In this document: piece after piece, positions 1 through 64,000 of the stretch
Position numbering within the stretch: the stretch's first letter is position 1
How the letters are laid out: each line of letters starts with the position of its first letter
Program-made: the position numbers and the translations under genes
The notes under the pieces: generated by a model
Databases searched by the model: none
What the model was told of the DNA's origin: nothing
The model's input: only the letters and a program-made list of their open reading frames with translations
Assembly: GCF_014199255.1 (NCBI RefSeq)
Contig: NZ_JACIJF010000005.1
Span: 186,001-250,000 of the forward strand
Origin: Sphingomonas xinjiangensis
GTDB taxonomy: Bacteria; Pseudomonadota; Alphaproteobacteria; Sphingomonadales; Sphingomonadaceae
Length of the DNA stretch: 64,000 nucleotides
Direction of reading: 5' to 3'

Positions 1-129
1 CTGGGCCTGTTGCGCTTGCGCGACGACGGGAAGCGGCGCGGCGGCGCACAGGATCGAACCGAAGAGAAGATAATGCGACGTGCGCGTCAACCGCGCGCGC
101 AAATGCCGGACGCCGTGCTGCTTGGCCAT
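1..129 (-). CDS. N-terminus of an exported protein, cut by the window edge (TonB receptor possible)
   Basis: An open frame begins at an ATG on the minus strand at 129 and runs off the left edge, giving 43 residues. They show basic residues (KQ..R..R.R..R), a hydrophobic stretch (YLLFGSILCAAAPLP) and an Ala-X-Ala type end (VVAQAQ), so this is a signal peptide. A GAGGGG ribosome-binding sequence lies about 8 bases before the ATG, which supports the start. Long basic signal peptides of this kind often precede TonB-dependent receptors in sphingomonads, but nothing of the mature protein is visible, so the family is only a guess. Confidence 0.5.
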   Translation of the reverse strand, partial: MAKQHGVRHLRARLTRTSHYLLFGSILCAAAPLPVVAQAQQAQ

Positions 130-429
130 TCGAAAGCCCCTCTTTCATGCGAAGGCGGGCAGCCCTCTCCCGTCCCGAACCGCTGTTGGCCGCGGTTCAT
201 CGACAAGGAGCAGGATCGAATATGGAAAGACTTTTGTCAATTGCACTTGGGCGCGGATAGAGGCGCCGGAAGCGCTGCTTATGCGCGGGTATCGCGCACG
301 TTCGTCACCTATCGCGAATCAGTAGCATAAACAGGGCCAGACCGAGCGGTGCGTGACCCCCGACACCCGCTGCCGTCATGGCCGATTCCGCAGCGAACGC
401 CAGCGTTGCCGTGCCGCTCTATGCCAGGA
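130..429. other. Gene-free stretch upstream of the left-edge gene
   Basis: No supported gene. It separates the divergent-upstream side of the left-edge exported protein from the 3' end of the flavin oxidoreductase gene. On the minus strand a TTGACA hexamer (240 down to 235) could be a -35 element for the left-edge gene; no convincing -10 hexamer follows at 17 bases. Confidence 0.4.
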
Positions 430-1446
430 TCAGCGCCAGCCGAGCGCGGGGGCGATGTGAGTCAGGATCGCCTCCAGGACATGGACGTTATAATCGACGC
501 CGAGCTGATTGGGCACGGTGAGCAGCAGCGTGTCGGCCTCGGCGATCGCCTCGTCGCCGCGCAGCTGCTCGATCAGCCGGTCGGGCTCGGCGGCGTAGGA
601 GCGGCCGAACACCGCACGCATATTGTCGATGACGCCGACCTGATCGCTGCTGTCCCCCCGGCCGAAATAGGCGCGGTCGCGGTCGTCCACCAGCGCGAAG
701 ATCGAGCGTGAGACGGAGACGCGAGGTGTACGGGTGTGCCCGGCTTCCTTCCAAGCGGCGCGATAGCTGCGGATCTGCTTGGCCTGCTGGACGTGGAAGG
801 GTTCGCCGCTTTCGTCAGCCTTCAGCGTCGAACTTTGCAGGTTCATGCCCATCTGCGCCGCCCAAACCGCGGTCGCGTTAGATGCCGACCCCCACCAGAT
901 GCGCTCGCGCAGTCCCGGTGAGTGCGGCTCGAGGCGCAGCAGGCCGGGCGGATTGGGGAACATCGGCTGCGGGTTGGGCTGAGCGAAGCCCTGACCCTCG
1001 AGAAGATCCAGCAGCACCTCGGCATGGCGGCGACCCATGTCGGCGTCGCTTTCCCCCTGCGCGGGCGCGTAGCCGAAATGGCGCCAGCCCTCGATCACTT
1101 GCTCGGGCGAACCGCGGCTGATGCCCAGCTGCAGCCGTCCGCCACCGATCAGGTCGGCGGCGCCGGCATCCTCGGCCATGTAGAAAGAGTTTTCGTAGCG
1201 CATGTCGATCACGCCGGTGCCGATTTCGATGCGCTTGGTCCGCGCGCCGATCGCTGCAAGCAGCGGAAACGGCGAGGCCAGTTGCTGGGCGAAGTGATGG
1301 ACACGGAAGTACGCGCCGTCCGCGCCGAGTTCCTCCGCAGCTACGGCCAGTTCGATCGATTGCATCAGCACGTCACTGGCCGAGCGAGTCGCGGAATGCG
1401 GGGCCGCCGACCAATGGCCGAAAGACAGGAACCCGATCTTCTTCAT
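430..1446 (-). CDS. Luciferase-like (LLM class) flavin-dependent oxidoreductase
   Basis: This 338-residue protein has the TIM-barrel layout of bacterial luciferase-like monooxygenases: an N-terminal strand (KKIGFLSFGHW), a segment that names a substrate-facing loop (AYFRVHHFAQQLASPFPLL), and the conserved stretch ending in RIEIGTGVIDMRYENSFY followed by GGRLQLGISRGSPEQV. Family members use reduced FMN or F420 to oxidise small molecules; the substrate cannot be read from sequence. Length is normal for the family and no signal peptide is present, so it should be cytosolic. It stands alone on the minus strand, with 100 bases between it and the next gene. I see no neighbour that fixes its role. 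Confidence 0.85.
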   Translation of the reverse strand: MKKIGFLSFGHWSAAPHSATRSASDVLMQSIELAVAAEELGADGAYFRVHHFAQQLASPFPLLAAIGARTKRIEIGTGVIDMRYENSFYMAEDAGAADLIGGGRLQLGISRGSPEQVIEGWRHFGYAPAQGESDADMGRRHAEVLLDLLEGQGFAQPNPQPMFPNPPGLLRLEPHSPGLRERIWWGSASNATAVWAAQMGMNLQSSTLKADESGEPFHVQQAKQIRSYRAAWKEAGHTRTPRVSVSRSIFALVDDRDRAYFGRGDSSDQVGVIDNMRAVFGRSYAAEPDRLIEQLRGDEAIAEADTLLLTVPNQLGVDYNVHVLEAILTHIAPALGWR

Positions 1447-1546
1447 GGCGACCTCGCTACGCAGTGACGATCGCGAAGTGCGGTCTTCGAGCCGCGATCA
1501 CAAGGCCAGCATCGGAACCACAGGGTTTCCGGCCGCTGTCCGCTGC

Positions 1547-2869
1547 TCAGCGCCCCGCGTAGCTGACCCGCCATACGGTGTTGCCGACGTCGTCGGCCAC
1601 CAGCAGGCGCCCCGCTCGATCGACCGCGACCGAAACCGGTCGGCCGCGCGCCTTGCCGTCCTTCAGAAACCCGGAGACGAAGTCGACCGGATTACCGGCA
1701 GGCCTGGCATTACGGAACGGGATAAAAGCGACCTTGTAACCGTGCGGCTCACTGCGGTTCCAGCTGCCATGCTCACCGACAAAGGCGCCGCCGCGGTACC
1801 CGGCGGGGAAGCTTTGCCCCGCATAGAAGGCGAGCCCCAGCGCCGCGACGTGCGACCCTAGCGCGTAATCGGGCGCGATCGCACGAGCGACCATGTCGGG
1901 CCGCTGCGGCCGGACGCGCGGATCGACATGCTGGCCGTAATAGCTGTACGGCCAGCCATAGAACGCACCCGGGCGGACCGAAGTCATATAATCCGGCACC
2001 AGGTTGGGTCCGAGTTCGTCACGCTCGTTGATTACCGCCCACAGGGTGCTGGTGCCAGGATAGAAGGTCAGGCCGTTGGGGTTGCGCAGCCCGCTGGCGA
2101 AGACCTTCCAGAGGCCACTGCGCGGATCGACTTCCAAGATGGCAGCGCGGTTTGCCTCAGCTTCGGGACCACGTTCCATCGCGTTGCTGTTCGATCCGGT
2201 TCCGACATACAGGCGGGTACCATCGGGGCTGGCGGTCAGGCTCTTGGTCCAATGGTGGTTGATCGGTCCGGCTGGCAAATCGACGATCTTCACCGCAGGC
2301 GCCGTGATCCGGGTCTGCCCCGGCGTGAACGGATAGCGGACGATCGCATCGGTGTTGGCGACGTACAGCTCGTTTCCGATCATGGTGATGCCGAACGGCG
2401 CGTTCAGGTGGTCGATCAGCACCGAACGGCCATCGGGCCGGCCATCGTCGTTGGCGTCGCGGATCAGCGTGATGCGGTTGCTGGGATTCGGCGCCTGCCC
2501 GCTCTGCGACTGGCTGTGCGCACGCGCCATGATCCAGTCGCGGATCGGATCCTTGGGCCGCTGCACCGGCTCGCCGGCTTCGTTCTTGGATTCGACCACC
2601 AGCACGTCGCCGTTGGGCAGCGGCAAGATGTTGCGGGGATTGGAAAGCCCGGTGGCGATCGCCTCAACACGGAACCCGGCCGGAACGGTGGGAGTCTCGC
2701 CAGGCTTCCAGCCCACCGTCTCGTAAACGCCGACGTCGGCGATCAACTGCTCGTGCGGCTCGGGAAGCAACGGCGTAGCGCCATATTGCTTGTTCGCGTC
2801 AATGTCCTGCCCACCGCCACAGGCCGCAAGCGGCAGAAGTGCGAAGATCGCCGCGACCCGATTGTTCAT
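1547..2869 (-). CDS. PQQ-dependent sugar (sorbosone/glucose-type) dehydrogenase, lipoprotein
   Basis: The 440-residue product begins with a lipoprotein signal (hydrophobic stretch then LAAC, Cys at residue 17), so it is probably anchored in a membrane and faces the periplasm. The mature part has the repeated strand pattern of the glucose/sorbosone dehydrogenase beta-propeller, with segments such as GLSNPRNILPLPNGDVLVV, ASPDGTRLYVGTGSN, GLRNPNGLTFYP and GEHGSWNR. These enzymes oxidise aldoses or sorbosone with pyrroloquinoline quinone. Its start codon overlaps the stop of the upstream DUF2231 gene by 4 bases, so the two are co-translated; such membrane partners may connect the enzyme to the respiratory chain (inference). 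No PQQ synthesis genes are in the window. Confidence 0.85.
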   Translation of the reverse strand: MNNRVAAIFALLPLAACGGGQDIDANKQYGATPLLPEPHEQLIADVGVYETVGWKPGETPTVPAGFRVEAIATGLSNPRNILPLPNGDVLVVESKNEAGEPVQRPKDPIRDWIMARAHSQSQSGQAPNPSNRITLIRDANDDGRPDGRSVLIDHLNAPFGITMIGNELYVANTDAIVRYPFTPGQTRITAPAVKIVDLPAGPINHHWTKSLTASPDGTRLYVGTGSNSNAMERGPEAEANRAAILEVDPRSGLWKVFASGLRNPNGLTFYPGTSTLWAVINERDELGPNLVPDYMTSVRPGAFYGWPYSYYGQHVDPRVRPQRPDMVARAIAPDYALGSHVAALGLAFYAGQSFPAGYRGGAFVGEHGSWNRSEPHGYKVAFIPFRNARPAGNPVDFVSGFLKDGKARGRPVSVAVDRAGRLLVADDVGNTVWRVSYAGR

Positions 2870-3309
2870 CGCCGATCTCCATTATTTGCCGACTGCCAGA
2901 ACCAGCCTGCTAGCAGGCTGAGCACCACTGCCACGATTGACAGGGTCATGCCTGTCGGCACCACGGCCGTCCAACCGTCGCGCGCGTGAATGAAGGAGTT
3001 CAGCACTTCCACGATCCAGGCCGAAAGCAGCAGCACGAAGTGGATCGACAACGCGCCGCTACGCGCTCGGCCTGAGCGGACCAACTCGATGATCAGGATG
3101 GCACCTGCTATTCCACCGCCGATCAAGCCGGCAAACAGTAGCCAGCTCGAGAAATCGAGCCACATCATCTCCGGAGAGCGAGTGTAGACGATGTCCGTGA
3201 CCAGTGCACCGATGAAGCACAGGATCGGGATGGGCAAAAGAGTCGAATAAATGGGATGCCCACCTATCGCCAGTCGCCCGCGGCTGCGTTGACCGATGCT
3301 TCGCGCCAT
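2866..3309 (-). CDS. DUF2231-type four-helix inner-membrane protein
   Basis: A 147-residue protein with four hydrophobic segments (about residues 23-42, 52-75, 86-104 and 118-138) and the family-typical opening GGHPIYSTLLPIPI. DUF2231 proteins are small inner-membrane proteins of unsettled function, often next to sugar or alcohol dehydrogenases. Here the stop overlaps the start of the PQQ-type dehydrogenase gene by 4 bases, so the pair forms an operon. A role as electron acceptor or membrane anchor for the dehydrogenase is my inference; I see no heme-binding CXXCH motif. Confidence 0.75.
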   Translation of the reverse strand: MARSIGQRSRGRLAIGGHPIYSTLLPIPILCFIGALVTDIVYTRSPEMMWLDFSSWLLFAGLIGGGIAGAILIIELVRSGRARSGALSIHFVLLLSAWIVEVLNSFIHARDGWTAVVPTGMTLSIVAVVLSLLAGWFWQSANNGDRR

Positions 3310-3815
3310 AGCTGATCCCTTGCCGTGATGGCGGGAGTACGAGCGGGAAACAGCTCGGTTCCAGAGTCAGGGTGTTCGAAGGCACATTGCCTTTATCGAA
3401 GGCGCCGTGCGTTCAGGCACACAAGCCGCTAATGCGCGGAGATGGCGAAGAAGCTCTACCTAACCGCGACCATGGCCGGCGGATATGTGAAGACAATCGG
3501 TCCGACCGCAGCCCCCTTCACCGATTATTGGCGGTTGGTGGCGCGTCTGCGCACCGGCAACACCGAAGTCTTCTGGGGCCACATCAATTCCATCAGGGCA
3601 GCCACGGGCAAGAAAGCCGCGCTCGGCAAATACGCTGCCGCAAGGGCTTCAAGAATGCTGCTTGCCCTTTCCACCAAGTCCGCGATGGTGTCGCACCACC
3701 AGCGCATTCAGCGCGTCACATCAGTCTATCACCCAGCCCGTCTCACCCGGAGAATCTGCATGCCCGCCTCCTTCTTAACCCGGGCGCGCGTGGCGCAGAC
3801 ACTTGAGGCAGGAGC
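3310..3815. other. Gene-poor stretch between divergent genes
   Basis: About 500 bases between the DUF2231 gene (minus) and the symporter (plus). A plus-strand frame from the ATG at 3442 could encode up to 125 residues (MAKKLYLTATMAGGYVKT...), but its second half becomes basic and low-complexity and I recognise no family. I do not call it a gene. The stretch should carry the promoters of both flanking genes; no clear hexamers stand out. Confidence 0.35.
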
Positions 3816-5048
3816 ATGAACCGGGCGGCACTGCGCATCCTGTGCGGCCTTGCCCTGGGTCTGGTCGGCGGCAGCATCATGGCAGGCCGGGCCGGCGCGA
3901 CGCCCATCCTGGCGGTGACGGCATCCATAGGGCGTTTGTGGCTCGACGCCTTGACGATGACCGTGGTGCCGCTGGTCTTCTCCTTGCTGGTCACCGGCAT
4001 CCTGGGAGCCGCCGAGGATGCACGCCAGAGCCGTGTCGCGCTACGGGCGATGCTCTGGTTTGCGGCGCTTCTAGCCGGCGGGTGCCTGGCAGCGGCAATG
4101 AGCACCACGCTGCTGCTCCAGCTCTGGCCAGTCGGCGACGCCGCAGCCAGCCTGCGGCCCGAAGGCGCCGTGCCGGCGTTTGGCGGTGCAGCCGACTGGA
4201 TCAGCGGCATCATCCCGACCAACCCGATCAAGGCCGCAGCCGAGACGGCGATGGTGCCGCTCGTCGTGTTCGCGCTCTTCTTCGGCTTTGCCGCCGCACG
4301 CATCCCGGCCGAATTGCAGCGCGCGCTGCAATTGTTGTTCCGCGCCATTGCCGAAACGATGCTGGTTGTCGTGCACTGGGTGCTGATCGTCGCGCCGCTC
4401 GGGGTCTTTGCCCTTGCCTTTGGGCTTGGCGTTCGCGCCGGCGCCGACAGCGTGGGCGTGCTGGTGCATTACATCGTCACTGTCGCCAGCGCCTGTTTGC
4501 TGATCCTCATTCTCGCCTACGCCGCCGTGTTCGTGTTCGGGCGATTGTCGCCGCTGCGTTTTGCCAAAGCGGCCCTGCCGGCGCAGATCGTCGCCCTCAG
4601 CACGCAATCCTCGCTCGCCACCCTCCCCGCCATGATCGAAGCCGCGCCGGGATTGTCGGTCGGCCGGGCTTCGGCGGGGATCATCCTGCCACTCGCGGTC
4701 TCGATCTTCCGGGGGGCTAGCGCAGCCGCCAACATCGCCGTGGCGCTGTATCTTGCCGCGCTCTACGGGCAGGTTCCGAGCCCGGGCATGTTGGTGATCG
4801 GCGCGCTGGCCGCCGCCGCAGTCAGCCTTGCCGCGGTCGGCCTGCCCGCGCAGGTATCGTTCTTCGCGACCATCGGGCCGGTTTGCCTCGCGCTTGGCGT
4901 ACCCGTCGAACTGCTACCGCTCCTCCTTGCAGTCGAGACGATCCCCGATCTGTTCCGCACCGTCGGCAATGTCACTGCGGACATGGCGGTGCTGCGGCTG
5001 GCAGGACGCGAAAAGCCTGCGCTGGCCGCCGGCGGGGAGTCAGGCTGA
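3816..5048 (+). CDS. Dicarboxylate/amino acid:cation symporter (DAACS family)
   Basis: The 410-residue protein has the segment order of the GltP/DctA family: repeated long hydrophobic helices, NPIKAAAETAMVPLVVFALFFGFA in the middle, the Ser-rich re-entrant loop (LSTQSSLATLP) and a late helix with GASAAANIAVALYLAALYGQ. These transporters import C4-dicarboxylates, glutamate or aspartate with protons or sodium. The start is preceded by GGCAGGAGC, a good ribosome-binding site. In the second half the usual motif with several Asn/Asp cation ligands is only partly matched, so the substrate is uncertain. It is a single-gene unit, followed by 390 bases of regulatory sequence for receptor 1. Confidence 0.85.
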   Translation: MNRAALRILCGLALGLVGGSIMAGRAGATPILAVTASIGRLWLDALTMTVVPLVFSLLVTGILGAAEDARQSRVALRAMLWFAALLAGGCLAAAMSTTLLLQLWPVGDAAASLRPEGAVPAFGGAADWISGIIPTNPIKAAAETAMVPLVVFALFFGFAAARIPAELQRALQLLFRAIAETMLVVVHWVLIVAPLGVFALAFGLGVRAGADSVGVLVHYIVTVASACLLILILAYAAVFVFGRLSPLRFAKAALPAQIVALSTQSSLATLPAMIEAAPGLSVGRASAGIILPLAVSIFRGASAAANIAVALYLAALYGQVPSPGMLVIGALAAAAVSLAAVGLPAQVSFFATIGPVCLALGVPVELLPLLLAVETIPDLFRTVGNVTADMAVLRLAGREKPALAAGGESG

Positions 5049-5338
5049 CGAAGCCAATAAAATAGCTACGGCCCGCTCGCGGTGGATCAGGGCGCAATTC
5101 ACCCGTCAACCGATGATGAGGGTGGCCGCGGGCGCCTGTTGCCACAGTGTCCTGACCCAAGAACCCACTGCACAGCGTCAAGGTCTTCCGATTCGCAACG
5201 AGTGCAGACGAGGGGCTTATGATGGCGAAGCCTCCTAGGCGCAGAACCAACTATTAATCTTATAAATTGCACTTGCGCAGCCTTTGCGCCGTGTCGACGC
5301 GTAGCTAGTTCGTCTTGGGAATGTAGGCCTGACAACGC

Positions 5339-5371
5339 TTGACAACACTCCCGCCTGTGTTAGCGTTATCA
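5339..5371 (+). promoter_or_regulatory. Promoter -35 element with LacI-type box A (receptor 1)
   Basis: TTGACA at 5339-5344 is a good -35 hexamer. The 14-mer TGTTAGCGTTATCA at 5358-5371 covers the place of the -10 element. It matches the boxes at 18919, 16640 and 21441 (13 of 14 with the first of these). From memory it also resembles the xylose-operator consensus of Caulobacter XylR (TGTTAGCGCTACCA). A LacI-family repressor bound here would block RNA polymerase. The regulator gene is not obviously in this cluster. Confidence 0.6.
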
Positions 5372-5398
5372 CCGGCAAGGCAAAAATGCATGCCGGTG
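5370..5398 (+). promoter_or_regulatory. Inverted repeat in the leader of the receptor 1 mRNA
   Basis: CACCGGCA (5370-5377) and TGCCGGTG (5391-5398) are perfect 8-base arms around a 13-base loop containing AAAAATG. The repeat begins where box A ends and lies about 40 bases before the receptor start codon, so it would fold in the 5' leader. It is not followed by a T-run and so is not a normal terminator. Function unknown. Confidence 0.4.
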
Positions 5399-5438
5399 AC
5401 ACAAGTGGCTCTCCAGCAGCCATTGTCCAGGAGGGGAT

Positions 5439-8400
5439 ATGACTAGTTCACGACTTGCGCTGGCGTTGTCGCGCTCAGCTTCGATTCTTGCGATCACCAC
5501 TGGCTTCCTGATGTCCGGCACAGCCGCCGCGCAGGACGCCGCATCTTCAGGCACCACCGCCGGGGCGGAAGCCGCTTCCCCCATCTCACAAGAGGAACCG
5601 ACCACCGACGAAGTGGTCGTCACCGGCATTCGCGCGTCACTCGAGCGTGCGATCGCGATCAAGCGCGATGCATCGGGCATTGTCGACGCAATCTCCGCCG
5701 AGGACATCGGCAAATTCCCGGATACGAACCTGGCCGAGTCGCTCCAGCGCATTCCCGGCGTGTCGATCAACCGGACCAACGGCGAAGGCTCGCTAGTGAC
5801 GGTGCGCGGCTTTGGCCCAACCTATAATCTGGTGACGCTGAACGGCCGTCAGCTGGCGACGTCCAACGTGTCGGTCGTCGGCGGCGATCAGAACGCCGAC
5901 AGCGCGCAGGGCACCAGCCGTTCCTTTGACTTTTCGAACCTCGCCACCGAAGGCGTTCGCACGCTGGAGGTCTACAAGACCGGACGCGCAGCCATCCCGT
6001 CGGGCGGCATCGGCGCGACGATCAACGTGGTCACGCGCCGCCCGCTCGATAGCCGCGACTCCGGGCTGAACGGCAGCATCGGCGCGAAGGCGGTGTACGA
6101 CACCAGCGTGAACGATTGCATCGATTGCGGCTCGAAGGTGACGCCCGAGTTTTCCGGCGTGTTGAGCTGGAGCGATCCGGACCAGCGCTTCGGCGTCTCG
6201 CTGTTCGGAAGTTATCAGAAGCGGAACTTCACGTCGATCGCCGCCACGTCGAACGATTGGAACATCATTCCGTACAGCACTTTCCTGACCGGCGGTTTCG
6301 CCCGCAGCGGCGGTGCGTGTGCGGGCGGTACGCCCTCGCCCACCTGCACGGTCGTCAACAATGCGCCGACCGATCCCAACCAATTGGTCGCGATCCCGAA
6401 CGACAGCCGCTACCACTATGCTGAGGGCACGCGCGAGCGCATCAACGGCCAGGCAGTGGTGCAGTTCAAGCCCACCGATTCGCTGACACTCACCGCCGAC
6501 GCGTTGTATGCGCAGAACACCCAGTCGGAAATCCGCTCGGATCTCTCCAACTGGTTCAGCCGCCCGTTCGACGTCGTGACGTTTGACGGCAACACGACCG
6601 TCGCCACGGCAAATTATCTGCGCGAGACGATCAACGGCCAGAAGGACGAAGGCTTCGAAGCACAAACGCGCGGTCAGAAGGGCAAACTCGAAGATTATGG
6701 CTTGAACGCCAAGTGGGAGATGGCGAGCAACTTCTCACTCAACCTGGATGGCCACTATTCCAAAGCGTCGAGCCGCCCGGACAACCCCAATGGCGCCTCC
6801 TCTACACTCGTCGGATTGGGCGCCAACGTCGTGTCGCAGCACTCCGTCGACTATAGTAACGGTATCCCGCAGCAGGATATCAGCTTCGGACCCAGCGGCC
6901 CGCTCGACCTTGGCGATGTCGGTTCGCAAATCGGACGTACCTTCACAAACACCCAGGAGCAGGAGGTCAAGGAAGTCCGGGCCGATTTCGGCTGGAACTT
7001 GGGCGAAGAGAACCGGTTCGACTTCGGCGCGAACTATCGCACCGCCGACATGCGCCAGACATCGGTTTCGACACAACAAACGCTGGGTGACTGGGGCATA
7101 AACAACCCCGGCGATGTCGAGCGACTGGCGCCGGGTGCGCTTCAGACCTTCTGTCTCGAATGCAAGTTCGACAAGTATAATCCCGGCGGCGATCCTGAAT
7201 CGCAAGTTGCATTCCGTGGCAACGCGTCGTCTATCTACTCGATCCTTTCGCCTTATTATGCCGGCCTGGATACCGGCGCGGCGCGTCCGCACGCGGTCGG
7301 CGTGACCGGCAATCAAGACAACCGGGTTAAGGAAGAAATCTGGGCCGCTTATGGCCAGCTCACCTGGAAGGGCGAATTGGCGGGTGCACCAACCCGGCTT
7401 GTGGCAGGAATCCGCTACGAGCATACCAAGTCGGAGACCACCTCCCTGGAGGCGATCCCCGGGGCGATCACCTGGGTGTCGGACAACGACTTTACCGTGT
7501 CGATTTCCAATGAAACGCGGTTCGTCACCGAGAGCGGCAGCTATGACAACATCCTGCCTCAGATCGACTTTCAGGTCGAAGTGGCCCGCAACCTGCTCGG
7601 GCGCATTTCGTACAGCAAGACGATTTCCCGCCCGAACTATGGCAGCCTGTACACCGCCACCACCGTGGGGGGGCCACCGCGCCCGATCAATAATGGCGGC
7701 ATTGCCACTGCAAACACCGGCAACGCTCGCCTTCGGCCGCTGATTTCGGACAATTTCGATGCGTCGCTCGAATGGTATTTCAAGCCGGACAGCTATGTGT
7801 CGATCGCGTTGTTCGACAAGCGGGTGCGTAATTTCATAGGCAACGGCCAGTTCACCTCGGACTTGTACGGCTTGCGCGATCCAAGCTCGGGTGCAGCGGG
7901 AAGCCGGTCCGGCATCGCCCGGGATGCATTGGTCGGCCTGGGCGCGGACATCAGCGACGCCAATCTATTCGTGATGACCGCGCTGCTAGATTCGACCGGC
8001 TCGATCGGTGCCGCGACCACTCAGTTCAGCGCGAACTACAATCCGGCCACACGGTCGTTGAACGATGATTACTTGAAGTCGATCAACAATTCGCTGGACG
8101 TGGCGGCGCTGCCGACGGACCCGCTCTACCAGTTCCAGGTGACGCGTCCGATCAACAATCGCGATGCCGAGATTTATGGCATGGAAATCGCAGGTCAGTA
8201 TTTCCTCGGCAGCACCGGTTTCGGCGTTGCCGCGGCGTACACGCTGGTTCGGGGCGATGTCGGGTTCAACATCGGCGCAAGTCCAAGCGAGGACCAGTTC
8301 GCGCTGCTGGGACTCAGCGACACTGTCAGCGGCACGCTGATCTACGAAAAGAACGGCCTCTCTGCCCGGGTCGCCTATAACTGGCGCGACAACTTCCTGT

Positions 8401-8624
8401 CGGGCATCAACCGTGGGTCTTCGCGCAATCCGGAGTTTACGGCCCCGTTCGGCCAGCTGGATGCCACCCTCAGCTACGAGATCACGCCGCAAATCGCGAT
8501 CACACTGGAGGGCATCAACCTGCTGGAAGAAAGCGTGCGCACCTATGCGCGTGACGAGCAGCAATTGTGGTTCGCGCAGGAGCTCGATCGGCGCTTCCTG
8601 CTTGGCGCGCGGTTCCGGTTCTGA
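5439..8624 (+). CDS. TonB-dependent receptor 1 (Xanthomonas/Caulobacter type)
   Basis: This 1061-residue outer-membrane receptor has a signal peptide (residues 1-32, ending AAAQ), a TonB box with the consensus DEVVVTGIRASLERAI (about 57-72), a plug with the family's signature (GKFPDTNLAESLQRIPGVSI, then VTVRGFGP.YNLVTLNGRQ) and a large barrel ending in aromatic F (RFRF). Receptors with this plug import oligosaccharides in Xanthomonas and Caulobacter using TonB energy. AGGAGGGG before the ATG fixes the start. Box A upstream and a hairpin after the stop suggest sugar-regulated expression with reduced read-through into the SapC-cupin-halogenase cassette. Paired cysteines occur in presumed loops (CIDC, CAGG..C, CLEC). 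A xylan-derived ligand is inferred from the neighbouring GH67 and GH3 genes and shared boxes. Confidence 0.93.
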   Translation: MTSSRLALALSRSASILAITTGFLMSGTAAAQDAASSGTTAGAEAASPISQEEPTTDEVVVTGIRASLERAIAIKRDASGIVDAISAEDIGKFPDTNLAESLQRIPGVSINRTNGEGSLVTVRGFGPTYNLVTLNGRQLATSNVSVVGGDQNADSAQGTSRSFDFSNLATEGVRTLEVYKTGRAAIPSGGIGATINVVTRRPLDSRDSGLNGSIGAKAVYDTSVNDCIDCGSKVTPEFSGVLSWSDPDQRFGVSLFGSYQKRNFTSIAATSNDWNIIPYSTFLTGGFARSGGACAGGTPSPTCTVVNNAPTDPNQLVAIPNDSRYHYAEGTRERINGQAVVQFKPTDSLTLTADALYAQNTQSEIRSDLSNWFSRPFDVVTFDGNTTVATANYLRETINGQKDEGFEAQTRGQKGKLEDYGLNAKWEMASNFSLNLDGHYSKASSRPDNPNGASSTLVGLGANVVSQHSVDYSNGIPQQDISFGPSGPLDLGDVGSQIGRTFTNTQEQEVKEVRADFGWNLGEENRFDFGANYRTADMRQTSVSTQQTLGDWGINNPGDVERLAPGALQTFCLECKFDKYNPGGDPESQVAFRGNASSIYSILSPYYAGLDTGAARPHAVGVTGNQDNRVKEEIWAAYGQLTWKGELAGAPTRLVAGIRYEHTKSETTSLEAIPGAITWVSDNDFTVSISNETRFVTESGSYDNILPQIDFQVEVARNLLGRISYSKTISRPNYGSLYTATTVGGPPRPINNGGIATANTGNARLRPLISDNFDASLEWYFKPDSYVSIALFDKRVRNFIGNGQFTSDLYGLRDPSSGAAGSRSGIARDALVGLGADISDANLFVMTALLDSTGSIGAATTQFSANYNPATRSLNDDYLKSINNSLDVAALPTDPLYQFQVTRPINNRDAEIYGMEIAGQYFLGSTGFGVAAAYTLVRGDVGFNIGASPSEDQFALLGLSDTVSGTLIYEKNGLSARVAYNWRDNFLSGINRGSSRNPEFTAPFGQLDATLSYEITPQIAITLEGINLLEESVRTYARDEQQLWFAQELDRRFLLGARFRF

Positions 8625-8647
8625 GCAGCTTGTCGGAATAAATGGAG

Positions 8648-8679
8648 AAGGGCCGTTGCGCGAGCAGCGGCTCTTTCTC
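8648..8679 (+). terminator. Terminator-like hairpin between receptor 1 and its cassette
   Basis: GCCGTTGC (8652-8659) pairs with GCAGCGGC (8664-8671, one G-U pair) across a GCGA loop, followed by TCTTTCTC. It lies 27 bases after the receptor stop. It probably acts as a partial terminator so that the receptor is made in excess over the downstream enzymes. The equivalent gap in the other cassette also carries a hairpin. Confidence 0.55.
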
Positions 8680-8748
8680 GCTGGTTGAGGACGAGCAGGC
8701 TTTGCGCCATGATGTTCGCAATCCATCAAAGCAGTTGGATGACGCTCG

Positions 8749-9459
8749 ATGGCCAACACGGTCGTACTCAACAATGTCGAGCATGCCGATCTGGTCGTGG
8801 CGATACGCCACGGAGCGGCGTTCGGCGATGCGGTAAATCAGGTGCTGGTTCTTCCGACCGAATTTGAGGAAGCACAGCGGGACTTCCCGATCCTGTTCCG
8901 CCGGGGAGGCGATGAGCTCGAAGCGGTAGCCCTGCTCGGGCTCGACCGCGACGAGAACCTGTTTCTGGAGGGAAAGCGCTGGCAGAGCCGGCACATTCCG
9001 CTGGTCCAGCAGCGCGGGCCATTCTCGATCGATGTGCCAGCGCCAGGCGCAGGAGAGCCTATGCTCCACATCGATCTAGACGACCCCCGCGTCGGTGCGG
9101 CTGACGGAGCGCCCTTGTTCCTGCCGCACGGGGGCAACGCCCGCTATCTGGAGCATATCACAAAGCTCTTTCAGGCGATCTATGCTGGGGTGGATGCCGC
9201 CAAAGCTATGTATGCCGCGTTCGACGAATTCGGGCTGGTGCAACCGATTGCGCTGGAGGTGATGCTGAACGAAGAACAGCGTTATGCGATTACCGGGCAC
9301 GAGGTGCTGTCCGCCGAACGCTTGGCGGCACTGAATGGCGCTGCTTTGGCCGCGCTCCACCAAAGGGGTTTCCTCGGACCCGCCTTCCTGATCGCGGCGT
9401 CGCTGAGCAACATCAGCCAATTGATCGCCCGCAAGAACGCGCGGCTAGCAGCTATATGA
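8749..9459 (+). CDS. SapC family protein (cassette 1)
   Basis: A 236-residue protein of the SapC family, named after a Campylobacter S-layer-associated protein whose biochemical role is unknown. The hallmark is an N-terminal half with a (F/Y)PILFRRG strand, an ENLFLEGKRW segment and a DDPR region; the second protein of this kind in the window (34122-34838) has the same landmarks (YPILFQRG, ENLFLDGGRW, LDSPR). No signal peptide or membrane helix is visible, so it is probably cytosolic. It opens a cassette of three genes joined by 4-base overlaps (SapC, cupin, halogenase) behind receptor 1. SapC, PASS1-like cupin and halogenase genes are known neighbours of oligosaccharide receptors in xanthomonads and caulobacters (recalled), yet no reaction has been assigned to the set. 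Confidence 0.85.
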   Translation: MANTVVLNNVEHADLVVAIRHGAAFGDAVNQVLVLPTEFEEAQRDFPILFRRGGDELEAVALLGLDRDENLFLEGKRWQSRHIPLVQQRGPFSIDVPAPGAGEPMLHIDLDDPRVGAADGAPLFLPHGGNARYLEHITKLFQAIYAGVDAAKAMYAAFDEFGLVQPIALEVMLNEEQRYAITGHEVLSAERLAALNGAALAALHQRGFLGPAFLIAASLSNISQLIARKNARLAAI

Positions 9460-10499
9460 GCCATGCCGCGCGCGTGGAGCGGCGCACGCGCGTCATAGAA
9501 GGCATTGCGCCCGATGCGATCCCGTTCGACGCCTTGATGGTGGAGCAACAGCCTGCGATCCTTCGCGGTGTGGCATGCGATTGGCCACTGGTTCGCGAAG
9601 GTTTGGGTTCCGCCAAGAGCGCTCTCGATTATCTCGCGGGCTTCGACGCCGGGCGGTCGGTTGTGGCCTTTACCGGCGCGCCTGCCATCCAGGGGCGGTT
9701 CTTCTACAACGAGGCGCTGACCGGCTTCAATTTCGAAGGAGCGCGGGTGGGCCTGTCGGCCATGCTGAAGCGCATTGTCGATCATCTGGTCGACGTCGAC
9801 GCGCCGTCTTTCTACATCGGCTCCACGGATCTCGGCACGTATCTGCCCGGACTGCGTGAGGCGGGAAACGACCTAGTCCTGAACCATGCGATGTTCGTCG
9901 CGAACCCGCCGATCACGAGCATCTGGATCGGCAACCGCACCGTCGCCACGGCCCATTACGACATGTCCCATAATCTTGCCTGCTGCGCCGTAGGGAGGCG
10001 CCGGTTCACGCTGTTTCCACCCGAGCAAGTCGCAAACCTGTATCCGGGGCCCCTGGAGCCGACGCCGGGCGGGCAAGTGGTCAGCATGGTCGACTTCAGG
10101 CAGCCGGACTTCGCCGCGCACCCTGACTTTCGAACGGCGCTGGAGACCGCCGAAATTGCCGAATTGGAACCGGGCGACGTGCTGTTCTACCCGGCTTTAT
10201 GGTGGCACCATGTCGAAGCGCTCGATCCGTTCAACGTGCTGGTGAACTATTGGTGGAACACCTCACCCGCCTTCATGGACACGCCGCAGAACACGCTGCT
10301 CCATGCCATGCTGAGCCTTCGGGATCGGCCTGCTCCTGAAAAAACGGCGTGGAAGGCGTTATTCGACTATTACATTTTCGGCCCGTCGGAGCGCGCGAGC
10401 GCGCACTTGCCTGAACACGCGCGCGGGCCGCTGAGTAGTTTGGATGCCGCCACGGCACGCAGGCTTCGCGCACAACTTATAGGGAAGTTGAACCGATGA
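9456..10499 (+). CDS. JmjC/PASS1-like cupin oxygenase (cassette 1)
   Basis: This 347-residue protein belongs to the cupin_8 (JmjC-like, PASS1-related) family. It shows the iron facial triad: His and Asp in AHYD near residue 167 and the distal His in YPALWWHHVEAL near residue 250, with NLACCAVGRRRFTLFPPEQ between them. Relatives are Fe(II)/2-oxoglutarate dioxygenases that hydroxylate protein side chains or small molecules. Its substrate is unknown. It starts on an ATGA overlap with the SapC gene and ends on an ATGA overlap with the halogenase gene, so the three proteins are made together. The closest match in the window is the cupin at 33098-34129, which keeps the same metal ligands (AHND, WWHHVEGL). 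Confidence 0.87.
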   Translation: MSHAARVERRTRVIEGIAPDAIPFDALMVEQQPAILRGVACDWPLVREGLGSAKSALDYLAGFDAGRSVVAFTGAPAIQGRFFYNEALTGFNFEGARVGLSAMLKRIVDHLVDVDAPSFYIGSTDLGTYLPGLREAGNDLVLNHAMFVANPPITSIWIGNRTVATAHYDMSHNLACCAVGRRRFTLFPPEQVANLYPGPLEPTPGGQVVSMVDFRQPDFAAHPDFRTALETAEIAELEPGDVLFYPALWWHHVEALDPFNVLVNYWWNTSPAFMDTPQNTLLHAMLSLRDRPAPEKTAWKALFDYYIFGPSERASAHLPEHARGPLSSLDAATARRLRAQLIGKLNR

Positions 10500-11983
10500 G
10501 CGAGCAACGGGTTCGCCGCGTGGTGATCGCCGGCGGCGGCACCGCAGGCTGGATCGCAGCGGCGGCTTTGGTGAAGCAACTGGGCCCGTTGCTGGATATC
10601 ACCTTGGTGGAGTCGGACGAGATCGGCACGGTCGGCGTCGGGGAATCCACCATTCCGACGTCGCGCCGCTTTCACCAGATGCTCGGCATCGACGAGCCGG
10701 CCTTTATGCGCGAAACCCAGGCGAGCTTCAAACTGGGCATCTCGTTCGAGGATTGGACCCGCAAGGGCGACCGATATTTCCACTCCTTCGGTCAGATCGG
10801 ACGGCAGGCGAGTTGGATGGCGGACTTCCACCATTTCTGGCTGGAAGCACAAAGCCAGGGCTTTGGCGGTCACCTGGCCGACTACAGCCTGGAACTGAAC
10901 GCAGCGGCCAGCGGGCGCATGGAGGTCGGGGCACAGGCGCAGGTTCAATATGCATTCCACTTGGACGCCACGCTTTATGCCCGCTTCCTGCGGCGGCTGA
11001 GCGAAAATGCCGGTGTACGCCGCGTCGAAGGCAAGATCACGCGCGTCGAACAGAATGGCGAATCCGGCTTCCTCAGGGCGCTGGTGCTCGAGTCCGGCGC
11101 GCGAATCGAGGGCGATCTATTCCTCGACTGCACCGGCTTTCGCGCGCTCCTGAGCGAGCAGACGCTTCAAAGCGGGTTCGAGGATTGGAGTCAGTGGATC
11201 AGCACCGACTGCGCTTTTGCGGTGCAGACGGAAACGGCGGAGCCGCCGGTACCCTATACCCGAGCGATCGCCCACCAGGCCGGGTGGCGCTGGAAGATCC
11301 CGCTTCAGCATCGCGTCGGCAACGGGCTGGTGTTTGGCAGCGAGTTCCTGTCGCCCGAAGCGGCGCGGCAACAGTTGCTCGATGCGCTGGATGGACGGCC
11401 ATTATTCGACCCAAGGCTGATCCGCTACCGCACGGGGCAGCGGCGCAAGGTTTGGAACAAGAATTGCGTCGCATTGGGCCTGTCGAGCGGGTTCATCGAA
11501 CCGCTGGAATCCACCAGCATCCACTTGATCAAGACCGGCGTCACGCGGCTGATCCAGGCATTTCCGTTTGGAGGCATCGGCGAAGCGCAGACGGCGCGGT
11601 TCAATGCCCAGGCTCGCCACGAGATGGAAGGCGTCCGCGACTTCATCATCCTCCATTATCATCTCAACCACCGCGAAGAGCCATTTTGGGAGCGGTGCCG
11701 GACCATGGCCATTCCTCAAACGCTGGCAGAGCGCCTCGCCTTGTTCGTGGAGGCGGCACAGGCATATCAAGCCGGAGACGATCTGTTCCGCGTCGATAGC
11801 TGGGTGCAGGTCTTGCTTGGGCAAGGGCTGGCGCCGCAGGGCCATCACCAACTCGCGCGGATGATGCCTGCCGACAATCTGCGCAAGACGCTGGATACGC
11901 TCCGGCAAGAGGTCATGACCGCGGTGAAGGCGATGCCCCGTCATGCCGAGGTCCTGAAAATCTACTGCCCCTCCCCGCTTTGA
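10496..11983 (+). CDS. Flavin-dependent tryptophan-halogenase family protein (cassette 1)
   Basis: The 495-residue protein has the Trp-halogenase fold. The FAD motif GGGTAGW is at residues 13-19, a Lys lies exactly at position 79 (in ASFKLG) as in PrnA, the WxWxIP motif is at 264-269 (WRWKIP), and the second catalytic acid is Glu338 in FIEPLEST. In authentic halogenases FADH2 and oxygen give hypochlorite, which the Lys carries to the aromatic ring; all needed residues are present. Whether it halogenates tryptophan, another aromatic or a protein is unknown. It closes the SapC-cupin-halogenase cassette by an ATGA overlap. No flavin reductase gene is visible in the window. Confidence 0.9.
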   Translation: MSEQRVRRVVIAGGGTAGWIAAAALVKQLGPLLDITLVESDEIGTVGVGESTIPTSRRFHQMLGIDEPAFMRETQASFKLGISFEDWTRKGDRYFHSFGQIGRQASWMADFHHFWLEAQSQGFGGHLADYSLELNAAASGRMEVGAQAQVQYAFHLDATLYARFLRRLSENAGVRRVEGKITRVEQNGESGFLRALVLESGARIEGDLFLDCTGFRALLSEQTLQSGFEDWSQWISTDCAFAVQTETAEPPVPYTRAIAHQAGWRWKIPLQHRVGNGLVFGSEFLSPEAARQQLLDALDGRPLFDPRLIRYRTGQRRKVWNKNCVALGLSSGFIEPLESTSIHLIKTGVTRLIQAFPFGGIGEAQTARFNAQARHEMEGVRDFIILHYHLNHREEPFWERCRTMAIPQTLAERLALFVEAAQAYQAGDDLFRVDSWVQVLLGQGLAPQGHHQLARMMPADNLRKTLDTLRQEVMTAVKAMPRHAEVLKIYCPSPL

Positions 11984-12017
11984 GCGGAGCTCAAGCGGCA
12001 CTCGATAAGGACAACGA

Positions 12018-13247
12018 ATGCGATCCAGTCATATCGGCGCTTTGATTGCGGCATTGCTGGCGTCCTGCCCCGCCTGGGCCGGCGAGCGCTGGGTCGCCAG
12101 CTGGGGTTCCGCCCAGATGATCCCGCTGGACGAAAATGCGCTGCCGGCGGCGCGGGCCAGCGACGTTACCCTGCGTCAGGTGGTGCGGCTTTCCGTAGGC
12201 GGCAAGCGGCTGCGCGTCCGCTTCTCGAATGCGTTCGGCACCGCGCCGCTGGTGATCGGCGCGGCATATCTGGGAAGGCAGGCTGCGCCGGGCGGCGTGG
12301 CGCTGGTGAAAGGCAGCAGCCATAGCCTGAGCTTTGCTGGCCAGCGCAGCATCACCATTCCGGCAGGCGCCGAGATATACAGCGATCCCATCTCGATGGC
12401 AGTCGCGCCGGGCGGCGATCTGGCGGTCAGCCTGTATCTGCCCACCGCGCCAGCCGTTCAAACCGGCCACCCCGGATCGCGCGCGACGAGCTTCCTTATC
12501 GCGGGAAACCGCGCCGCCGACGACGCGCCGGCAGGTGCCGAACCATCGCCACGCTGGTGGGCCTTGGCAGACATCGAAGTCGAAGCGCCCGATGATAGCG
12601 CGGCGGTGGTGGCGATCGGAGACTCGATCACCGACGGTTACGGTGTGAAGCCGGACACGCACGGGCGCTGGACCGACGCCTTTGCGGCGAGACTGCGTGC
12701 CGATCCGGCGACACGGGGAATCGGGGTCGTCAATGCGGGGATCGGCGGCAACCGCATCCTGCTCGATGGATCGGGACCCAATTTGATCGCGCGCTTCGAC
12801 CGAGACGTGATCGCGCGCAGCGGCGTGCGCTGGGCAATCCTGCTGGAAGGCACCAACGATCTGGGCATGCTGACCCGCGATGCGCCGGCGACGCCTGCGG
12901 CACATGCAGCGATCGTCACTCAGTTGATCCAGGCCTATTCGCAAGTCGCCGCACGTGCGCATGCGCATGGGATCAAGCTGATCGGCGGGACGATCACGCC
13001 CTTTGGGGGTAACGAATATTACCACCCGGGTCCTGCGTTGGAGGCAGCGCGTCAGGCAGTGAACCACTTCATCCGCACCAGCGGACAGTTCGACGCGGTC
13101 ATCGATTTCGATAAAATTCTGCGCGATCCCGCCCGCCCTAACCGGCTGAACCCGGCCTATGACTCCGGCGACCATCTTCATCCGTCGATGGCGGGATACC
13201 GGGCGATGGGCCAGGCCGTTCCATTGGCATTATTCAAAAAACATTGA
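12018..13247 (+). CDS. Secreted SGNH/GDSL esterase, probable polysaccharide deacetylase-type esterase
   Basis: A 409-residue protein with a signal peptide (about 1-22, ending AWA). An N-terminal beta domain of some 180 residues precedes an SGNH hydrolase domain with block I GDSITDG (Ser near residue 201), block II NAGIGGNRI, block III GTNDLG and block V DSGDHLHP (Asp and His near residues 384-387). Such two-domain enzymes often remove acetyl or other acyl groups from plant polysaccharides. The gene lies 34 bases after the halogenase gene, probably in the same transcript, and the surrounding GH67, GH3 and GH43 genes make an acetyl-xylan esterase role likely (inference). It converges on receptor 2 with a terminator between them. 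Confidence 0.83.
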   Translation: MRSSHIGALIAALLASCPAWAGERWVASWGSAQMIPLDENALPAARASDVTLRQVVRLSVGGKRLRVRFSNAFGTAPLVIGAAYLGRQAAPGGVALVKGSSHSLSFAGQRSITIPAGAEIYSDPISMAVAPGGDLAVSLYLPTAPAVQTGHPGSRATSFLIAGNRAADDAPAGAEPSPRWWALADIEVEAPDDSAAVVAIGDSITDGYGVKPDTHGRWTDAFAARLRADPATRGIGVVNAGIGGNRILLDGSGPNLIARFDRDVIARSGVRWAILLEGTNDLGMLTRDAPATPAAHAAIVTQLIQAYSQVAARAHAHGIKLIGGTITPFGGNEYYHPGPALEAARQAVNHFIRTSGQFDAVIDFDKILRDPARPNRLNPAYDSGDHLHPSMAGYRAMGQAVPLALFKKH

Positions 13248-13261
13248 ACGTTTCCAGCAAA

Positions 13262-13296
13262 CAACAAAAAGGCGGCAGGCCCGTAGGTCTGCCGCC
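13262..13296 (-). terminator. Intrinsic terminator for receptor 2
   Basis: On the minus strand GGCGGCAG and CTGCCGCC (arms 13271-13278 and 13289-13296) form a perfect 8-bp stem with a 10-base loop, followed by TTTTTGTTGTTT. It lies 26 bases beyond the receptor 2 stop codon and also separates it from the convergent esterase gene. Confidence 0.85.
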
Positions 13297-13321
13297 CAGT
13301 GGGGGGTTTTGTTAAAAGGGG

Positions 13322-16300
13322 TCAGAACCGGCCGCGGATACCTACCAGTACGGTGCGGCCCGGATTGTAAGAGTTGAAGGTCGCATTCTCGAATTGGAAA
13401 TAGCTGCTTTGCGCTTCCTTGGTGATGTTGATCACATTGAGGACCAGGGTCGGCAGATACTTTGCGCCGAGCACCTTGCTCAGATCGACATTGCCTGAGA
13501 AGTCGAGCTGACCATAATCGCGGCCGAAGATCGCGGCGTTAGGGATGCCGTTTTGATTGAGGCCCGAACCCTGCGATCCTTCGTTGAAGGTGTAGGTCAG
13601 GCGCGCCGAGACCCCGTTGCCTTCATAATAGCCGGTTGCGGTGTAGGTAGTCGGCGCGACGCCGATCGCCACGGCCGGCGCGCCGGCACCCTCACCCTTC
13701 TGGTCGATCAGCGTCAGGTTGCCCTGGAAGCCGAAGCCTTCCACGCCGATATACCGAGTGAGGAAGTCGAGCGGCTGGGTGATCTGAAATTCCAGGCCGT
13801 TGACCTTGAGCTTGCCGTCCGAATTGACCTGTTGCTGGATCACGATCGGCACCGAGCTGAGCGACTGGCCGGGTGCAGCGCGCGCCGCCAGTGCGTCACG
13901 CTGGGCCTGGGTCAGCGAGTCGATGGTGATGCCATAGGGATCGAGGAACGAGAACGGCACGGTGTTGAGGCCGTTGACCGTAAAGCCGGTGATCGACTTG
14001 CGGAACGCCGCAAAGGCGATCACGCCCTCTCCGCCGGTGTAATATTCAAAGCCAAAATCGATGTTGGTCGAGATGTAGGGATCGAGCGCGCTGTTGCCCA
14101 CCGTGCCGATGTCCGCCGAAGGCTGAACGAAGCTGGCGCCGGGCAGCAAAGCGTTAGGATCGGGACGGGTCAGCGTCTTCGACACGGAGCCGCGCACCAC
14201 TGCCTTGCCCGCGAAGTCGAAGGCGATGCTCGCCGAGGGCAGGAAGTTGGAATACAGCGTGCGCGTGTTCGGGAAGGTGTTGACGTTGGGATAGCGCCCC
14301 CCGTCCGGCAGCGTACCGCCCCCCGCCAGCGTGTTGCGTGGATCGGGAACGCTGACGCGCCCGCCGACGATCTGTTCGGTGCGGACATAGCGCAGGCCGC
14401 CGTTCAGCCGCAGCGTGTTGTCGCCGATATCGAAGATACCGTTGGCCTCGGCAAAGGTGCCGGTGACCTTTTCCTGGATCAGGCCGCCATTGGCGCCGCT
14501 GCTGCCCGCGCCAGTCTCGGTCGCCTGCGACAACAGGGTGTCATATCCGGTAGCCGTGCGGAACTTGTCCCAATCGACGGTAACGTAGCCGGTGTCGTTC
14601 GGCCGCAGGAAGCCAGGCACCGCCGCGGTAGGGATCAGCGATCCGGCATAGGAGATCGGTGGCGCACCGACGGTGGCGTTGGTGCCATAGCCTGGGAAAG
14701 TCGGGAAACCGGCCGGTGTCGCCGTGCCAGGTTGGTTCAGCCCGGTGCACGGAGTGGTGCCGGTGTTCGGCGCCAGCAGGGCGATGTTGATGCCGTTGCC
14801 GCAAATCGCGTTCTGCCACGGATTGGTGTTGTCGAACGGGGTAATCCGGCGCTTCGTATCGTCGTAGGCCGCGCCCACCCGGACGCTGAAGCGGCGCGCA
14901 TCGCCGAACAACAGGCTGCCGCGGATGCCCTTGGTCTCAGTGGCGCGTTCCTCGCCGTTCAGGTTGACGCGGCCGCCGCCGTTCCAGCCGAAGTTGCGGG
15001 GATCGTTGAGGTCGATGTTCGCGCTGATCTGCGGAATGCCGCCATCATTGACATAAGTGGCCGTGGTGCCGCTGCTGGGCGGCGTGATGACCAGCACCGT
15101 CGGGCTTTCGCGGCGGAAATTGCTCTTGGTGTAGTTGGCCTGGAGGTCGCCCTTGACCCAATCGTTGATTTCAAAATCGAGGCCTGGGTTGACGCCCCAA
15201 TAATCCTGCACATCGCGATAGGGACGATATTCGAGGAAAAACTGGGCGTTGGCATAGGTGCCGCCGGTGACCACGCAGCCAGTGGTGCAATCGCTGCGAT
15301 CATACGTGGTGTTGATCGGAATCGCCGCGCCGTTGCGGCCGACGAAGTTCATCGCGGTGCGGGTGAACTCGCTGACCCGACGGCCGTACATGCCGTCGAC
15401 ATAGAAATGCAGCGCATCGCTCGGCCGCCATTCGGCCGAGGCCAGGAAGCTCTTGCGGTCGCGATAGCCGATCTCGGTACGCGGGCGGCCCAGGCGCGGG
15501 ATCAGACCGTTATCGATCTGCGTGATGTTGGCACCCGGATTTAGCGCGAGCAGCGCTTCCTGGTTGAGCGGCGCGCCGACGGTCAGGCCGTTGCCGGCGT
15601 TGATCGGTACGGTGCCTGGAATAGTGAAGTTGCCGCCGCCGGTGGTGTTGCAGGCGGTGCGGCACTGGGCCGCAGCGATCTGCGCAGCGGTGGGCCCAGT
15701 GGCGCCGGCTGTTACCGCTGGCGTGAGGAGGTTGGGATTGGTCCAGCCGATCGTCTCGAACCCGTCGACGCGGAACTCGTTGCGCGAAAGCGACGCGCCG
15801 GCCAGCAGGCCGAAATCGCCAAAGGTGGCGCTGGCCAGCACATGGCCGCGATAGCCCCATTTGTCCGCCGGACCCGACTTGGAACCCTGAAGCGCATAGC
15901 TCACATAGGGCTTGGGATTATCGAACGGGCGTGCCGAGCGCAGGTTGACGGTGCCGGCGGCGCCGCCTTCGACCTGGCTGGCGACCGGCGACTTGCTGAC
16001 CGTCAGCTGGGTGAACAGCTCGGTCGGCAGCATGTCGAGATCGACTTCGCGGTTCGTGCTCTGTGCGTCGAAGCGGACGGATGCGATCGCGACCGGCGCG
16101 CCGTTCAGCAGCACGCGCGTGAAGTTGGTGCCCAGACCGCGAATCGCGACGTTGGAGCCCTCCCCCGTTACTTCGCGGCTGATGGTGACGCCGGGAATGC
16201 GGTTGACCGATTCGGCGATGTTGGTGTCGGGGAATTTGCCGATATCTTCGGCGAAGATCGTGTCGGTGAAGCCGATCGAATTGCGCTTGGCGTTGGTCTG

Positions 16301-16585
16301 GCTCTGCAAGGAGGCGCGATAGCCGGTGACGACGATATCCTCGTTGCCGGTGGCGGAGGGATCGGCGGGCTGCGCCTGTGCACCGGCATCGTCGATCTGC
16401 GTCGGGGCAGTCTGACCAGCGCCGGTATCCTGCGCCGTGGCGGGCGTCTCGGCGCTGCTGTTCGACGAAGCGGTAGGCGTGCCCTGCACCTGCGCGAAGG
16501 CGGGCCAGGCAGCGGTGGTCAGCAACAAGGTAGTCGCGAGCGCCAGCGGACGGCGCACGGCAAGCGTGGTGGCACGATCAGTCAT
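13322..16585 (-). CDS. TonB-dependent receptor 2 (Xanthomonas/Caulobacter type)
   Basis: A large outer-membrane receptor, 1087 residues from the start I prefer. An ATG 36 bases further upstream exists, but GGGAGG lies 6 bases before the ATG at 16585, which opens directly into a signal peptide (MTDRATT...AWPAFAQ). A TonB box (NEDIVVTGYRASLQSQ) and the plug signature GKFPDTNIAESVNRIPGVTI with VAIRGLGTNFTRVLLNG follow, and the protein ends GIRGRF. It is probably a sugar receptor energised by TonB. It lacks the SapC-cupin-halogenase cassette. It lies downstream of the GH67 gene on the same strand but has its own box (16640-16653). Several loops carry cysteine pairs (CRTAC, CTTGC). Confidence 0.93.
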   Translation of the reverse strand: MTDRATTLAVRRPLALATTLLLTTAAWPAFAQVQGTPTASSNSSAETPATAQDTGAGQTAPTQIDDAGAQAQPADPSATGNEDIVVTGYRASLQSQTNAKRNSIGFTDTIFAEDIGKFPDTNIAESVNRIPGVTISREVTGEGSNVAIRGLGTNFTRVLLNGAPVAIASVRFDAQSTNREVDLDMLPTELFTQLTVSKSPVASQVEGGAAGTVNLRSARPFDNPKPYVSYALQGSKSGPADKWGYRGHVLASATFGDFGLLAGASLSRNEFRVDGFETIGWTNPNLLTPAVTAGATGPTAAQIAAAQCRTACNTTGGGNFTIPGTVPINAGNGLTVGAPLNQEALLALNPGANITQIDNGLIPRLGRPRTEIGYRDRKSFLASAEWRPSDALHFYVDGMYGRRVSEFTRTAMNFVGRNGAAIPINTTYDRSDCTTGCVVTGGTYANAQFFLEYRPYRDVQDYWGVNPGLDFEINDWVKGDLQANYTKSNFRRESPTVLVITPPSSGTTATYVNDGGIPQISANIDLNDPRNFGWNGGGRVNLNGEERATETKGIRGSLLFGDARRFSVRVGAAYDDTKRRITPFDNTNPWQNAICGNGINIALLAPNTGTTPCTGLNQPGTATPAGFPTFPGYGTNATVGAPPISYAGSLIPTAAVPGFLRPNDTGYVTVDWDKFRTATGYDTLLSQATETGAGSSGANGGLIQEKVTGTFAEANGIFDIGDNTLRLNGGLRYVRTEQIVGGRVSVPDPRNTLAGGGTLPDGGRYPNVNTFPNTRTLYSNFLPSASIAFDFAGKAVVRGSVSKTLTRPDPNALLPGASFVQPSADIGTVGNSALDPYISTNIDFGFEYYTGGEGVIAFAAFRKSITGFTVNGLNTVPFSFLDPYGITIDSLTQAQRDALAARAAPGQSLSSVPIVIQQQVNSDGKLKVNGLEFQITQPLDFLTRYIGVEGFGFQGNLTLIDQKGEGAGAPAVAIGVAPTTYTATGYYEGNGVSARLTYTFNEGSQGSGLNQNGIPNAAIFGRDYGQLDFSGNVDLSKVLGAKYLPTLVLNVINITKEAQSSYFQFENATFNSYNPGRTVLVGIRGRF

Positions 16586-16639
16586 TTTCATCCTCCCAGG
16601 ACCGCTCCTTGCCATCCGCACACCGGCTTCAGCCGGTTA

Positions 16640-16653
16640 TGGTAGCGATCACA
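16640..16653 (-). promoter_or_regulatory. LacI-type box B upstream of receptor 2
   Basis: TGGTAGCGATCACA on the plus strand, 54 bases before the receptor 2 start. Read on the minus strand, a TTGTTA hexamer (16670 down to 16665) would put the box over the -10 element, the same geometry as in front of receptor 1. It shares the TAGCG core with boxes A, C and D. Confidence 0.5.
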
Positions 16654-16714
16654 TTTCTGCTCGGTAACAATCGACGCGGCATCGTGTCAATGGACAGCTG
16701 TCATACAACTGGGC

Positions 16715-18853
16715 TTAATTGCCGGGTGCGAACGGGAAGCTCTGCGCCTTGTACCAGTCGAGCGTGTGGGGAGGCGCGGCGGTGCCAGGAGGCAGCGGAC
16801 GGCGGCTGACCGACTGGAAATAGGCGATGCTCGCATCGCGCCACCAGCGCGCCTCCCGCGCCTGTACACCCAGGAAGCTGGCGGTGTGCTGCCAGCGCTC
16901 CGAACCGACGAACGGGCGCAGCGCGTCCCACTGGCCGCGCATGGCGTCCACCGACGCCACTCCGCGGTCGTAGCGGCGGACCAGCGTGTCCCACAGGGTG
17001 CTGCCATCGGCCATGCGCCGATCCCACGACAAGTGGTGAAACCAGAGCAGCAGGTCCTCGCCGGTCTTGTCCGGGTCTGCGAAGCGGCGGGCGACCGGTG
17101 CAGCATATTGCGCGACGGCGTTGCTGCCGGTCCGGGTGCGATCGAAGCCGATGCCATCGGCGCCGGCGCGGTGATAATAAGTGGGGTTCCATTCGGGGCG
17201 GGACAGGTCCGACACCCAAGGTCCCGGGCCGTAATGGTGCCCGGTCGCCATTAGGTGCGCCAAGCCCAGCGGCGTCATGTAATCCACCGCCGCCTGCCGC
17301 GAGCGCATCATCATCTGCGTCACCGGGCGGACAAAGGCCGGATCGGGCGTGAAGGTCAGGCCGGCCCATTCGGCGGCGATCGCCTGCGGGTCGGCCCCCG
17401 GATTCCAGGCGAAGCGGCCGAACGCGTACCAATTGGCTTGATCGAACACCGATCCCGACCAGTTGCGGTCGTTGCCGATATTGGCGACGCCGGCGATGCC
17501 GGACAGGCGGTGCCCGTCGAGTGATCCATCCACCACCTTGGCGACGGTCGAGCCGCGCCCCTTTGCGAAGGTGTCGGCGTTGAGCGTCTCGGCGAACAGG
17601 CTGCCGAGATAGACGAGGTGGGTGGAGAAGCCGAGATACTCCTTGGTGATCTGGAACTCGACCATCATCGGCGTCTTCGGCATCGCGCCGAACAGCGGAT
17701 GGAAGGGCTCGCGCGGCTGGAAGTCGATCGCGCCGTTCTTGACCTGGACCAGCACATTGTCGGCGAACTTGCCGTCGACCGGCTTGAACTCGGTATAGGC
17801 CTGTTTGGCGCGGTCCTCCGGATCGGTCTCGGCATAGACGAAGGCGCGCCACATCACGATGCCGCCATGCGGGGCGACCGCGGCAGCGAGCGCGTTGGCG
17901 CCATCGGCATGGGTGCGGTGATAATCGCGCGGGCCGGGCTGGCCCTCGCTGTTTGCCTTGACCAGGAAGCCGCCGAAATCCGGGATGGTGCGGTAGATCT
18001 CATCGGCCTTGGCCTTCCACCAGGCACGCACGGCGGGATCGAGCGGGTCGGCGGTCTTGAGTCCGCCCAGTTCAATCGGTGCAGAGAAGCGGGCTGAGAG
18101 ATAAACCTTGATGCCATAGGGGCGCAGCATGTCGGCAACGGCTGCGGCCTTGGCGAGGTAGGGCGCGGTCAGGCTCTCGGCCTTGGCGTTGACGTTGTTG
18201 AGTACCGTGCCGTTGATGCCAACCGAGGCGTTGGCGCGCGCATAGTCGATGTAGCGCGGGTCCTTGGCATCGGGCAGCCGCCACCAATCCCAGATCGACT
18301 GCCCGGAATAGCCGCGCTCGACGCTGCGATCGAGATTGTCCCAATGGTTGAGGATGCGCAGCTTCACGCGCGGACGGTCGACGATGTCGAGGCCACTGAG
18401 CGGTTGCCCCAATTGCATGCGGCGGATGAGCGCGAAGGCACCATAGAGTACGCCCACGGGACGATTGGCGGCGATCACGGTTGTCGGTTGGCCGTGCACG
18501 GTAGCGGTGCGGAGCAGATACCCCTCCTCCCCGAGGCTGGCGAGCGGCAGCTTCAGCGCCGCGACCCTGGGGGTGTTGGCAGTGCCCAGCAGAATGGCTC
18601 TGGGGGCCGCGCCGGATGTACGAACAACCGGTTCACCGCGAATAGCAGCGAGTGCCCGTGTCACTTCATCAGCAGCTACGCGCAGGGTGGCGTCTCCTTC
18701 CTCGGCGTACACCGACGATGGCAGGTCGGCCTTCTGCGCCGCCGAGAGCGGATGGTAGCGCAGCCACAGGTCATAGCCATCCTCGGCGAGAGTTGGTGCG
18801 GCACCGAATATCAGGGCCAGAACCACTGCACATCGTGCGACAAGACGGCGCAT
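16715..18853 (-). CDS. aguA: GH67 alpha-glucuronidase, exported
   Basis: A 712-residue glycoside hydrolase family 67 enzyme that removes 4-O-methyl-glucuronic acid from xylo-oligosaccharides. The start at 18853 has AAGGAGAGG before it and opens into a signal peptide (MRRLVARCAVVLALIFGAAPTLA), so the enzyme is periplasmic. Catalytic candidates are Glu303 (KANSEGQPG), Asp377 (GAIDFQPRE) and Glu405 (QITKEYLGF); their spacing, 74 and 28 residues, matches the Glu292/Asp365/Glu393 set I recall for Cellvibrio GlcA67A. Length is normal for the family. It is divergent from the GH3 gene across a 135-base region that holds box C. It is the strongest single marker that this region handles glucuronoxylan. 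Confidence 0.95.
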   Translation of the reverse strand: MRRLVARCAVVLALIFGAAPTLAEDGYDLWLRYHPLSAAQKADLPSSVYAEEGDATLRVAADEVTRALAAIRGEPVVRTSGAAPRAILLGTANTPRVAALKLPLASLGEEGYLLRTATVHGQPTTVIAANRPVGVLYGAFALIRRMQLGQPLSGLDIVDRPRVKLRILNHWDNLDRSVERGYSGQSIWDWWRLPDAKDPRYIDYARANASVGINGTVLNNVNAKAESLTAPYLAKAAAVADMLRPYGIKVYLSARFSAPIELGGLKTADPLDPAVRAWWKAKADEIYRTIPDFGGFLVKANSEGQPGPRDYHRTHADGANALAAAVAPHGGIVMWRAFVYAETDPEDRAKQAYTEFKPVDGKFADNVLVQVKNGAIDFQPREPFHPLFGAMPKTPMMVEFQITKEYLGFSTHLVYLGSLFAETLNADTFAKGRGSTVAKVVDGSLDGHRLSGIAGVANIGNDRNWSGSVFDQANWYAFGRFAWNPGADPQAIAAEWAGLTFTPDPAFVRPVTQMMMRSRQAAVDYMTPLGLAHLMATGHHYGPGPWVSDLSRPEWNPTYYHRAGADGIGFDRTRTGSNAVAQYAAPVARRFADPDKTGEDLLLWFHHLSWDRRMADGSTLWDTLVRRYDRGVASVDAMRGQWDALRPFVGSERWQHTASFLGVQAREARWWRDASIAYFQSVSRRPLPPGTAAPPHTLDWYKAQSFPFAPGN

Positions 18854-18918
18854 TGCCTCTCCTTTTCCATGAGCCGTCGCTACGCGGCGCGGCCTTGACA
18901 ATTGCGGCATGGCTATCA

Positions 18919-18932
18919 TGGTAGCGTTATCA
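18919..18932. promoter_or_regulatory. LacI-type box C in the GH67/GH3 divergent promoter region
   Basis: TGGTAGCGTTATCA lies in the 135 bases between the divergent alpha-glucuronidase and GH3 start codons and differs from box A at one position of 14. One bound repressor could control both genes. Confidence 0.6.
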
Positions 18933-18988
18933 ATGACAAGGCGGCTCAAGCCGCCGTTCGGCCGGGAGCGGCCAAGGAGAGGATAGCA

Positions 18989-21391
18989 ATGGGTTCGCGC
19001 GACATCATCGGGCTGCGTTCCAGCCGCCGTGGGCTGCTGGGCTGGTTAGGCTCCGCCTCGGTTCTGGCGCTGAACCCCGGCACCGCACTGGCCGCTGTCG
19101 GCCCGGTCTACAAGGACTCGCGCGCGCCGGTCGACTTGCGCGTACGCGATCTTCTTGGGCGGATGACGCTGGAGGAGAAGGTTGGTCAGATCATTTCACT
19201 CTGGGGCACCAAGTCGGAGATCATGGTCTCCGGCGGGCTCGATTTCGATGCGGCAAAGGCGAGCACCAATTACCCGCACGGCTTCGGACAGGTCACGCGC
19301 CCGTCCGACCGACGCGGCGGACCGCAAATCGCGGCGGTAGCGGGCGGAACCGGCGCACGCTGGCGCGGCGGCGCTTCGACGATCGCGTTCGTGAATGCCG
19401 TGCAGCGCTGGGCGACGCAGGAGACGCGGCTTGGCATTCCCGTGATCTTTCACGAAGAATCGCTCCACGGCTATATGGCACCCGACGCGACCATGTTCCC
19501 CCAGGCGATCGGCATGGCCGGCAGCTTCGACCGGGAACTGATGCACGATGTGCAGGCGGTGATCGGGCGCGAGGTGCGCGCGCATGGTAGCCATCTGGCG
19601 TTATCCCCGGTGGTCGACATTGCCCGCGATCCCCGCTGGGGCCGCATCGAGGAAACCTTCGGTGAAGACCCCTATGTCTGCGGCGAAATGGGCGTGGCGG
19701 CGGTGCGGGGGCTTCAGGGGGATGGCGGCACGCTGGCGCCCGGCAAGGTTTTCGCGACGCTGAAACACATGACCGGGCATGGTCAGCCGCAAGCGGGCAA
19801 CAATATTGGTCCCGCTCCCATCGCCGAGCGCGAGTTGCGCGAGCATTTCTTCCCTCCATTCCGCGCCGTGGTCGAACGCACCGGCATCGCCGCAGTGATG
19901 CCGTCGTACAACGAACTGGACGGCATCCCCAGTCACGGCAACAAGTGGCTGCTGACAGACGTGCTGCGCGGTGAATGGGGCTTCAAGGGCGCGATCGTCA
20001 GCGATTACGGCGCAGTGGAAGAGCTCGGCACCATCCACCATGTCACCGCCGACAAGGAAGAAAGCGCACGTGCCGCGCTAGCGGCCGGGGTCGATAGCGA
20101 ACTGCCCGATGGCACCGCCTTTCGCACGCTGGTGGCGCAGGTGCGCGACGGGCGCGTTGCGCAGGCGGCGGTGGACGCCGCGTGCGGGCGCATGCTGGCG
20201 CTCAAGTTCCGCGCCGGACTGTTCGAGAACCCCTATGCCGATGCCCGGGTGGCGGCTCGCCTGACCGGCAATGCCGAAGCGCGCGCGCTGGCGCTCAAGG
20301 CCGCGCACCGCTCCCTGTGCCTGCTCACCAACGACGGCACCCTCCCCTTGGCGCCCGGTGCGCACAAGCGGGTGGCGGTGATCGGCCCCAACGCGGCGGT
20401 GGCGCGGCTCGGCGGCTATTCGGGTCAGCCCAAGGTCGCGGTGTCGCTGCTGGACGGGGTGCGCGCCAAGCTGGGCGGGCGCGCCGAGGTCTTGCACGCA
20501 CAGGGCGTGTTCATCACTCGGTCCGAAGACCGGTCCGCCGATCTGGTCGAACTCGCCGATCCGGCCGAGAACCGTCGCCTGATGGCGCAGGCGGTGGAGG
20601 TCGCGCGCAACGCCGACATCGTGATCCTGGCGATCGGAGATACCGAACAGACCAGCCGAGAGGGCTTTGCCAGAAACCATCTGGGCGACCGCACCAGCCT
20701 GGACCTGATCGGAGAGCAGAATGCCCTGTTCGATGCGCTTCATGCCTTGGGTAAGCCGATTGTGGTATGCGCGATCAACGGACGCCCGCCCAGCTGGCCC
20801 AATGTGGTCGCCAAGGCCAACGCCGTGCTTGGCTGCTGGTACCCGGGCCAGGAAGGCGGCACCGCCATGGCGGACGCGCTGTGGGGTGATGTGAATCCGG
20901 GCGCGAAGCTGCCGGTGACCGTCGCCCGCAATGTGGGTCAGTTACCGCTCTATTATGACGCGAAGCCGAGCGTCGGGCGAGGCTATCTGTTCGACACCAC
21001 CAGTCCGTTGTTCCCCTTCGGCCATGGCCTGAGCTACACCCGCTTCGAGATGAGCGCGCCGGTGCTGTCGCAGCCTCGCATTGGACGCGAAGGATCGGTG
21101 GACGTGACGGTGACCGTCCGCAACACCGGCCAGCGCGCCGGCGACGAAGTGGTCCAGCTGTATCTTCATGACGAAATCGCCAGCGTCACTCAGCCGGTGA
21201 AGAAGCTCGTCGAGTTCCAGCGTGTCACGCTCGCCCCAGGCGAGAGCCGCACCGTGAAGATGACGCTCGACAAGCGTGCTTTCTCGCTATGGAATCGACA
21301 GCTTGAGGAAGTGGTCGAGCCCGGCAGGTTCATAATCATGGCGGGCCCGAACTCGGCCGATCTGGAATCGGTTGCCATCGAGATCGCCTGA
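18989..21391 (+). CDS. GH3 beta-xylosidase/beta-glucosidase, Tat-type signal
   Basis: The start at 18989 is chosen because AAGGAGAGG precedes it and the N-terminus then carries a twin-arginine signal (SRRGLLGWLGS, residues 12-22). The 800-residue product is a GH3 enzyme: an N-terminal TIM barrel with DPRWGRIEETFGEDPY, the nucleophile Asp339 in VSDYGAVEEL, an alpha/beta domain, and a C-terminal fibronectin-III-like domain (from about residue 690). GH3 enzymes release non-reducing terminal xylose or glucose with retention. The GH67 neighbour and shared box C favour beta-xylosidase over glucosidase, but specificity cannot be read from sequence. Confidence 0.92.
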   Translation: MGSRDIIGLRSSRRGLLGWLGSASVLALNPGTALAAVGPVYKDSRAPVDLRVRDLLGRMTLEEKVGQIISLWGTKSEIMVSGGLDFDAAKASTNYPHGFGQVTRPSDRRGGPQIAAVAGGTGARWRGGASTIAFVNAVQRWATQETRLGIPVIFHEESLHGYMAPDATMFPQAIGMAGSFDRELMHDVQAVIGREVRAHGSHLALSPVVDIARDPRWGRIEETFGEDPYVCGEMGVAAVRGLQGDGGTLAPGKVFATLKHMTGHGQPQAGNNIGPAPIAERELREHFFPPFRAVVERTGIAAVMPSYNELDGIPSHGNKWLLTDVLRGEWGFKGAIVSDYGAVEELGTIHHVTADKEESARAALAAGVDSELPDGTAFRTLVAQVRDGRVAQAAVDAACGRMLALKFRAGLFENPYADARVAARLTGNAEARALALKAAHRSLCLLTNDGTLPLAPGAHKRVAVIGPNAAVARLGGYSGQPKVAVSLLDGVRAKLGGRAEVLHAQGVFITRSEDRSADLVELADPAENRRLMAQAVEVARNADIVILAIGDTEQTSREGFARNHLGDRTSLDLIGEQNALFDALHALGKPIVVCAINGRPPSWPNVVAKANAVLGCWYPGQEGGTAMADALWGDVNPGAKLPVTVARNVGQLPLYYDAKPSVGRGYLFDTTSPLFPFGHGLSYTRFEMSAPVLSQPRIGREGSVDVTVTVRNTGQRAGDEVVQLYLHDEIASVTQPVKKLVEFQRVTLAPGESRTVKMTLDKRAFSLWNRQLEEVVEPGRFIIMAGPNSADLESVAIEIA

Positions 21392-21440
21392 ACCTTGATC
21401 ACCCAGCCGCGCCGCTTGCCGGTAGCGCGGCCGCTGCATA

Positions 21441-21454
21441 TGGTAGCGCTACCG
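21441..21454 (+). promoter_or_regulatory. LacI-type box D upstream of the GH43 gene
   Basis: TGGTAGCGCTACCG contains the perfect palindrome GGTAGCGCTACC, the most symmetrical of the four TAGCG boxes, 56 bases before the GH43 start codon. A partial copy (CGGTAGCGCGG) starts at 21420. Confidence 0.6.
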
Positions 21455-21509
21455 AACATGTTCGCAGGAGGCACGAAGACGTCCGCGAACCAGGAGAAGG
21501 AAGACAGTC

Positions 21510-22598
21510 ATGCACCGCCTCAAACTCGCCGTGGCGCTGGGCTTTTCGCTTGCCAGCGGATCCGCCCTGCTCGCTCAGACCGCCCGTCAGGACGGCGATC
21601 CGACGCCCCCCGCCAACGCACGCTATCTGTCGCAACCGCTTACCAGCGAGATTTTCACTGCCGACCCGTCGGCGCACGTCTTCAATGGCCGCATCTACAT
21701 CTATCCCAGCCATGATATCGAGTCCGGCGTGCCCGATGATGATCTGGGCACCCAATATGCGATGCGTGACTACCGGGTGTTGTCGATGGACCGCATCGGC
21801 GGCAAAGTGACGGTGCATCCCGTCGCGCTGGACGTGAAGGACGTACCCTGGGCCTCCAAGCAGATGTGGGCGCCAGATGCCGCGTACAAGAACGGCACCT
21901 ACTATCTCTATTTTCCCGCGCGCGATCCGCAGGGCGTGTTCCGCATCGGCGTGGCGACTTCCAAGTCGCCGACCGGCCCCTTCAAGGCCGAGCCCGAAGC
22001 GATCCGTGGCAGCTTCTCGATGGACCCCCAAGTGTTCACCGACAGCGACGGCCAAAGCTACATGTATTTCGGCGGCATCTGGGGCGGACAGCTGCAGCGT
22101 TGGGCGAACGGCAGCTATGATCCGAATGGCGGCGACACCGACCTGAAGCAGGATGACAAACCGGCACTGTCAGCCAAGATCGCCCGCCTGGACGGCAGCA
22201 TGAAGCAGTTCGCCGAAACGCCGCGCGACGTCCAGATTCTGGATCAAGCCGGCAAGCCGATCCTTGGCGGTGACCATGCCCGACGCTTTTTCGAAGGCAG
22301 CTGGACCTTCAAGCGCGGCGACACCTATTACTTCACTTATTCGACCGGCGACACGCACATGCTGGCCTATGCCACCGGCACCACGCCCTATGGCCCCTTC
22401 ACCTTCCGCGGCCATTTCATGAAACCGGTGCAGGGCTGGACCACGCATCATTCGGTCACGCAGGTCGGTGGCAAATGGTATTTGTTCTACCACGACACCC
22501 AGCGCTCGGGTAAAAACTACCTGCGCAACGTCAAGGTCACACCGCTGACCTTCAATGCCGACGGCACGATCCAGATGATCGACCCGTTCGTCCGCTGA
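21510..22598 (+). CDS. GH43 family glycosidase (arabinofuranosidase or xylosidase), exported
   Basis: A 362-residue family 43 five-bladed propeller with a signal peptide (about 1-22, ending LLAQ). The three expected acids are visible: Asp52 (TADPSAHVFNG, general base), Asp172 (SMDPQVF, pKa modulator) and Glu262 (FFEGSW, general acid). GH43 enzymes are inverting alpha-L-arabinofuranosidases or beta-xylosidases that trim arabinoxylan. AGGAGAAGG precedes the ATG. It follows the GH3 gene by 118 bases but has its own box D, so it can be transcribed alone. It converges on the ROK regulator gene. Confidence 0.9.
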   Translation: MHRLKLAVALGFSLASGSALLAQTARQDGDPTPPANARYLSQPLTSEIFTADPSAHVFNGRIYIYPSHDIESGVPDDDLGTQYAMRDYRVLSMDRIGGKVTVHPVALDVKDVPWASKQMWAPDAAYKNGTYYLYFPARDPQGVFRIGVATSKSPTGPFKAEPEAIRGSFSMDPQVFTDSDGQSYMYFGGIWGGQLQRWANGSYDPNGGDTDLKQDDKPALSAKIARLDGSMKQFAETPRDVQILDQAGKPILGGDHARRFFEGSWTFKRGDTYYFTYSTGDTHMLAYATGTTPYGPFTFRGHFMKPVQGWTTHHSVTQVGGKWYLFYHDTQRSGKNYLRNVKVTPLTFNADGTIQMIDPFVR

Positions 22599-22668
22599 TG
22601 AGGTTACGGCGGCTTCGAAGATGCCTGGCTTGCTATCGCTCGCCGTCGCGCTGGATTCATTCAGCCCG

Positions 22669-23787
22669 TCAGCGTTCCGCCGAAGAGACATGGATCGGCA
22701 GGAACGCCGCCCCCAGCGTGATCGGCGAGCCGTGCAGGTGGGAGACGCGGATTGGCGGCTTGCGGTCGTGGACCGTGGTGGCGAGGTCGGCGCCGCGCAG
22801 TCGCTCGGCGATTCCCCGCAAAATGGCACCGGGCAGCGGCCCGGCAAGCACGATAGCGCCTGGATCGAGCCAGGCCAAAGCGGTGTTGCACACGACCTCG
22901 AGCTGCTGCGCGGCCCGGTCCATCCAGTTCGCGATCACTGCCGCCTGCTGTTCCGCGGTGGGGTCGATGTCAGCCACCGATGAGATCTCGCATCCCGACG
23001 CGCGCAGGCAGGAAAGCAAGTCTAGCGGGCTTGGACGCGGCCGGTCGCCGGGGAACAGGCAGCCGATCTCTCCGGCCGCGCCGAACTGCCCGCGTACCAG
23101 ACGCCCGTCGACGATCACCCCCGCGCCGATGCCATAGCCGAACAGCAGGACGACCGCCGTCGAAGCTTCGCGAAGCAACCCGCCCAGGTAGAACTCGGCG
23201 ATGGTGGCTGTGTTCGCGTCATTCTCGATCCAGAGCGGCCAGCCAAGCTCGGCATGCAATATCTCACGCAGATCGGCTCCGCGCCACTCTGGCATGTCGT
23301 CGACCACACTCCAGCGGTCGCCCTCCAGCGAAAGCGGAGGCCCGGGCACCGCCACGCCGATGCCCAGCATGCGGCGGCCCAATAGGCCGTGTCGATCGAC
23401 CAGTTCGTGCGTACGCATCCGCACGCGGCGGGCGAAGTCGCGCGGGTTGAGCGGCCCGCTCTGCTCGTGATGCGTCGCCACGGTCGCACCCGCATAGTCG
23501 ACCAATGCGATGTCGAGCATGCCCTTGTGCGCGGTCGCGCCAACGGCATAGCCGCCGCCGGCGGCGAGCCGCAGCGGCACCGCCGGACGCCCGCGGCGCT
23601 GCTCCAGCGTCTCCGCGACTTCCTCGATCACCCCCCAAGCCGCAAGCTCGCGCGAAAGCTTGGTGAGCGCAGTCGGGCTCAACCCCAACCGCGCTGACAG
23701 GGCCGAACGCGGCAGCGGCCCCGCGCGGCGCAGCTCGCGTATCAGCCGCCTTTGATCATTGCCGAATGCGGGAACGTGCATGTGCAC
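22669..23787 (-). CDS. ROK-family (NagC/XylR-like) transcriptional repressor
   Basis: This 372-residue regulator has an N-terminal winged helix (about residues 12-60: LIRELRRAGPLPRSALSARLGLSPTALTKL in shortened view, RRAGPLPRSALSARLG) and a C-terminal ROK kinase-like fold (GIGVAVPG, ENDANTATIAE, GYGIGAGVIVDG). ROK repressors sense sugars or sugar phosphates. It is unusual in lacking the family's Cys-rich zinc motif: the stretch after GAAGEIGC reads LFPGDRPRPSP where CXCGXXGC is usual. It is divergent from receptor 4, with an AT-rich inverted repeat between them that is a candidate operator. Two ATGs two codons apart (23787, 23781) could serve as start. Confidence 0.87.
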   Translation of the reverse strand: MHMHVPAFGNDQRRLIRELRRAGPLPRSALSARLGLSPTALTKLSRELAAWGVIEEVAETLEQRRGRPAVPLRLAAGGGYAVGATAHKGMLDIALVDYAGATVATHHEQSGPLNPRDFARRVRMRTHELVDRHGLLGRRMLGIGVAVPGPPLSLEGDRWSVVDDMPEWRGADLREILHAELGWPLWIENDANTATIAEFYLGGLLREASTAVVLLFGYGIGAGVIVDGRLVRGQFGAAGEIGCLFPGDRPRPSPLDLLSCLRASGCEISSVADIDPTAEQQAAVIANWMDRAAQQLEVVCNTALAWLDPGAIVLAGPLPGAILRGIAERLRGADLATTVHDRKPPIRVSHLHGSPITLGAAFLPIHVSSAER

Positions 23788-23817
23788 GGTGTTTAGCGTG
23801 GCATGATGCGTTTTCTA

Positions 23818-23840
23818 TTTATTATTTGAAGAATAATTAA
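23818..23840. promoter_or_regulatory. AT-rich inverted repeat, candidate ROK operator
   Basis: ATTATT (23821-23826) and AATAAT (23832-23837) flank a 5-base spacer and the symmetry extends to TT and AA on either side. The repeat is in the divergent region between the ROK gene and receptor 4 and is strikingly AT-rich for this DNA. AT-rich palindromes with a short GC-bearing centre are typical of NagC/Mlc-type operators (family knowledge). Confidence 0.5.
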
Positions 23841-23916
23841 GAGTGTCACATTGCGCCGCCAACGGGTCCCCGCCGCCGCTTCGACGGCGCCGCGATTTGA
23901 ACTTTGGGGGGGCTTC

Positions 23917-26409
23917 ATGCTCAAGACTGTACTCGCCACCGGCACCGCGCTGCTCGCGCTCACCGTCTGCGCCATGGCACCTGCACATGCGCAAACCGCA
24001 GGCCCTGAAACCACTGCAGCGGGCGATCCCGCCGATGGCGAGGCCGACGATGTCATCATCACCGGTTCCACACGCGCCCAGCGCCGGTTCGACGCATCCT
24101 ACGCGATCAACACGATCTCGCAGGAGGATATCGAGAAGATCGCTCCGGTGAATTTCGCCGACCTGATCGGCCAGCTGCCCGGCTTCCAAACCGAGATCAC
24201 CGGCGGCGAAGTGCAGAACATCTACCGCATTCGCGGCTTGCCGAACGATGGGGGCTTTGTAAGCTTTCAGCAGGACGGCCTGCCACTGTTCCACGAGAAC
24301 GATGGCGTGTTCTTTCGCGGCGACGCGATCCTCAAGCAGGATCTGATGACCGAGCGCGTGGAAGTCGTGCGCGGCGGCCCTGCCCCGGTTTATGCCAGCT
24401 ATTCGGGCGCGATCGTCAACGCCATCACGGTAACCGGCGGCGATACGCCGCGAGGCCGCGCGCAGGTGACGCTTGGCGACACCGGGCTATATCGCCTCGA
24501 CGCCGTGCAGTCGGGCCCGCTTGGCGGCAACACCTATTACGCGATCGGCGGCTTTCTGCGCTATCACGACGGCTATCGCGACAACGGCTTCCCCAATGAC
24601 AAGGGCGGCCAGCTCCGTGCCAACATCAAGCACGATCTGGACAACGGGTCGATCAAACTGAACGTCAACTACGTCAACGATCACAATGTCTTCTACTTGC
24701 CGATCCCGACCGCCGATCCGCGCAACCCCGGCGTCTCGCTCGATCCTTATATCGACTATTTCAACGGCACGATGAACTCGCCTGCCCTGCGGAACGTCGA
24801 CCTGAGGTACCGTGATGGCGCGGGCGTGATCCAGAACCGCACCAGCGACCTGTCCGACGGACGCCACATGCAAATGGGCAACATCGGCATCCAATATGAC
24901 GCCGATCATGGCGGCTGGCTGGTCTCTGCCAAGGCCGGATACACGCAGGGCAAGCTCGATTTCTCTGCATTCTATTCGACCACCAATCCCGCAGACGGCG
25001 CCAGCTTCGCCAATGGCTATCTGGCGCGTGCGACCTCGGCATTCGGCGCGGTCTCGCGCTTCGGCTACGTGCTTGCCGGTACTACAACTGCATATGATCC
25101 AAATGCGGCCTCGGGCCTGGTGATGCAGGGCCAGTATCGCGACATTCACTCGAACTTCTATTCGGCACAGGCGAACCTGTCGGTTGCCAAGCGCTTCGAC
25201 ACCGGGATCGGCAGCCACGACCTCAAGCTGGGCCTCTACGCCAGCCTTTATGGTGAGAACAGCACCACCACCTATCAGAACTACCTCATCGAGGTCGCCA
25301 GCAAGCCTCGCACCCTCGACTTGGTTGCCTATTCCGCAGCTGGCGCGGTGCTCGGCCGCGTGACGGACAATGGCGTGCTCAACTACGCAGCGACCCTCAG
25401 CAAGGGCGATTCCGACGCCAAGATGATCGCGATCTACGCCAACGACACTTGGGAGATCGTGCCGGGGCTGCGGATCGACGCCGGCATCCGCCACGAGCGC
25501 TATGACTATGAGGGCTGGGCCGCGCTCACCAGCCAGGCGAACCTGGGCGACGTTACCACGCTGGCAGACGACACCACCCGCGCCTTCACCGGCGCCGTCG
25601 TCAATGCCGGCCTCTCCCCCAATGTCACCAACTGGACCGTTGGCGCGAACTACGACTTCAACAATCATATCGGCATCTATGGCCGCGCCTCGCACCTCGA
25701 AACGCCACCGAACGTCCAGACCGTGATGAGCATCAACCCCACGATCATCACCACCGTGGCCGATCAGTACGAGGTTGGTCTGAAGCTCGCCGCTGGCCGC
25801 TCCTACCTCTACGTGACCGGCTTCTACACCAACTTCGATCCGCTCAATGCGTCGTTCCTGGCCTATGATCCGAACACCGGGCGCAACGACGTCAACGTGC
25901 CTTTCATCGGCGAGGCACAGGTCAAGGGCATCGAGTTCGACGGCGCATGGCGCGTGTCGCCCTGGTTTACGCTGAACGGCGCACTGACGATCAGCGACCC
26001 CAAGTACAAGAACTTCCAGAGCTCGACCGGCGCCGACCCGGAGCAGGCCGAAGGCAATCAGATTGTCCGCCAGCCCAAGGTCTATGGCAACATCCGTCCC
26101 AGCTTCGACTTCACCACGGCCGGTACCGACGTCTCCGTCTACGGCCGCTACACCTATATGGGGAAGCGCTATGTCGATCTGTACAACAACACAGCACTGC
26201 CCGCGTACGGCACCGTCGGCGCGGGCGTGACGCTGCGCCGCGGCGGCTGGCAGCTCCAGCTCGTCGGCGACAATCTGTTCAACGCGCACGGCCTGACCGA
26301 GGGCAACACCCGCACGGATTCGCTGAGCGGACAGGGCAGCGCGGAAGCGATCTACGGCCGTCCGATCTTCGGCCGCAACTTCCGCCTCGTGGTCGGCACC
26401 TCCTGGTGA
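23917..26409 (+). CDS. TonB-dependent receptor 4
   Basis: An 830-residue receptor from the ATG at 23917, which follows a G-rich stretch (GGGGGGG) and opens into a signal peptide (MLKTVLATG...APAHAQ). A longer frame exists, but its extra 22 residues do not look like a signal. TonB box DDVIITGSTRAQRRF is followed by a plug with IYRIRGLPNDGGFVSFQQDGLPLF and VEVVRGGPAPVYA; the C-terminus is LVVGTSW. The plug differs from receptors 1-3 and fits the smaller classical receptor class. Its stop overlaps the GTG start of the DUF218 gene, so the two are coupled. The ROK regulator upstream suggests a sugar or nucleoside-like ligand (inference). Confidence 0.92.
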   Translation: MLKTVLATGTALLALTVCAMAPAHAQTAGPETTAAGDPADGEADDVIITGSTRAQRRFDASYAINTISQEDIEKIAPVNFADLIGQLPGFQTEITGGEVQNIYRIRGLPNDGGFVSFQQDGLPLFHENDGVFFRGDAILKQDLMTERVEVVRGGPAPVYASYSGAIVNAITVTGGDTPRGRAQVTLGDTGLYRLDAVQSGPLGGNTYYAIGGFLRYHDGYRDNGFPNDKGGQLRANIKHDLDNGSIKLNVNYVNDHNVFYLPIPTADPRNPGVSLDPYIDYFNGTMNSPALRNVDLRYRDGAGVIQNRTSDLSDGRHMQMGNIGIQYDADHGGWLVSAKAGYTQGKLDFSAFYSTTNPADGASFANGYLARATSAFGAVSRFGYVLAGTTTAYDPNAASGLVMQGQYRDIHSNFYSAQANLSVAKRFDTGIGSHDLKLGLYASLYGENSTTTYQNYLIEVASKPRTLDLVAYSAAGAVLGRVTDNGVLNYAATLSKGDSDAKMIAIYANDTWEIVPGLRIDAGIRHERYDYEGWAALTSQANLGDVTTLADDTTRAFTGAVVNAGLSPNVTNWTVGANYDFNNHIGIYGRASHLETPPNVQTVMSINPTIITTVADQYEVGLKLAAGRSYLYVTGFYTNFDPLNASFLAYDPNTGRNDVNVPFIGEAQVKGIEFDGAWRVSPWFTLNGALTISDPKYKNFQSSTGADPEQAEGNQIVRQPKVYGNIRPSFDFTTAGTDVSVYGRYTYMGKRYVDLYNNTALPAYGTVGAGVTLRRGGWQLQLVGDNLFNAHGLTEGNTRTDSLSGQGSAEAIYGRPIFGRNFRLVVGTSW

Positions 26410-27541
26410 GAATCGCGCCGATCGTCGCCGCCGCGGCGCTTGTCCTCGCGGCTGCCCCGGCTTCGGCCGGGGCGGTACGCGACGTGAAAATGGAATTGCT
26501 CGCGCGCCGGCTGTTCCCGCTGCTGACCGCGCTTGCGGACAGTCCCGACAAGCTTGGCCCCGTCCGCGCGCGGCCCGAGATCGCCGCGATCCTTCAGGCA
26601 CGGCGATCCGCCCGCGCGGCCTGCGGCGACGACCTGTCCTGCATCGCGCAGGCGATGGTGTGGACCAAGAGCGACGCAGCGACGCTTTCCGCAGCGGTCA
26701 CGGGCAACGGCGCTGCCGCCCAGGCGGCGCGGGAGATCGGCGGGATCAACGTGATCCTGCGCACCTATGCGCTGGGTCAGTCGCCGAACTACCCGGAGAT
26801 CGACGGCGCCGGCACGCTCGATCCACAGGAAACCCGCGCTAGGCTTCAAGCCGCCCTCTGGCTTGCGGACGCGCCGCGCGAGGGCTCGCTTGCCGCGTTC
26901 GATCCCAGTGCCGAATTCGCACTGGCTCTACTCGACACCAACGACCGTACCGACGCGATCGGCTTCGAGCCGCTGGGCGAGGGCCTCAACGCGCCCGCGA
27001 TGCAGCGGGCCCGCAGCATCGACTGGAAACGGTACCGCTATACCGCGCTGATCGTCACCGGCGTCGGCCCAGAAGTGCCCGACATGCCGCTCAGTCCATT
27101 CGGCAAATATCATCTGCGGCTCGCGGCGGAGCGCGGCGACGCGGCGACGCGGCGTTCATCATCGTGACCGGCGGCCGCGCCCATCCCCGCGCCACAGGCT
27201 TCGTGGAAGCCGACGAGATGCGCGCCGCGCTGATCGATCGCTACAAGGTGCCCGCCGCAGCGATCGTGATCGAACCCTATGCGCGGCACACCACCACCAA
27301 CCTGCGCAACGCCACGCGGCTGCTGATGACGATGGGCGCGCCGCTTGGCCGAGACGCGCTGATCGTCTGCAATCCCGGGCAGAGCGCCAACCTCGCAAGC
27401 CCCCAATTCGCCGCGCGCAACATGGCGGAGCTGGGATATCAGCCCGGGCACGTCGGCCGGCGAATGTCGCCGACCGAGCTGGAGTTTCGCCCCTCGCCTG
27501 AGTCCGAGTGGATCGACCCGCGCGATCCCCTCGACCCCTGA
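26406..27541 (+). pseudogene. DUF218 (YdcF/ElyC-like) exported protein, frameshifted
   Basis: A GTG at 26406 overlapping the receptor 4 stop opens a signal peptide (APIVAAAALVLAAAPASA) and a frame that reaches TGA at 27165-27167. The next frame, from 27164 to 27541, carries the missing half: TGGRAHPRATGF.EADEMR and ARHTTTNLRNATRLL, the core of DUF218 proteins, an envelope family with poorly known roles. Two adjacent perfect copies of GACGCGGC (27138-27153) cause the break. Deleting one copy restores a continuous reading, RGDAAFIIVTGGRAHPR. So the gene is a recent frameshift allele, a slippage-switched gene, or a sequencing error. Intact it would encode about 375 residues. Confidence 0.75.
27138..27153 (+). 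repeat. 8-bp tandem duplication that breaks the DUF218 gene
   Basis: GACGCGGC occurs twice in direct succession; the preceding 8 bases (AGCGCGGC) are a near copy. The unit is not a multiple of three, so gain or loss of a copy shifts the frame. Confidence 0.85.
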
Positions 27542-27566
27542 CCCGCTCAACCTGACGGAGCTTCCA

Positions 27567-28556
27567 ATGCGCTCTTTCCTGCTTGCGACGATCGCCGCAC
27601 TGTCTCTTCCTCTCGCGCCTGCCTTTGCGCTTGCCTGGGGCGGCACCGCGCACGCGGTGATCGACCGCGCCGCCATTCGCGCAATCCCGGATGACGGACC
27701 CGTGTTTCTGCGACGTTATGCCGATTACATCGCCACCTCAGCATCGCTTCCCGACAGTTGGCGCGGCGACGCTGAGAACTTCTCGAAGATCGAGGAAGAC
27801 CCGAACCATGGCTGGTTCCGCGAACAGTTCACCTTCCTCAAGCCGATCCCGCGATCACGCTACGAATTCGTGCTGGCGCTGTTCAAGCAGCATGAGAAGA
27901 TCAAGGTGCGCGACCCCGCCACTGCGGCACGCACCAATGTTCGCTGGACCGGCACGCTGCCCTATGCGGCGATGGAAGCCTATCAGCGGCTGATCGTGTG
28001 CATGCGCCAGATCCGCCGCGCCCAGTCCGAGGGCGCCGACGCGTCGGTCCCCGAACAGCATTGCGCGTTCCAGGCGATCCGGCTGGGTCATTATATTGGC
28101 GACGGCGCCCAGCCCCTGCACGATTCAGTCAACAGCGATGGTTGGCGCGGCGCCAACCCGAACGGCTACACCACCGATCGTTCGATCCATGGCCGGTTCG
28201 AAAGCGCATTTGTAGATGGCATAGGCCTGACCGCGGATGACCTCGCCCCGCGGATCGGCGCCCCCGCCCGTCGCAGCGGTGACATGTTCGACGCAGTGCT
28301 CGCCTTCCTCGATAGCGCCGGCGACAAGATGGAAACGGTGTACAAGCTCGAAAAGCGTGCCCGTTTCGCCGACTTCGGCGACAAGGATGTCCGCGAACTC
28401 ATCTATACGCAGACCGCTGCGGGTGCGGCGATGCTGCGCGACATGCTGTGCCGAGCATGGGCGGAAAGTGCAGTGCCGTCAGCCCGGGTCGCGCCCGGTC
28501 CGCTCGACTTTTCCAATCCGCGCTTCAATCCGGAGACCGGCTCCGCGCCCGGCTAA
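27567..28556 (+). CDS. Secreted S1/P1-nuclease-like zinc phosphodiesterase
   Basis: A 329-residue protein whose signal peptide ends AFALA, so the mature chain begins WGGTAH: Trp1 and His6 are exactly the N-terminal zinc ligands of S1/P1 nucleases. Further ligands are in PDSW, NHGWF and GHYIGDGAQPLHDS (His, Asp and His in the H-x3-D-x5-H pattern). The last pair reads IHGRFE, so the usual Asp153 of P1 is a Glu. These enzymes cleave single-stranded nucleic acid and 3'-nucleotides; the related zinc phospholipase C is an alternative. It follows the DUF218 gene by 25 bases and overlaps the convergent transporter gene by 4. Confidence 0.8.
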   Translation: MRSFLLATIAALSLPLAPAFALAWGGTAHAVIDRAAIRAIPDDGPVFLRRYADYIATSASLPDSWRGDAENFSKIEEDPNHGWFREQFTFLKPIPRSRYEFVLALFKQHEKIKVRDPATAARTNVRWTGTLPYAAMEAYQRLIVCMRQIRRAQSEGADASVPEQHCAFQAIRLGHYIGDGAQPLHDSVNSDGWRGANPNGYTTDRSIHGRFESAFVDGIGLTADDLAPRIGAPARRSGDMFDAVLAFLDSAGDKMETVYKLEKRARFADFGDKDVRELIYTQTAAGAAMLRDMLCRAWAESAVPSARVAPGPLDFSNPRFNPETGSAPG

Positions 28557-29947
28557 AGCGTTCCGCGGCGCCCGAGTGCGGCGACCGCACGTGCATGGCG
28601 GCGATGCCCGATATCGAAGCGGCGCAGCACCAGCATCGCGCCGATGCAGCCGGCTAGCGGAACGCCCAAGCCCATTGCCGCCATGCCCAGCCGGACCGGC
28701 TCCGCCTGCACCTGGGCCGGCACATAGCCAAGCCAGCCCAGCGACCAGCCGATCAGCACGCTGCCCGCCGCGCCGCTCGCCTTCACCGCGACCAGATAGC
28801 CTGCGAACAGCCCTGTCTCCATACGCCGCTTGTGCCGCAGGGCGATGAAATCAACGCTGTCGGCAAGTAGCCCCCAAGGCAGCATGAACACGCTGGCAAA
28901 GCCGAAGCCGATCAACGCCGCACATATAGGCAGCACGTCGGGCCGCCCCAGGCAAATCCCGAACAGCACTAGCCCCACCCCACTTACTCCATGCCCCGCG
29001 GCGAGCAGCGGGCTCTTGTCGAAGCGGCCGGTCAGCGCGGTCCAGGCAAGCACCCCGGCAAACTGCCCCGCCGTCATTGCGAGCAGCATGGTGCGGGCCA
29101 GATCAGGGCGATCCAGCAGATAAGTGGACAGGTAAAGCAGCATCCGTCCGAAGGTGGGCATCGCCAAGCCCGTGATCAGCGCGATCAGCAGCATGCCGAT
29201 CACCAGCGGGTCGCGTAACGGAATGTCTATCCCGTCCCGGCTCGCTGCCAAAGCAGCGGGTGCGGAGCTCCGTCCGATCACAGAACTGAGGATCATCGTG
29301 ACGATGAACAGTGCGCCGGCGATCGTGCCGATCAGCGCCAAGGTGTCGAACGCATTCTCGTGGCCTGCCCGCTGCACCAGCGGCGTCAGAACTGCGGCGA
29401 CCGCAAGCGACGCGGCGGTACTGAACAGCAACCGATATCCCGAAACACGTCCCCGCGCGCGGCTATCGCTGGTAAGTTGAGCCATCAGCGCGTTGTGCGG
29501 GACGTCGATCACCGCATAGGCGCCGCGGAATGCCAGCAGCGCACCCGCCAATATCGCCCAGTGCGTCACGCCCCAAACCGGCAGTGCATAGAGCGCGGCA
29601 AAGGCGGTGCCGCACGGCACGGCGCCGACCACCACGACCCAGCGGTAGTCGCGCCCGAAGCGGCGCAGGCGGAGGACCAGCTTCGCGGCGAGCAGGTCGA
29701 AGGCTAAATCTCCGGCAACCGCCACCAGCATCAGCGTACCCGCCGCCGCCGCGCTAAGGCCCAGCAGATCGGTCAGCAGGAACAACATCGTCAGATCGGC
29801 CCCGGCGAACGCCAGTCCCTTGCCGAAATTGCCGCACGCATAAGCGAACAGCCGCGCCTCGGACGCAGCATGCGCAAATACGCCGGCCACCTTGAAGGAC
29901 ATGCGTCGAAGGTATCGGGAAGTCGCGATTGCGTGCGTTACCATCAT
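28553..29947 (-). CDS. GPH-type (MelB-like) sugar:cation symporter, MFS
   Basis: The protein has up to 464 residues and about twelve hydrophobic helices. The opening ARLFAYACGNFGKGLAFAGADLTMLFLLTDLLG is typical of glycoside-pentoside-hexuronide symporters, as is GRDYRWVVVVGAVPCG. Such carriers bring xylosides, melibiose or hexuronides across the inner membrane. It would suit the final uptake of sugars made by the enzymes at 12-22 kb, or ligands of receptor 4. The start is uncertain: ATGs at 29947 and 29902 both lack a clear ribosome-binding site. Its 3' end overlaps the convergent nuclease gene by 4 bases. Confidence 0.83.
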   Translation of the reverse strand: MMVTHAIATSRYLRRMSFKVAGVFAHAASEARLFAYACGNFGKGLAFAGADLTMLFLLTDLLGLSAAAAGTLMLVAVAGDLAFDLLAAKLVLRLRRFGRDYRWVVVVGAVPCGTAFAALYALPVWGVTHWAILAGALLAFRGAYAVIDVPHNALMAQLTSDSRARGRVSGYRLLFSTAASLAVAAVLTPLVQRAGHENAFDTLALIGTIAGALFIVTMILSSVIGRSSAPAALAASRDGIDIPLRDPLVIGMLLIALITGLAMPTFGRMLLYLSTYLLDRPDLARTMLLAMTAGQFAGVLAWTALTGRFDKSPLLAAGHGVSGVGLVLFGICLGRPDVLPICAALIGFGFASVFMLPWGLLADSVDFIALRHKRRMETGLFAGYLVAVKASGAAGSVLIGWSLGWLGYVPAQVQAEPVRLGMAAMGLGVPLAGCIGAMLVLRRFDIGHRRHARAVAALGRRGTL

Positions 29948-30276
29948 GCGCTGTCAGCCGGAGGAACTTGCGCGGCTACCGGGACAACATTGCAATGATG
30001 CTACGCAAGCCGCCCGGTCGGAAGCGCGCGCCATGCTGCGCCGGAGCAAAGGATCGAAGCCGCCTAGCTGACTGATGGCGGCGGCTTCCAAGCCGAGCCG
30101 AACCGCGACACCTTAGCACCGTGCGGCTTGGCTCTTCTCTCGAGCGGCAGCGAAGTCACTGCCTGCCTGTCGTCGCGGCAACAGCCGTTGTTCGCGATTG
30201 TACGCGCCAAGCAGCCCATCCTCTTCCGACGTATAGCCGATGACAGCAACGTCCTCTGCGGCCTCGCGCCGCAGGC
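29948..30276. other. Gene-free stretch before the receptor remnant
   Basis: No supported gene. It holds the upstream region of the GPH symporter (minus strand) and sequence that may be more of the decayed receptor, but I cannot recognise further receptor motifs in any frame. Confidence 0.4.
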
Positions 30277-30492
30277 GACCAGCTGCGCCGGCTGCTCAAG
30301 ATCGTCACGACTTACGAGTTGCCAAGCGTGTTCGAAGGACTGACGATCGGCGGCGGCATCAACTATCGCGGCCAAGTCTATTGGGGCAGCGATAAGCCAG
30401 TGACGAGCGCGGCCTTCGGTTCCGAAGTTCCTTCCAAGGAAAGCGGCGGATCGTTACACATCAATACCGTTGCGACCCATGATCGCTGCTAA
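30277..30492 (+). pseudogene. C-terminal remnant of a TonB-dependent siderophore-type receptor
   Basis: A 71-codon stretch without a start reads DQLRRLLKIVTTYELP then FEGLTIGGGINYRGQVYWG, which is the pattern of the last barrel strands of siderophore receptors (family pattern: TTY.LPG....LT.GGG.NW.G). It ends at TAA 30490-30492. Upstream an in-frame stop lies at 30241-30243 and no further receptor sequence is seen. The end overlaps the 3' end of the LacI gene on the other strand. It is best read as a relic of a deleted receptor gene. Confidence 0.5.
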
Positions 30493-31585
30493 TGGTCGAG
30501 CCGCGTCTTGCAGGGGAGGTACAGTCAACGCGGGTCGGGTTTCTCGGAACTGTGGTCGACATTCGGATCGCTATCTTGGCGGGAATTGCAGGGCTGTCGC
30601 CTACATCCTTTCCTCCCCGCTCGGCTATGATCAGTTCCGCGGCGCGCGCGCTTACCTCCGCGATAGGTTGGACTATGGCAGTGAGCGGCGGATGGTTGAA
30701 GCGCACGATCGGCGTGTCGTCAAAGCTGATGACAGAGAGATCGTCGGGAACGCTCAGCCCCATCTCGCGTGCGACAAAGAGTGTTGCCATCGCCATCTGA
30801 TCGTTGCTGGCGATGATGGCTGTGGGTGGTTGTGGGCCCGCCAGGAGCTGGCGGGCAGCGCTCAGGCCAGAGCCGTAGCTGAAGTCGCCGTGCGCCAGCA
30901 TCTGCTCGCAACTGAATTGAGCCTGCGCCATCGCGGCACGCCAGCCAGCGATCCGCCATGAGCTCAATTCATACTCAGGCGAACCCGCGATCAGTGCGAT
31001 CTGGCGATGACCAAGCTCAATCAAATGCTCGGTCGCCAATTGCGCCGCATCGTGGTCGCCCATCGTCAAGGCAAAGCCGGGTCCCTCAGCAAGCGATCCG
31101 ATCCGAACGAAGCTTATGCCCTGTTGAGCCAGCAAGCCGGTGATTAGAGGATTCTGAGAGTGCGGCGGCGTGAGGATAACACCATCCGGACGCAGCGCTG
31201 CGATGGCAGCGAGTAATTCACGCTCGATATGATCGCTGTGCGTGTCGACCAGCTCGACGATCACGCGGTACCCGTGCGGCGCGCAGGCGAGCATGCTGCC
31301 GAGCAGCATCTGGTCCACCCAGTCGGTGCCCTGGCGCGCACGCCAGTCGGCGATGGTGCGCTCGCGATCGTTCAACGCCAGGATCAGATAAGAGCGCGAT
31401 CCGCTCATCCGCTGCGCCGCGATCGAAGGTACATAGCCCAGCCGATCGATCGACGCCTGAACCCGGTCGACCATCTCGGCGCGAACATTAGGTTCCTTGT
31501 TGATCACGCGGCTGACGGTCTGAAGCGACACGCCCGCATCCGCCGCGACGTGCTTGATCGTTACCGCCTGACGGTGCCGCGCCAT
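30461..31585 (-). CDS. LacI-family transcriptional repressor
   Basis: A 374-residue regulator with the LacI helix-turn-helix (TIKHVAADAGVSLQTVSRVIN, residues 9-29, shown in full family form) and hinge (SIAAQRMSG), then a periplasmic-binding-like sugar domain ending in DDLSVISFDDTPIVRFNHPPLTA. AGAGGAAAGG precedes the ATG. It is the last gene of the receptor 3 unit, 16 bases after the second halogenase gene, so it is probably autoregulated. The AACGTT palindromes upstream of receptor 3 are its likely operators. The C-terminus runs about 25 residues past the usual end into DNA shared with the receptor remnant, suggesting the original stop was lost by rearrangement. Confidence 0.93.
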   Translation of the reverse strand: MARHRQAVTIKHVAADAGVSLQTVSRVINKEPNVRAEMVDRVQASIDRLGYVPSIAAQRMSGSRSYLILALNDRERTIADWRARQGTDWVDQMLLGSMLACAPHGYRVIVELVDTHSDHIERELLAAIAALRPDGVILTPPHSQNPLITGLLAQQGISFVRIGSLAEGPGFALTMGDHDAAQLATEHLIELGHRQIALIAGSPEYELSSWRIAGWRAAMAQAQFSCEQMLAHGDFSYGSGLSAARQLLAGPQPPTAIIASNDQMAMATLFVAREMGLSVPDDLSVISFDDTPIVRFNHPPLTAIVQPIAEVSARAAELIIAERGGKDVGDSPAIPAKIAIRMSTTVPRNPTRVDCTSPARRGSTISSDHGSQRY

Positions 31586-31601
31586 CGCGCCTTTCCTCTA
31601 A

Positions 31602-33101
31602 TCACGCCGCCCGCGCGCCGGTGCCGTCGCAATAGCGCGCGACATAGGTGGCGTGGTCGGGGAGTTGCGACACCGTGCGCGCGACATTCTCGCGGAGCGT
31701 CGCAAGAAGCGTATCCAGTTCCTCGTCGCGCAGCTTTTCCGCGATGGGGTGACGGGCGCGTGGCATGATCCCCTGCCCCATCATCACCTGCACCCAACTA
31801 TTTTCGGCGAATAGCTCGTCATTCTTGCGGAACACGCGGCCCGTCTCTCGGAACAGCTCGATCTTTTGCGAAAGCGTGTCAGGCACTGGCATATCCGAGA
31901 CATAACGCCAAAACGCGCTGTCGCGCTGCTGCGTCACTTTATAGTGCAGGATCAGGAAATCGCGGATCTGCAGCATTTCCTGCATCTGCTGATCGTTGAA
32001 CTCCTCGATGTCGCGCGCGCTGATCTCGCGTAGCGGCATCATCCGCAACAGGCGCAGGATCGCGCGTTGGATCAGATGGATGCTGGTCGATTCCAGCGGC
32101 TCCATGAAGCCGCCGGACAGGCCGATGGCCACCACGTTGCGGTGCCATTGCCGCCGCCGTGCGCCCGCGCCGAAACGCAGGAAGTTGGGCTCCACGATCG
32201 TCTTGCCTTCGATGTTGCCGAGCAGCCGTTCGAGCGCGTCATCCTTGTCGAGATAGCGGCTGCAATACACGATGCCGTTGCCCACCCGGCTTTGCAGGGG
32301 AATGCGCCACTGCCAGCCGGCATCATGAGTCATGGCGCGCGTATAGGGAGCCGCAGGTCGAACGCTTTCCGTCTGGATGGCAATCGCCGCATCGCAGGGA
32401 AGGTAGTGCGTCCAATCGTCATGGCCGGCATGAAGCGCTCCTTCGATCAGCAGCGCGCGAAAACCGGTGCAGTCGAGGAAGAGATCGCCTTCGACCCGTT
32501 CGCCCGAATCTAGGCGCAGCGCGGCGACATCACCGCGCTCCGGGTGCAGTTCGACTTGCGCGATCTTGCCTTCGATGCGGCGAGCGCCGTCGCCTTCCGC
32601 CAGATTGCGCAGGAACTTGGCGTATAGCCCTGAGTCGAGCTGATACGCATAGTTCATCCGGTCGTCGGGTAGATGCGCGAATTTGTTCTGCAGTGCGGCA
32701 GTTAGCTCCAAGCAATATTCGTCATAGGGCGCAACGTGTCCAAGTTCACGGCCACGCAGCCAGAAATGCTGAAACCCCGCCGCCCAATGATCCTTGCCGG
32801 TGTTGCCGAAGCTGTGAAAATACTGGTCACTGCCATCCTTCCACCCGTCGAACAGGATCCCGAGCTTGAACGTCGCCTGGGTGGCCCGCATGAACTCGGC
32901 TTCGTTGATGCCCATCAAACGGTTGAAGGTCACCAAGGGCGGAATGGTGGATTCGCCCACACCAATCGTGCCGATCGCTTCGGACTCGACCAGGGTCAGT
33001 TCGACCGCGCGGCCCATAGTCCGCGCAATCGCCGCGGCTGCCATCCACCCGGCGGTGCCGCCGCCGGCGACCACGACTCGGCGCACGCCTTGTGCGTTCA
33101 T
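31602..33101 (-). CDS. Flavin-dependent tryptophan-halogenase family protein B (cassette 2)
   Basis: A 499-residue halogenase-family protein with FAD motif GGGTAGW (residues 13-19), catalytic Lys79 (ATFKLG), WxWxIP as WQWRIP, and the acid in FMEPLESTSIHL. It is the counterpart of the cassette 1 enzyme; the two share the GVGESTIP and GNG(I/L)V segments. The ATG overlaps the stop of the cupin gene (ATGA). It should need FADH2 from a reductase encoded elsewhere. The substrate is unknown; its constant pairing with SapC and cupin proteins behind a TonB receptor argues for one shared pathway. Confidence 0.9.
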   Translation of the reverse strand: MNAQGVRRVVVAGGGTAGWMAAAAIARTMGRAVELTLVESEAIGTIGVGESTIPPLVTFNRLMGINEAEFMRATQATFKLGILFDGWKDGSDQYFHSFGNTGKDHWAAGFQHFWLRGRELGHVAPYDEYCLELTAALQNKFAHLPDDRMNYAYQLDSGLYAKFLRNLAEGDGARRIEGKIAQVELHPERGDVAALRLDSGERVEGDLFLDCTGFRALLIEGALHAGHDDWTHYLPCDAAIAIQTESVRPAAPYTRAMTHDAGWQWRIPLQSRVGNGIVYCSRYLDKDDALERLLGNIEGKTIVEPNFLRFGAGARRRQWHRNVVAIGLSGGFMEPLESTSIHLIQRAILRLLRMMPLREISARDIEEFNDQQMQEMLQIRDFLILHYKVTQQRDSAFWRYVSDMPVPDTLSQKIELFRETGRVFRKNDELFAENSWVQVMMGQGIMPRARHPIAEKLRDEELDTLLATLRENVARTVSQLPDHATYVARYCDGTGARAA

Positions 33102-34129
33102 CGGCTGAGCTGCCGCAGCAGAAACGCGCGGATGCGCCCTGCGCTCTCGGGCGTTAGGGGTGCGAGCACGCTGCGTCCTTCCTCCGGAATATGACCGACG
33201 GTCTGATCGCCATTGTTGAACACGTAATAATCGAAAACCTCGCGCCAGTGCTGTTTCTCATGCTGCGGCAGATCGCGGATGGTCATGATGGCATGATTCA
33301 GCGCCTCCTGAGGCTGCCCCATCCAGCGCGGCGTTTCGCGCCACCAATAATTGACCAGCACGTTGAACGGCTCGAGCCCCTCGACATGGTGCCACCACAT
33401 CGGCGGGATGTAGATCGCGTCCCCCGGCGCCAGTTCAGCGACCAGTGCATGACCCATCGCTTCGGCGAAACGCGGATGCCGATCGAGGTCGGGGTTGTGG
33501 AAGTCGACCATTGAGATGGCGCGGCCGGCCGGTGTGTTGTCGATCGGCCCCAAATAGAGGTTGCAGAACTGTTCGGGCGGAAACAGCGTGAAGCGTCGGC
33601 GCCCCGCCGCGACACAGGCCAGGTTCTGCGGGAAATCATTGTGGGCCGCGATGCGCGTCCGCGTCCCCATCCAGATGCTCGCAAGCACGCTATGGTCGCC
33701 AAGATCGACCTGATTGGCTTCATGCAGTCCCGCAAAGAACTGATGGATGTCGATGGAAGCGAGGTAGAGCGGCGCCGCCTCAGGGTTGCCCGCCTCCGCA
33801 TCGATTCGAGCAAACACGTCTTCCAGCTTGGCGTGGGCCATGCGGAAGTTCATGCGCATCGTCTGATCGTAGAACAGCCGCCCGTCACCCCTCGGTTCGC
33901 CGACCGATACGGCGAAGGGAACATCGCGCCGGAACCGCAGCAGGTAATCGCGCGCAGCCTTCCCGGACTGCCGCCCAGCCTCGACCAAGGGCCAGTCCGC
34001 CACAAGTCCGCGAACCACAAAGGGCTCGGTGGCACCCCATAACGCCGCATTGAGCGCCTCGCTCCCGGCAACAACAATCTCGCGAAGAGGGGCAGCAGCG
34101 GCCAAATGGTGCGGATCGGCCTCAGCCAT
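33098..34129 (-). CDS. JmjC/PASS1-like cupin oxygenase (cassette 2)
   Basis: A 343-residue cupin_8 protein equivalent to the one in cassette 1. The metal ligands are His and Asp of AHNDFPQN and the distal His of PPMWWHHVEGL; the core NLACVAAGRRRFTLFPPEQ is nearly the same in both. It is expected to be an Fe(II)-dependent dioxygenase or hydroxylase acting in the cytosol. It overlaps the SapC gene by 8 bases and the halogenase B gene by 4, so translation is coupled. Confidence 0.87.
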   Translation of the reverse strand: MAEADPHHLAAAAPLREIVVAGSEALNAALWGATEPFVVRGLVADWPLVEAGRQSGKAARDYLLRFRRDVPFAVSVGEPRGDGRLFYDQTMRMNFRMAHAKLEDVFARIDAEAGNPEAAPLYLASIDIHQFFAGLHEANQVDLGDHSVLASIWMGTRTRIAAHNDFPQNLACVAAGRRRFTLFPPEQFCNLYLGPIDNTPAGRAISMVDFHNPDLDRHPRFAEAMGHALVAELAPGDAIYIPPMWWHHVEGLEPFNVLVNYWWRETPRWMGQPQEALNHAIMTIRDLPQHEKQHWREVFDYYVFNNGDQTVGHIPEEGRSVLAPLTPESAGRIRAFLLRQLSR

Positions 34130-34838
34130 GGCGCAGCCGCCGGTTCCTGCGCTCGATCAGGGCGCCCAGATTGGCAAGCGAGGCGATCGCCATGAACATG
34201 GGCATGAGGTGCCCGGCCTGGTGCAGTTCACCGAGCGCCGTGGAGTCGAGCGCACGAACCTTTTCCTCATCCACAACATGGAAGCCGACCAGCCTGTTGG
34301 TAGACCCGTCTTCCAGTGTGACCTCAAGCGTCAGCGGCTCGAACAAGTCAAACCGGTCGAGCGCAGCAAAGAAGTCTGCGGCGCGCTGATAGCCAATGTC
34401 CAGGCTCCCGAGTTGCTCTGCCACTGCGTCCAGATACGGCGTGGGACGACCGAACTCGTCGAACACCCGAACGCCTTCGCCCGCCGCGATACGGGGGCTG
34501 TCCAAATCGACATGCACCTGCTTGGCGTCGGATCCGCTTGCCGCCCCACCAATCAGGAAGGGCTGGATTTCCATTGCGAGCGGCCGATATGCTGCATCCC
34601 ATCGCCCGCCGTCCAGGAACAGGTTCTCCCCTTCTTCGAACCCGAACAGCGCGACTGCGTTGAAGCCGTCACGCTCACGGCCGCGCTGGAACAAAATGGG
34701 GTACAGGTTCTGCACCCGGCGGAACTCGTCGGGCACGGTGATGCAGCTCATCACATCGTCGCCAAAGGCGGCTCCTCGCTGGGTATGGACGCGCAGGTCG
34801 CGGTGATCTTCGATGGTCAGAAGCGTGTGATTGGCCAT
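34122..34838 (-). CDS. SapC family protein (cassette 2)
   Basis: A 238-residue SapC-family protein with the landmarks YPILFQRG, ENLFLDGGRW and DLDSPRIAAGEG, matching the cassette 1 protein in order and spacing. No export signal is seen. It lies one base after the halogenase C gene and 8 bases into the cupin gene. SapC proteins have no proven activity; their strict company here suggests a scaffold or substrate-presenting role for the halogenase or cupin (inference). Confidence 0.85.
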   Translation of the reverse strand: MANHTLLTIEDHRDLRVHTQRGAAFGDDVMSCITVPDEFRRVQNLYPILFQRGRERDGFNAVALFGFEEGENLFLDGGRWDAAYRPLAMEIQPFLIGGAASGSDAKQVHVDLDSPRIAAGEGVRVFDEFGRPTPYLDAVAEQLGSLDIGYQRAADFFAALDRFDLFEPLTLEVTLEDGSTNRLVGFHVVDEEKVRALDSTALGELHQAGHLMPMFMAIASLANLGALIERRNRRLRHG

Positions 34839-34839
34839 G

Positions 34840-36411
34840 TCAGCTGATCTGTTCCCTGAGTGCGGGCGAAGCGGCCCTGAGCGCGTCGAGATAGGTGCGG
34901 TTGGATGGAAGGCTTGCCGCTAACGTCCGGCCGCGCTGTTCTACGGCGCGGAGCGCCGCGTCGGCATCGGGCGCTTCGACCCGAAGCGGTCCTTGTGCCG
35001 GCGTGGCAAAGCCCATCCCGTAGAGCACATATTGATAGCTTGCCGCCGGGAATATCTCATCAGCCTGCAGAAGGTCGGTTCGCGAGGGCGGCTGGTCGCG
35101 CCATATCCGCAACAGCTCACAAAGGCGCGTCGGCACGGTGCCGGCGTCGCGATGGTCGCGCCAATATGGTTCGTCGCGTTGGCTCAACACGTAATGCAGC
35201 TTGAGGAACTCGACGATACGGTCCCAGCGATAGCGGAACAGCGTGTTGAACCGAGCAGCATGCAGGTCCATTGCGGCCCGCGTGCGCGGAAAGCCATCGA
35301 GCAGCGCGCCCACGGAGAGCTCCACCAGTACGATCGCCGACGCTTCCAGCGGTTCCAAAAAGCCTGCCGAAAGCCCCACCGCCACGCAGTTCCGCTCCCA
35401 GAAGCGTTCGCGGTGCCCGGAACGGAACGTAAGCCGACGGAACGGCAAATCGCCGGCACCTGCAAGCTGCGTGTCTTTGAGGTAGCCGGTCAGCGTCGCG
35501 GCAGCGGCGTCGTCGGTAAGGTGCCGCGACGAATATACGCAGCCGATTCCGCGCCGCGTCGGCAAGCCGATGTCCCAAATCCACCCCGCCGCATGCGCTG
35601 TAGCGTTGGTCTGCGCCGCGACGGGACTGTGGGGGGCAACCGGCAACTGTGCCGCGAGCGCGCGATCATTGAACAGCACGTCGCTCCGGTCGATAAAGGG
35701 CACGCCCAGCGCATCGCCGACCAGCAGCGCAGCATGCCCGGTGCAATCGATGAAGAGGTCGCCTGCGACAGGGCCAGACGCCGCGGTCCGCACCGCAAGG
35801 ATGTCGCCACCCTCTGCCCGATCCACCGCGACCACATGGTCGCGAATGTGCCGCACACCCAATTTGCCCGTCGCATGCCCTGAAAGGAACGCTGCGAACT
35901 TCGCAGCGTCTAGGTGATAGGCGTAGTTCAGCGCCCCGGCATAATCGGGCATGGCGCGTTGCCGGGGAGCAAGGGCCAGCCCGCAGACCCGCGCCTGCGC
36001 GCTCACCGCCGAAGCGAAGTTCAAGTTACGACCCTGGGCCTGCCAGCCGCGCACCAAGTCGAGCGCAGGTACGGACGGCGGCGGGGTGAAGGGGTGCAGA
36101 TAGGAATCGCCGGCAGCACCGGTGCGCCACCCGTCGAAGCGCGAACCCTGCTTGAACGACGCGTCGCACGCCAACAGGAATTCGGCTTCGCTCACGCCGA
36201 TGGATTGCAGCGTGGCCCGCATTGTCGGCCACGTCCCCTCGCCTACGCCGATCGCGGGGATATCGGGCGATTCGACCAGCGTGACGATCAGGGGAACCGC
36301 GGCGGCCGGGTCAGCCCGTGCTGCGATCAGCGATGCCGCAAGCCAGCCGGCCGTGCCCCCGCCGATCACGACAACCCTGGAGACTAGCCCGTCCATTCCC
36401 GATCCCGCCAA
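34840..36411 (-). CDS. Divergent halogenase-family protein C (cassette 2)
   Basis: A 523-residue relative of the Trp halogenases (518 if translation begins at the second Met). It keeps the FAD motif GGGTAGW, the catalytic Lys (DASFKQG, residue 87) and the acid in [10 protein letters not shown]. Two positions differ from the two other copies: GVGESTIP is GVGEGTWP, and WxWxIP reads WIWDIG, with the Pro displaced. It may therefore act on a different substrate or on the partner enzyme, or work as a plain monooxygenase. It is the first gene after the hairpin behind receptor 3 and has no equivalent in cassette 1. Confidence 0.85.
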
Positions 36412-36438
36412 TGCACGAAGATTGCCTCGTGGCAGCGG

Positions 36439-36465
36439 AAAAAGCCACCCTCATGCGAAGGTGGC
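36439..36465 (-). terminator. Intrinsic (probably partial) terminator between receptor 3 and its cassette
   Basis: On the minus strand GCCACC and GGTGGC (arms at 36460-36465 and 36444-36449) form a stem with a 10-base loop, followed directly by TTTTT. It lies 38 bases after the receptor stop and 28 before the halogenase C start. With no other promoter visible downstream, it probably attenuates rather than ends transcription. Confidence 0.7.
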
Positions 36466-36502
36466 CTCTCCCGCTTTATGCTTCACCTGAGAGGTGCGCG
36501 AT

Positions 36503-39500
36503 TCAGAAGGTGAACCGCACGCCGCCCGAGTAGCGCGCATAGCCGGGCTGGGAAAAAGTAACGAAATTCTCCGAGCGGCGATGCCCGCGCCGGCTCTCCC
36601 CGGTCAGGTTGATCGCTTCCACGAATGCCGTCAGGCCGTGCACGAATTCGTAGCTCGCGCTCGCGTCGAACTGGCCATAGGCCTCGACATAGGTGGGATC
36701 GAACGAACCGCCGGCGTAGAAGCCGTCGCGCCAATTATACGCAACGCGCGCCTGCAACCCGTTCTTGTCGTAATACAGCACCGCGTTGGCGCTGTCGCTG
36801 AGACCGGTCAGCGCGAACTGCCCGACATAGGGGCTTTCCCTATTGTCGTACGTCGCGTCACCGCGAACGATCGTATAGTTCAGGATGGTACCGAAACCAG
36901 TGTTCCAGAGCTGGTGCTGCACCGCGAATTCCCAGCCATGGATGTTGGCGCTCTGATCGCTGTTGAACGGCTGGGTGATCTGGAAATTGTATAGCGGATC
37001 CTCGGGCAGACCGAAGATATCTCCAGTCAGAAGCCCATCGGCGCTCGTGCCGGTCACCAGCGAGGACGCAGGGAAGTTGCGCAGGATGTAATCCCGAACG
37101 CGCACCCCGTCTGTGGTGCCCAGCGCCGCCACCGCCGCCTGGTAGCGCGGACCCGCACCCGGGTTGCGCAGGTCGAATGCAGGCGTGTTGATCAGCGTAT
37201 TGCCGATGAAGTTCGACACGTCCTTGTTGAAATAGCCGACCGAGATGTAGCTCTCGCGTCCGTAATACCACTCCGCCGAGAAATCGATGTTCTTGGACTT
37301 GTACGGGATCAGGCCTGGATTGCCTTGACTGCCCGTGCCGCCACCGATGCGGGGGTTGGTATCGATCGAACGTCCGCCCTGCAAACTGCCATAATCAGCA
37401 CGCGTGATGGTGTGGCTGTACGATGCGCGTAGTTTCACATCGTCGATCGCTTCGATGTCGAAGTCGATTGCAGGGAGCCAGTTCTGGTAGCTTCCCTTGA
37501 AGCGGGTGAAGTCCGCGCCTGCAAAGTTGATGGCGAACTCGTTTGCGCCGGTCCAGCGCGTGCCTGTCGGGATCGGCACCAAAGCAGTGGAGTCGATCAC
37601 CGTCTGATCGTATCGCACGCCTGCGATCAGGTGCGCGCGCCGGCCCGCCAGTTCGAACTTGGTGTTGAACTGGATGTAGGGCGAGATCGTCTTCTCGGTG
37701 AGCCGGCGATCGGTGGTGTAGGACGCCAGGCAGGTGCCAGGCGCGGCCTCGCCTGCGCCGGGGTTGCTGCAAACCTGGTATTGGCTTTCCAGCAGGTCGG
37801 CCATGCGTTCGAAATCGAAGGTGTAGAACGACGGGATCATCCCCGCAGTCCCGCTCCCCTGCACACCCTTGAACTTGTCGGGGATGGAGACGAGCTCGAA
37901 CAGATCGTCTGGAACCGAAGATGCCGGCCCTACGCCACTCCAGGTTTCGTTTTGGATGAAGCCGTAGGCCGAACGGACCTTGTTCTCCACGAAGGAGAAG
38001 CCCGCATCGATGCTGTCCAGGAAGTCGCCCTCATGGTCGTAGTGTCCCTTGAGTTGGACCTGGTTGATCTCGTCTTTGAAGTAAGCGTTGCGAAACGAGT
38101 TGCCGGTCGGCGTAATCAGTCCCGCGTTCAGCGGATCGATGCCCGGCGACATGGTGTAGGACAGGACCGGCAGGTCGTTCTCGAAATTGATCGACTGGCT
38201 GGCGACGCCGAATATGGCGGTACCGATGGAAGTGCTCGACCCGTATTTGTTGGTCGGCTTGGACTCGGCCGTGGAATGATGTGCGTCGAGCGAGACCGTC
38301 ACGCCCCCCGGCGCCTCCCAGGTCAGATTGCCACCCAGCGACTTGTTCTCGGTCTGATTGGCCGAAAGCGCGCCACTGTACGACAGGTCCTTGCCCGTCG
38401 ACGTGGTGGGATTGATCAGCGCCCCAGGCGTAAAGTTTTCGGAGAAGAAGGTCGGCCCGGCATTTGGTCCATCGGTCCACGCGCTCGAAGTGTCGCCGAA
38501 GTTGAACCAGATGCCGACGCTGCTGTCACGCACTTCCACCTTGTTGCGCGAATAGGTGAAGTCCACCGTTGCGGTCAGATTGTCGCTGGGCCGCGCCTGC
38601 AAGACCAACTGCCCGTTGATGCGCTCACGATTGATGTCGAGGAGATCGTATGCCGCGCTCTGTGGAATTTCATACACGTCGCTGCCGGTGGGACGGTTCG
38701 TGACGTTCGTGCCTGCAGGGGAAAGCTCACCCCACGTATTGTTGGCAGCCGCGTTGGCCGCAGGATCACCCAGGAAGCCGTCGCGAAAGCCAACACTGGC
38801 CGAGTTCACGCTCGCCTCGCGCTTCTGATACGAGCCCGAGAGCAGGATGCCGAAGCGATCGTCGGCAAAGGTCGACGAAAAGATGCCCGACACTTCCGGC
38901 GTGATCGGATCGCCTTGGTTCCTGGACGAATCATAGACGGCCTTGGCCGCGATGCTGCCGCGCATGCCCGGCTTGTCGAGCGGCCGCGGGGTGCGGATAT
39001 TGATCGAGGAGCCGATGCCCCCTGACGGAATTGCGGCGCGACCGGTCTTGTAGACCTCGACTGCGGCAATGCCTTCAGAAGCTAGATTGGCGAAGTCAAA
39101 CGACCGGGAGGCGGGCGCGCTGGCGCCGTCACCCAGCGTCGCTGTGGGCATCTGGCGGCCGTTCAGAGTAACCAGATTATATTCCGGGCCGAAGCCGCGC
39201 ACGGTCACCGTCGAACCTTCGCCGTTCGACCGGTCGATCGAGACGCCGCTGATACGCTGCAGCGACTCAGCAAGGTTGGTGTCGGGGAACTTGCCGATAT
39301 CTTCAGCGGAGATCGCGTCCACAACGCCCTGACCTTCACGCTTGATGTCGACGGCTTCGCGCAACGAAGCGCGGATGCCAGTCACAATGATGTCGTCACC
39401 CTGCGGCTCTTCAGCCACCGATTGATCCTGAATGTCAGACGGGCCGGGCTGGCCGACGGTCGACGCAGCATCCTGCGCGGCGGCGAAACCGGGCATTCCC

Positions 39501-39565
39501 AGAACCGCGAGCGTGGAGACGCCGATGAACAACTGTGAAACGATGCGAGCCTTTGAGCGGCGCAT
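36503..39565 (-). CDS. TonB-dependent receptor 3 (Xanthomonas/Caulobacter type)
   Basis: A 1020-residue receptor with signal peptide (residues 1-31, ending FAAAQ), TonB box DDIIVTGIRASLREAV, and a plug almost the same as in receptor 1 (GKFPDTNLAESLQRISGVSI, then VTVRGFGPEYNLVTLNGRQ). The C-terminus is GGVRFTF. GGGGAGGAAG precedes the ATG. It heads a minus-strand unit with two halogenases, SapC, cupin and LacI. The promoter region holds two LacI-type palindromes different from the TAGCG boxes, so its ligand is probably another sugar than for receptor 1. A divergent MFS transporter starts 410 bases away. Confidence 0.94.
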   Translation of the reverse strand: MRRSKARIVSQLFIGVSTLAVLGMPGFAAAQDAASTVGQPGPSDIQDQSVAEEPQGDDIIVTGIRASLREAVDIKREGQGVVDAISAEDIGKFPDTNLAESLQRISGVSIDRSNGEGSTVTVRGFGPEYNLVTLNGRQMPTATLGDGASAPASRSFDFANLASEGIAAVEVYKTGRAAIPSGGIGSSINIRTPRPLDKPGMRGSIAAKAVYDSSRNQGDPITPEVSGIFSSTFADDRFGILLSGSYQKREASVNSASVGFRDGFLGDPAANAAANNTWGELSPAGTNVTNRPTGSDVYEIPQSAAYDLLDINRERINGQLVLQARPSDNLTATVDFTYSRNKVEVRDSSVGIWFNFGDTSSAWTDGPNAGPTFFSENFTPGALINPTTSTGKDLSYSGALSANQTENKSLGGNLTWEAPGGVTVSLDAHHSTAESKPTNKYGSSTSIGTAIFGVASQSINFENDLPVLSYTMSPGIDPLNAGLITPTGNSFRNAYFKDEINQVQLKGHYDHEGDFLDSIDAGFSFVENKVRSAYGFIQNETWSGVGPASSVPDDLFELVSIPDKFKGVQGSGTAGMIPSFYTFDFERMADLLESQYQVCSNPGAGEAAPGTCLASYTTDRRLTEKTISPYIQFNTKFELAGRRAHLIAGVRYDQTVIDSTALVPIPTGTRWTGANEFAINFAGADFTRFKGSYQNWLPAIDFDIEAIDDVKLRASYSHTITRADYGSLQGGRSIDTNPRIGGGTGSQGNPGLIPYKSKNIDFSAEWYYGRESYISVGYFNKDVSNFIGNTLINTPAFDLRNPGAGPRYQAAVAALGTTDGVRVRDYILRNFPASSLVTGTSADGLLTGDIFGLPEDPLYNFQITQPFNSDQSANIHGWEFAVQHQLWNTGFGTILNYTIVRGDATYDNRESPYVGQFALTGLSDSANAVLYYDKNGLQARVAYNWRDGFYAGGSFDPTYVEAYGQFDASASYEFVHGLTAFVEAINLTGESRRGHRRSENFVTFSQPGYARYSGGVRFTF

Positions 39566-39627
39566 GATCTTCCTCCCCTATATCTGTCGGCATCTTGAAC
39601 ATCGTCTTTGAGACAAAGTCGTGCCGT

Positions 39628-39641
39628 TGAGAACGTTCACA
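39628..39641. promoter_or_regulatory. LacI-type operator O1 for receptor 3
   Basis: TGAGAACGTTCACA is a palindrome centred on CG with one mismatched pair, typical of LacI-family operators. On the minus strand it overlaps the presumed -10 region behind a TTGACA (39667 down to 39662). The likely binder is the LacI protein encoded at the end of the same unit. Confidence 0.6.
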
Positions 39642-39675
39642 TGCCTCCCATGGTCGCAGGCTGTCAAGGCTCCGT

Positions 39676-39687
39676 GTCAACGTTGAC
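39676..39687. promoter_or_regulatory. LacI-type operator O2 for receptor 3
   Basis: GTCAACGTTGAC is a perfect 12-base palindrome with the same AACGTT core as O1, 47 bases centre to centre away and just upstream of the TTGACA. The pair brackets the promoter, so cooperative or looped repression is possible. Confidence 0.6.
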
Positions 39688-39975
39688 GGTGACCCATTCA
39701 GTTCGCGTGACATCGGTAAGCCTGCCGCGCGCCGCGGCATCCGCCCGGCTACTGCCGATAAGGCATTCAGCAGCAAGGAACAGGCTCCGCATTTCCCCAG
39801 CGCCGTCTCTCAACAACCTGCGGATTCGTCTGAGCTTTCAGCTTGTCGCGCCCGCATATCGCGATGGGAGCACCGCCGTCGCGCGAGAACGGTGAAGCTT
39901 TGAGCCGAGACAATCGCGCAGGTGGATGACAGCCGTTGCTCCGCAAGGTGCGGGCGGGCAAGGGTTTGGTCGCCT

Positions 39976-41181
39976 ATGCAACCCTCTCCGCTCCTCAAGG
40001 CTCGGCCAACTACGCTGCTGCTATTCGCGGCACTTGCATATGCAGGAGGCACGATCGCCTATCTACCCCTCCTGACGCTGTTGCTACCCATCAAGGTGGC
40101 TGCCATGGCAGGCGCGGAACGGATCGGCGTGCTCACCGCTACCGCGATCTGGGGGGCGATCGCGGCAAGCTTGTCCAATATCGTTTTCGGGTGGCTGAGC
40201 GACCGATCGGTGGCACGCCGCCGGGGCCGGCGCAGCTGGATGCTGCTGGGGGCCATGGGGCTCGTGCTTGCTTACGGGCTGATTCTCGAAGCTGGCTCGG
40301 CAGGCGATCTCATCGTGGCGATCATGCTGTTCCAATGTGCAGTGAACGCGATCCTCGCCCCCCTCCTCGCGATCTTCGCCGAAGAAATACCCGACGCCCA
40401 AAAAGGCCTGATGGCAGGCCTCATGGCCTGGGCCAGTCCGGCTGCCTCGGCGCTCGCCGCGCTCGTCGTTACGACCCCGCTCACTGAGGCAGAACGCTTA
40501 GGCGTAGTGGCGGCAGTGGCGATCGCCTGCCTTACACCATTTGCGCTGATCCGCTCGCCGCTCCGCGAGCTCAAGACTCCATCTCTTCCGAGTGAGCAGG
40601 TGTCGCGCTATGATCTTATGATAACCTGGTCAGCACGCCTGCTTGTCCAGGTCGCCGGCAATGTATTGGCGCTGTATCTCGTTTATTATTTCGAAAGTAT
40701 CGCCCCTAACATCACGCCTGCTGTGCTGGCGGCGCAAGTCAGCCAGGCCCTAGCGCTCGCATATATCGCTTCACTCCCAATCGCACTGTTGATTGGTATC
40801 CTCTCCGACCGTCTCGGCCAAAGAAAGCCCTTCCTGCTTGGCGCCTCGATATTGATGACGGCAGGTCTGCTTGTAATGGCAATCGCAAGCGACCCACTCA
40901 TAGGAACAATCGGCTTTGGCATCAACGTCATCGGCATGCAGGTCTTCGTGAACCTTCATGCCGCGGTCGCAATGCAAGTGCTGCCCGACCGTGCGCGTTG
41001 TGGCCGTGACCTCGGCCTGCTCAACTTAGCGAACACCCTGCCAGCAGTAGTGGGCCCGGCACTGACTTGGTTGCTGGCAACGCCTCAAAATTTCACGCTG
41101 TTGATGGTGACACTCGCGCTGCTGGCACTCCTCGGAGGAATGCTAATGATCTTCGTGCGCAGCCAATCCTGCAGCCGCTGA
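39976..41181 (+). CDS. MFS transporter, sugar-type
   Basis: A 401-residue protein from the ATG at 39976; a longer frame would add 18 residues rich in Arg and Cys that do not resemble an MFS start. It has about twelve hydrophobic helices and the loop motif GWLSDRSVARRRGRRSWML between helices 2 and 3, with the equivalent GILSDRLGQRKPFLLG in the second half. Such carriers import sugars or export small molecules. The position, divergent from receptor 3 across LacI operators, suggests that it moves the receptor's ligand over the inner membrane (inference). Confidence 0.82.
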   Translation: MQPSPLLKARPTTLLLFAALAYAGGTIAYLPLLTLLLPIKVAAMAGAERIGVLTATAIWGAIAASLSNIVFGWLSDRSVARRRGRRSWMLLGAMGLVLAYGLILEAGSAGDLIVAIMLFQCAVNAILAPLLAIFAEEIPDAQKGLMAGLMAWASPAASALAALVVTTPLTEAERLGVVAAVAIACLTPFALIRSPLRELKTPSLPSEQVSRYDLMITWSARLLVQVAGNVLALYLVYYFESIAPNITPAVLAAQVSQALALAYIASLPIALLIGILSDRLGQRKPFLLGASILMTAGLLVMAIASDPLIGTIGFGINVIGMQVFVNLHAAVAMQVLPDRARCGRDLGLLNLANTLPAVVGPALTWLLATPQNFTLLMVTLALLALLGGMLMIFVRSQSCSR

Positions 41182-41383
41182 TTTGATACGTCGCAATGCA
41201 GAGTCATCGGCTGTGAGGATCGCGCAACGTGGCACATGAGTTAAAAGCAGGTTCTGGAGCAAACAATAGCCGCTCCGCGCGGCGGCAGATCGAAGCATCG
41301 CCTCGCGTAGCAGTCCCGCGCTCCAAGGTGGACAGGATAACTTCCACCTCGGCGTCTGCGACTTGGACGAATATTACCGCCGT

Positions 41384-41752
41384 TCAGAGACAACGAGGAT
41401 CCCGAACCGGCGCATCGCTGCCGCGGGTCAGCCAGCGCCCATCGGGCGCGCGGTACTTTTCCCCGGCAGCACTCCGCGCGATCAGGTTGCACCCGGTCAC
41501 GAATGCCATCTGCTCCACGGTAGAGCCCGACGCCGCCTGATCGGTATACTGCTTCTTGCGCTGGATGTTGATGTTGTTCACCAGCGCGCGAAGCTCCGAC
41601 GTGGCGGGGCCAACGATGCCCAGATACCCGTCCGGCTGCTCGCCAACCAGGCCCTGCTGGCGCGCCGCCTGATAGGCCGGATCTCGCTGTGCGGAAGCCG
41701 AGGCCGGGATCAATGCTGCTGCGACGGCGGCGGAAAACAATAAAGTGCGCAT
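41384..41752 (-). CDS. ydbL: YdbL family (DUF1318) periplasmic protein
   Basis: A 122-residue protein starting at 41752, where the ATG overlaps the stop of the ynbE-like gene (ATGA). A signal peptide (MRTLLFSAAVAAALIPASASA) is followed by the DUF1318 core with a Y-x-A-A-R-x-x-G-L-V-G-E..DGYLG segment and NNINIQRKKQY. In E. coli YdbL is the periplasmic chaperone-like member of the YdbH-YnbE-YdbL set. It is the last gene of this operon. Confidence 0.88.
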   Translation of the reverse strand: MRTLLFSAAVAAALIPASASAQRDPAYQAARQQGLVGEQPDGYLGIVGPATSELRALVNNINIQRKKQYTDQAASGSTVEQMAFVTGCNLIARSAAGEKYRAPDGRWLTRGSDAPVRDPRCL

Positions 41753-41967
41753 CAAAATATCCCTGGGTTTTCCTGGATCAGCGTCTTCGCCTTGTTGTCG
41801 AGGCGATACACCACTTCCTGCGTGATCGAGATGTTCAAATTGATGACTATCGGCTTGTCCGGCGCAGACACGTTGATGCAACCACTCGTGGCGAACACAC
41901 CACCACATGCTGCCATCAACGCCACCACGCGGGGCGATACCGGGCCTACTGAACAACTCAACTTCAT
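41752..41967 (-). CDS. ynbE: YnbE-like small outer-membrane lipoprotein
   Basis: A 71-residue lipoprotein: a signal with a lipobox ending SGC (Cys30) then VSAPDKPIVINLNISITQEVV, the beta-strand-rich YnbE signature. In E. coli YnbE sits in the outer membrane and joins YdbH to form a bridge across the periplasm. Both ends overlap neighbours by 4 bases or less, so ydbH, ynbE and ydbL are co-translated. Confidence 0.88.
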   Translation of the reverse strand: MKLSCSVGPVSPRVVALMAACGGVFATSGCINVSAPDKPIVINLNISITQEVVYRLDNKAKTLIQENPGIF

Positions 41968-44900
41968 TTCCGCTCCTTTTGTCGCATCGATTGGCTGTCG
42001 GGTGCCTGAACGGGCGGCTGCGCCGCTCCGTCCGCCGCCGCGCGCGACTGCTCATCCAGCAGCGCCGGCAGGTTGCGTTCGATCAGCCGGCTCGGATCAT
42101 ACCAGGACTGGACCGAGCTCAGCAGCTGCTGGAAGGGTGCACTGATCCGAATGTTGAAGATGAACGGCAGCCGGGCGAGCCGCCGGATCACGAAGTTGGA
42201 CTTGGTACCCTTGCCCTGGCTGACGCCAGCGAAGCGGATGTCGGTCACCATGTCGCCGGCAAGCGGACCGTTCATGCCGATCGATAGACTTCGGTAGTTG
42301 AGCGACCGTAGCGCCTGAAACGCCATGTTCCCCCAGAAGCCCAGGTCGTGGCGCGACACTTCGCCAGCATACGCGATGGATCCGCCGGCGCGCGCCTCCA
42401 GCTTGCCGCCTTCGATCCGGCCGCCTTGCGCGTCGAACACCATCGGCAGCGTGCCGTCGAACGTCCCGGTGGCGCTGATGTTGTCGAATTCCATCTCTTT
42501 CAGGAACAGCGCCGCGTCCGCGCCGATCACTCGGAAGGTCAACCTCCGTTCGACGCTCTCCGAAAAGTCGAGCAAAGTGGGCTTCAGCACCAGCTCCCCG
42601 CCGGCAAAGGGCCAGCGTCCGCCCTCCACCTGCACGCGCTGGCTATCCAGTATCTGGAACCGCAGGATGCCGTCGGTCACCGGGACGCCGGGGTTGATCT
42701 CGGCCACCGTTGCCATTTGGCCAGCGGCGGTCCGCATCCCTAGCAGATCGGTGAAGTTTAGCGTGGTGGCAAGTCCGCGTAGGGGGCCGAACACAGCGGC
42801 GAGGTCGATGCCGTCTGTGCCGAAGGTGCCGCTGCTGGTCACGCCATCCCGGCTCCATGCGATCCTGCCTTGGCCCGACACCGCTCCGTTGACCTCGGCG
42901 ATCACGCCAAAGGTGAGCGGCGTCAGATCCCCTGGCTGCAGCCCCCGCTCGGCAAAGCGAAGCTGGTCCACGCGGATCTCGGCCGATCCGGTGCCGCTGT
43001 TCAGTGCATGCCCGATCCGCACATCGGCGACCTTCACGCCGCCTTGCAGCGTGTTCAAGGTCGCGCTTGCCCGGACTTCCCCCCCACTTACCCGGACCTG
43101 CGCGTTCTGAGTGGCCAGCGGATGGAAGCGGGCCGAGGTGGCCGTGTCGCGGACTTCGAGCCCTCCGGCAAGCGCCAGCGCCCCACCTTTCAGCTGCCAA
43201 TCTCCTGACCCTGCCGATACCAGCAGCGGGACCGCCCCGATCTGCCCGGAAAGTCCGGAAAACATCCCGTGCGGCGTCCCGCCGAACACTCCCGATAATG
43301 CCGCGACATTCATTCGGGTGTCGCCACCCGGGCCCAGCCGCAATGCTGCGCCGGCAACCGCAAGGCGCTGCCGCCTCAGGTCGAACCGCGCCTGCTGCGC
43401 TTCGAACCGAAGCGCGCTTGCACCAAGCATTCCGGCCAGACGCGGCTGTTGTAGCCGCACTCCGCCGCTCATTCGGCCTTGCTCCAGGCGCACCATCGCT
43501 CCGCCTTCCGGGCAGGCCGCCAGCCTGTGTGGGCCAAGTACCAGACCGCCGACGGCTAGGCGGTCAAATGCAGCGTCAAAGCAGCGTGTGTTGACGCTCA
43601 GCGACCCCGGCGCCCAGACGGCGCTGAGCGGAAGCCGTAGCTGCTCGACTCGGCCCTGCGATGTGCCACCGGTGAAGTCCGCCAGCGCACTCACCGCGCC
43701 GCTGCCACTGCCAAGCTGGAACGTCAGATCGGCTAGTGAAAGCCGGGCTCCGCCTGCGGCATAGGGCGCGATCGCGCCCGAGCCACGGATCTGATCCCTT
43801 TCCTGAAAGAAGCGCAGCGTCGCCTGCGGAAGCCCGCCGCCCCGAGTCGCAAGCGTACCCGCCGCCCGCACGGTAGAAGCTGGTCCATCCAGTCCTATCC
43901 GCGCCTTCCCGTTGAAGTCGGCCTGCCCCCCGCTCGCGGCCCGCACCCGCGCGGAGGACAGCGTCAGCGCCCCGGCACCCTGTCGGTACGCCATCGACAG
44001 GTCGCCGCTGGCATCGAAATTACGCATCGCTGCCGCTGCGGACCGCGCCAGCGCGGCCACGATCGGTTGAAGTGGTCCGGCGCTCACGCGCCTGTCCAGG
44101 CGCTCCACGTCGCGCCTCAACGACGGCATCAGCGATACCGAACCGAGTTGCGCCTGCCCAGTGAATGAAACACCCGATCCGCCGACCCGATATGCTCCCG
44201 CGACCGCAGCGATGCTTCCGCGATTGCCGCGCACATCGAAGCCGCCGGACCGCAGCGCGATGCGCCCCTGAGTCGCGTTCGCGCCACCCTCGAAGCTGGC
44301 CCCGCCATCCAGCGCCGCGATGCGCAACTCGGGTTGGAGAATGGCCTGCGCCTGCACGTCGACGGTTCCGCGCCAGCGGTCCAGCGCCTCGCTCAATTGC
44401 GCCTGCACCTCGATTCTTGCAGCACGAACCCCAGTCAGGCCGCACTGCGCATTCGCAATTGCCACGGGACCTGTCAGACCGAATTGCGACATTCGGACCT
44501 GCACCGCAAGCCGTCCTTCGGCTCGCAGCATCACGCACCCCGCCATAGCCAGTCGCGGCGCATTCGCCTGGACGACGCCCTTGAACCCGTCGCTCAGCAT
44601 GCCCTTGCCGGCCACCGCTAGCCGCATGGTACCCGCCGGGGTCTGCAGCAACACCTGCGCATCCGCCACGTCGACGATCAGCGCGGGCAGTGAAAAGGGT
44701 TTGCCCGACGGCGGCGGCATCAGCCGATCGATGGCGCCCAGCGACACGCGCCCGCCGACCACCCGGCCCCGCAACCGCACCTGCCCCGCGCGAATCGCGA
44801 GCACTTCCGCTCGCCACGGCGCTAATGCGGTCCGCACCTCTATCCAGTCCGCGGTAAGGTCCGGGTTGGCCGAGTCCCCAATAACGACCTTCGTCAGGCG

Positions 44901-45134
44901 CTGTCGCCAAGGCGATAGCTGCGTGAGCTCGTACGAAGCGGTCACACCCCGCCGGCTGAGTTCACGGTCTATGAAATCACGCGCAATCGTGCGCCGCTGA
45001 AGCCATGCGGCCGCAACGACAACGACGATAAGTAGCAAAAAGCTGAGCCACAGGCTCCGCCACGGACGCCCAGCGGGTGGACTCGCAGCTCCCGCCGCTT
45101 CCTCGCCCTGCCTTGCTATAGCGTCCCAACCCAA
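41964..45134 (-). CDS. ydbH: YdbH-type AsmA-like intermembrane phospholipid transport protein
   Basis: A 1056-residue protein with one N-terminal membrane helix (about residues 28-45, WLSFLLLIVVVVAAAWL) and a very long periplasmic beta-rich body, as in AsmA-like bridge proteins. E. coli YdbH (about 880 residues) works redundantly with TamB and YhdP in moving phospholipid to the outer membrane. The neighbours ynbE and ydbL confirm the identity. The conserved C-terminal segment (GTLPMVFDAQGGRIEGGKLEA cut to key part: DGTLPMVFDAQGGRIEGG) is present. Nothing suggests damage. Confidence 0.92.
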   Translation of the reverse strand: MGWDAIARQGEEAAGAASPPAGRPWRSLWLSFLLLIVVVVAAAWLQRRTIARDFIDRELSRRGVTASYELTQLSPWRQRLTKVVIGDSANPDLTADWIEVRTALAPWRAEVLAIRAGQVRLRGRVVGGRVSLGAIDRLMPPPSGKPFSLPALIVDVADAQVLLQTPAGTMRLAVAGKGMLSDGFKGVVQANAPRLAMAGCVMLRAEGRLAVQVRMSQFGLTGPVAIANAQCGLTGVRAARIEVQAQLSEALDRWRGTVDVQAQAILQPELRIAALDGGASFEGGANATQGRIALRSGGFDVRGNRGSIAAVAGAYRVGGSGVSFTGQAQLGSVSLMPSLRRDVERLDRRVSAGPLQPIVAALARSAAAAMRNFDASGDLSMAYRQGAGALTLSSARVRAASGGQADFNGKARIGLDGPASTVRAAGTLATRGGGLPQATLRFFQERDQIRGSGAIAPYAAGGARLSLADLTFQLGSGSGAVSALADFTGGTSQGRVEQLRLPLSAVWAPGSLSVNTRCFDAAFDRLAVGGLVLGPHRLAACPEGGAMVRLEQGRMSGGVRLQQPRLAGMLGASALRFEAQQARFDLRRQRLAVAGAALRLGPGGDTRMNVAALSGVFGGTPHGMFSGLSGQIGAVPLLVSAGSGDWQLKGGALALAGGLEVRDTATSARFHPLATQNAQVRVSGGEVRASATLNTLQGGVKVADVRIGHALNSGTGSAEIRVDQLRFAERGLQPGDLTPLTFGVIAEVNGAVSGQGRIAWSRDGVTSSGTFGTDGIDLAAVFGPLRGLATTLNFTDLLGMRTAAGQMATVAEINPGVPVTDGILRFQILDSQRVQVEGGRWPFAGGELVLKPTLLDFSESVERRLTFRVIGADAALFLKEMEFDNISATGTFDGTLPMVFDAQGGRIEGGKLEARAGGSIAYAGEVSRHDLGFWGNMAFQALRSLNYRSLSIGMNGPLAGDMVTDIRFAGVSQGKGTKSNFVIRRLARLPFIFNIRISAPFQQLLSSVQSWYDPSRLIERNLPALLDEQSRAAADGAAQPPVQAPDSQSMRQKERK

Positions 45135-45750
45135 GCCTGCATGGCTCCCTTATACGAGCGTGCCGAACCCGCTTTGGGCACTATCGTGGGTCCCGTCAAA
45201 GCGGCAACATAGTTGATTTAGACCGAACAGCGCTTTTCAGCCGTCCATCCGCAGAGCTCGTGGCCCTCGTACGACCAGCGGCGCCTAAACGTTTTGAATC
45301 ATCCATGAACAAAGGTTCACTTACGTCGTCTACCGCCGGGAAGCAGACAGGCGGCTGCCCATCTGTGGACGCCCGCAAAAGACGCAAGCGGTAGCTGGGG
45401 ATGAGGCATGTAGTCGGATGCTGCCATCTGTCGCGCCTTTGGTGCAGCCTAGAGGCTGCCTGCCCGGGAGTTCGCGGACCGCCGCAACCACTCATCCGGC
45501 GACACTCGCGCGCCGATGAGTGGAGAGCCGATGACTGGAGAGGAGAGTGAGCGGCAGCACAACCAGGGCTCTGCGAAGTTCTGAACGGGAAGTGGCCGCG
45601 GCGTCGCGGTAAGATCGGGGACAAAGAACCATCTAAAACTTCAGCTGACACTTGGCACAGGGTGATGACGGCTACGCCCGCGCAGATGCGCCACTGGCTC
45701 CCCCTCTACACGGTGCACTTAGGATCTTTGCGGAATAGCTGGCTGATACT
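45135..45750. other. Gene-free stretch with a strong hairpin
   Basis: No coding gene is supported in these 616 bases between two minus-strand genes. It should hold the ydbH promoter. A 13-bp hairpin and a tandem repeat at 45488-45541 are listed separately. Confidence 0.5.
45488..45541. repeat. Stable hairpin followed by a 15-bp tandem repeat
   Basis: CCACTCATCCGGCG (45488-45501) pairs with CGCCGATGAGTGG (45511-45523) as a 13-bp stem with a single bulged C and a 9-base loop. No T-run follows on either strand, so it is not a standard terminator. Its right arm overlaps the first of two 15-bp direct copies (45512-45526 and 45527-45541, one mismatch). It may be part of a small RNA or a regulatory element; this is unproven. 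Confidence 0.4.
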
Positions 45751-47619
45751 TCAGCCAGTCGAATCGGCTACAATATGCCCCTTCAGCAGCGGCAGCATAA
45801 TGTGGAAGGTTGCACCTATATCGGTGTGAGGATCAAGGTCGATCGTTCCGCCATGGCGTTCCACGATTTCCTTGCTTATCGCCAGTCCAAGACCCGTTCC
45901 GGGCTGCCCCCGCTCCGACGGTGCCGCTTCTTGAGCGAAGCGCCCGAACAGCCTTTGGCGGAACGCAGGTGAGATGCCGCGCCCACGATCAATGACGCTG
46001 ATGCGTGCTTGGTCGTCCTGTACCACACATAATCGCAGTGTGACGTCGGATCCCTCAGGCGAGAACTTCGCGGCGTTTGAAATGAGGTTGCTCATCACCT
46101 GCATGAGGCGGTCGGCATCGGCGTTCACGACAACCGGTTTGTCAACGATCTCGGGCTTGAGCGCCACGCCAAAGCGCTGAGCATAGGCTTCGCTTTGCAT
46201 CACGGCCTCAGACAACAACGTCCGCAAGTCCGTAGCCTTAAAGCTAAAGGCTGTCTGGCCGAGCTCGAGCTTGTCCAGGTCGAGCAGGTCGTTGACCAAG
46301 CGTGTGAGCCGCTCACTGTTCCTATGTGCAATCTCGAGCAATCTTCGCGCGGAGTCCGGCAGCTCTCCCGCCATGCCGCTCTTGACCAGCGCTAGCGCCC
46401 CGGAGATCGACGTCAGCGGCGTGCGCAGCTCGTGGCTCACCGTGCTTACCAATTCATCCTTCAGCCGTGCGGCGCGATCCTCGTCCGTTATGTCTCGCAC
46501 AGTCAGAATGAAGCGGCCGCCGGGCAACGACTTACGGGTGACGTCGAGAACGCGACCGTCGTCGCGCCGCAGCTCCTGCTGACGCGCTTGGTAGCTGCGG
46601 AGCGACTCACGCAGCCTCTTGAGCGCCACCTCGACGCCCTCTCCCCCGAGCTCGCCTCGCTCTGCCGTCAGCCGTGCTAGCGCCAGGAAGTCGGCACCCT
46701 GGTAGACAGCCTCTCGTGGATAGCTCAGTAGCTCAATGAAACTTTCATTCCACAACATCATGCGCAGGTCGGCACTCACCAGCGCCACGCCTTCGCTTAC
46801 GTTCTCGACGGTGAGTTGAAGTAGCCCGGTAAGTTCGCGCAGCTCGACGTGAAAGCTTTTCTCGCGCGTTACGTCGGTGAAGAGCCAGACGCGGCCGGTT
46901 AATTCGTGTTGTTCGATGCGCTGCGTTTGAACTTTGTAGGTCTCTCCTCGATGCTCGATTTCGAACCCAGACGGCTCGCCAATGCCGAGGGAGAGTTCGG
47001 CATCACCGCTTGGCCGTTTGCCGGTCCCATGAACCAGCGCGGCCAATCTCTCCGCCACGGCAATCTGGCGGACCTGCTCGTTCGGAGTGAACCCGAGCAG
47101 CTCGCGGGCACGATCATTAAGGAATACCTCGACTGTGCCCGAGTCCACAAAGATCAAAGGTGCGGGAAGATTGTTCACCAGTGCGGCGATCCGGCGGGAC
47201 ACGTCTCGCTCCCGCTGGGTGCCGCCGCCGCTTCGAAGAACCTGGGTGATCACGGACGCTGCGTCCGCGAGTTCAACGGCCTCGGGCGCCGTGCGGGAGC
47301 AGGCAGCGACGAGATGCAATCCCCGGGTCGCAAGAGGTGCGGCCCCTAGCCAGGACGGGCGTGCTCCGCACGCCTCGATCCACTGCAATGGCAACCGGAT
47401 CGAACGCGTGTCGAGGACGGTCGGTACCGCGTTTATAAGCCCAGGCGGAACCCTCATGTCGTGACCGGCCAGGCCGCGCCCGGGATAGGTTTCGTCGACC
47501 CTGAGGCGTTCGCCATCATCGTGCCCCAAGAGCAAGAGATCGGCGTCTAGACTTTTTGCAAGCAGTCGTAACAAAACATGCGGAGATTGCAGTTCAGGCA
47601 AGGTGCGCCCCCAGGACAC
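45751..47619 (-). CDS. PAS-domain sensor histidine kinase paired with an RsbQ-like hydrolase
   Basis: I place the start at the GTG at 47619, or a TTG at 47601, because the frame further upstream lies inside the hydrolase gene. The roughly 622-residue protein has no membrane helix. It has a GAF-like N-terminal part (about 1-125), two PAS domains (about 145-255 and 270-375), a HisKA domain with His396 in SHELRTPL, and an ATPase domain with NLISNAAKFS, DRGRGI and GTGLGLAI. The end of the hydrolase gene overlaps its start, which mirrors Bacillus rsbQ-rsbP, where the hydrolase activates a PAS protein; here the output is a kinase. The likely targets are the receivers encoded divergently at 48.6-49.6 kb (inference). 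Confidence 0.87.
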   Translation of the reverse strand: MSWGRTLPELQSPHVLLRLLAKSLDADLLLLGHDDGERLRVDETYPGRGLAGHDMRVPPGLINAVPTVLDTRSIRLPLQWIEACGARPSWLGAAPLATRGLHLVAACSRTAPEAVELADAASVITQVLRSGGGTQRERDVSRRIAALVNNLPAPLIFVDSGTVEVFLNDRARELLGFTPNEQVRQIAVAERLAALVHGTGKRPSGDAELSLGIGEPSGFEIEHRGETYKVQTQRIEQHELTGRVWLFTDVTREKSFHVELRELTGLLQLTVENVSEGVALVSADLRMMLWNESFIELLSYPREAVYQGADFLALARLTAERGELGGEGVEVALKRLRESLRSYQARQQELRRDDGRVLDVTRKSLPGGRFILTVRDITDEDRAARLKDELVSTVSHELRTPLTSISGALALVKSGMAGELPDSARRLLEIAHRNSERLTRLVNDLLDLDKLELGQTAFSFKATDLRTLLSEAVMQSEAYAQRFGVALKPEIVDKPVVVNADADRLMQVMSNLISNAAKFSPEGSDVTLRLCVVQDDQARISVIDRGRGISPAFRQRLFGRFAQEAAPSERGQPGTGLGLAISKEIVERHGGTIDLDPHTDIGATFHIMLPLLKGHIVADSTG

Positions 47620-48427
47620 GAGCGATTTCGTCCGGCGCGGCAAGGTGCGGCATGTGACCGGGGGTGCCGATCCACTCCAGTCGGCTTCCTTCGATGTGCG
47701 ACCGCAGGTAGGTAGCAACGGCTTCCGGCACCGCAATGTCGCCGCGGGCATGCACCAGCACGGACGGCACGGTGACCAAGGGAAGCAATCGGCGAACGTC
47801 CGACTCGAAGATCGCCCGCGCGATCTGGATCGTCACGTCCGGCCGCATGGCGAGCAATCCTGCTGCGAAATCATCCACCGCGGCGGGCACGTCGACCCCG
47901 ACGGCCGCGGACGCGAACCCCGCTACCCAGGCCTGATAATTGTCTGCCATAGCTGCAAGCAGCCCCTCGACATCCGACTCTTCGAAGCCGCCGACGTAGC
48001 CGACGTCGTTCAGATAACGCGGCGATGCGTTGATCAGGAGCAGTTTGCGAAAGCGTTCGGACTCCTCGATAGACGCAAGGGCGCCGATCATCCCGGAGAC
48101 GGAGTGGCCGACATAATCACAGGAGGTGATACCCACCTCGTCCATGAGTGCGAGCAGGTCGTCAGCGAACGCTGCGATGGATCGATAATCTTTTGGATCG
48201 AAGTCCTCCGGCATCAGTGCCGATGCGCCCGGAATGTCATAAAGGAACGCGGTGAAAGACCCGCCAAGCCGTTCGAGTACGGCGTGCCACGAGCTTTGGT
48301 CGGTACCCAGGCCATGCGAGAAGACGACCACGCGCGAACCGTTCCCAACCAATCGGGCTCGATGACGCTTCGCCAAGGGTCCATCCAGCGAAAGGTCGAC
48401 CTCCTGCGTCCACGAAACTGACGACAT
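47594..48427 (-). CDS. RsbQ/KAI2/D14-like alpha/beta hydrolase (signalling type)
   Basis: A 277-residue alpha/beta hydrolase with the triad Ser109 (GHSVSG), Asp230 (ARGDIAVP) and His258 (PGHMPHL). The spacing of the last two (28 residues) equals that of Bacillus RsbQ (Asp219/His247, recalled), and the RsbQ family hallmarks PRYLND.GY.GGFE and the NYQAWV.GFA lid region are present. The family includes the plant karrikin and strigolactone receptors. In Bacillus, RsbQ acts with the PAS phosphatase RsbP to signal energy stress. Here it is followed by an overlapping PAS histidine kinase gene, so it probably feeds a small-molecule signal to that kinase. GGCAAGGAGATG precedes the ATG. Confidence 0.88.
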   Translation of the reverse strand: MSSVSWTQEVDLSLDGPLAKRHRARLVGNGSRVVVFSHGLGTDQSSWHAVLERLGGSFTAFLYDIPGASALMPEDFDPKDYRSIAAFADDLLALMDEVGITSCDYVGHSVSGMIGALASIEESERFRKLLLINASPRYLNDVGYVGGFEESDVEGLLAAMADNYQAWVAGFASAAVGVDVPAAVDDFAAGLLAMRPDVTIQIARAIFESDVRRLLPLVTVPSVLVHARGDIAVPEAVATYLRSHIEGSRLEWIGTPGHMPHLAAPDEIARVLGAHLA

Positions 48428-48532
48428 TTGCGCATCTCCTTGCCTGCGCGCCCTCGGAACGCATCTCCATAAAGCCTTATAGGCGTGACGGGTTCAAGCA
48501 GGGCTTCACGCGGGTACTTGGCCTGCCTAACG

Positions 48533-48564
48533 CTTTCGAACTACCTTCAAGCTGCGTTCGAAAG
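48533..48564. promoter_or_regulatory. Inverted repeat before the receiver gene
   Basis: CTTTCGAAC (48533-48541) and GTTCGAAAG (48556-48564) are perfect 9-base arms 14 bases apart in the 145-base region between the divergent hydrolase and receiver genes. The right arm ends just before the ribosome-binding region of the receiver gene (start 48573). It could bind a dimeric regulator or fold in RNA. Confidence 0.45.
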
Positions 48565-48572
48565 GCAAGCGA

Positions 48573-48953
48573 ATGATCTCCGTTCTGTACGTTGATGATG
48601 ACCCAGATATTCAGGAAATCGCGATGATGGCGTTTTCGCTCGATCCGGAACTCGCGGTGCGAACGGCATCATCGGGCGTTGAGGCGCTCAGCATTCTCGA
48701 CAGCGGGATGACGCCGGATCTGCTGCTACTCGACATGATGATGCCCGGCATGGATGGTCCAGCGACACTCGCGGCGATCCGCGAACGATCGCGTCTCGCG
48801 GACATTCCTGCCGTTTTCTTCACGGCGCGCGCTCGGGCCGGAGAGCACGAGGCCATTGCTGCGCTTGGAGCGGCCGGCGTGATCGCCAAGCCGTTCGATC
48901 CGATGATGCTCGCCGCCGAGCTGCGCGTGTTCGCCACTGGCGGCCCTCCATAG
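48573..48953 (+). CDS. Single-domain response regulator (CheY-like receiver) 1
   Basis: A 126-residue receiver with the acidic pocket (DDD at 8-10), phospho-acceptor Asp54 (LLLDMMMPGMDG), the Thr of FFTARA and the Lys of IAKPFD. No output domain follows. Stand-alone receivers act in phosphorelays or bind partner proteins. It is divergent from the RsbQ-like/kinase pair and 213 bases before the second receiver, so it may accept phosphate from that kinase or from the hybrid kinase at 54.7-57.9 kb. Confidence 0.88.
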   Translation: MISVLYVDDDPDIQEIAMMAFSLDPELAVRTASSGVEALSILDSGMTPDLLLLDMMMPGMDGPATLAAIRERSRLADIPAVFFTARARAGEHEAIAALGAAGVIAKPFDPMMLAAELRVFATGGPP

Positions 48954-49166
48954 CAGCCGGCAACACAGAGAGAGCGGAGTAGCGCAGCTCTGCTGCAATG
49001 CCGCCTTCTTACCAGGCGCGGTGAACATACCCATCGCCAGTCGGTCGTAGAGCATCGTTTGCGGCTCCGGGGATCGGTTGATCGCGAAGGAGCCGGAAAC
49101 CATCTTTACCCGGAACTTCGATCGGTCGTAACCGTCTTGTTTCAAATCCAGGTTAGTGAGCGTAAC

Positions 49167-49556
49167 GTGTCGAGTATACTGGTGGCGGACGACGACGACC
49201 TTTTAGGTGAACTGTTACGCTTCAAGCTCGAAGCGGCAGGCCACGATGTGACGATCGTCGAAGATGGGCAGTCGGCCCTTCAAGCGGCGCGATCGGGCAA
49301 ACACGATCTGATGGTGCTCGACTCGATGATGCCGGTGCTCTCCGGTCCGCAGGTCCTGCGCGCGCTGACGGAGGAAGGCTCTGCTCTGCCAGTCGTCATG
49401 CTTACCGCTCGCAAGGGGCAGGATGACGTTCTGGACGCGCTGTCTGCCGGTGCCCGCGACTATCTCACCAAACCGTTTATCCCGGACGAACTGGTCGCCC
49501 GCGTGAACACGATCCTCAAGAACGAGGGAAATCGTGTCGCGTCGGCAGATCACTGA
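49167..49556 (+). CDS. Single-domain response regulator (receiver) 2, first gene of the polysaccharide operon
   Basis: Translation most likely starts at the GTG at 49167, giving 129 residues that begin directly with the receiver's first strand (SSILVADDDD). A longer frame would add 36 residues unrelated to receivers. Asp52 (VLDSMMP), the Thr of MLTARKG and the Lys of LTKPF are present; no DNA-binding domain follows. It overlaps the start of the TPR-barrel gene by 23 bases and so belongs to the operon. It may control polysaccharide export or synthesis by protein contact rather than transcription (inference). Confidence 0.87.
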   Translation: MSSILVADDDDLLGELLRFKLEAAGHDVTIVEDGQSALQAARSGKHDLMVLDSMMPVLSGPQVLRALTEEGSALPVVMLTARKGQDDVLDALSAGARDYLTKPFIPDELVARVNTILKNEGNRVASADH

Positions 49557-50727
49557 AATGTCGATCGCGCTTGCGATAGCGGCAGTTGTTTTACCCTCCT
49601 CCGCCGACGCGTTCGCGCGAAACGCCGAGCTGCGCCAAAGCGGCCAGGATCTGCGAAACAGCGCTTTGGCAGAGGCGCGCGCCGCTAACGGGCGGGGTGA
49701 CTACAATGCCGCAATTCTGCGCCTTCAGCGGTTGCAAGCGGACTACCCACGCGACGCCGAGGTGCTGCGCGTGCTCGGCAGCAGCTATGCTTATGCACGG
49801 AGATTCGAGGAAGCGATCGCCACGTTGCGCCAGGCGCAAGCACTGGCCCCCGAGGATCTGGACATCCGAGCCGCGCTTGCACGCGCTTATGCCTGGTCGG
49901 GGAACAAGGCTGCTGCTGAAGCCGAACTGACCGCAGTCGAAGCGCGCGACCCCGCCAACGCGGATGCTGCGGCGATCCGGGTACAACTCGCCACGCCCAG
50001 CGATGTGGTGGCCACCGGCGCACCGAACGTCGCATATGGCCGGCCTGGCATTTATGCGAACCAGGCCGTCGCCCGTGTGTCCCTGGATCGCGGAGCGCAC
50101 TCAACCTGGTGGAACACCACGGTCGGTGCGTTTGGCACCGTGCTGCCAGGCACGACGGTGTCGGCCGAGGTTGAGCGTGAGGATCGTTCCGGAACAGTCG
50201 ACACTCGGCTGACGGCGCGCGCCGACCAGCGCTTCACCGCGAGCCTGCGCGGCTATCTCGGGCTTGCGGCGACCCCTCATGCGGACTTCCGCGAACGGTG
50301 GAGCGTGCGGGGGGGGCTTGAGTTTGATCTGCTCGGGCCGCTTACGCTGCTCATGGACGCGCGCCATGCAGACTATGGTGACGTGCAGGTAACCGCGATT
50401 GATCCTGGATTCCGCTTCGCCTCACGCGGGCTACGCAGCAGCGCCACGCTCCAGATGATTAATCTTTGGGATGAGCAGGGTAATCACCGGAGCGGCTGGT
50501 CCGGCAGGATCGACACCGAAGCCGGCGATGGGCTGCGCTTCTTCTTTGGGGGGGCGACCTATCCGGAAACGGAGGCCGGTATAACCCGCCAAGTGCGTTC
50601 GGCTTTCCTGGGCACTGCCGTGCCGCTGAGCGAGCGGCTGAGCCTGCGCGCTACCGGGGAGTATGAGCGCCGCGTGGATACGTACACCCGCAAGAGCCTG
50701 TCGCTCGGGCTTCAGTTGCGGCTCTGA
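49534..50727 (+). CDS. YaiO-like outer-membrane TPR/beta-barrel protein
   Basis: A 397-residue protein. The GTG at 49534 has GAGGG five bases before it and is preferred to the ATG at 49558. A signal peptide (to about residue 27, ending ADAFA) is followed by TPR-like repeats (about 40-150: GDYNAAILRLQRLQADYPRD and ARRFEEAIATLRQAQALAPED) and a C-terminal barrel of the YaiO family ending SLGLQLRL. The arrangement is like PgaA or the BcsC/AlgK-type exporters: TPRs in the periplasm attached to an outer-membrane pore. It is probably the exit channel for the polymer made by the glycosyltransferase two genes on. The stop and the next start share one base (TGATG). Confidence 0.85.
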   Translation: MSRRQITEMSIALAIAAVVLPSSADAFARNAELRQSGQDLRNSALAEARAANGRGDYNAAILRLQRLQADYPRDAEVLRVLGSSYAYARRFEEAIATLRQAQALAPEDLDIRAALARAYAWSGNKAAAEAELTAVEARDPANADAAAIRVQLATPSDVVATGAPNVAYGRPGIYANQAVARVSLDRGAHSTWWNTTVGAFGTVLPGTTVSAEVEREDRSGTVDTRLTARADQRFTASLRGYLGLAATPHADFRERWSVRGGLEFDLLGPLTLLMDARHADYGDVQVTAIDPGFRFASRGLRSSATLQMINLWDEQGNHRSGWSGRIDTEAGDGLRFFFGGATYPETEAGITRQVRSAFLGTAVPLSERLSLRATGEYERRVDTYTRKSLSLGLQLRL

Positions 50728-51707
50728 TGATGCTGCGCTTCCCGGCGGTTGCTGACGAGCTGGCCGGATTGGCGATCCAGATCGTAATCTGGGGCTCGCT
50801 CGCGATGTCGGCCCTCATATTGTACCTCGTGATCCGCCGTGACCGCAATGAGCGGCAGCGCAGCGTTCAGCAGGTTACCGCAAGAACCCTGACGCGCGAG
50901 ATCATGGCTGCACTCCCGCAAGCGGAGGATGTCGGAAGCGCGTTTGCGCATGCCTCCGTGGCGGAACGCGTCGCCGCCGTTTCCCATCTAAGCCGACTTT
51001 TGCGGGGTGATGATCTCGATCGCCTCGCTGCCTTTGTCGAACGTCATGAACTGGTGGCAAGGCTCACCCGACGGGTGGCGAAACGCCGGCTTGCCCGGCG
51101 CGTGAACATCGTCCGTTCGGTGGGAAGCGTTGGCGGGCCCCAGGCCGTCACCGCGCTCAACGAGCTTCTAGCGAACGATCCGGCCGCCGAAGTCCGCCTG
51201 GAAGCGGCCGCGATGCTTGCGCGCATCGACGCGCTCCCGTCGGCCAGAGCGCTTATCGAGGCGCTTGAACTCGCACATGCCACTGTGACGCCGCTACATC
51301 GCGCGCTCTTTCGTGCACTTGCCCCAAGCAGCGCGACTGAACTGGTGGAACTACTCGCCGAGGAGCAATCGCCTGACGTGCAAGCCTTGGTCGCCGATGC
51401 GCTGGGATCGAGCGAAGATTATAGCGTACTCAGGGCTCTGCGCAGTGCCGCTGCCTCGCCCGCACCGCAGGTGCGAATCGCAGCAATCGCAGCGATTTCA
51501 AGGCTCGGTCACCCAGGGGGAGCGGCTTGGCTGATCCCGTTGCTTGAAGACGATGACGAAATGGTTCGTGCGCATGCGGCACGCGCGTGCGGATCCATGG
51601 GACTGAGGGCCGCGATGCCGCGCCTCATCGCCCTGGCCGAAGATCCTTCTCCTTGGGTGCGGCTGCGGGCAAGTGACGCGGCCGAGATCTTGGGTGGCAC
51701 GGCTTGA
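50727..51707 (+). CDS. Membrane-anchored HEAT-repeat protein
   Basis: A 326-residue protein with one N-terminal membrane helix (about residues 12-36, AGLAIQIVIWGSLAMSALILYLV) and then a cytoplasmic solenoid of HEAT-like repeats (about 130-325), for example GPQAVTALNELLANDPAAEVRLEAAA in shortened form LLANDPAAEVRLEAAAML, and MVRAHAARACGSMG. HEAT repeats mediate protein contact. Sitting between the exporter and the synthase, it may scaffold the synthase or receive the signal from the receiver encoded first in the operon (inference). The gene overlaps both neighbours (TGATG, TTGA). Confidence 0.85.
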   Translation: MMLRFPAVADELAGLAIQIVIWGSLAMSALILYLVIRRDRNERQRSVQQVTARTLTREIMAALPQAEDVGSAFAHASVAERVAAVSHLSRLLRGDDLDRLAAFVERHELVARLTRRVAKRRLARRVNIVRSVGSVGGPQAVTALNELLANDPAAEVRLEAAAMLARIDALPSARALIEALELAHATVTPLHRALFRALAPSSATELVELLAEEQSPDVQALVADALGSSEDYSVLRALRSAAASPAPQVRIAAIAAISRLGHPGGAAWLIPLLEDDDEMVRAHAARACGSMGLRAAMPRLIALAEDPSPWVRLRASDAAEILGGTA

Positions 51708-53143
51708 CGAGTACCGATCTGTTCTTGCTGGTGCAGCGCGTCGGAGTAGGCGCGTTGGTTGCGATGGGCACGTTATGCTTCCTCGTGGTGACCCTGCGCA
51801 ACATCATGTCGGTGGTGCAGTTAGTATTGGCGGCGATCGAGTTCCAGACACGGATCAGGCCGGCCGCGCGCTCGTACGAATTGTGGAGCCGCTATGCCGA
51901 CCTGGCGCCCCCGGTCTCAGTCATCGCGCCCTGCTACAACGAAGAGCTTTCCATCGCAGACAGCGTGCGCTCTCTACTCTCCTTGCAATATCCCGACTTC
52001 GAAGTGGTGCTGGTCAACGACGGGTCTTCGGACGCGACGCTGGCTCGGTTGATCGATGAATTCGACATGCGGCCGGTTCAGCGCGAGCAATTGGTGGTTC
52101 TGCAGAAAACACGCATCCTTGGCGTATATGTTTCTGATGAGCATCCCAATCTGCTCTTGGTAGATAAGGAGAATGGGCGGAAGGCGGACGCTGTGAACGC
52201 GGGGATCGGCTTCTCCACAGCACCTTTGGTCTGCGTGATCGATGCTGATTCGATTATCGAACCCGATGGTCTGTTGCGCGGCACGGAGCCTTTCATGGCT
52301 GACGACGGAAGCCTTGTCGCCGTTGGCGGCACCATACGGATCGCAAACGGTTCAGCGGTCGACGGTGGCCATGTCCGGCAAATCCGGCTGCCGGCAGGGT
52401 GGCTGCCCCGTTACCAGATCCTTGAATATCTCCGCGCTTTCCTGACTGCACGCATCGCGAATTCGCGGCTGAACATGTTGCTGCTGATCTCGGGCGCCTT
52501 TGGCATCTTTCGTCGCTCGGTTTTGGTCGAAATTGGCGGCTATCGCCACGACACGGTGGGCGAGGACTTGGAGATCGTCACGCGTATTCACCGCCATATG
52601 CGCGAACAAAAGCGGCCCTATCGCATCGGGTTCATTCCCGATGTCGTCTGCTGGACCGAAGCGCCAGCCGACTGGAAAGGGTTGCGCAATCAGCGCTCCC
52701 GTTGGGAGCAAGGCGCACTGGAGACCCTCGTGCGGCACCGCAAGATGCTGTTCAACCCGCGCTATGGCCGCATCGGCATGGTCGCCTTGCCGCTGGTCAT
52801 CATCGAGGATGTACTTGGCCCGCCTTGCGAACTGTTCGGCTATCTGCTGGTGCCCATTTTGTATCTGCTTGGCCTCACGAGCGGCACGGTCGTGCTCGCC
52901 TTCTTCGCGATCACCGTGCTCTTCGGTACCGGGATCAGTTTGGGAACGCTTGCTCTGGAAGAGCTTCAGTTGCGCCGGACGCCGAGTGCTCGGGACCTGC
53001 TAAAGGTCGCCTTCGCGGCGCTCATCGAGAATCTCGGATATCGCCAGATCAATCTGGTGTTTCGGATTCGGGGTATGTGGCGCTTCTTCCGCAAGGATAC
53101 GGTCTGGGCATCGGCCGGACGCGTCGGCTTCTCCAAGTTGTGA
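51704..53143 (+). CDS. Processive family-2 glycosyltransferase (PgaC/hyaluronan-synthase type)
   Basis: A TTG at 51704 overlaps the previous stop (TTGA) and gives 479 residues. A first membrane helix (about 8-30) is followed by a GT-A domain with PVSVIAPCYNEE, VLVNDGSSD, the DAD motif in VIDADSII, the catalytic base in GEDLEIVTR and the QxxRW motif (QRSRWEQG) of processive synthases, then C-terminal helices. Such enzymes make and often extrude beta-linked polymers such as poly-GlcNAc. The polymer is unknown. It ends in a GTGA overlap with the hydrolase gene. The operon lacks a PgaD-like or PilZ-domain protein, so c-di-GMP control is not evident within it. Confidence 0.92.
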   Translation: MTSTDLFLLVQRVGVGALVAMGTLCFLVVTLRNIMSVVQLVLAAIEFQTRIRPAARSYELWSRYADLAPPVSVIAPCYNEELSIADSVRSLLSLQYPDFEVVLVNDGSSDATLARLIDEFDMRPVQREQLVVLQKTRILGVYVSDEHPNLLLVDKENGRKADAVNAGIGFSTAPLVCVIDADSIIEPDGLLRGTEPFMADDGSLVAVGGTIRIANGSAVDGGHVRQIRLPAGWLPRYQILEYLRAFLTARIANSRLNMLLLISGAFGIFRRSVLVEIGGYRHDTVGEDLEIVTRIHRHMREQKRPYRIGFIPDVVCWTEAPADWKGLRNQRSRWEQGALETLVRHRKMLFNPRYGRIGMVALPLVIIEDVLGPPCELFGYLLVPILYLLGLTSGTVVLAFFAITVLFGTGISLGTLALEELQLRRTPSARDLLKVAFAALIENLGYRQINLVFRIRGMWRFFRKDTVWASAGRVGFSKL

Positions 53144-54630
53144 AGCGTGAATGTCTTGCCTGCATCCAGGGCTTGCTCCTCGGCCTGGTGGCCGCGGCTT
53201 CGTGTGCGGCTGAAGTGAGCGCACAAGTTGCACAGCCTCTCTGGAGCGGTCCTGCCTCGCCTTCCTGGGCGGACGCAGAATCGCTGGTGATGGAAGGCAT
53301 ATACGAGGGTGACGCCTTCGCGCCCAAGACCATCCACCTGCCCGAAGTGCCCGCCGCGCCGGAGGTGCCGATGCTGCCTATGCTCGACAACTTGCTGCCG
53401 GTCTTCGACATGCGCGCGTTCGGGAGCGAGGAGCGCGTTACCGCAATCCGGGTGACTGATACCGTTCGCATCAGCTGCAAAGCCGGTCGGCGCCCCGCGG
53501 GCGTCCTGCTCTCGACCACGCATCGCTACCCACGCGGCATGATGGCGGAGCTTGTACTGAAAGCGACTGGAAGCGGCACCTTCGGCGCGTCCTTGATTGC
53601 CCCGGGAAGCGATGCACCGGCACCGCCGCAAGGGCTGCTGGGGACTGCGGCCCAATTGCGCTTGCCGCCAAATGGCGCAGCGGACATCGTCTTGACCTGC
53701 CCAGGCGATGGAGGCGAGCTTGTCCTCCACAGCATCAACATAGCCCCCCTTCCAAGCGCCTCAACGGCGCGCGGCACGTGGGTCTGGGATGCGGCGGAGG
53801 CCGTGCGCCACCCCGAAGCGTTCGCCCGCAGCCTGGCTGCTCGCGGCATGACCGAAATCGCGCTTCAGGCACCGCGCGATCCGATCCACGTTCCGGCGGT
53901 GGCAAGCGCGCTGGCTCGCAACAAGATCGACATGCTGCTGGTCGAAGGTGATCCGGGGATGACGAGTTCGGCCGGCCTTGAGATCGCGGTCGCCCGGGTG
54001 AAGCGCATACGCTCGGCCTTTCAACGCGCAGGCCTTCCGCTGCCGCGCCTGGAACTTGATATCGAGCCCTATGGCGCGGCCGATTACGCCGGCCATCCTG
54101 GGGCGGCATGGGGTCGCTGGGCCGTGGCCATAAAGGTGCTGTCCGACGTTTGGGGCAGTCGAGTCCTTGTGGATGTCCCCTGGTGGATGCTGCAGGTGCC
54201 GGGCGGCGAAGCCGCCCTGGAGCGCGCGCAGCCGGTAATTTCGACGATCGTCGTCATGGCATATCGAACCGACCCGCACGCCATCTTGGCCATAGCGGAA
54301 CCGTGGCTGTCGAGAAGAACACCGGTGAAGATAGCGGTTGAAGTCGGTCCGGTCGCGCCGGAGGTGCAGCGGATCTACCGGCGCGCGACACAAGGTGAGT
54401 TGGTCATGATAGGAGATCGCGCCGCGCTGTTCGAAACCTCCGCACCACGGCCGGGGGCGGACGCGGTGTTCCACTTGGTACGCGAAACGCAGAGCGATCC
54501 GCGCCGGATAAGCTTTCGAGGCCGAGAAGAAGGCCTTCCAACTGCCGAGCGCACCGTGGTGCCGTTTCTGCGCTCCTGGCCGAACTATACCGGCTTCAGG
54601 GTGCACGGACTAGGCGAAGGTGCGCCATAA
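53140..54630 (+). CDS. Exported TIM-barrel glycosidase-like protein of the polysaccharide operon
   Basis: The GTG at 53140, overlapping the synthase stop, opens a signal peptide (MKRECLACIQGLLLGLVAAA, cleaved after about residue 25-29). The 496-residue product has an N-terminal beta-rich part (about 90-200) and a TIM-barrel part (about 205-480) with LELDIEPYG (Asp307, Glu309) and VVMAYRTDP. These resemble the DxE and the M-Y-D segments of GH18-like barrels and of the C-terminal half of PgaB. It has no NodB deacetylase domain, so it is not a full PgaB. A role in trimming or exporting the polymer is inferred from position. I cannot name its family firmly. Confidence 0.7.
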   Translation: MKRECLACIQGLLLGLVAAASCAAEVSAQVAQPLWSGPASPSWADAESLVMEGIYEGDAFAPKTIHLPEVPAAPEVPMLPMLDNLLPVFDMRAFGSEERVTAIRVTDTVRISCKAGRRPAGVLLSTTHRYPRGMMAELVLKATGSGTFGASLIAPGSDAPAPPQGLLGTAAQLRLPPNGAADIVLTCPGDGGELVLHSINIAPLPSASTARGTWVWDAAEAVRHPEAFARSLAARGMTEIALQAPRDPIHVPAVASALARNKIDMLLVEGDPGMTSSAGLEIAVARVKRIRSAFQRAGLPLPRLELDIEPYGAADYAGHPGAAWGRWAVAIKVLSDVWGSRVLVDVPWWMLQVPGGEAALERAQPVISTIVVMAYRTDPHAILAIAEPWLSRRTPVKIAVEVGPVAPEVQRIYRRATQGELVMIGDRAALFETSAPRPGADAVFHLVRETQSDPRRISFRGREEGLPTAERTVVPFLRSWPNYTGFRVHGLGEGAP

Positions 54631-54663
54631 CGACCCTCGTCAAAGGTCACCCGGCCAGCGGGC

Positions 54664-57600
54664 TCAACATGAAAGAGGTGCACCCACAATAAGGGGACTG
54701 ACGTCCGAGCCGGCAGCGCCTGCCAATTGCGCCGACATCGACTGCAAGCGCGCCGTGCGGTCTGAAGGGGCCCATGTCTCCAGTCCAACTTCGAGCTGAG
54801 CGGCAAGCCGGCCAAGTTCAGCATCTCCGAACATTGCCGCAGTGCCAGCCAGTTGATGCGCCAATCTGGCTAGTTCCTGAACCTCACCATCTTCGATGAT
54901 CTTAAGGCGTGCGACAGCTGCGACCCGGGCAAGCGTGCCTTCCTTCCGCTCGCGGTAGCGATCGCTCAAGCTCGGCTTTTGCACGGGCTCAGTGAGGAGT
55001 ATCGGCGCAGGCACAGCCGCATCCAAGGTAGGTGAAGAGATCGACAGAAGGCGCATGAGCGCACGCTCCATCTGTCGCTCGTCAAGCGGCTTGGCCAGAT
55101 GATCGTTCATGCCCGCAGCGATGCAACGTTGAAGGTGCGCCGGCTGTGCACTGGCAGTCAGGGCAATGATCGGAATCTCAGCATATGGGCCGTCACCAGC
55201 CCGGATGGCGCGGGTGGCCGCGAAGCCATCCATCACCGGCATCTGACAGTCCATCAGCACCAGGTCGAAGTTGCCACCACAGACTGCAGCCACCGCCTCA
55301 GCACCATCGCATGCAAGCGCTACTTCAAGATTGTATCGCGTAAGCGTCGCAAGCATCAGATCGCGATTGAGGTCGACGTCGTCAACCACAAGGATCCGCT
55401 TTCCTGCTAGATCCGCGAGACCCCGCGGGCGCTCGGATGCGCTGCCGTCCGGCCTCTCGGTAGCGGCTGCCAACGGAACCTCAAACCAGAAGGTAGATCC
55501 TTCGCCCAGCTTGCTGGTCACGCCCATGTCGCCGTTCATGAGCTCGATCAGCTGCCTGCTGATGGCCAGACCCAGGCCGGTGCCGCCGTAATGCGCTGCG
55601 ATCGCCGGCCCCGCCTGAACGAAACGGCTGAACAGGCTGTTCACTCGGTCTTCGGGGATCCCCGATCCAGTGTCGCGGACTTCGAAGCGAAGTTTCAGAT
55701 CTGCGCCCGTGTCCCCGACCGGCCACACGGAAAGCGTCACGGAGCCGTCATGCGTGAACTTGACCGCGTTCGATAGCAGATTGAGCACCACCTGCCGAAG
55801 TCGGCTGCTGTCCGCATTGACCCAGGTCGGAACGTCGGGACTGAGCAGTGCGAGGAGTTTCACGTCCCTGGCCTTGGCTTGCGGTTCCATCAGCTGGACC
55901 GCCTCACGGGCGAAACCAGGCAGGTCGAACGGCGCACAATCCAGCTCCAACCCGGCAGCTTCGAGCTTCGAGAAATCCAGAACGTTATCGATCACTCCCC
56001 GCAGCGCCTGACCGGCACTGTGGATCAGCTTGACGCGACGTCGTGTCTCCTCATGGAGTTCCGGCGCTTCCGTCAGCAGGTGCGAGAAACCGATGATGCT
56101 ATTCAGCGGAGTCCGCAGCTCGTGGCTCATGTTGGCCACGAAGTCGGACTTTGACTTGACGGCCCGCTCTGCCTTCATGCGCGCTTCTGCCAACGCGTCT
56201 TCCCGCCTTTTGCGCTCGGTGATGTCGCGAACAGCATCAATAAAGCCGCTTGGGCTCTCGTTCACCCCATCGTGAAGGATCCCGATGCTTGATTCCAGCC
56301 ATATCCACTCCCCATCCGCACGTTGCGCCCGCCAACGCACAGGTTTGGCGCTGCCAGACTGAAGGAGCACGGCATACTCCTGCTGCAGCTGGGGAAGGTC
56401 CTCTGGATGCACGAAATCAAAGGCACGCTTATTCAGGACATCGCTGGGGGAGAGACCCAGGATCCTCTGGCATGCCGGGGAAATGAAGGTAACACGACCC
56501 TTGATGTCGGTCGTGGTTATCATGTCGGTCGCGTTCTGCGCCATCAGGCGGTAGCGGTTCTCCGCCTCGCGCTCATTGGTCATATCTTCGATCTGGGCGA
56601 TCAGGTGTTGGGGAGAGCCGTCTTCCGCTTCTACCCGGGAGACGCAGAGCCGGACCCAGACATCGCGTCCGTTCTTGTGCACGTATCGCTTGTCGAGCTC
56701 GAAGCTGGCGATTTCTCTCGCAAGCAGCCGCTTAATCTCGGCCTCGCCAAGCGAAACATCGGCGGGGTGAGTCAGCGAGCGGAAGTCACGCTCCTGAAGC
56801 TCCTCGACCGAAAAGCCGACGATCCTTGAAAACGCCGCATTAACGCGGAGAAATCTGCCATCGAGCCCGACCAGCGCCATTCCGATCGGCGCGTAGTTGA
56901 ACGCGTTCTCGAATTGCGCCGCCTTTTTTCGCCGCTCTGAAATGTCGTGAAGGAGCGCGGTGAACTCCCAGCTGTCGCCCAGACGCGTAGCATTGATCGC
57001 AAGTTCGACCGGGAAGCGCGCGCCGCTACGATGCAGCGCCTGAACCTCGATCGTCTTGCCGATGAGGGTTCCTTCGCCTGTTTCGACAAACCGCCGCATC
57101 GCCGACCCGTGCGGGGAACGCATCTCGGGAGGAACGATCAGCTCCGCCAGATCCAGGCCGAGCGCCTCCTCTTCCGACCAGCCAAAGGTCAGTTCCGCTT
57201 GCCGGTTCCAGCAAGTGATCACCCCTTCGGCGCTCATCGTGACGATCGCCTGTTGGGCATTCGCGATGATGCCTGCCAGGCGCTGTTCTTTGGCGCGAAG
57301 GCTCGCCTCAAGCTGCAGTCGCTCGCCGACCTCGGAGGAAAGCCGGGACGCAGCCTCGGTTCGCTCCTCCAGCTTCTGTGCTGTGTGCTGGAAACGAAGC
57401 TGCTTCCCCATTTCGGCGGCCAGCACCGTCGTCAGCAGCCGAAGGGCATGTACGTCGTCTTCATCGAACCCGTTTGGCGCGTCGGAGCAGATCTTCAGAA
57501 CACCCACAGCCTCACCGCCTTGCAGGAGCGGGGCGCAGATCATCGACCTGATCCTCGTCCGCTCGCATGCGACCGCGTTGACCCGAGGGTCGCACGACGT

Positions 57601-57915
57601 GTCATCACAACGAAGCAGCTGCTTGCGCTCCACGCACAGGCCGGAGAGGCTCTCAGCTAGGGGAAGTCTTAGCCCCTTGAAGCTCGACAGGGATGTGCTC
57701 GATGCGCGATACACCATCTCGTCACCCTCTACGAGCTCCAAGACCGACGCAGTGGCGTTCACTAGCCGATCGAGCTCCTCGATCACCATGTGCATGAACT
57801 GGTCGAGGTCGAGCTCGGCCTCTGCAAGCCGCGACTGCACCAGGGCTAGCGCTTCGAGGCGCCGCACGCGTTCGTGAAGAGTGCTTGAGGATTGCTGTTC
57901 CTGAACATAGCCCAT
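54664..57915 (-). CDS. Hybrid sensor histidine kinase (GAF-PAS-PAS-PAS-HisKA-HATPase-REC-Hpt)
   Basis: A 1083-residue soluble hybrid kinase. Order of domains: GAF (about 20-185), three PAS/PAC units (about 215-335, 340-455, 460-580, the last ones ending in DMTNERE and DITERKRR), HisKA with His598 in SHELRTPLNS, ATPase (LLSNAVKFT, GTGLGLAI), receiver with Asp889 (LMDCQMPVMDG) and Hpt with His1020 (LAHQLAGTAAMFG). It thus carries all parts of a phosphorelay except the final receiver, and two stand-alone receivers are encoded at 48.6 and 49.2 kb. It converges on the polysaccharide operon with 33 bases between, a frequent place for a dedicated regulator. Confidence 0.93.
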   Translation of the reverse strand: MGYVQEQQSSSTLHERVRRLEALALVQSRLAEAELDLDQFMHMVIEELDRLVNATASVLELVEGDEMVYRASSTSLSSFKGLRLPLAESLSGLCVERKQLLRCDDTSCDPRVNAVACERTRIRSMICAPLLQGGEAVGVLKICSDAPNGFDEDDVHALRLLTTVLAAEMGKQLRFQHTAQKLEERTEAASRLSSEVGERLQLEASLRAKEQRLAGIIANAQQAIVTMSAEGVITCWNRQAELTFGWSEEEALGLDLAELIVPPEMRSPHGSAMRRFVETGEGTLIGKTIEVQALHRSGARFPVELAINATRLGDSWEFTALLHDISERRKKAAQFENAFNYAPIGMALVGLDGRFLRVNAAFSRIVGFSVEELQERDFRSLTHPADVSLGEAEIKRLLAREIASFELDKRYVHKNGRDVWVRLCVSRVEAEDGSPQHLIAQIEDMTNEREAENRYRLMAQNATDMITTTDIKGRVTFISPACQRILGLSPSDVLNKRAFDFVHPEDLPQLQQEYAVLLQSGSAKPVRWRAQRADGEWIWLESSIGILHDGVNESPSGFIDAVRDITERKRREDALAEARMKAERAVKSKSDFVANMSHELRTPLNSIIGFSHLLTEAPELHEETRRRVKLIHSAGQALRGVIDNVLDFSKLEAAGLELDCAPFDLPGFAREAVQLMEPQAKARDVKLLALLSPDVPTWVNADSSRLRQVVLNLLSNAVKFTHDGSVTLSVWPVGDTGADLKLRFEVRDTGSGIPEDRVNSLFSRFVQAGPAIAAHYGGTGLGLAISRQLIELMNGDMGVTSKLGEGSTFWFEVPLAAATERPDGSASERPRGLADLAGKRILVVDDVDLNRDLMLATLTRYNLEVALACDGAEAVAAVCGGNFDLVLMDCQMPVMDGFAATRAIRAGDGPYAEIPIIALTASAQPAHLQRCIAAGMNDHLAKPLDERQMERALMRLLSISSPTLDAAVPAPILLTEPVQKPSLSDRYRERKEGTLARVAAVARLKIIEDGEVQELARLAHQLAGTAAMFGDAELGRLAAQLEVGLETWAPSDRTARLQSMSAQLAGAAGSDVSPLIVGAPLSC

Positions 57916-59008
57916 AGCTGTCTTTATAGCAGAGGGCTTTTCTGCTGTGGGCCGACCATTTGATATTGTGACATTATCTGGCTCAGCGAACGCAGTCCGC
58001 CGCCTGAGGCAAGCCGCGCCTCCCTTCTACGAGATCCCAGCAGGTTGGCTATTCTAGCCGGAATCGCGCCGCGTCGAACTAGCCCTTATGCCCCCGGTGG
58101 CACGCAACCGCCTCTCGCTACGCTAGCTGCGGCTCGTTTACAGCTTTATGTTATCGGGAGGCGTGGCTGGAAGGGCGAATTCGCTCAGCCTCGGCGATGC
58201 CGGTGGGAAGAAGGCTGCTTCGGACGGCAGCAACCAGACCGAAAATTTCTCCAGAGACAATGGTTCTTAGGACAATTGACAGCCTCGCGTGCCGTTCACA
58301 TGTCCGTCTTCACTGGGTCGTTTATCGGCAGCAGACGAGCCGTTTCACTGAGGGAGGCGAACGGGTGTTGGCGTTCGTGATCAGCGTCAGGGTGCTCGAA
58401 CGGCCGGGATCCCGCGCTTAGCCAAGCGCGCACGGGCGCAAAAAGCCCGCAAGGTCTTTTGGATTGCCACGCATAGTGAGCCGGTGAAGTGCAGGTGCCA
58501 TAGGCCGTATAGCGGATTGTCCCGTCGCACTCGGGCCAGCGGGCACTCAGCTGATGACGAGCGCATGCAGCGAGGGCAGCGGCGGCAGGATTGCGCTGCA
58601 ATCGTTGCCAGGAACTATAGTTGTCCATGGTCGATCCGAATACCGGGCCGGTGGCGCCGAGCAGCTTCGGGTGCGGACAATCGCGGCGCAAGGCAGGTCG
58701 CGCGGCATGGCGGAAAGCCTGGGCTCGTCCAGAAAAGGGCCGAGCACGTTGAGAAAGGCGACAAAATGTCGTTCGGAGCGGAATAGATCATCGATGTCCC
58801 GCACGGCGACTCCATCGATGGGCTAAACGGGGCACTCCCTTTCGTGCAGGGGCATAGCGCGATGTATCTAAGTTGAACTTGCACCGAGCACCCATTGCAG
58901 CGCCGATTCAAACTGCCGTTGAACGAGTTCCTCCGTAGTCTTACGTAAGTAGTTGTGGTGGCTGAGGTTTAATTCCTTCTTCAACCATCTTGGAGCAGGC
59001 GGGCGCTT
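57916..59008. other. 1.1-kb gene-poor stretch
   Basis: Short open frames exist on both strands (for example 58296-58691 and 58547-58804 on the minus strand), but their residue make-up is basic and Pro/Arg/Cys-rich and I recognise no family. A small hairpin CGCGCTT-AGCC-AAGCGCG is at 58413-58430, with a second (CGGGC/GCCCG) at 58433-58449. The stretch must hold the promoters of the hybrid kinase and of the GGDEF-EAL gene. It may be a decayed gene. Confidence 0.4.
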
Positions 59009-61270
59009 ATGCCGGGCTCTCCATCCCTCGCGGTCCAAGCAGGACAGCGCAACCAGTTCGTCACAAGGGTGGCGATGCCGGCGCTTGCTGCAGTGTTCGT
59101 CCTCGCCGGCATTCTGGCCGCCGTCATGCTGCTGTCCGCAGGTCAGGCCAATCAACTTGCCGCGGGCCGCCAGGAGTTGCTGGCTGGAACGGTACTCAAG
59201 CAGAGCATGGCTCAAGTCGCGCACGATCAGGAGGCGGTGACTGTCTGGGACGATGCAGTCCAGGAGGTCCGTCGACTTAGCCCCGATCCCAATTGGCTTG
59301 ATGCCAATCTGGGCATCTGGCTTCACACATACTATCGCCATGATGAGGCGTACATCATCGACGGGGAGGACCGCCCGATCTATGCGATGGAAGCTGGGAA
59401 GCGCGTTCCGCCTCGTCATTTTGCGACGGCGTCCGCGATCGCCGAGCCGCTAATCGCTGTGCTCCGGCACAAATTGAGTAACCTCGACCGCGCGCAGATC
59501 GAGTCACAGCGAAGTCCAGGCGCCGTCGATTTAGCGTTGGTACGCAATCACCCCTCGATTGTTAGCGTCAAACCAATCATCTCCGAGTCCGGTTTGCAGC
59601 CGCAGGTGCCGGGTCGCGAATATCTCCACATCAGCGTCCGTTACTTGGATCGTAGCTTCGCCGCCGATCTGGCGCAGGAATACCAGTTGGATGCCGCCCG
59701 GTTCGAAACGGAGGCGGCGCCGCTTGCGCGTGAACGCGCTGTTGCGCTTCGCTCAAAGAGCGGAAGACCCCTTGGCTACTTGGTGTGGCAGCCCTTTGGG
59801 CCGGGCGCGCTGATGATCGAACGTATGGCTCCCGTGGCCGCCGGCGCGTTGTTGCTGATGCTCGCAATCGTCGCGTGGCTGCTGCAGCGTACCCGCCGGA
59901 GTATGCTTCAGTTGGAAGCCAGCCAGGCGCAATCGCAACATCTCGCATTTCATGACGCGCTTACTGGTTTGGCCAACCGGGCGCTTTTCGATGAGCGCCT
60001 TACGCGAGCCTTGGCGCAGGCGCAGCAACGCTCCGGCTCTGTAGCGCTCCTGTACTTTGACCTTGATCGCTTCAAGCATGTGAATGACACGCTGGGTCAC
60101 CCTGCGGGCGATCAACTCATATGCGAGATGGCCAGAAGGCTCGTAGACTCCACGCGCTCCACCGACATCGTCGCGCGCATCGGTGGCGATGAATTCGCCG
60201 TCATTCAAACCAACATCAACTCGGTTGCTGAGGCCGAGCTGCTATGCATGCGGGTGGTGGAAGCGGCGTCCGAGCCCTTCGTCCTTGCCGGCAACCAGCT
60301 GAACGTCGGCGTGAGCATCGGCGTGGCACTCAGTCCAAAAGATGCCAATGACCGGACTGAGCTTGCCCGTAAGGCAGACATCGCGCTCTACGAAGCGAAA
60401 GCCGCAGGACGGGGCCGCTATGTCTTCTTTGCCGAGCACATGGACGACAGCATTCGCCACCGCCTCGACGTCGAGCGGGACCTACGGGCCGCGCTCGCGG
60501 CGGGCGACGAGATGAGAGTTCTGTACCAGCCCCTATACTCCGCCCAAGCGGGTAAGATCACCGGCGCGGAAGCACTCGTCCGATGGCATCATCCACAAAA
60601 AGGCCTCATGGCTCCCTCTACGTTCATCCCTGTTGCGGAATCAACGGGGCTAATCGAGCCGTTGGGGGAATGGGTCCTCGAACAGGCTTGTGAAGCTGCG
60701 GTGACGCTGCCGCTCGACTCCATTTCAGTCAACGTGTCAGCAGTGCAGTTGCGGAATACGAAATTTGCCGAGCGCGTGTTCGAAATCCTCGACCTGACCG
60801 GTCTGGAACCCTCGCGTCTCGAACTGGAGATCACCGAGACGAGCTTCATCGAAAGCGCGGCAACCTGTCAACCCAACCTCGACCTGCTGCGAAAGAGCGG
60901 CATCCGAATCGCACTTGATGATTTTGGAACCGGCTACTCGTCCTTCAGCCACCTTTGTCACTTCGACATTGACCGTATCAAAATCGACCAAAGCTTCGTC
61001 AACGCGATTGACGTCCGCGAGGGCGGCAGCGCGATCATTCAGGCCATCGTCGACTTGGCCAAGGCGAGCGGAATGCAAGTCACCGCCGAGGGCGTTGAAA
61101 CTTCGGAGCAGCGCTCGTTCCTCCAAAAGGCGGGCTGCAATTCCCTTCAAGGCTATCTGCTATCGCGCCCCGTGCCTCTCGAACAACTGACCGGCATGCT
61201 TGTTCGCAGCAAAGGCATCCGAATTGCCGATGCGGTGGAGATCTCGGATCTTGAAGCTAGTCGTGCCTGA
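59009..61270 (+). CDS. CHASE4-GGDEF-EAL membrane protein (c-di-GMP turnover)
   Basis: A 753-residue inner-membrane signalling protein. Two membrane helices (about 23-45 and 273-295) enclose a periplasmic CHASE4 domain that has the VWDDAV motif. The GGDEF domain has an intact GGDEF at 392-396 and an inhibitory RxxD site (RSTD, 383-386). The EAL domain has an intact motif (GAEALVRW, Glu521), ETSFIE, DDFGTGYSS and KIDQSFV. Both activities are thus possible; which dominates cannot be read. No HAMP domain lies between. It stands 456 bases before a chemoreceptor with the same sensor type, and downstream of the polysaccharide block that c-di-GMP may indirectly affect. Confidence 0.93.
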   Translation: MPGSPSLAVQAGQRNQFVTRVAMPALAAVFVLAGILAAVMLLSAGQANQLAAGRQELLAGTVLKQSMAQVAHDQEAVTVWDDAVQEVRRLSPDPNWLDANLGIWLHTYYRHDEAYIIDGEDRPIYAMEAGKRVPPRHFATASAIAEPLIAVLRHKLSNLDRAQIESQRSPGAVDLALVRNHPSIVSVKPIISESGLQPQVPGREYLHISVRYLDRSFAADLAQEYQLDAARFETEAAPLARERAVALRSKSGRPLGYLVWQPFGPGALMIERMAPVAAGALLLMLAIVAWLLQRTRRSMLQLEASQAQSQHLAFHDALTGLANRALFDERLTRALAQAQQRSGSVALLYFDLDRFKHVNDTLGHPAGDQLICEMARRLVDSTRSTDIVARIGGDEFAVIQTNINSVAEAELLCMRVVEAASEPFVLAGNQLNVGVSIGVALSPKDANDRTELARKADIALYEAKAAGRGRYVFFAEHMDDSIRHRLDVERDLRAALAAGDEMRVLYQPLYSAQAGKITGAEALVRWHHPQKGLMAPSTFIPVAESTGLIEPLGEWVLEQACEAAVTLPLDSISVNVSAVQLRNTKFAERVFEILDLTGLEPSRLELEITETSFIESAATCQPNLDLLRKSGIRIALDDFGTGYSSFSHLCHFDIDRIKIDQSFVNAIDVREGGSAIIQAIVDLAKASGMQVTAEGVETSEQRSFLQKAGCNSLQGYLLSRPVPLEQLTGMLVRSKGIRIADAVEISDLEASRA

Positions 61271-61726
61271 GTCGCCAGACGGCTATCGATTCGAGATCTA
61301 ACCGGTACCGCGTACGGTACCGCAAGCATCGGACCCCCGCCGGCCTTTTTTATGTGCAAACTCTGAAGCGTGGCACTGACACCCGCGGAAATTACGAGCT
61401 GCCGACGGATCGGTCGGCTTGATAAGGCCCGTGACGATCCGGAGTGATCGACAAACGCTGCCTTAACCATTTTCCACCAAGCCCAGGGAATGGCCAGCTA
61501 CTCGCTCTCGCGTCTCGTCTGAACTCCGCCCGAGGCATGCACACATACTTGTTTCAGAGCGCAGTTGGCGAAGACCGAGCGCCCTCGCTCCGACGCGTCG
61601 TCCGGGAGCGTTCTCGGTCACCGCGAGCCGCTGCGGCTCGTCCCGAGGGTAGCGCAGTACTCAACACAATCGGTGCCGGCGCCCGTTTTGCGGAAAACGA
61701 AAGCCTCCGGCGGGCTGTAATCTGCC
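61271..61726. other. Gene-free stretch with an inverted repeat
   Basis: No gene is supported. GGTACCG (61304-61310) and CGGTACC (61315-61321) form a perfect 7-base inverted repeat with a CGTA loop, 33 bases after the GGDEF-EAL stop; a T-run follows at 61345-61351, perhaps a weak terminator. The rest should hold the chemoreceptor promoter. Confidence 0.45.
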
Positions 61727-63601
61727 ATGCGTGAGCCAAAGCTTTCTGGCGTTCTGTCGCATCGGCGTCGGCTATCGTCGGCGATGATCCAACTCGCTGG
61801 CCTATGCGCCCTGGCGCTCACCATTACAGCAATCCTCCTAGGCTCATTGGTCGCGCGCATGGATGCGAGCGCGGCTGCGGAAAAGCAGCGCATGGTGCGG
61901 GGAGCCCTCAATCGGGAGCTCGACAGCGTAGCTTCGACTGCCTCTGACTATTCGCGCTGGGACGACGCAGTAGATCACCTCTACGGCAGTGTTGATCTGC
62001 CGTGGGTGCGTTCCAATTTTGGAGGAGCGATGCCCCTCTACATCCTGGGAGAAGAAGGGGAGACCATCTATGGATGGCTGCCAGGCGCTTCGGCGGCGCC
62101 GCGCCTTGAGTCCGATGCGCCACAAGCCTTCAGGCGGCTGAAAAAGGGCCTGCCTCGATCGGCAGGCGACGCTTACAAGTTCAAAGTCGCACCCGAACTG
62201 GTCACCTTCCGCGGTAAGCCCGCGATCTTGGCCGCGTCGCCCGTGGTTCCATTCACCGCAACGCGCAAATTGCCAAGCGGGCCCATGCGCTATGTCGTAG
62301 TGGTTCACCCGATAGACGAAGCGCTGCTTTCGAGTTGGTCACGCGCGTACGAGCTCCCCGACTTGGATGTAACGAGTTCGCTAACCGATGAGCAGAACGG
62401 CTTGCGCCTAGTCGACCGCGCCGGGCGTCAGCTTGCCAGTCTGACGTGGGTTGCCACTGCCCCTGGCCGCGGTGCCGCGAAGGCATTAGTGCTGCAGCTA
62501 ACAGGCGCAGCCGCTCTCTTCATATTGCTCTCCGCCCTGCTCGCACGATCGCTGTTCTCCACTCACCGGACTTTGGAGCGGGAGCATCTGGCGGCAATTC
62601 AAACCGCGGAAGAACGCGAGCTGGCATGGAACGCCGCTCGAGAGTCGCAGCTCGCTAGCGAAATGGCGTTGTCGCAGGCGCAAGAGGCACAAGCGGAGAT
62701 CCGCCGGTTGTCCAGCCTCCAGCTGAAAGAGCAGGCTGAACGTCAGCGCGATCTTCAGTCCGCGGCATTCGAAATCGCGGACGTGCTTTCAAGGTCGGTC
62801 TCCGGCCTCGCTGGCCAAATGCTTGCACAAGCCGATGCACTCGAAGCAAGCGCGGCCGCAACCGTTCAAGCCGTTGCTATGCAGTCGAGCGAGGCAAAGT
62901 CGGCTCAGGAAAACAGCCTGGAGTCAGCGCGCGCAATGCGGACGATCGAGGCCAACGTGCGGGAGCTCGCCGAAGCTACCCAGCATGTCCATGCCGAGAC
63001 CGTTCGGACGCAGGCGGCGATCACTTCTACCGACAGGGAGTCCGATGAGGCCGTTCAGGCTAACACCCGCCTGTTACACCAGCTTCAGACCATAGACGAA
63101 GCATCTCAGTCGATCCGCGAGCTTGCTGTCCAGACGAGGCTTCTTGCGCTGAATGCCGCGATCGAAGCGGCTCGAGCCGGGCCCTCGGGCAACGGCTTCG
63201 TGGTCGTTGCTTCCGAGGTGAAGGGGCTCGCCTCGCGAACCGGGCAGATGACGGGGCAAATCGGCGACGGGATCGAACGGGTTCAGATTGCTGCCCGATC
63301 GATGAACTCGCTGATCACCAGCATCCACGAGTTGCTTGCAGACGTGAAATCGACGTTCGCCACGACGGCAATCGCAGTGGACCAGCACCAGCAGGGTGCC
63401 AGTGCGATTCTGCACATTACTCAGAATGTCACCACTGCGGCTGAGGCTACCAACGAGGCAGTCAGTCGCATCACTGCCGCCCTCATCGATGTGCAGAACC
63501 TCGCGGTAGGTACCCGGCAGATCGGAAGCAGCGTCCGCGAAACCGCGCAAAGTCTGCAACTCGAACTCGACGAAATCGTGAAAAGGCTCAAGTCCGCATG
63601 A
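61727..63601 (+). CDS. CHASE4-type methyl-accepting chemotaxis protein
   Basis: A 624-residue chemoreceptor with two membrane helices (about 18-44 and 250-275) around a periplasmic CHASE4 domain with SRWDDAV. A long helical region (about 285-350, Glu/Gln/Ala-rich) takes the place of a clear HAMP domain. The conserved hairpin tip is [19 protein letters not shown] (about residues 463-481), continuing [19 protein letters not shown], the CheA/CheW contact region. No C-terminal CheR-tethering pentapeptide is seen. Its stop overlaps the ATG of the TonB receptor that follows, so sensing and uptake of one compound may be linked (inference). Confidence 0.92.
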
Positions 63602-64000
63602 CGCACCGTTCATCTTATCTGTTCAGCGTCTGCGGACTGGCGTTTATGTGCGCCCCACCGGCGCTTGCAATGCCAACGGGAGATCCCGAACCGACCGCCG
63701 GTGAGCAGACCGCCGAGATAGTGGTCACGGCTCAGCGTCGTCAGGAGCGAGCAGCGGATGTGCCAATAGCGATCACTGCCATCGATCAGACTTTCATCGA
63801 TAACGCGCGCCTTGATGACGTGAAGGACCTTGTCACCTTCACGCCCGGCTTCTCCGGGAACTCGGACGATAGCTACATCGACGGTCTTGCGATCCGCGGC
63901 ATCACATCCAACGATTACGGGATTGGCGGCGACCCCTCCATCGGCATTTTCAAGGACGGCATCTACCAAGGGCGCACGGGTTCGGCGGTGACATCGCTCT
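63598..64000 (+). CDS. TonB-dependent receptor 5, N-terminus, cut by the window edge
   Basis: The ATG overlaps the chemoreceptor stop (ATGA). The 134 visible residues show a signal peptide (about 1-25, ending PALAM), a TonB box ([21 protein letters not shown]) and the beginning of the plug ([23 protein letters not shown]). The VVTAQRR.E....VPI pattern is the sphingomonad receptor class often tied to aromatic, siderophore or sugar substrates. The barrel and any further operon genes lie beyond the window. Confidence 0.88.

What the first reader, a model, noticed from the sequence alone, without database searches (positions are those of the whole stretch)
49167..54630. Receiver / TPR-barrel / HEAT / GT2 / TIM-barrel operon: possible new exopolysaccharide system
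Five genes are fused by overlaps (23 bases, TGATG, TTGA, GTGA). They supply an outer-membrane exporter, a membrane HEAT protein, a processive synthase and an exported glycosidase-like protein, with a stand-alone receiver as first gene. The plan is like pgaABCD but lacks the deacetylase and PgaD, and adds a HEAT solenoid and a receiver. The composition suggests a phosphorylation-gated rather than c-di-GMP-gated synthase.
Basis: partly seen in the sequence, partly recalled or inferred. Interest (0 to 1): 0.75.

Follow-up and report, generated by a model that had tools for sequence, protein, structure and literature searches.

The report
Phosphorelay-linked polysaccharide synthase operon
This is a widespread but apparently undescribed bacterial gene set in which a signalling receiver and a helical scaffold protein are locked together with a sugar-polymer synthase, suggesting that cells switch a surface polysaccharide on by protein phosphorylation.

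Summary
In detail: 49167-54630 carries five overlapping genes: stand-alone receiver (RR2), TPR + YaiO-family barrel, membrane-anchored HEAT protein, PgaC-like processive GT2, and a signal-bearing beta-sandwich + glycosidase-like TIM-barrel protein. Among 80 named loci chosen by GT2 similarity, HEAT lies upstream in 77 (72 within 20 bases or overlapping) and a receiver in 70. Titles name isolates of Pseudomonadota, Actinomycetota, Bacillota and Bdellovibrionota and mostly MAGs of up to nine more phyla. YaiO was not found in the 10 presumed monoderm loci, but in 56 of 70 others. PilZ: none in 59 GT2s scanned. HEAT is predicted as one N-out/C-in helix plus a cytoplasmic solenoid. Kinases recur nearby, and at 22 loci an RR1-like second receiver. 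Best reading: a synthase-dependent polysaccharide system whose GT2 is controlled after translation by a phosphorelay through receiver and HEAT adaptor. Phospho-gating is inferred, not shown; five Neomarinimicrobiota loci scanned carry GGDEF domains, and some loci lack a receiver. The TIM protein is an accessory. Ten full-text searches of an incomplete library found no description; nearest precedent: EpsW/EpsZ of Myxococcus.

The parts
49167..49556 (+). RR2: stand-alone receiver, 129 aa, phospho-acceptor D52; first gene of the operon
   Evidence: Response_reg 95.9 bits; D52 kept in 69 of 70 and K102 in 70 of 70 aligned receivers, the window and 69 named loci
49534..50727 (+). TPR + YaiO-family outer-membrane beta-barrel, probable exporter
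   Evidence: TIGR04390 76.3 bits over cut-off 32, TPR_19 36.8 bits
50727..51707 (+). HEAT protein: one N-terminal TM helix, then cytoplasmic HEAT solenoid; proposed adaptor between receiver and synthase
   Evidence: HEAT_2 87.7 bits; AlphaFold pLDDT 95.3, helix 6-62 then solenoid; strong hydrophobic segment in 74 of 77 homologues, all 74 with more K+R after it than before it
51704..53143 (+). Processive family-2 glycosyltransferase, PgaC-like, QRxRW, no PilZ
   Evidence: motif residues D180, D182, E287, D288, Q330, R331, R333, W334 invariant in 59; aligned with E. coli PgaC
53140..54630 (+). Accessory protein with N-terminal hydrophobic (signal-like) segment, beta-sandwich and glycosidase-like TIM barrel
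   Evidence: no Pfam/NCBIfam hit; AlphaFold pLDDT 86.5; barrel residues 205-495 align with PgaB C-terminal domain 4p7q, Z 16.7, 232 residues, 3.9 A, tied with GH1/GH35/GH18 chains; D306, E308, E400 invariant in 10 homologues
48573..48953 (+). RR1: second stand-alone receiver, upstream; probable phosphorelay partner or phosphate sink
   Evidence: Response_reg 78.2 bits; RR1-like receivers (90 bits or more to RR1 and scoring higher to RR1 than to RR2) at 22 of 80 named loci
54664..57915 (-). Hybrid histidine kinase GAF-PAS-PAS-PAS-HisKA-HATPase-REC-Hpt, convergent; probable input kinase
   Evidence: a kinase core lies in the fetched stretch at 42 of 64 named loci of 12 kb or more
45751..47751 (-). 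PAS histidine kinase, possible second input

Best explanation
The locus encodes a synthase-dependent polysaccharide secretion system in which the processive GT2 is controlled after translation by two-component phosphotransfer. Shown by sequence: a phospho-competent receiver with no output domain, a HEAT solenoid predicted to be held to the inner membrane by one helix with its solenoid in the cytoplasm, and a QRxRW GT2 without PilZ form a conserved, closely packed core, to which Gram-negative relatives add a TPR/YaiO barrel. Inferred: the flanking kinase (with REC-Hpt) phosphorylates RR2; RR2~P docks on the HEAT solenoid; HEAT, sitting beside the GT2 as PgaD sits beside PgaC, switches polymer synthesis and translocation on; the polymer crosses the periplasm along the TPR domain and leaves through the YaiO barrel; the TIM-barrel protein trims or releases it in the lineages that have it; RR1 shares or drains phosphoryl groups, as DifD does for EpsW.
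For: Linkage, 80 named loci picked by GT2 only: HEAT upstream 77/80 (68/69 with at least 3.5 kb upstream), 72 of the 77 overlapping or within 20 bases; receiver 70/80 (64/69). Picked by HEAT: 13 of 13 other hit genomes of the family carry YaiO and GT2 (one GT2 cut by a contig end); receiver in 12 as its own frame, in the 13th in one frame with YaiO. Another GT2 draw: 13 of 349 genomes of the phylum; leaving out the own genome and G091, HEAT 11/11, YaiO 11/11, receiver 10/11. Controls: 5 generic HEAT loci 0/5 linked; 4 E. coli GT2 loci and 2 weaker GT2 loci lack HEAT. HEAT-linked GT2s form one clade, support 0.94. Acceptor D in 69/70. One receiver domain only in the frame at 59 of 70 loci. HEAT topology 74/77. 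PilZ 0/59. YaiO 0/10 in presumed monoderms, 56/70 in others, p 1.2e-6, HEAT 10/10. Kinase at 42/64 long loci versus 24% expected at own-genome density. Precedent: EpsW~P activates EpsZ, with DifD as phosphate sink (PMC12802240; abstract, passages and discussion read).
Against: No physical interaction, phosphorylation or polymer is shown. Five of the 69 long loci have no receiver counted upstream: L080 (GT2 match lacking its first 104 residues), L083 (a 147-bit receiver lies on the other strand), both Paenibacillus loci and the Elusimicrobia locus, so HEAT-GT2 can persist without one. At 11 of 70 loci the receiver shares a frame with one or two more. At L088 and L105 the receiver counted is part of a larger protein, and another (123-124 bits) lies on the opposite strand between it and HEAT. 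In five of five Neomarinimicrobiota loci scanned (of 10 so labelled) the cluster holds GGDEF fused to receivers, so a c-di-GMP input is possible. No kinase core was found at 22 of 64 long loci.
Confidence: 0.55

Rival explanations
1. The polysaccharide system is real, but HEAT is a constitutive assembly scaffold (GT2 stability, or bridge to the TPR exporter) and the receiver acts elsewhere: on expression, on motility, or as a node of the phosphorelay.
For: HEAT-GT2 linkage (77/80) is tighter than receiver linkage (70/80); Paenibacillus and Elusimicrobia loci keep HEAT-GT2 without a detected receiver; single-domain receivers can serve as phosphorelay nodes (general knowledge).
Against: The receiver keeps its place just before YaiO or HEAT, overlapping YaiO in the window, in alphaproteobacterial loci and in Solirubrobacter; a receiver that served elsewhere would not need this position.
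Confidence: 0.25
2. The synthase is gated by c-di-GMP in a PgaD-like or NfrB-like way, HEAT being the nucleotide-sensing or co-catalytic subunit, and receivers act upstream on diguanylate cyclases.
For: GGDEF is fused to receivers in the cluster in Neomarinimicrobiota L069, L078, L081, L089, L102; a CHASE4-GGDEF-EAL protein lies 4.4 kb downstream in the window; a receiver-HD protein lies beside the divergent pair L178; nearest characterised GT2, PgaC, is c-di-GMP-regulated (general knowledge).
Against: 0 of 59 GT2s carry PilZ; GGDEF in 1 of 70 receiver references (references were trimmed to the receiver start, so fused parts in front were missed there); relatives of the GGDEF-EAL protein near only five other fetched loci.
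Confidence: 0.13
3. GT2 is not a polymerase; it adds sugars to a lipid or protein and YaiO/TIM serve a different envelope process.
For: No polymer is known; polymer type cannot be read from sequence.
Against: Hallmarks of processive GT2s are invariant in 59 members (N105-G107-S108, D180/D182, E287-D288, QRxRW); best curated model is the PNAG synthase (134.3 bits, below its cut-off); the operon carries TPR plus outer-membrane barrel, as pga, bcs and nfr operons carry outer-membrane exporters.
Confidence: 0.07

Closest known systems
pgaABCD (PNAG synthase, E. coli)
   Same: PgaC is the closest of the four E. coli GT2s compared (127.5 bits against the 59-member profile; PgaC_IcaA model 134.3 bits); outer-membrane exporter with TPRs (TPRs of PgaA recalled); PgaB C-terminal barrel (4p7q) is among the top folds for the TIM protein
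   Different: No PgaD, no deacetylase; PgaC and PgaA models far below their curated cut-offs; HEAT and receiver added
E. coli yaiSPXO cluster (uncharacterised)
   Same: YaiO-family barrel together with a GT2
   Different: No HEAT or receiver match in that stretch; YaiP is a weaker match (56 bits) than PgaC; has a deacetylase (YaiS) and an acyltransferase gene broken by IS2 (YaiX)
Myxococcus EpsW/EpsZ (single-domain receiver activates a phosphoglycosyl transferase)
   Same: A phosphorylated stand-alone receiver as post-translational activator of polysaccharide synthesis; a second stand-alone receiver (DifD) shares the kinase (PMC12802240)
   Different: Wzx/Wzy pathway, different enzyme class, receiver thought to bind the enzyme directly; no HEAT adaptor
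bcsABZC cellulose and nfrAB (NGR) systems
   Same: GT2 synthase plus outer-membrane exporter in one operon
   Different: BcsA and NfrB are c-di-GMP-activated (NfrB so annotated; BcsA recalled); BcsA profile match only 34 bits and NfrB none

Membership tests
pgaABCD / PNAG system | GT2 passes the PgaC/IcaA equivalog model | tested here: not met
   TIGR03937 134.3 bits, cut-off 422.3
pgaABCD / PNAG system | PgaA-type exporter | tested here: not met
   TIGR03939 19.3 bits, cut-off 366.65; YaiO domain model passes instead
pgaABCD / PNAG system | PgaB deacetylase domain and PgaD subunit in the operon | tested here: not met
   no polysaccharide deacetylase or PgaD family hit in the five operon proteins
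YaiO family | C-terminal YaiO beta-barrel domain | tested here: met
   TIGR04390 76.3 bits over cut-off 32, residues 184-395
Cellulose (bcs) system | C-terminal PilZ domain in the synthase | tested here: not met
   no PilZ in the window GT2 or in any of 59 GT2s (window and 58 of 80 named loci) at E up to 0.01; CelA model 52.4 bits, cut-off 699.1
Processive GT2 synthases (general) | DxD, (T/G)ED and Q(Q/R)xRW motifs (motif definitions recalled) | tested here: met
   motif columns invariant in 59 members and aligned with PgaC and BcsA
Single-domain response regulators | receiver only, conserved phospho-acceptor site | tested here: met
   window RR2 is 129 aa with one Response_reg domain; D52 in 69/70, K102 in 70/70. 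Among relatives 59 of 70 frames hold one receiver, 11 hold two or three
EpsW/EpsZ-type regulation | phospho-receiver binds and activates the transferase | not testable with these tools
   no complex prediction or assay available
PgaB C-terminal glycosidase family (GH153, name recalled) | fold and catalytic residues of that family for the TIM protein | tested here: inconclusive
   4p7q Z 16.7 is tied with GH1, GH35 and GH18 chains; conserved acids D306, E308, E400 not mapped onto a known active site

The most novel reading that the evidence does not exclude
A previously undescribed, phylum-spanning class of polysaccharide synthase in which a membrane-tethered HEAT solenoid takes the place of PilZ/PgaD and lets a phosphorylated receiver, instead of c-di-GMP, switch a processive GT2 directly; outer-membrane exporter and trimming hydrolase are exchangeable add-ons.
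Probability: 0.5. Interest if true: 0.85.

Novelty: new variant of a known kind. Interest (0 to 1): 0.72.

Why it matters
Post-translational control of synthase-dependent polysaccharides is well characterised and frequently involves c-di-GMP (introduction passage of PMC12802240). A conserved receiver-HEAT-GT2 core in both diderm and monoderm bacteria would be a second, general way to couple environmental sensing to biofilm or surface polymers, would give a function to many 'HEAT repeat', 'YaiO family' and orphan receiver annotations, and can be tested with single-residue receiver mutants in ordinary laboratory strains.

Tried and rejected
Rejected: an ordinary pga or yai operon (equivalog cut-offs missed, no deacetylase or PgaD). 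Rejected: TIM protein as a core part (fetched flanks of 9 of 80 named loci at E below 1e-12, at varying places; two weaker matches in Paenibacillus; not in those of L032 and L036). Rejected: HEAT next to GT2 as a general habit of HEAT proteins (0 of 5 generic HEAT loci; I fetched 5 of the 13 weak-hit genomes). Exception checked: L080, the one long locus without HEAT, has a GT2 match that starts only at residue 105.

Led nowhere: solved-structure search with the GT2 profile gave only general GT2 relatives; Foldseek with HEAT gave mostly designed alphaRep, armadillo and HEAT proteins; Foldseek order for the TIM protein was uninformative (low TM-scores); Pfam gave nothing for the large genes upstream of HEAT in Paenibacillus L086 and for the first of two in Clostridium L076. 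Ten full-text searches listed no paper that I recognised as describing a receiver-HEAT-GT2 operon; only listings were seen, except PMC12802240 (abstract, passages, discussion) and PMC12419801 (two passages, which concern beta-catenin and a reference). The library lacks many subscription papers and all preprints, so absence there is weak evidence. Not attempted for lack of a tool: complex prediction.
Full report
WHAT IS THERE. The five genes exist at the stated places, with the stated overlaps. RR2 (49167-49556) is one receiver domain and nothing else; the second protein has TPRs and a YaiO-family barrel (TIGR04390, 76.3 bits, cut-off 32); the third has HEAT repeats; the fourth is a family-2 glycosyltransferase whose best curated relative is PgaC/IcaA (134.3 bits, cut-off 422.3); the fifth matches no Pfam or NCBIfam family. 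On either side lie signalling genes: a second stand-alone receiver RR1 (48573-48953), a PAS kinase (45751-47751, -) and a GAF-PAS-HisKA-HATPase-REC-Hpt hybrid kinase (54664-57915, -). The genome shows one match to the GT2 at E up to 0.001.

LINKAGE IN THE FAMILY. A search of 149 genomes of the same family with the HEAT protein alone gave the own genome and 13 others. All 13 have YaiO, HEAT and GT2 in the same order (the GT2 of L010 is cut by the contig end); 12 have a receiver in its own frame before YaiO, and in the thirteenth (L025) a receiver match lies in one open frame with YaiO. The 12 complete GT2s are 48-63% identical to the window's, the 13 HEATs only 23-36%. The TIM-barrel protein was found in only one of the 148 other genomes.

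LINKAGE ACROSS PHYLA. Within 4.5 kb upstream of GT2 on its strand, HEAT is present in 77 of 80, and in 68 of the 69 with at least 3.5 kb of upstream sequence; a receiver in 70 of 80 (64 of 69); YaiO, within 4.5 kb upstream or 3 kb downstream, in 56 of 80. The 80 hold 79 distinct GT2s. In 59 of the 70 the frame holds one receiver domain only, in 11 two or three; of the 59, L088's is a longer protein and L068's shares its frame with YaiO. Record titles name isolates of Pseudomonadota, Actinomycetota (Solirubrobacter), Bacillota (Clostridium, Paenibacillus) and Bdellovibrionota (Bdellovibrio sp. qaytius, complete genome), and, mostly as MAGs, Neomarinimicrobiota, Gemmatimonadetes, Opitutus and relatives, Bacteroidetes, Balneolaceae, Ignavibacteriales, Elusimicrobia, Chloroflexi and Saccharicenans (phylum names partly recalled, MAG labels may hold binning errors). 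In Solirubrobacter the order is kinase, receiver, HEAT, GT2.

CONTROLS. Another draw, 349 genomes of the window's phylum searched with a 59-member GT2 profile (window and 58 of the 80 loci), gave 13 genomes at 582-760 bits; leaving out the own genome and G091, 11 of 11 have HEAT (one at only 35 bits) and YaiO and 10 of 11 a receiver. A draw of 200 genomes at a laxer threshold showed a gap: eight genomes at 623 bits or more, then 313, 180 and 178 bits. The 313-bit one has HEAT beside it; the two weaker ones do not; nor do the E. coli YaiP, PgaC, BcsA and NfrB loci. Searching 289 genomes of the class with a HEAT profile, the five further genomes with 127 bits or more all carry receiver and YaiO, and GT2 in four (the fifth contig ends just after HEAT), while the five generic HEAT loci that I fetched (of 13 weak-hit genomes) carry none. 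A tree puts all 59 members plus the 313-bit one in one clade, support 0.94. These draws come from overlapping genome sets (G423 occurs in two of them, and its contig has the same length as that of L043), so they are not to be added up.

COUPLING AND EXPORT. HEAT and GT2 overlap by 4 bases in 44 of 77 loci and overlap or lie within 20 bases in 72 of 77 (starts picked by script). Loci titled Actinomycetota/Thermoleophilia, Bacillota or Chloroflexi, taken here as monoderm from recall, lack a YaiO match in 10 of 10 but keep HEAT in 10 of 10 and a receiver in 8 of 10; the other 70 have YaiO in 56 (Fisher p 1.2e-6; grouping made after seeing the pattern). The 56 is a lower bound: Bdellovibrio L109 has a YaiO barrel (Pfam YaiO, 3.6e-55) that my profile did not count, and some contigs are short. 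This separates a receiver-HEAT-GT2 core from a diderm export part.

MECHANISM. Receiver: D52 in 69 of 70, K102 in 70 of 70, T or S at 80 in 68 of 70 (window and 69 loci), so phosphorylation-competent. HEAT: high-confidence model with a long first helix (6-62) and a solenoid; 74 of 77 homologues have a strong first hydrophobic segment and all 74 have more K+R after it than before it, i.e. solenoid in the cytoplasm by the positive-inside rule, where the receiver must be and where the GT2 active site is expected. GT2: motif residues invariant in 59 members, QRxRW included, and no PilZ in 59. Kinase cores lie within the fetched stretches at 42 of 64 long loci, against 24% expected from 73 HATPase matches in the own genome (one genome's density used for all). 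RR1-like receivers recur at 22 of 80 named loci, nearly all labelled Alphaproteobacteria, often beside a kinase, and stand-alone Hpt proteins next to kinase and RR1-like receiver occur in L026 and L030. In Myxococcus one kinase, DifE, phosphorylates both EpsW, which activates the phosphoglycosyl transferase EpsZ, and DifD, a phosphate sink (PMC12802240: abstract, passages and discussion). The same two-receiver logic, with HEAT as adaptor and a processive GT2 as target, is the mechanism I think most likely. Steps not shown: kinase to RR2, RR2 to HEAT, HEAT to GT2, polymer identity.

AGAINST. Proteins that combine GGDEF with two or three receivers (and Hpt in four of the five) sit in the cluster in L069, L078, L081, L089 and L102, five of five Neomarinimicrobiota loci scanned of ten so labelled. 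Two Paenibacillus loci and the Elusimicrobia locus show no receiver upstream; L083 has one on the other strand only. 22 of 64 long loci show no kinase core. The clean statement 'phosphorylation instead of c-di-GMP' therefore fits the alphaproteobacterial loci but is unproven and may not hold everywhere.

THE FIFTH PROTEIN. Its model is a beta-sandwich (about 34-204) and a TIM barrel (205-495). The barrel aligns with GH1, GH35, GH18 and PgaB C-terminal chains at tied Z of 16-17 and has a sequence match to a Cellulomonas fimi structure 10yv titled putative GH97 (E 7e-9). D306, E308 and E400 are invariant in 10 homologues, so a glycosidase is likely. Homologues lie at nine of 80 named loci at E below 1e-12, upstream, downstream or on the other strand: a recurrent accessory.

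NOVELTY. No paper listed in ten searches was recognised as describing this operon; the library is incomplete. Synthase-dependent secretion is a known kind; the receiver-HEAT control unit and its breadth appear new. I file it as a new variant of a known kind.

Noticed in passing
window 47594-48427 (-) with 45751-47751 (-): An alpha/beta hydrolase closer to plant strigolactone/karrikin receptors (DAD2/D14 E about 2e-76) than to RsbQ (1.4e-44) overlaps the start of a PAS histidine kinase: an RsbQ-RsbP-like hydrolase-sensor pair (comparison recalled) with a kinase in place of the phosphatase. Among the other loci searched only a weak relative in L032.
   Followed up: partly
L068:5649-7091 (+) and L025:1354-2862 (-): Receiver and YaiO matches lie in one open frame with no stop between them, odd for a cytoplasmic domain and an outer-membrane barrel; internal start or sequence error not resolved.
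   Followed up: no
window 59009-61270 (+): CHASE4-GGDEF-EAL protein 4.4 kb downstream of the operon; relatives near only five of the other loci searched.
   Followed up: partly
window 41964-45134 (-): YdbH-like intermembrane phospholipid transport protein, Pfam 357 bits.
   Followed up: no
L086 and L092, about 1570-6860 (+): In Paenibacillus two large genes (about 736 and 1015 aa) precede HEAT-GT2; the two from L086 have no Pfam hit at E up to 1e-5; possible monoderm export or surface partners.
   Followed up: no
L178:9800-10837 (+): A divergent HEAT-GT2 pair (GT2 313 bits) has a receiver-HD (HD-GYP-like) protein divergently beside it, another possible c-di-GMP link.
   Followed up: no
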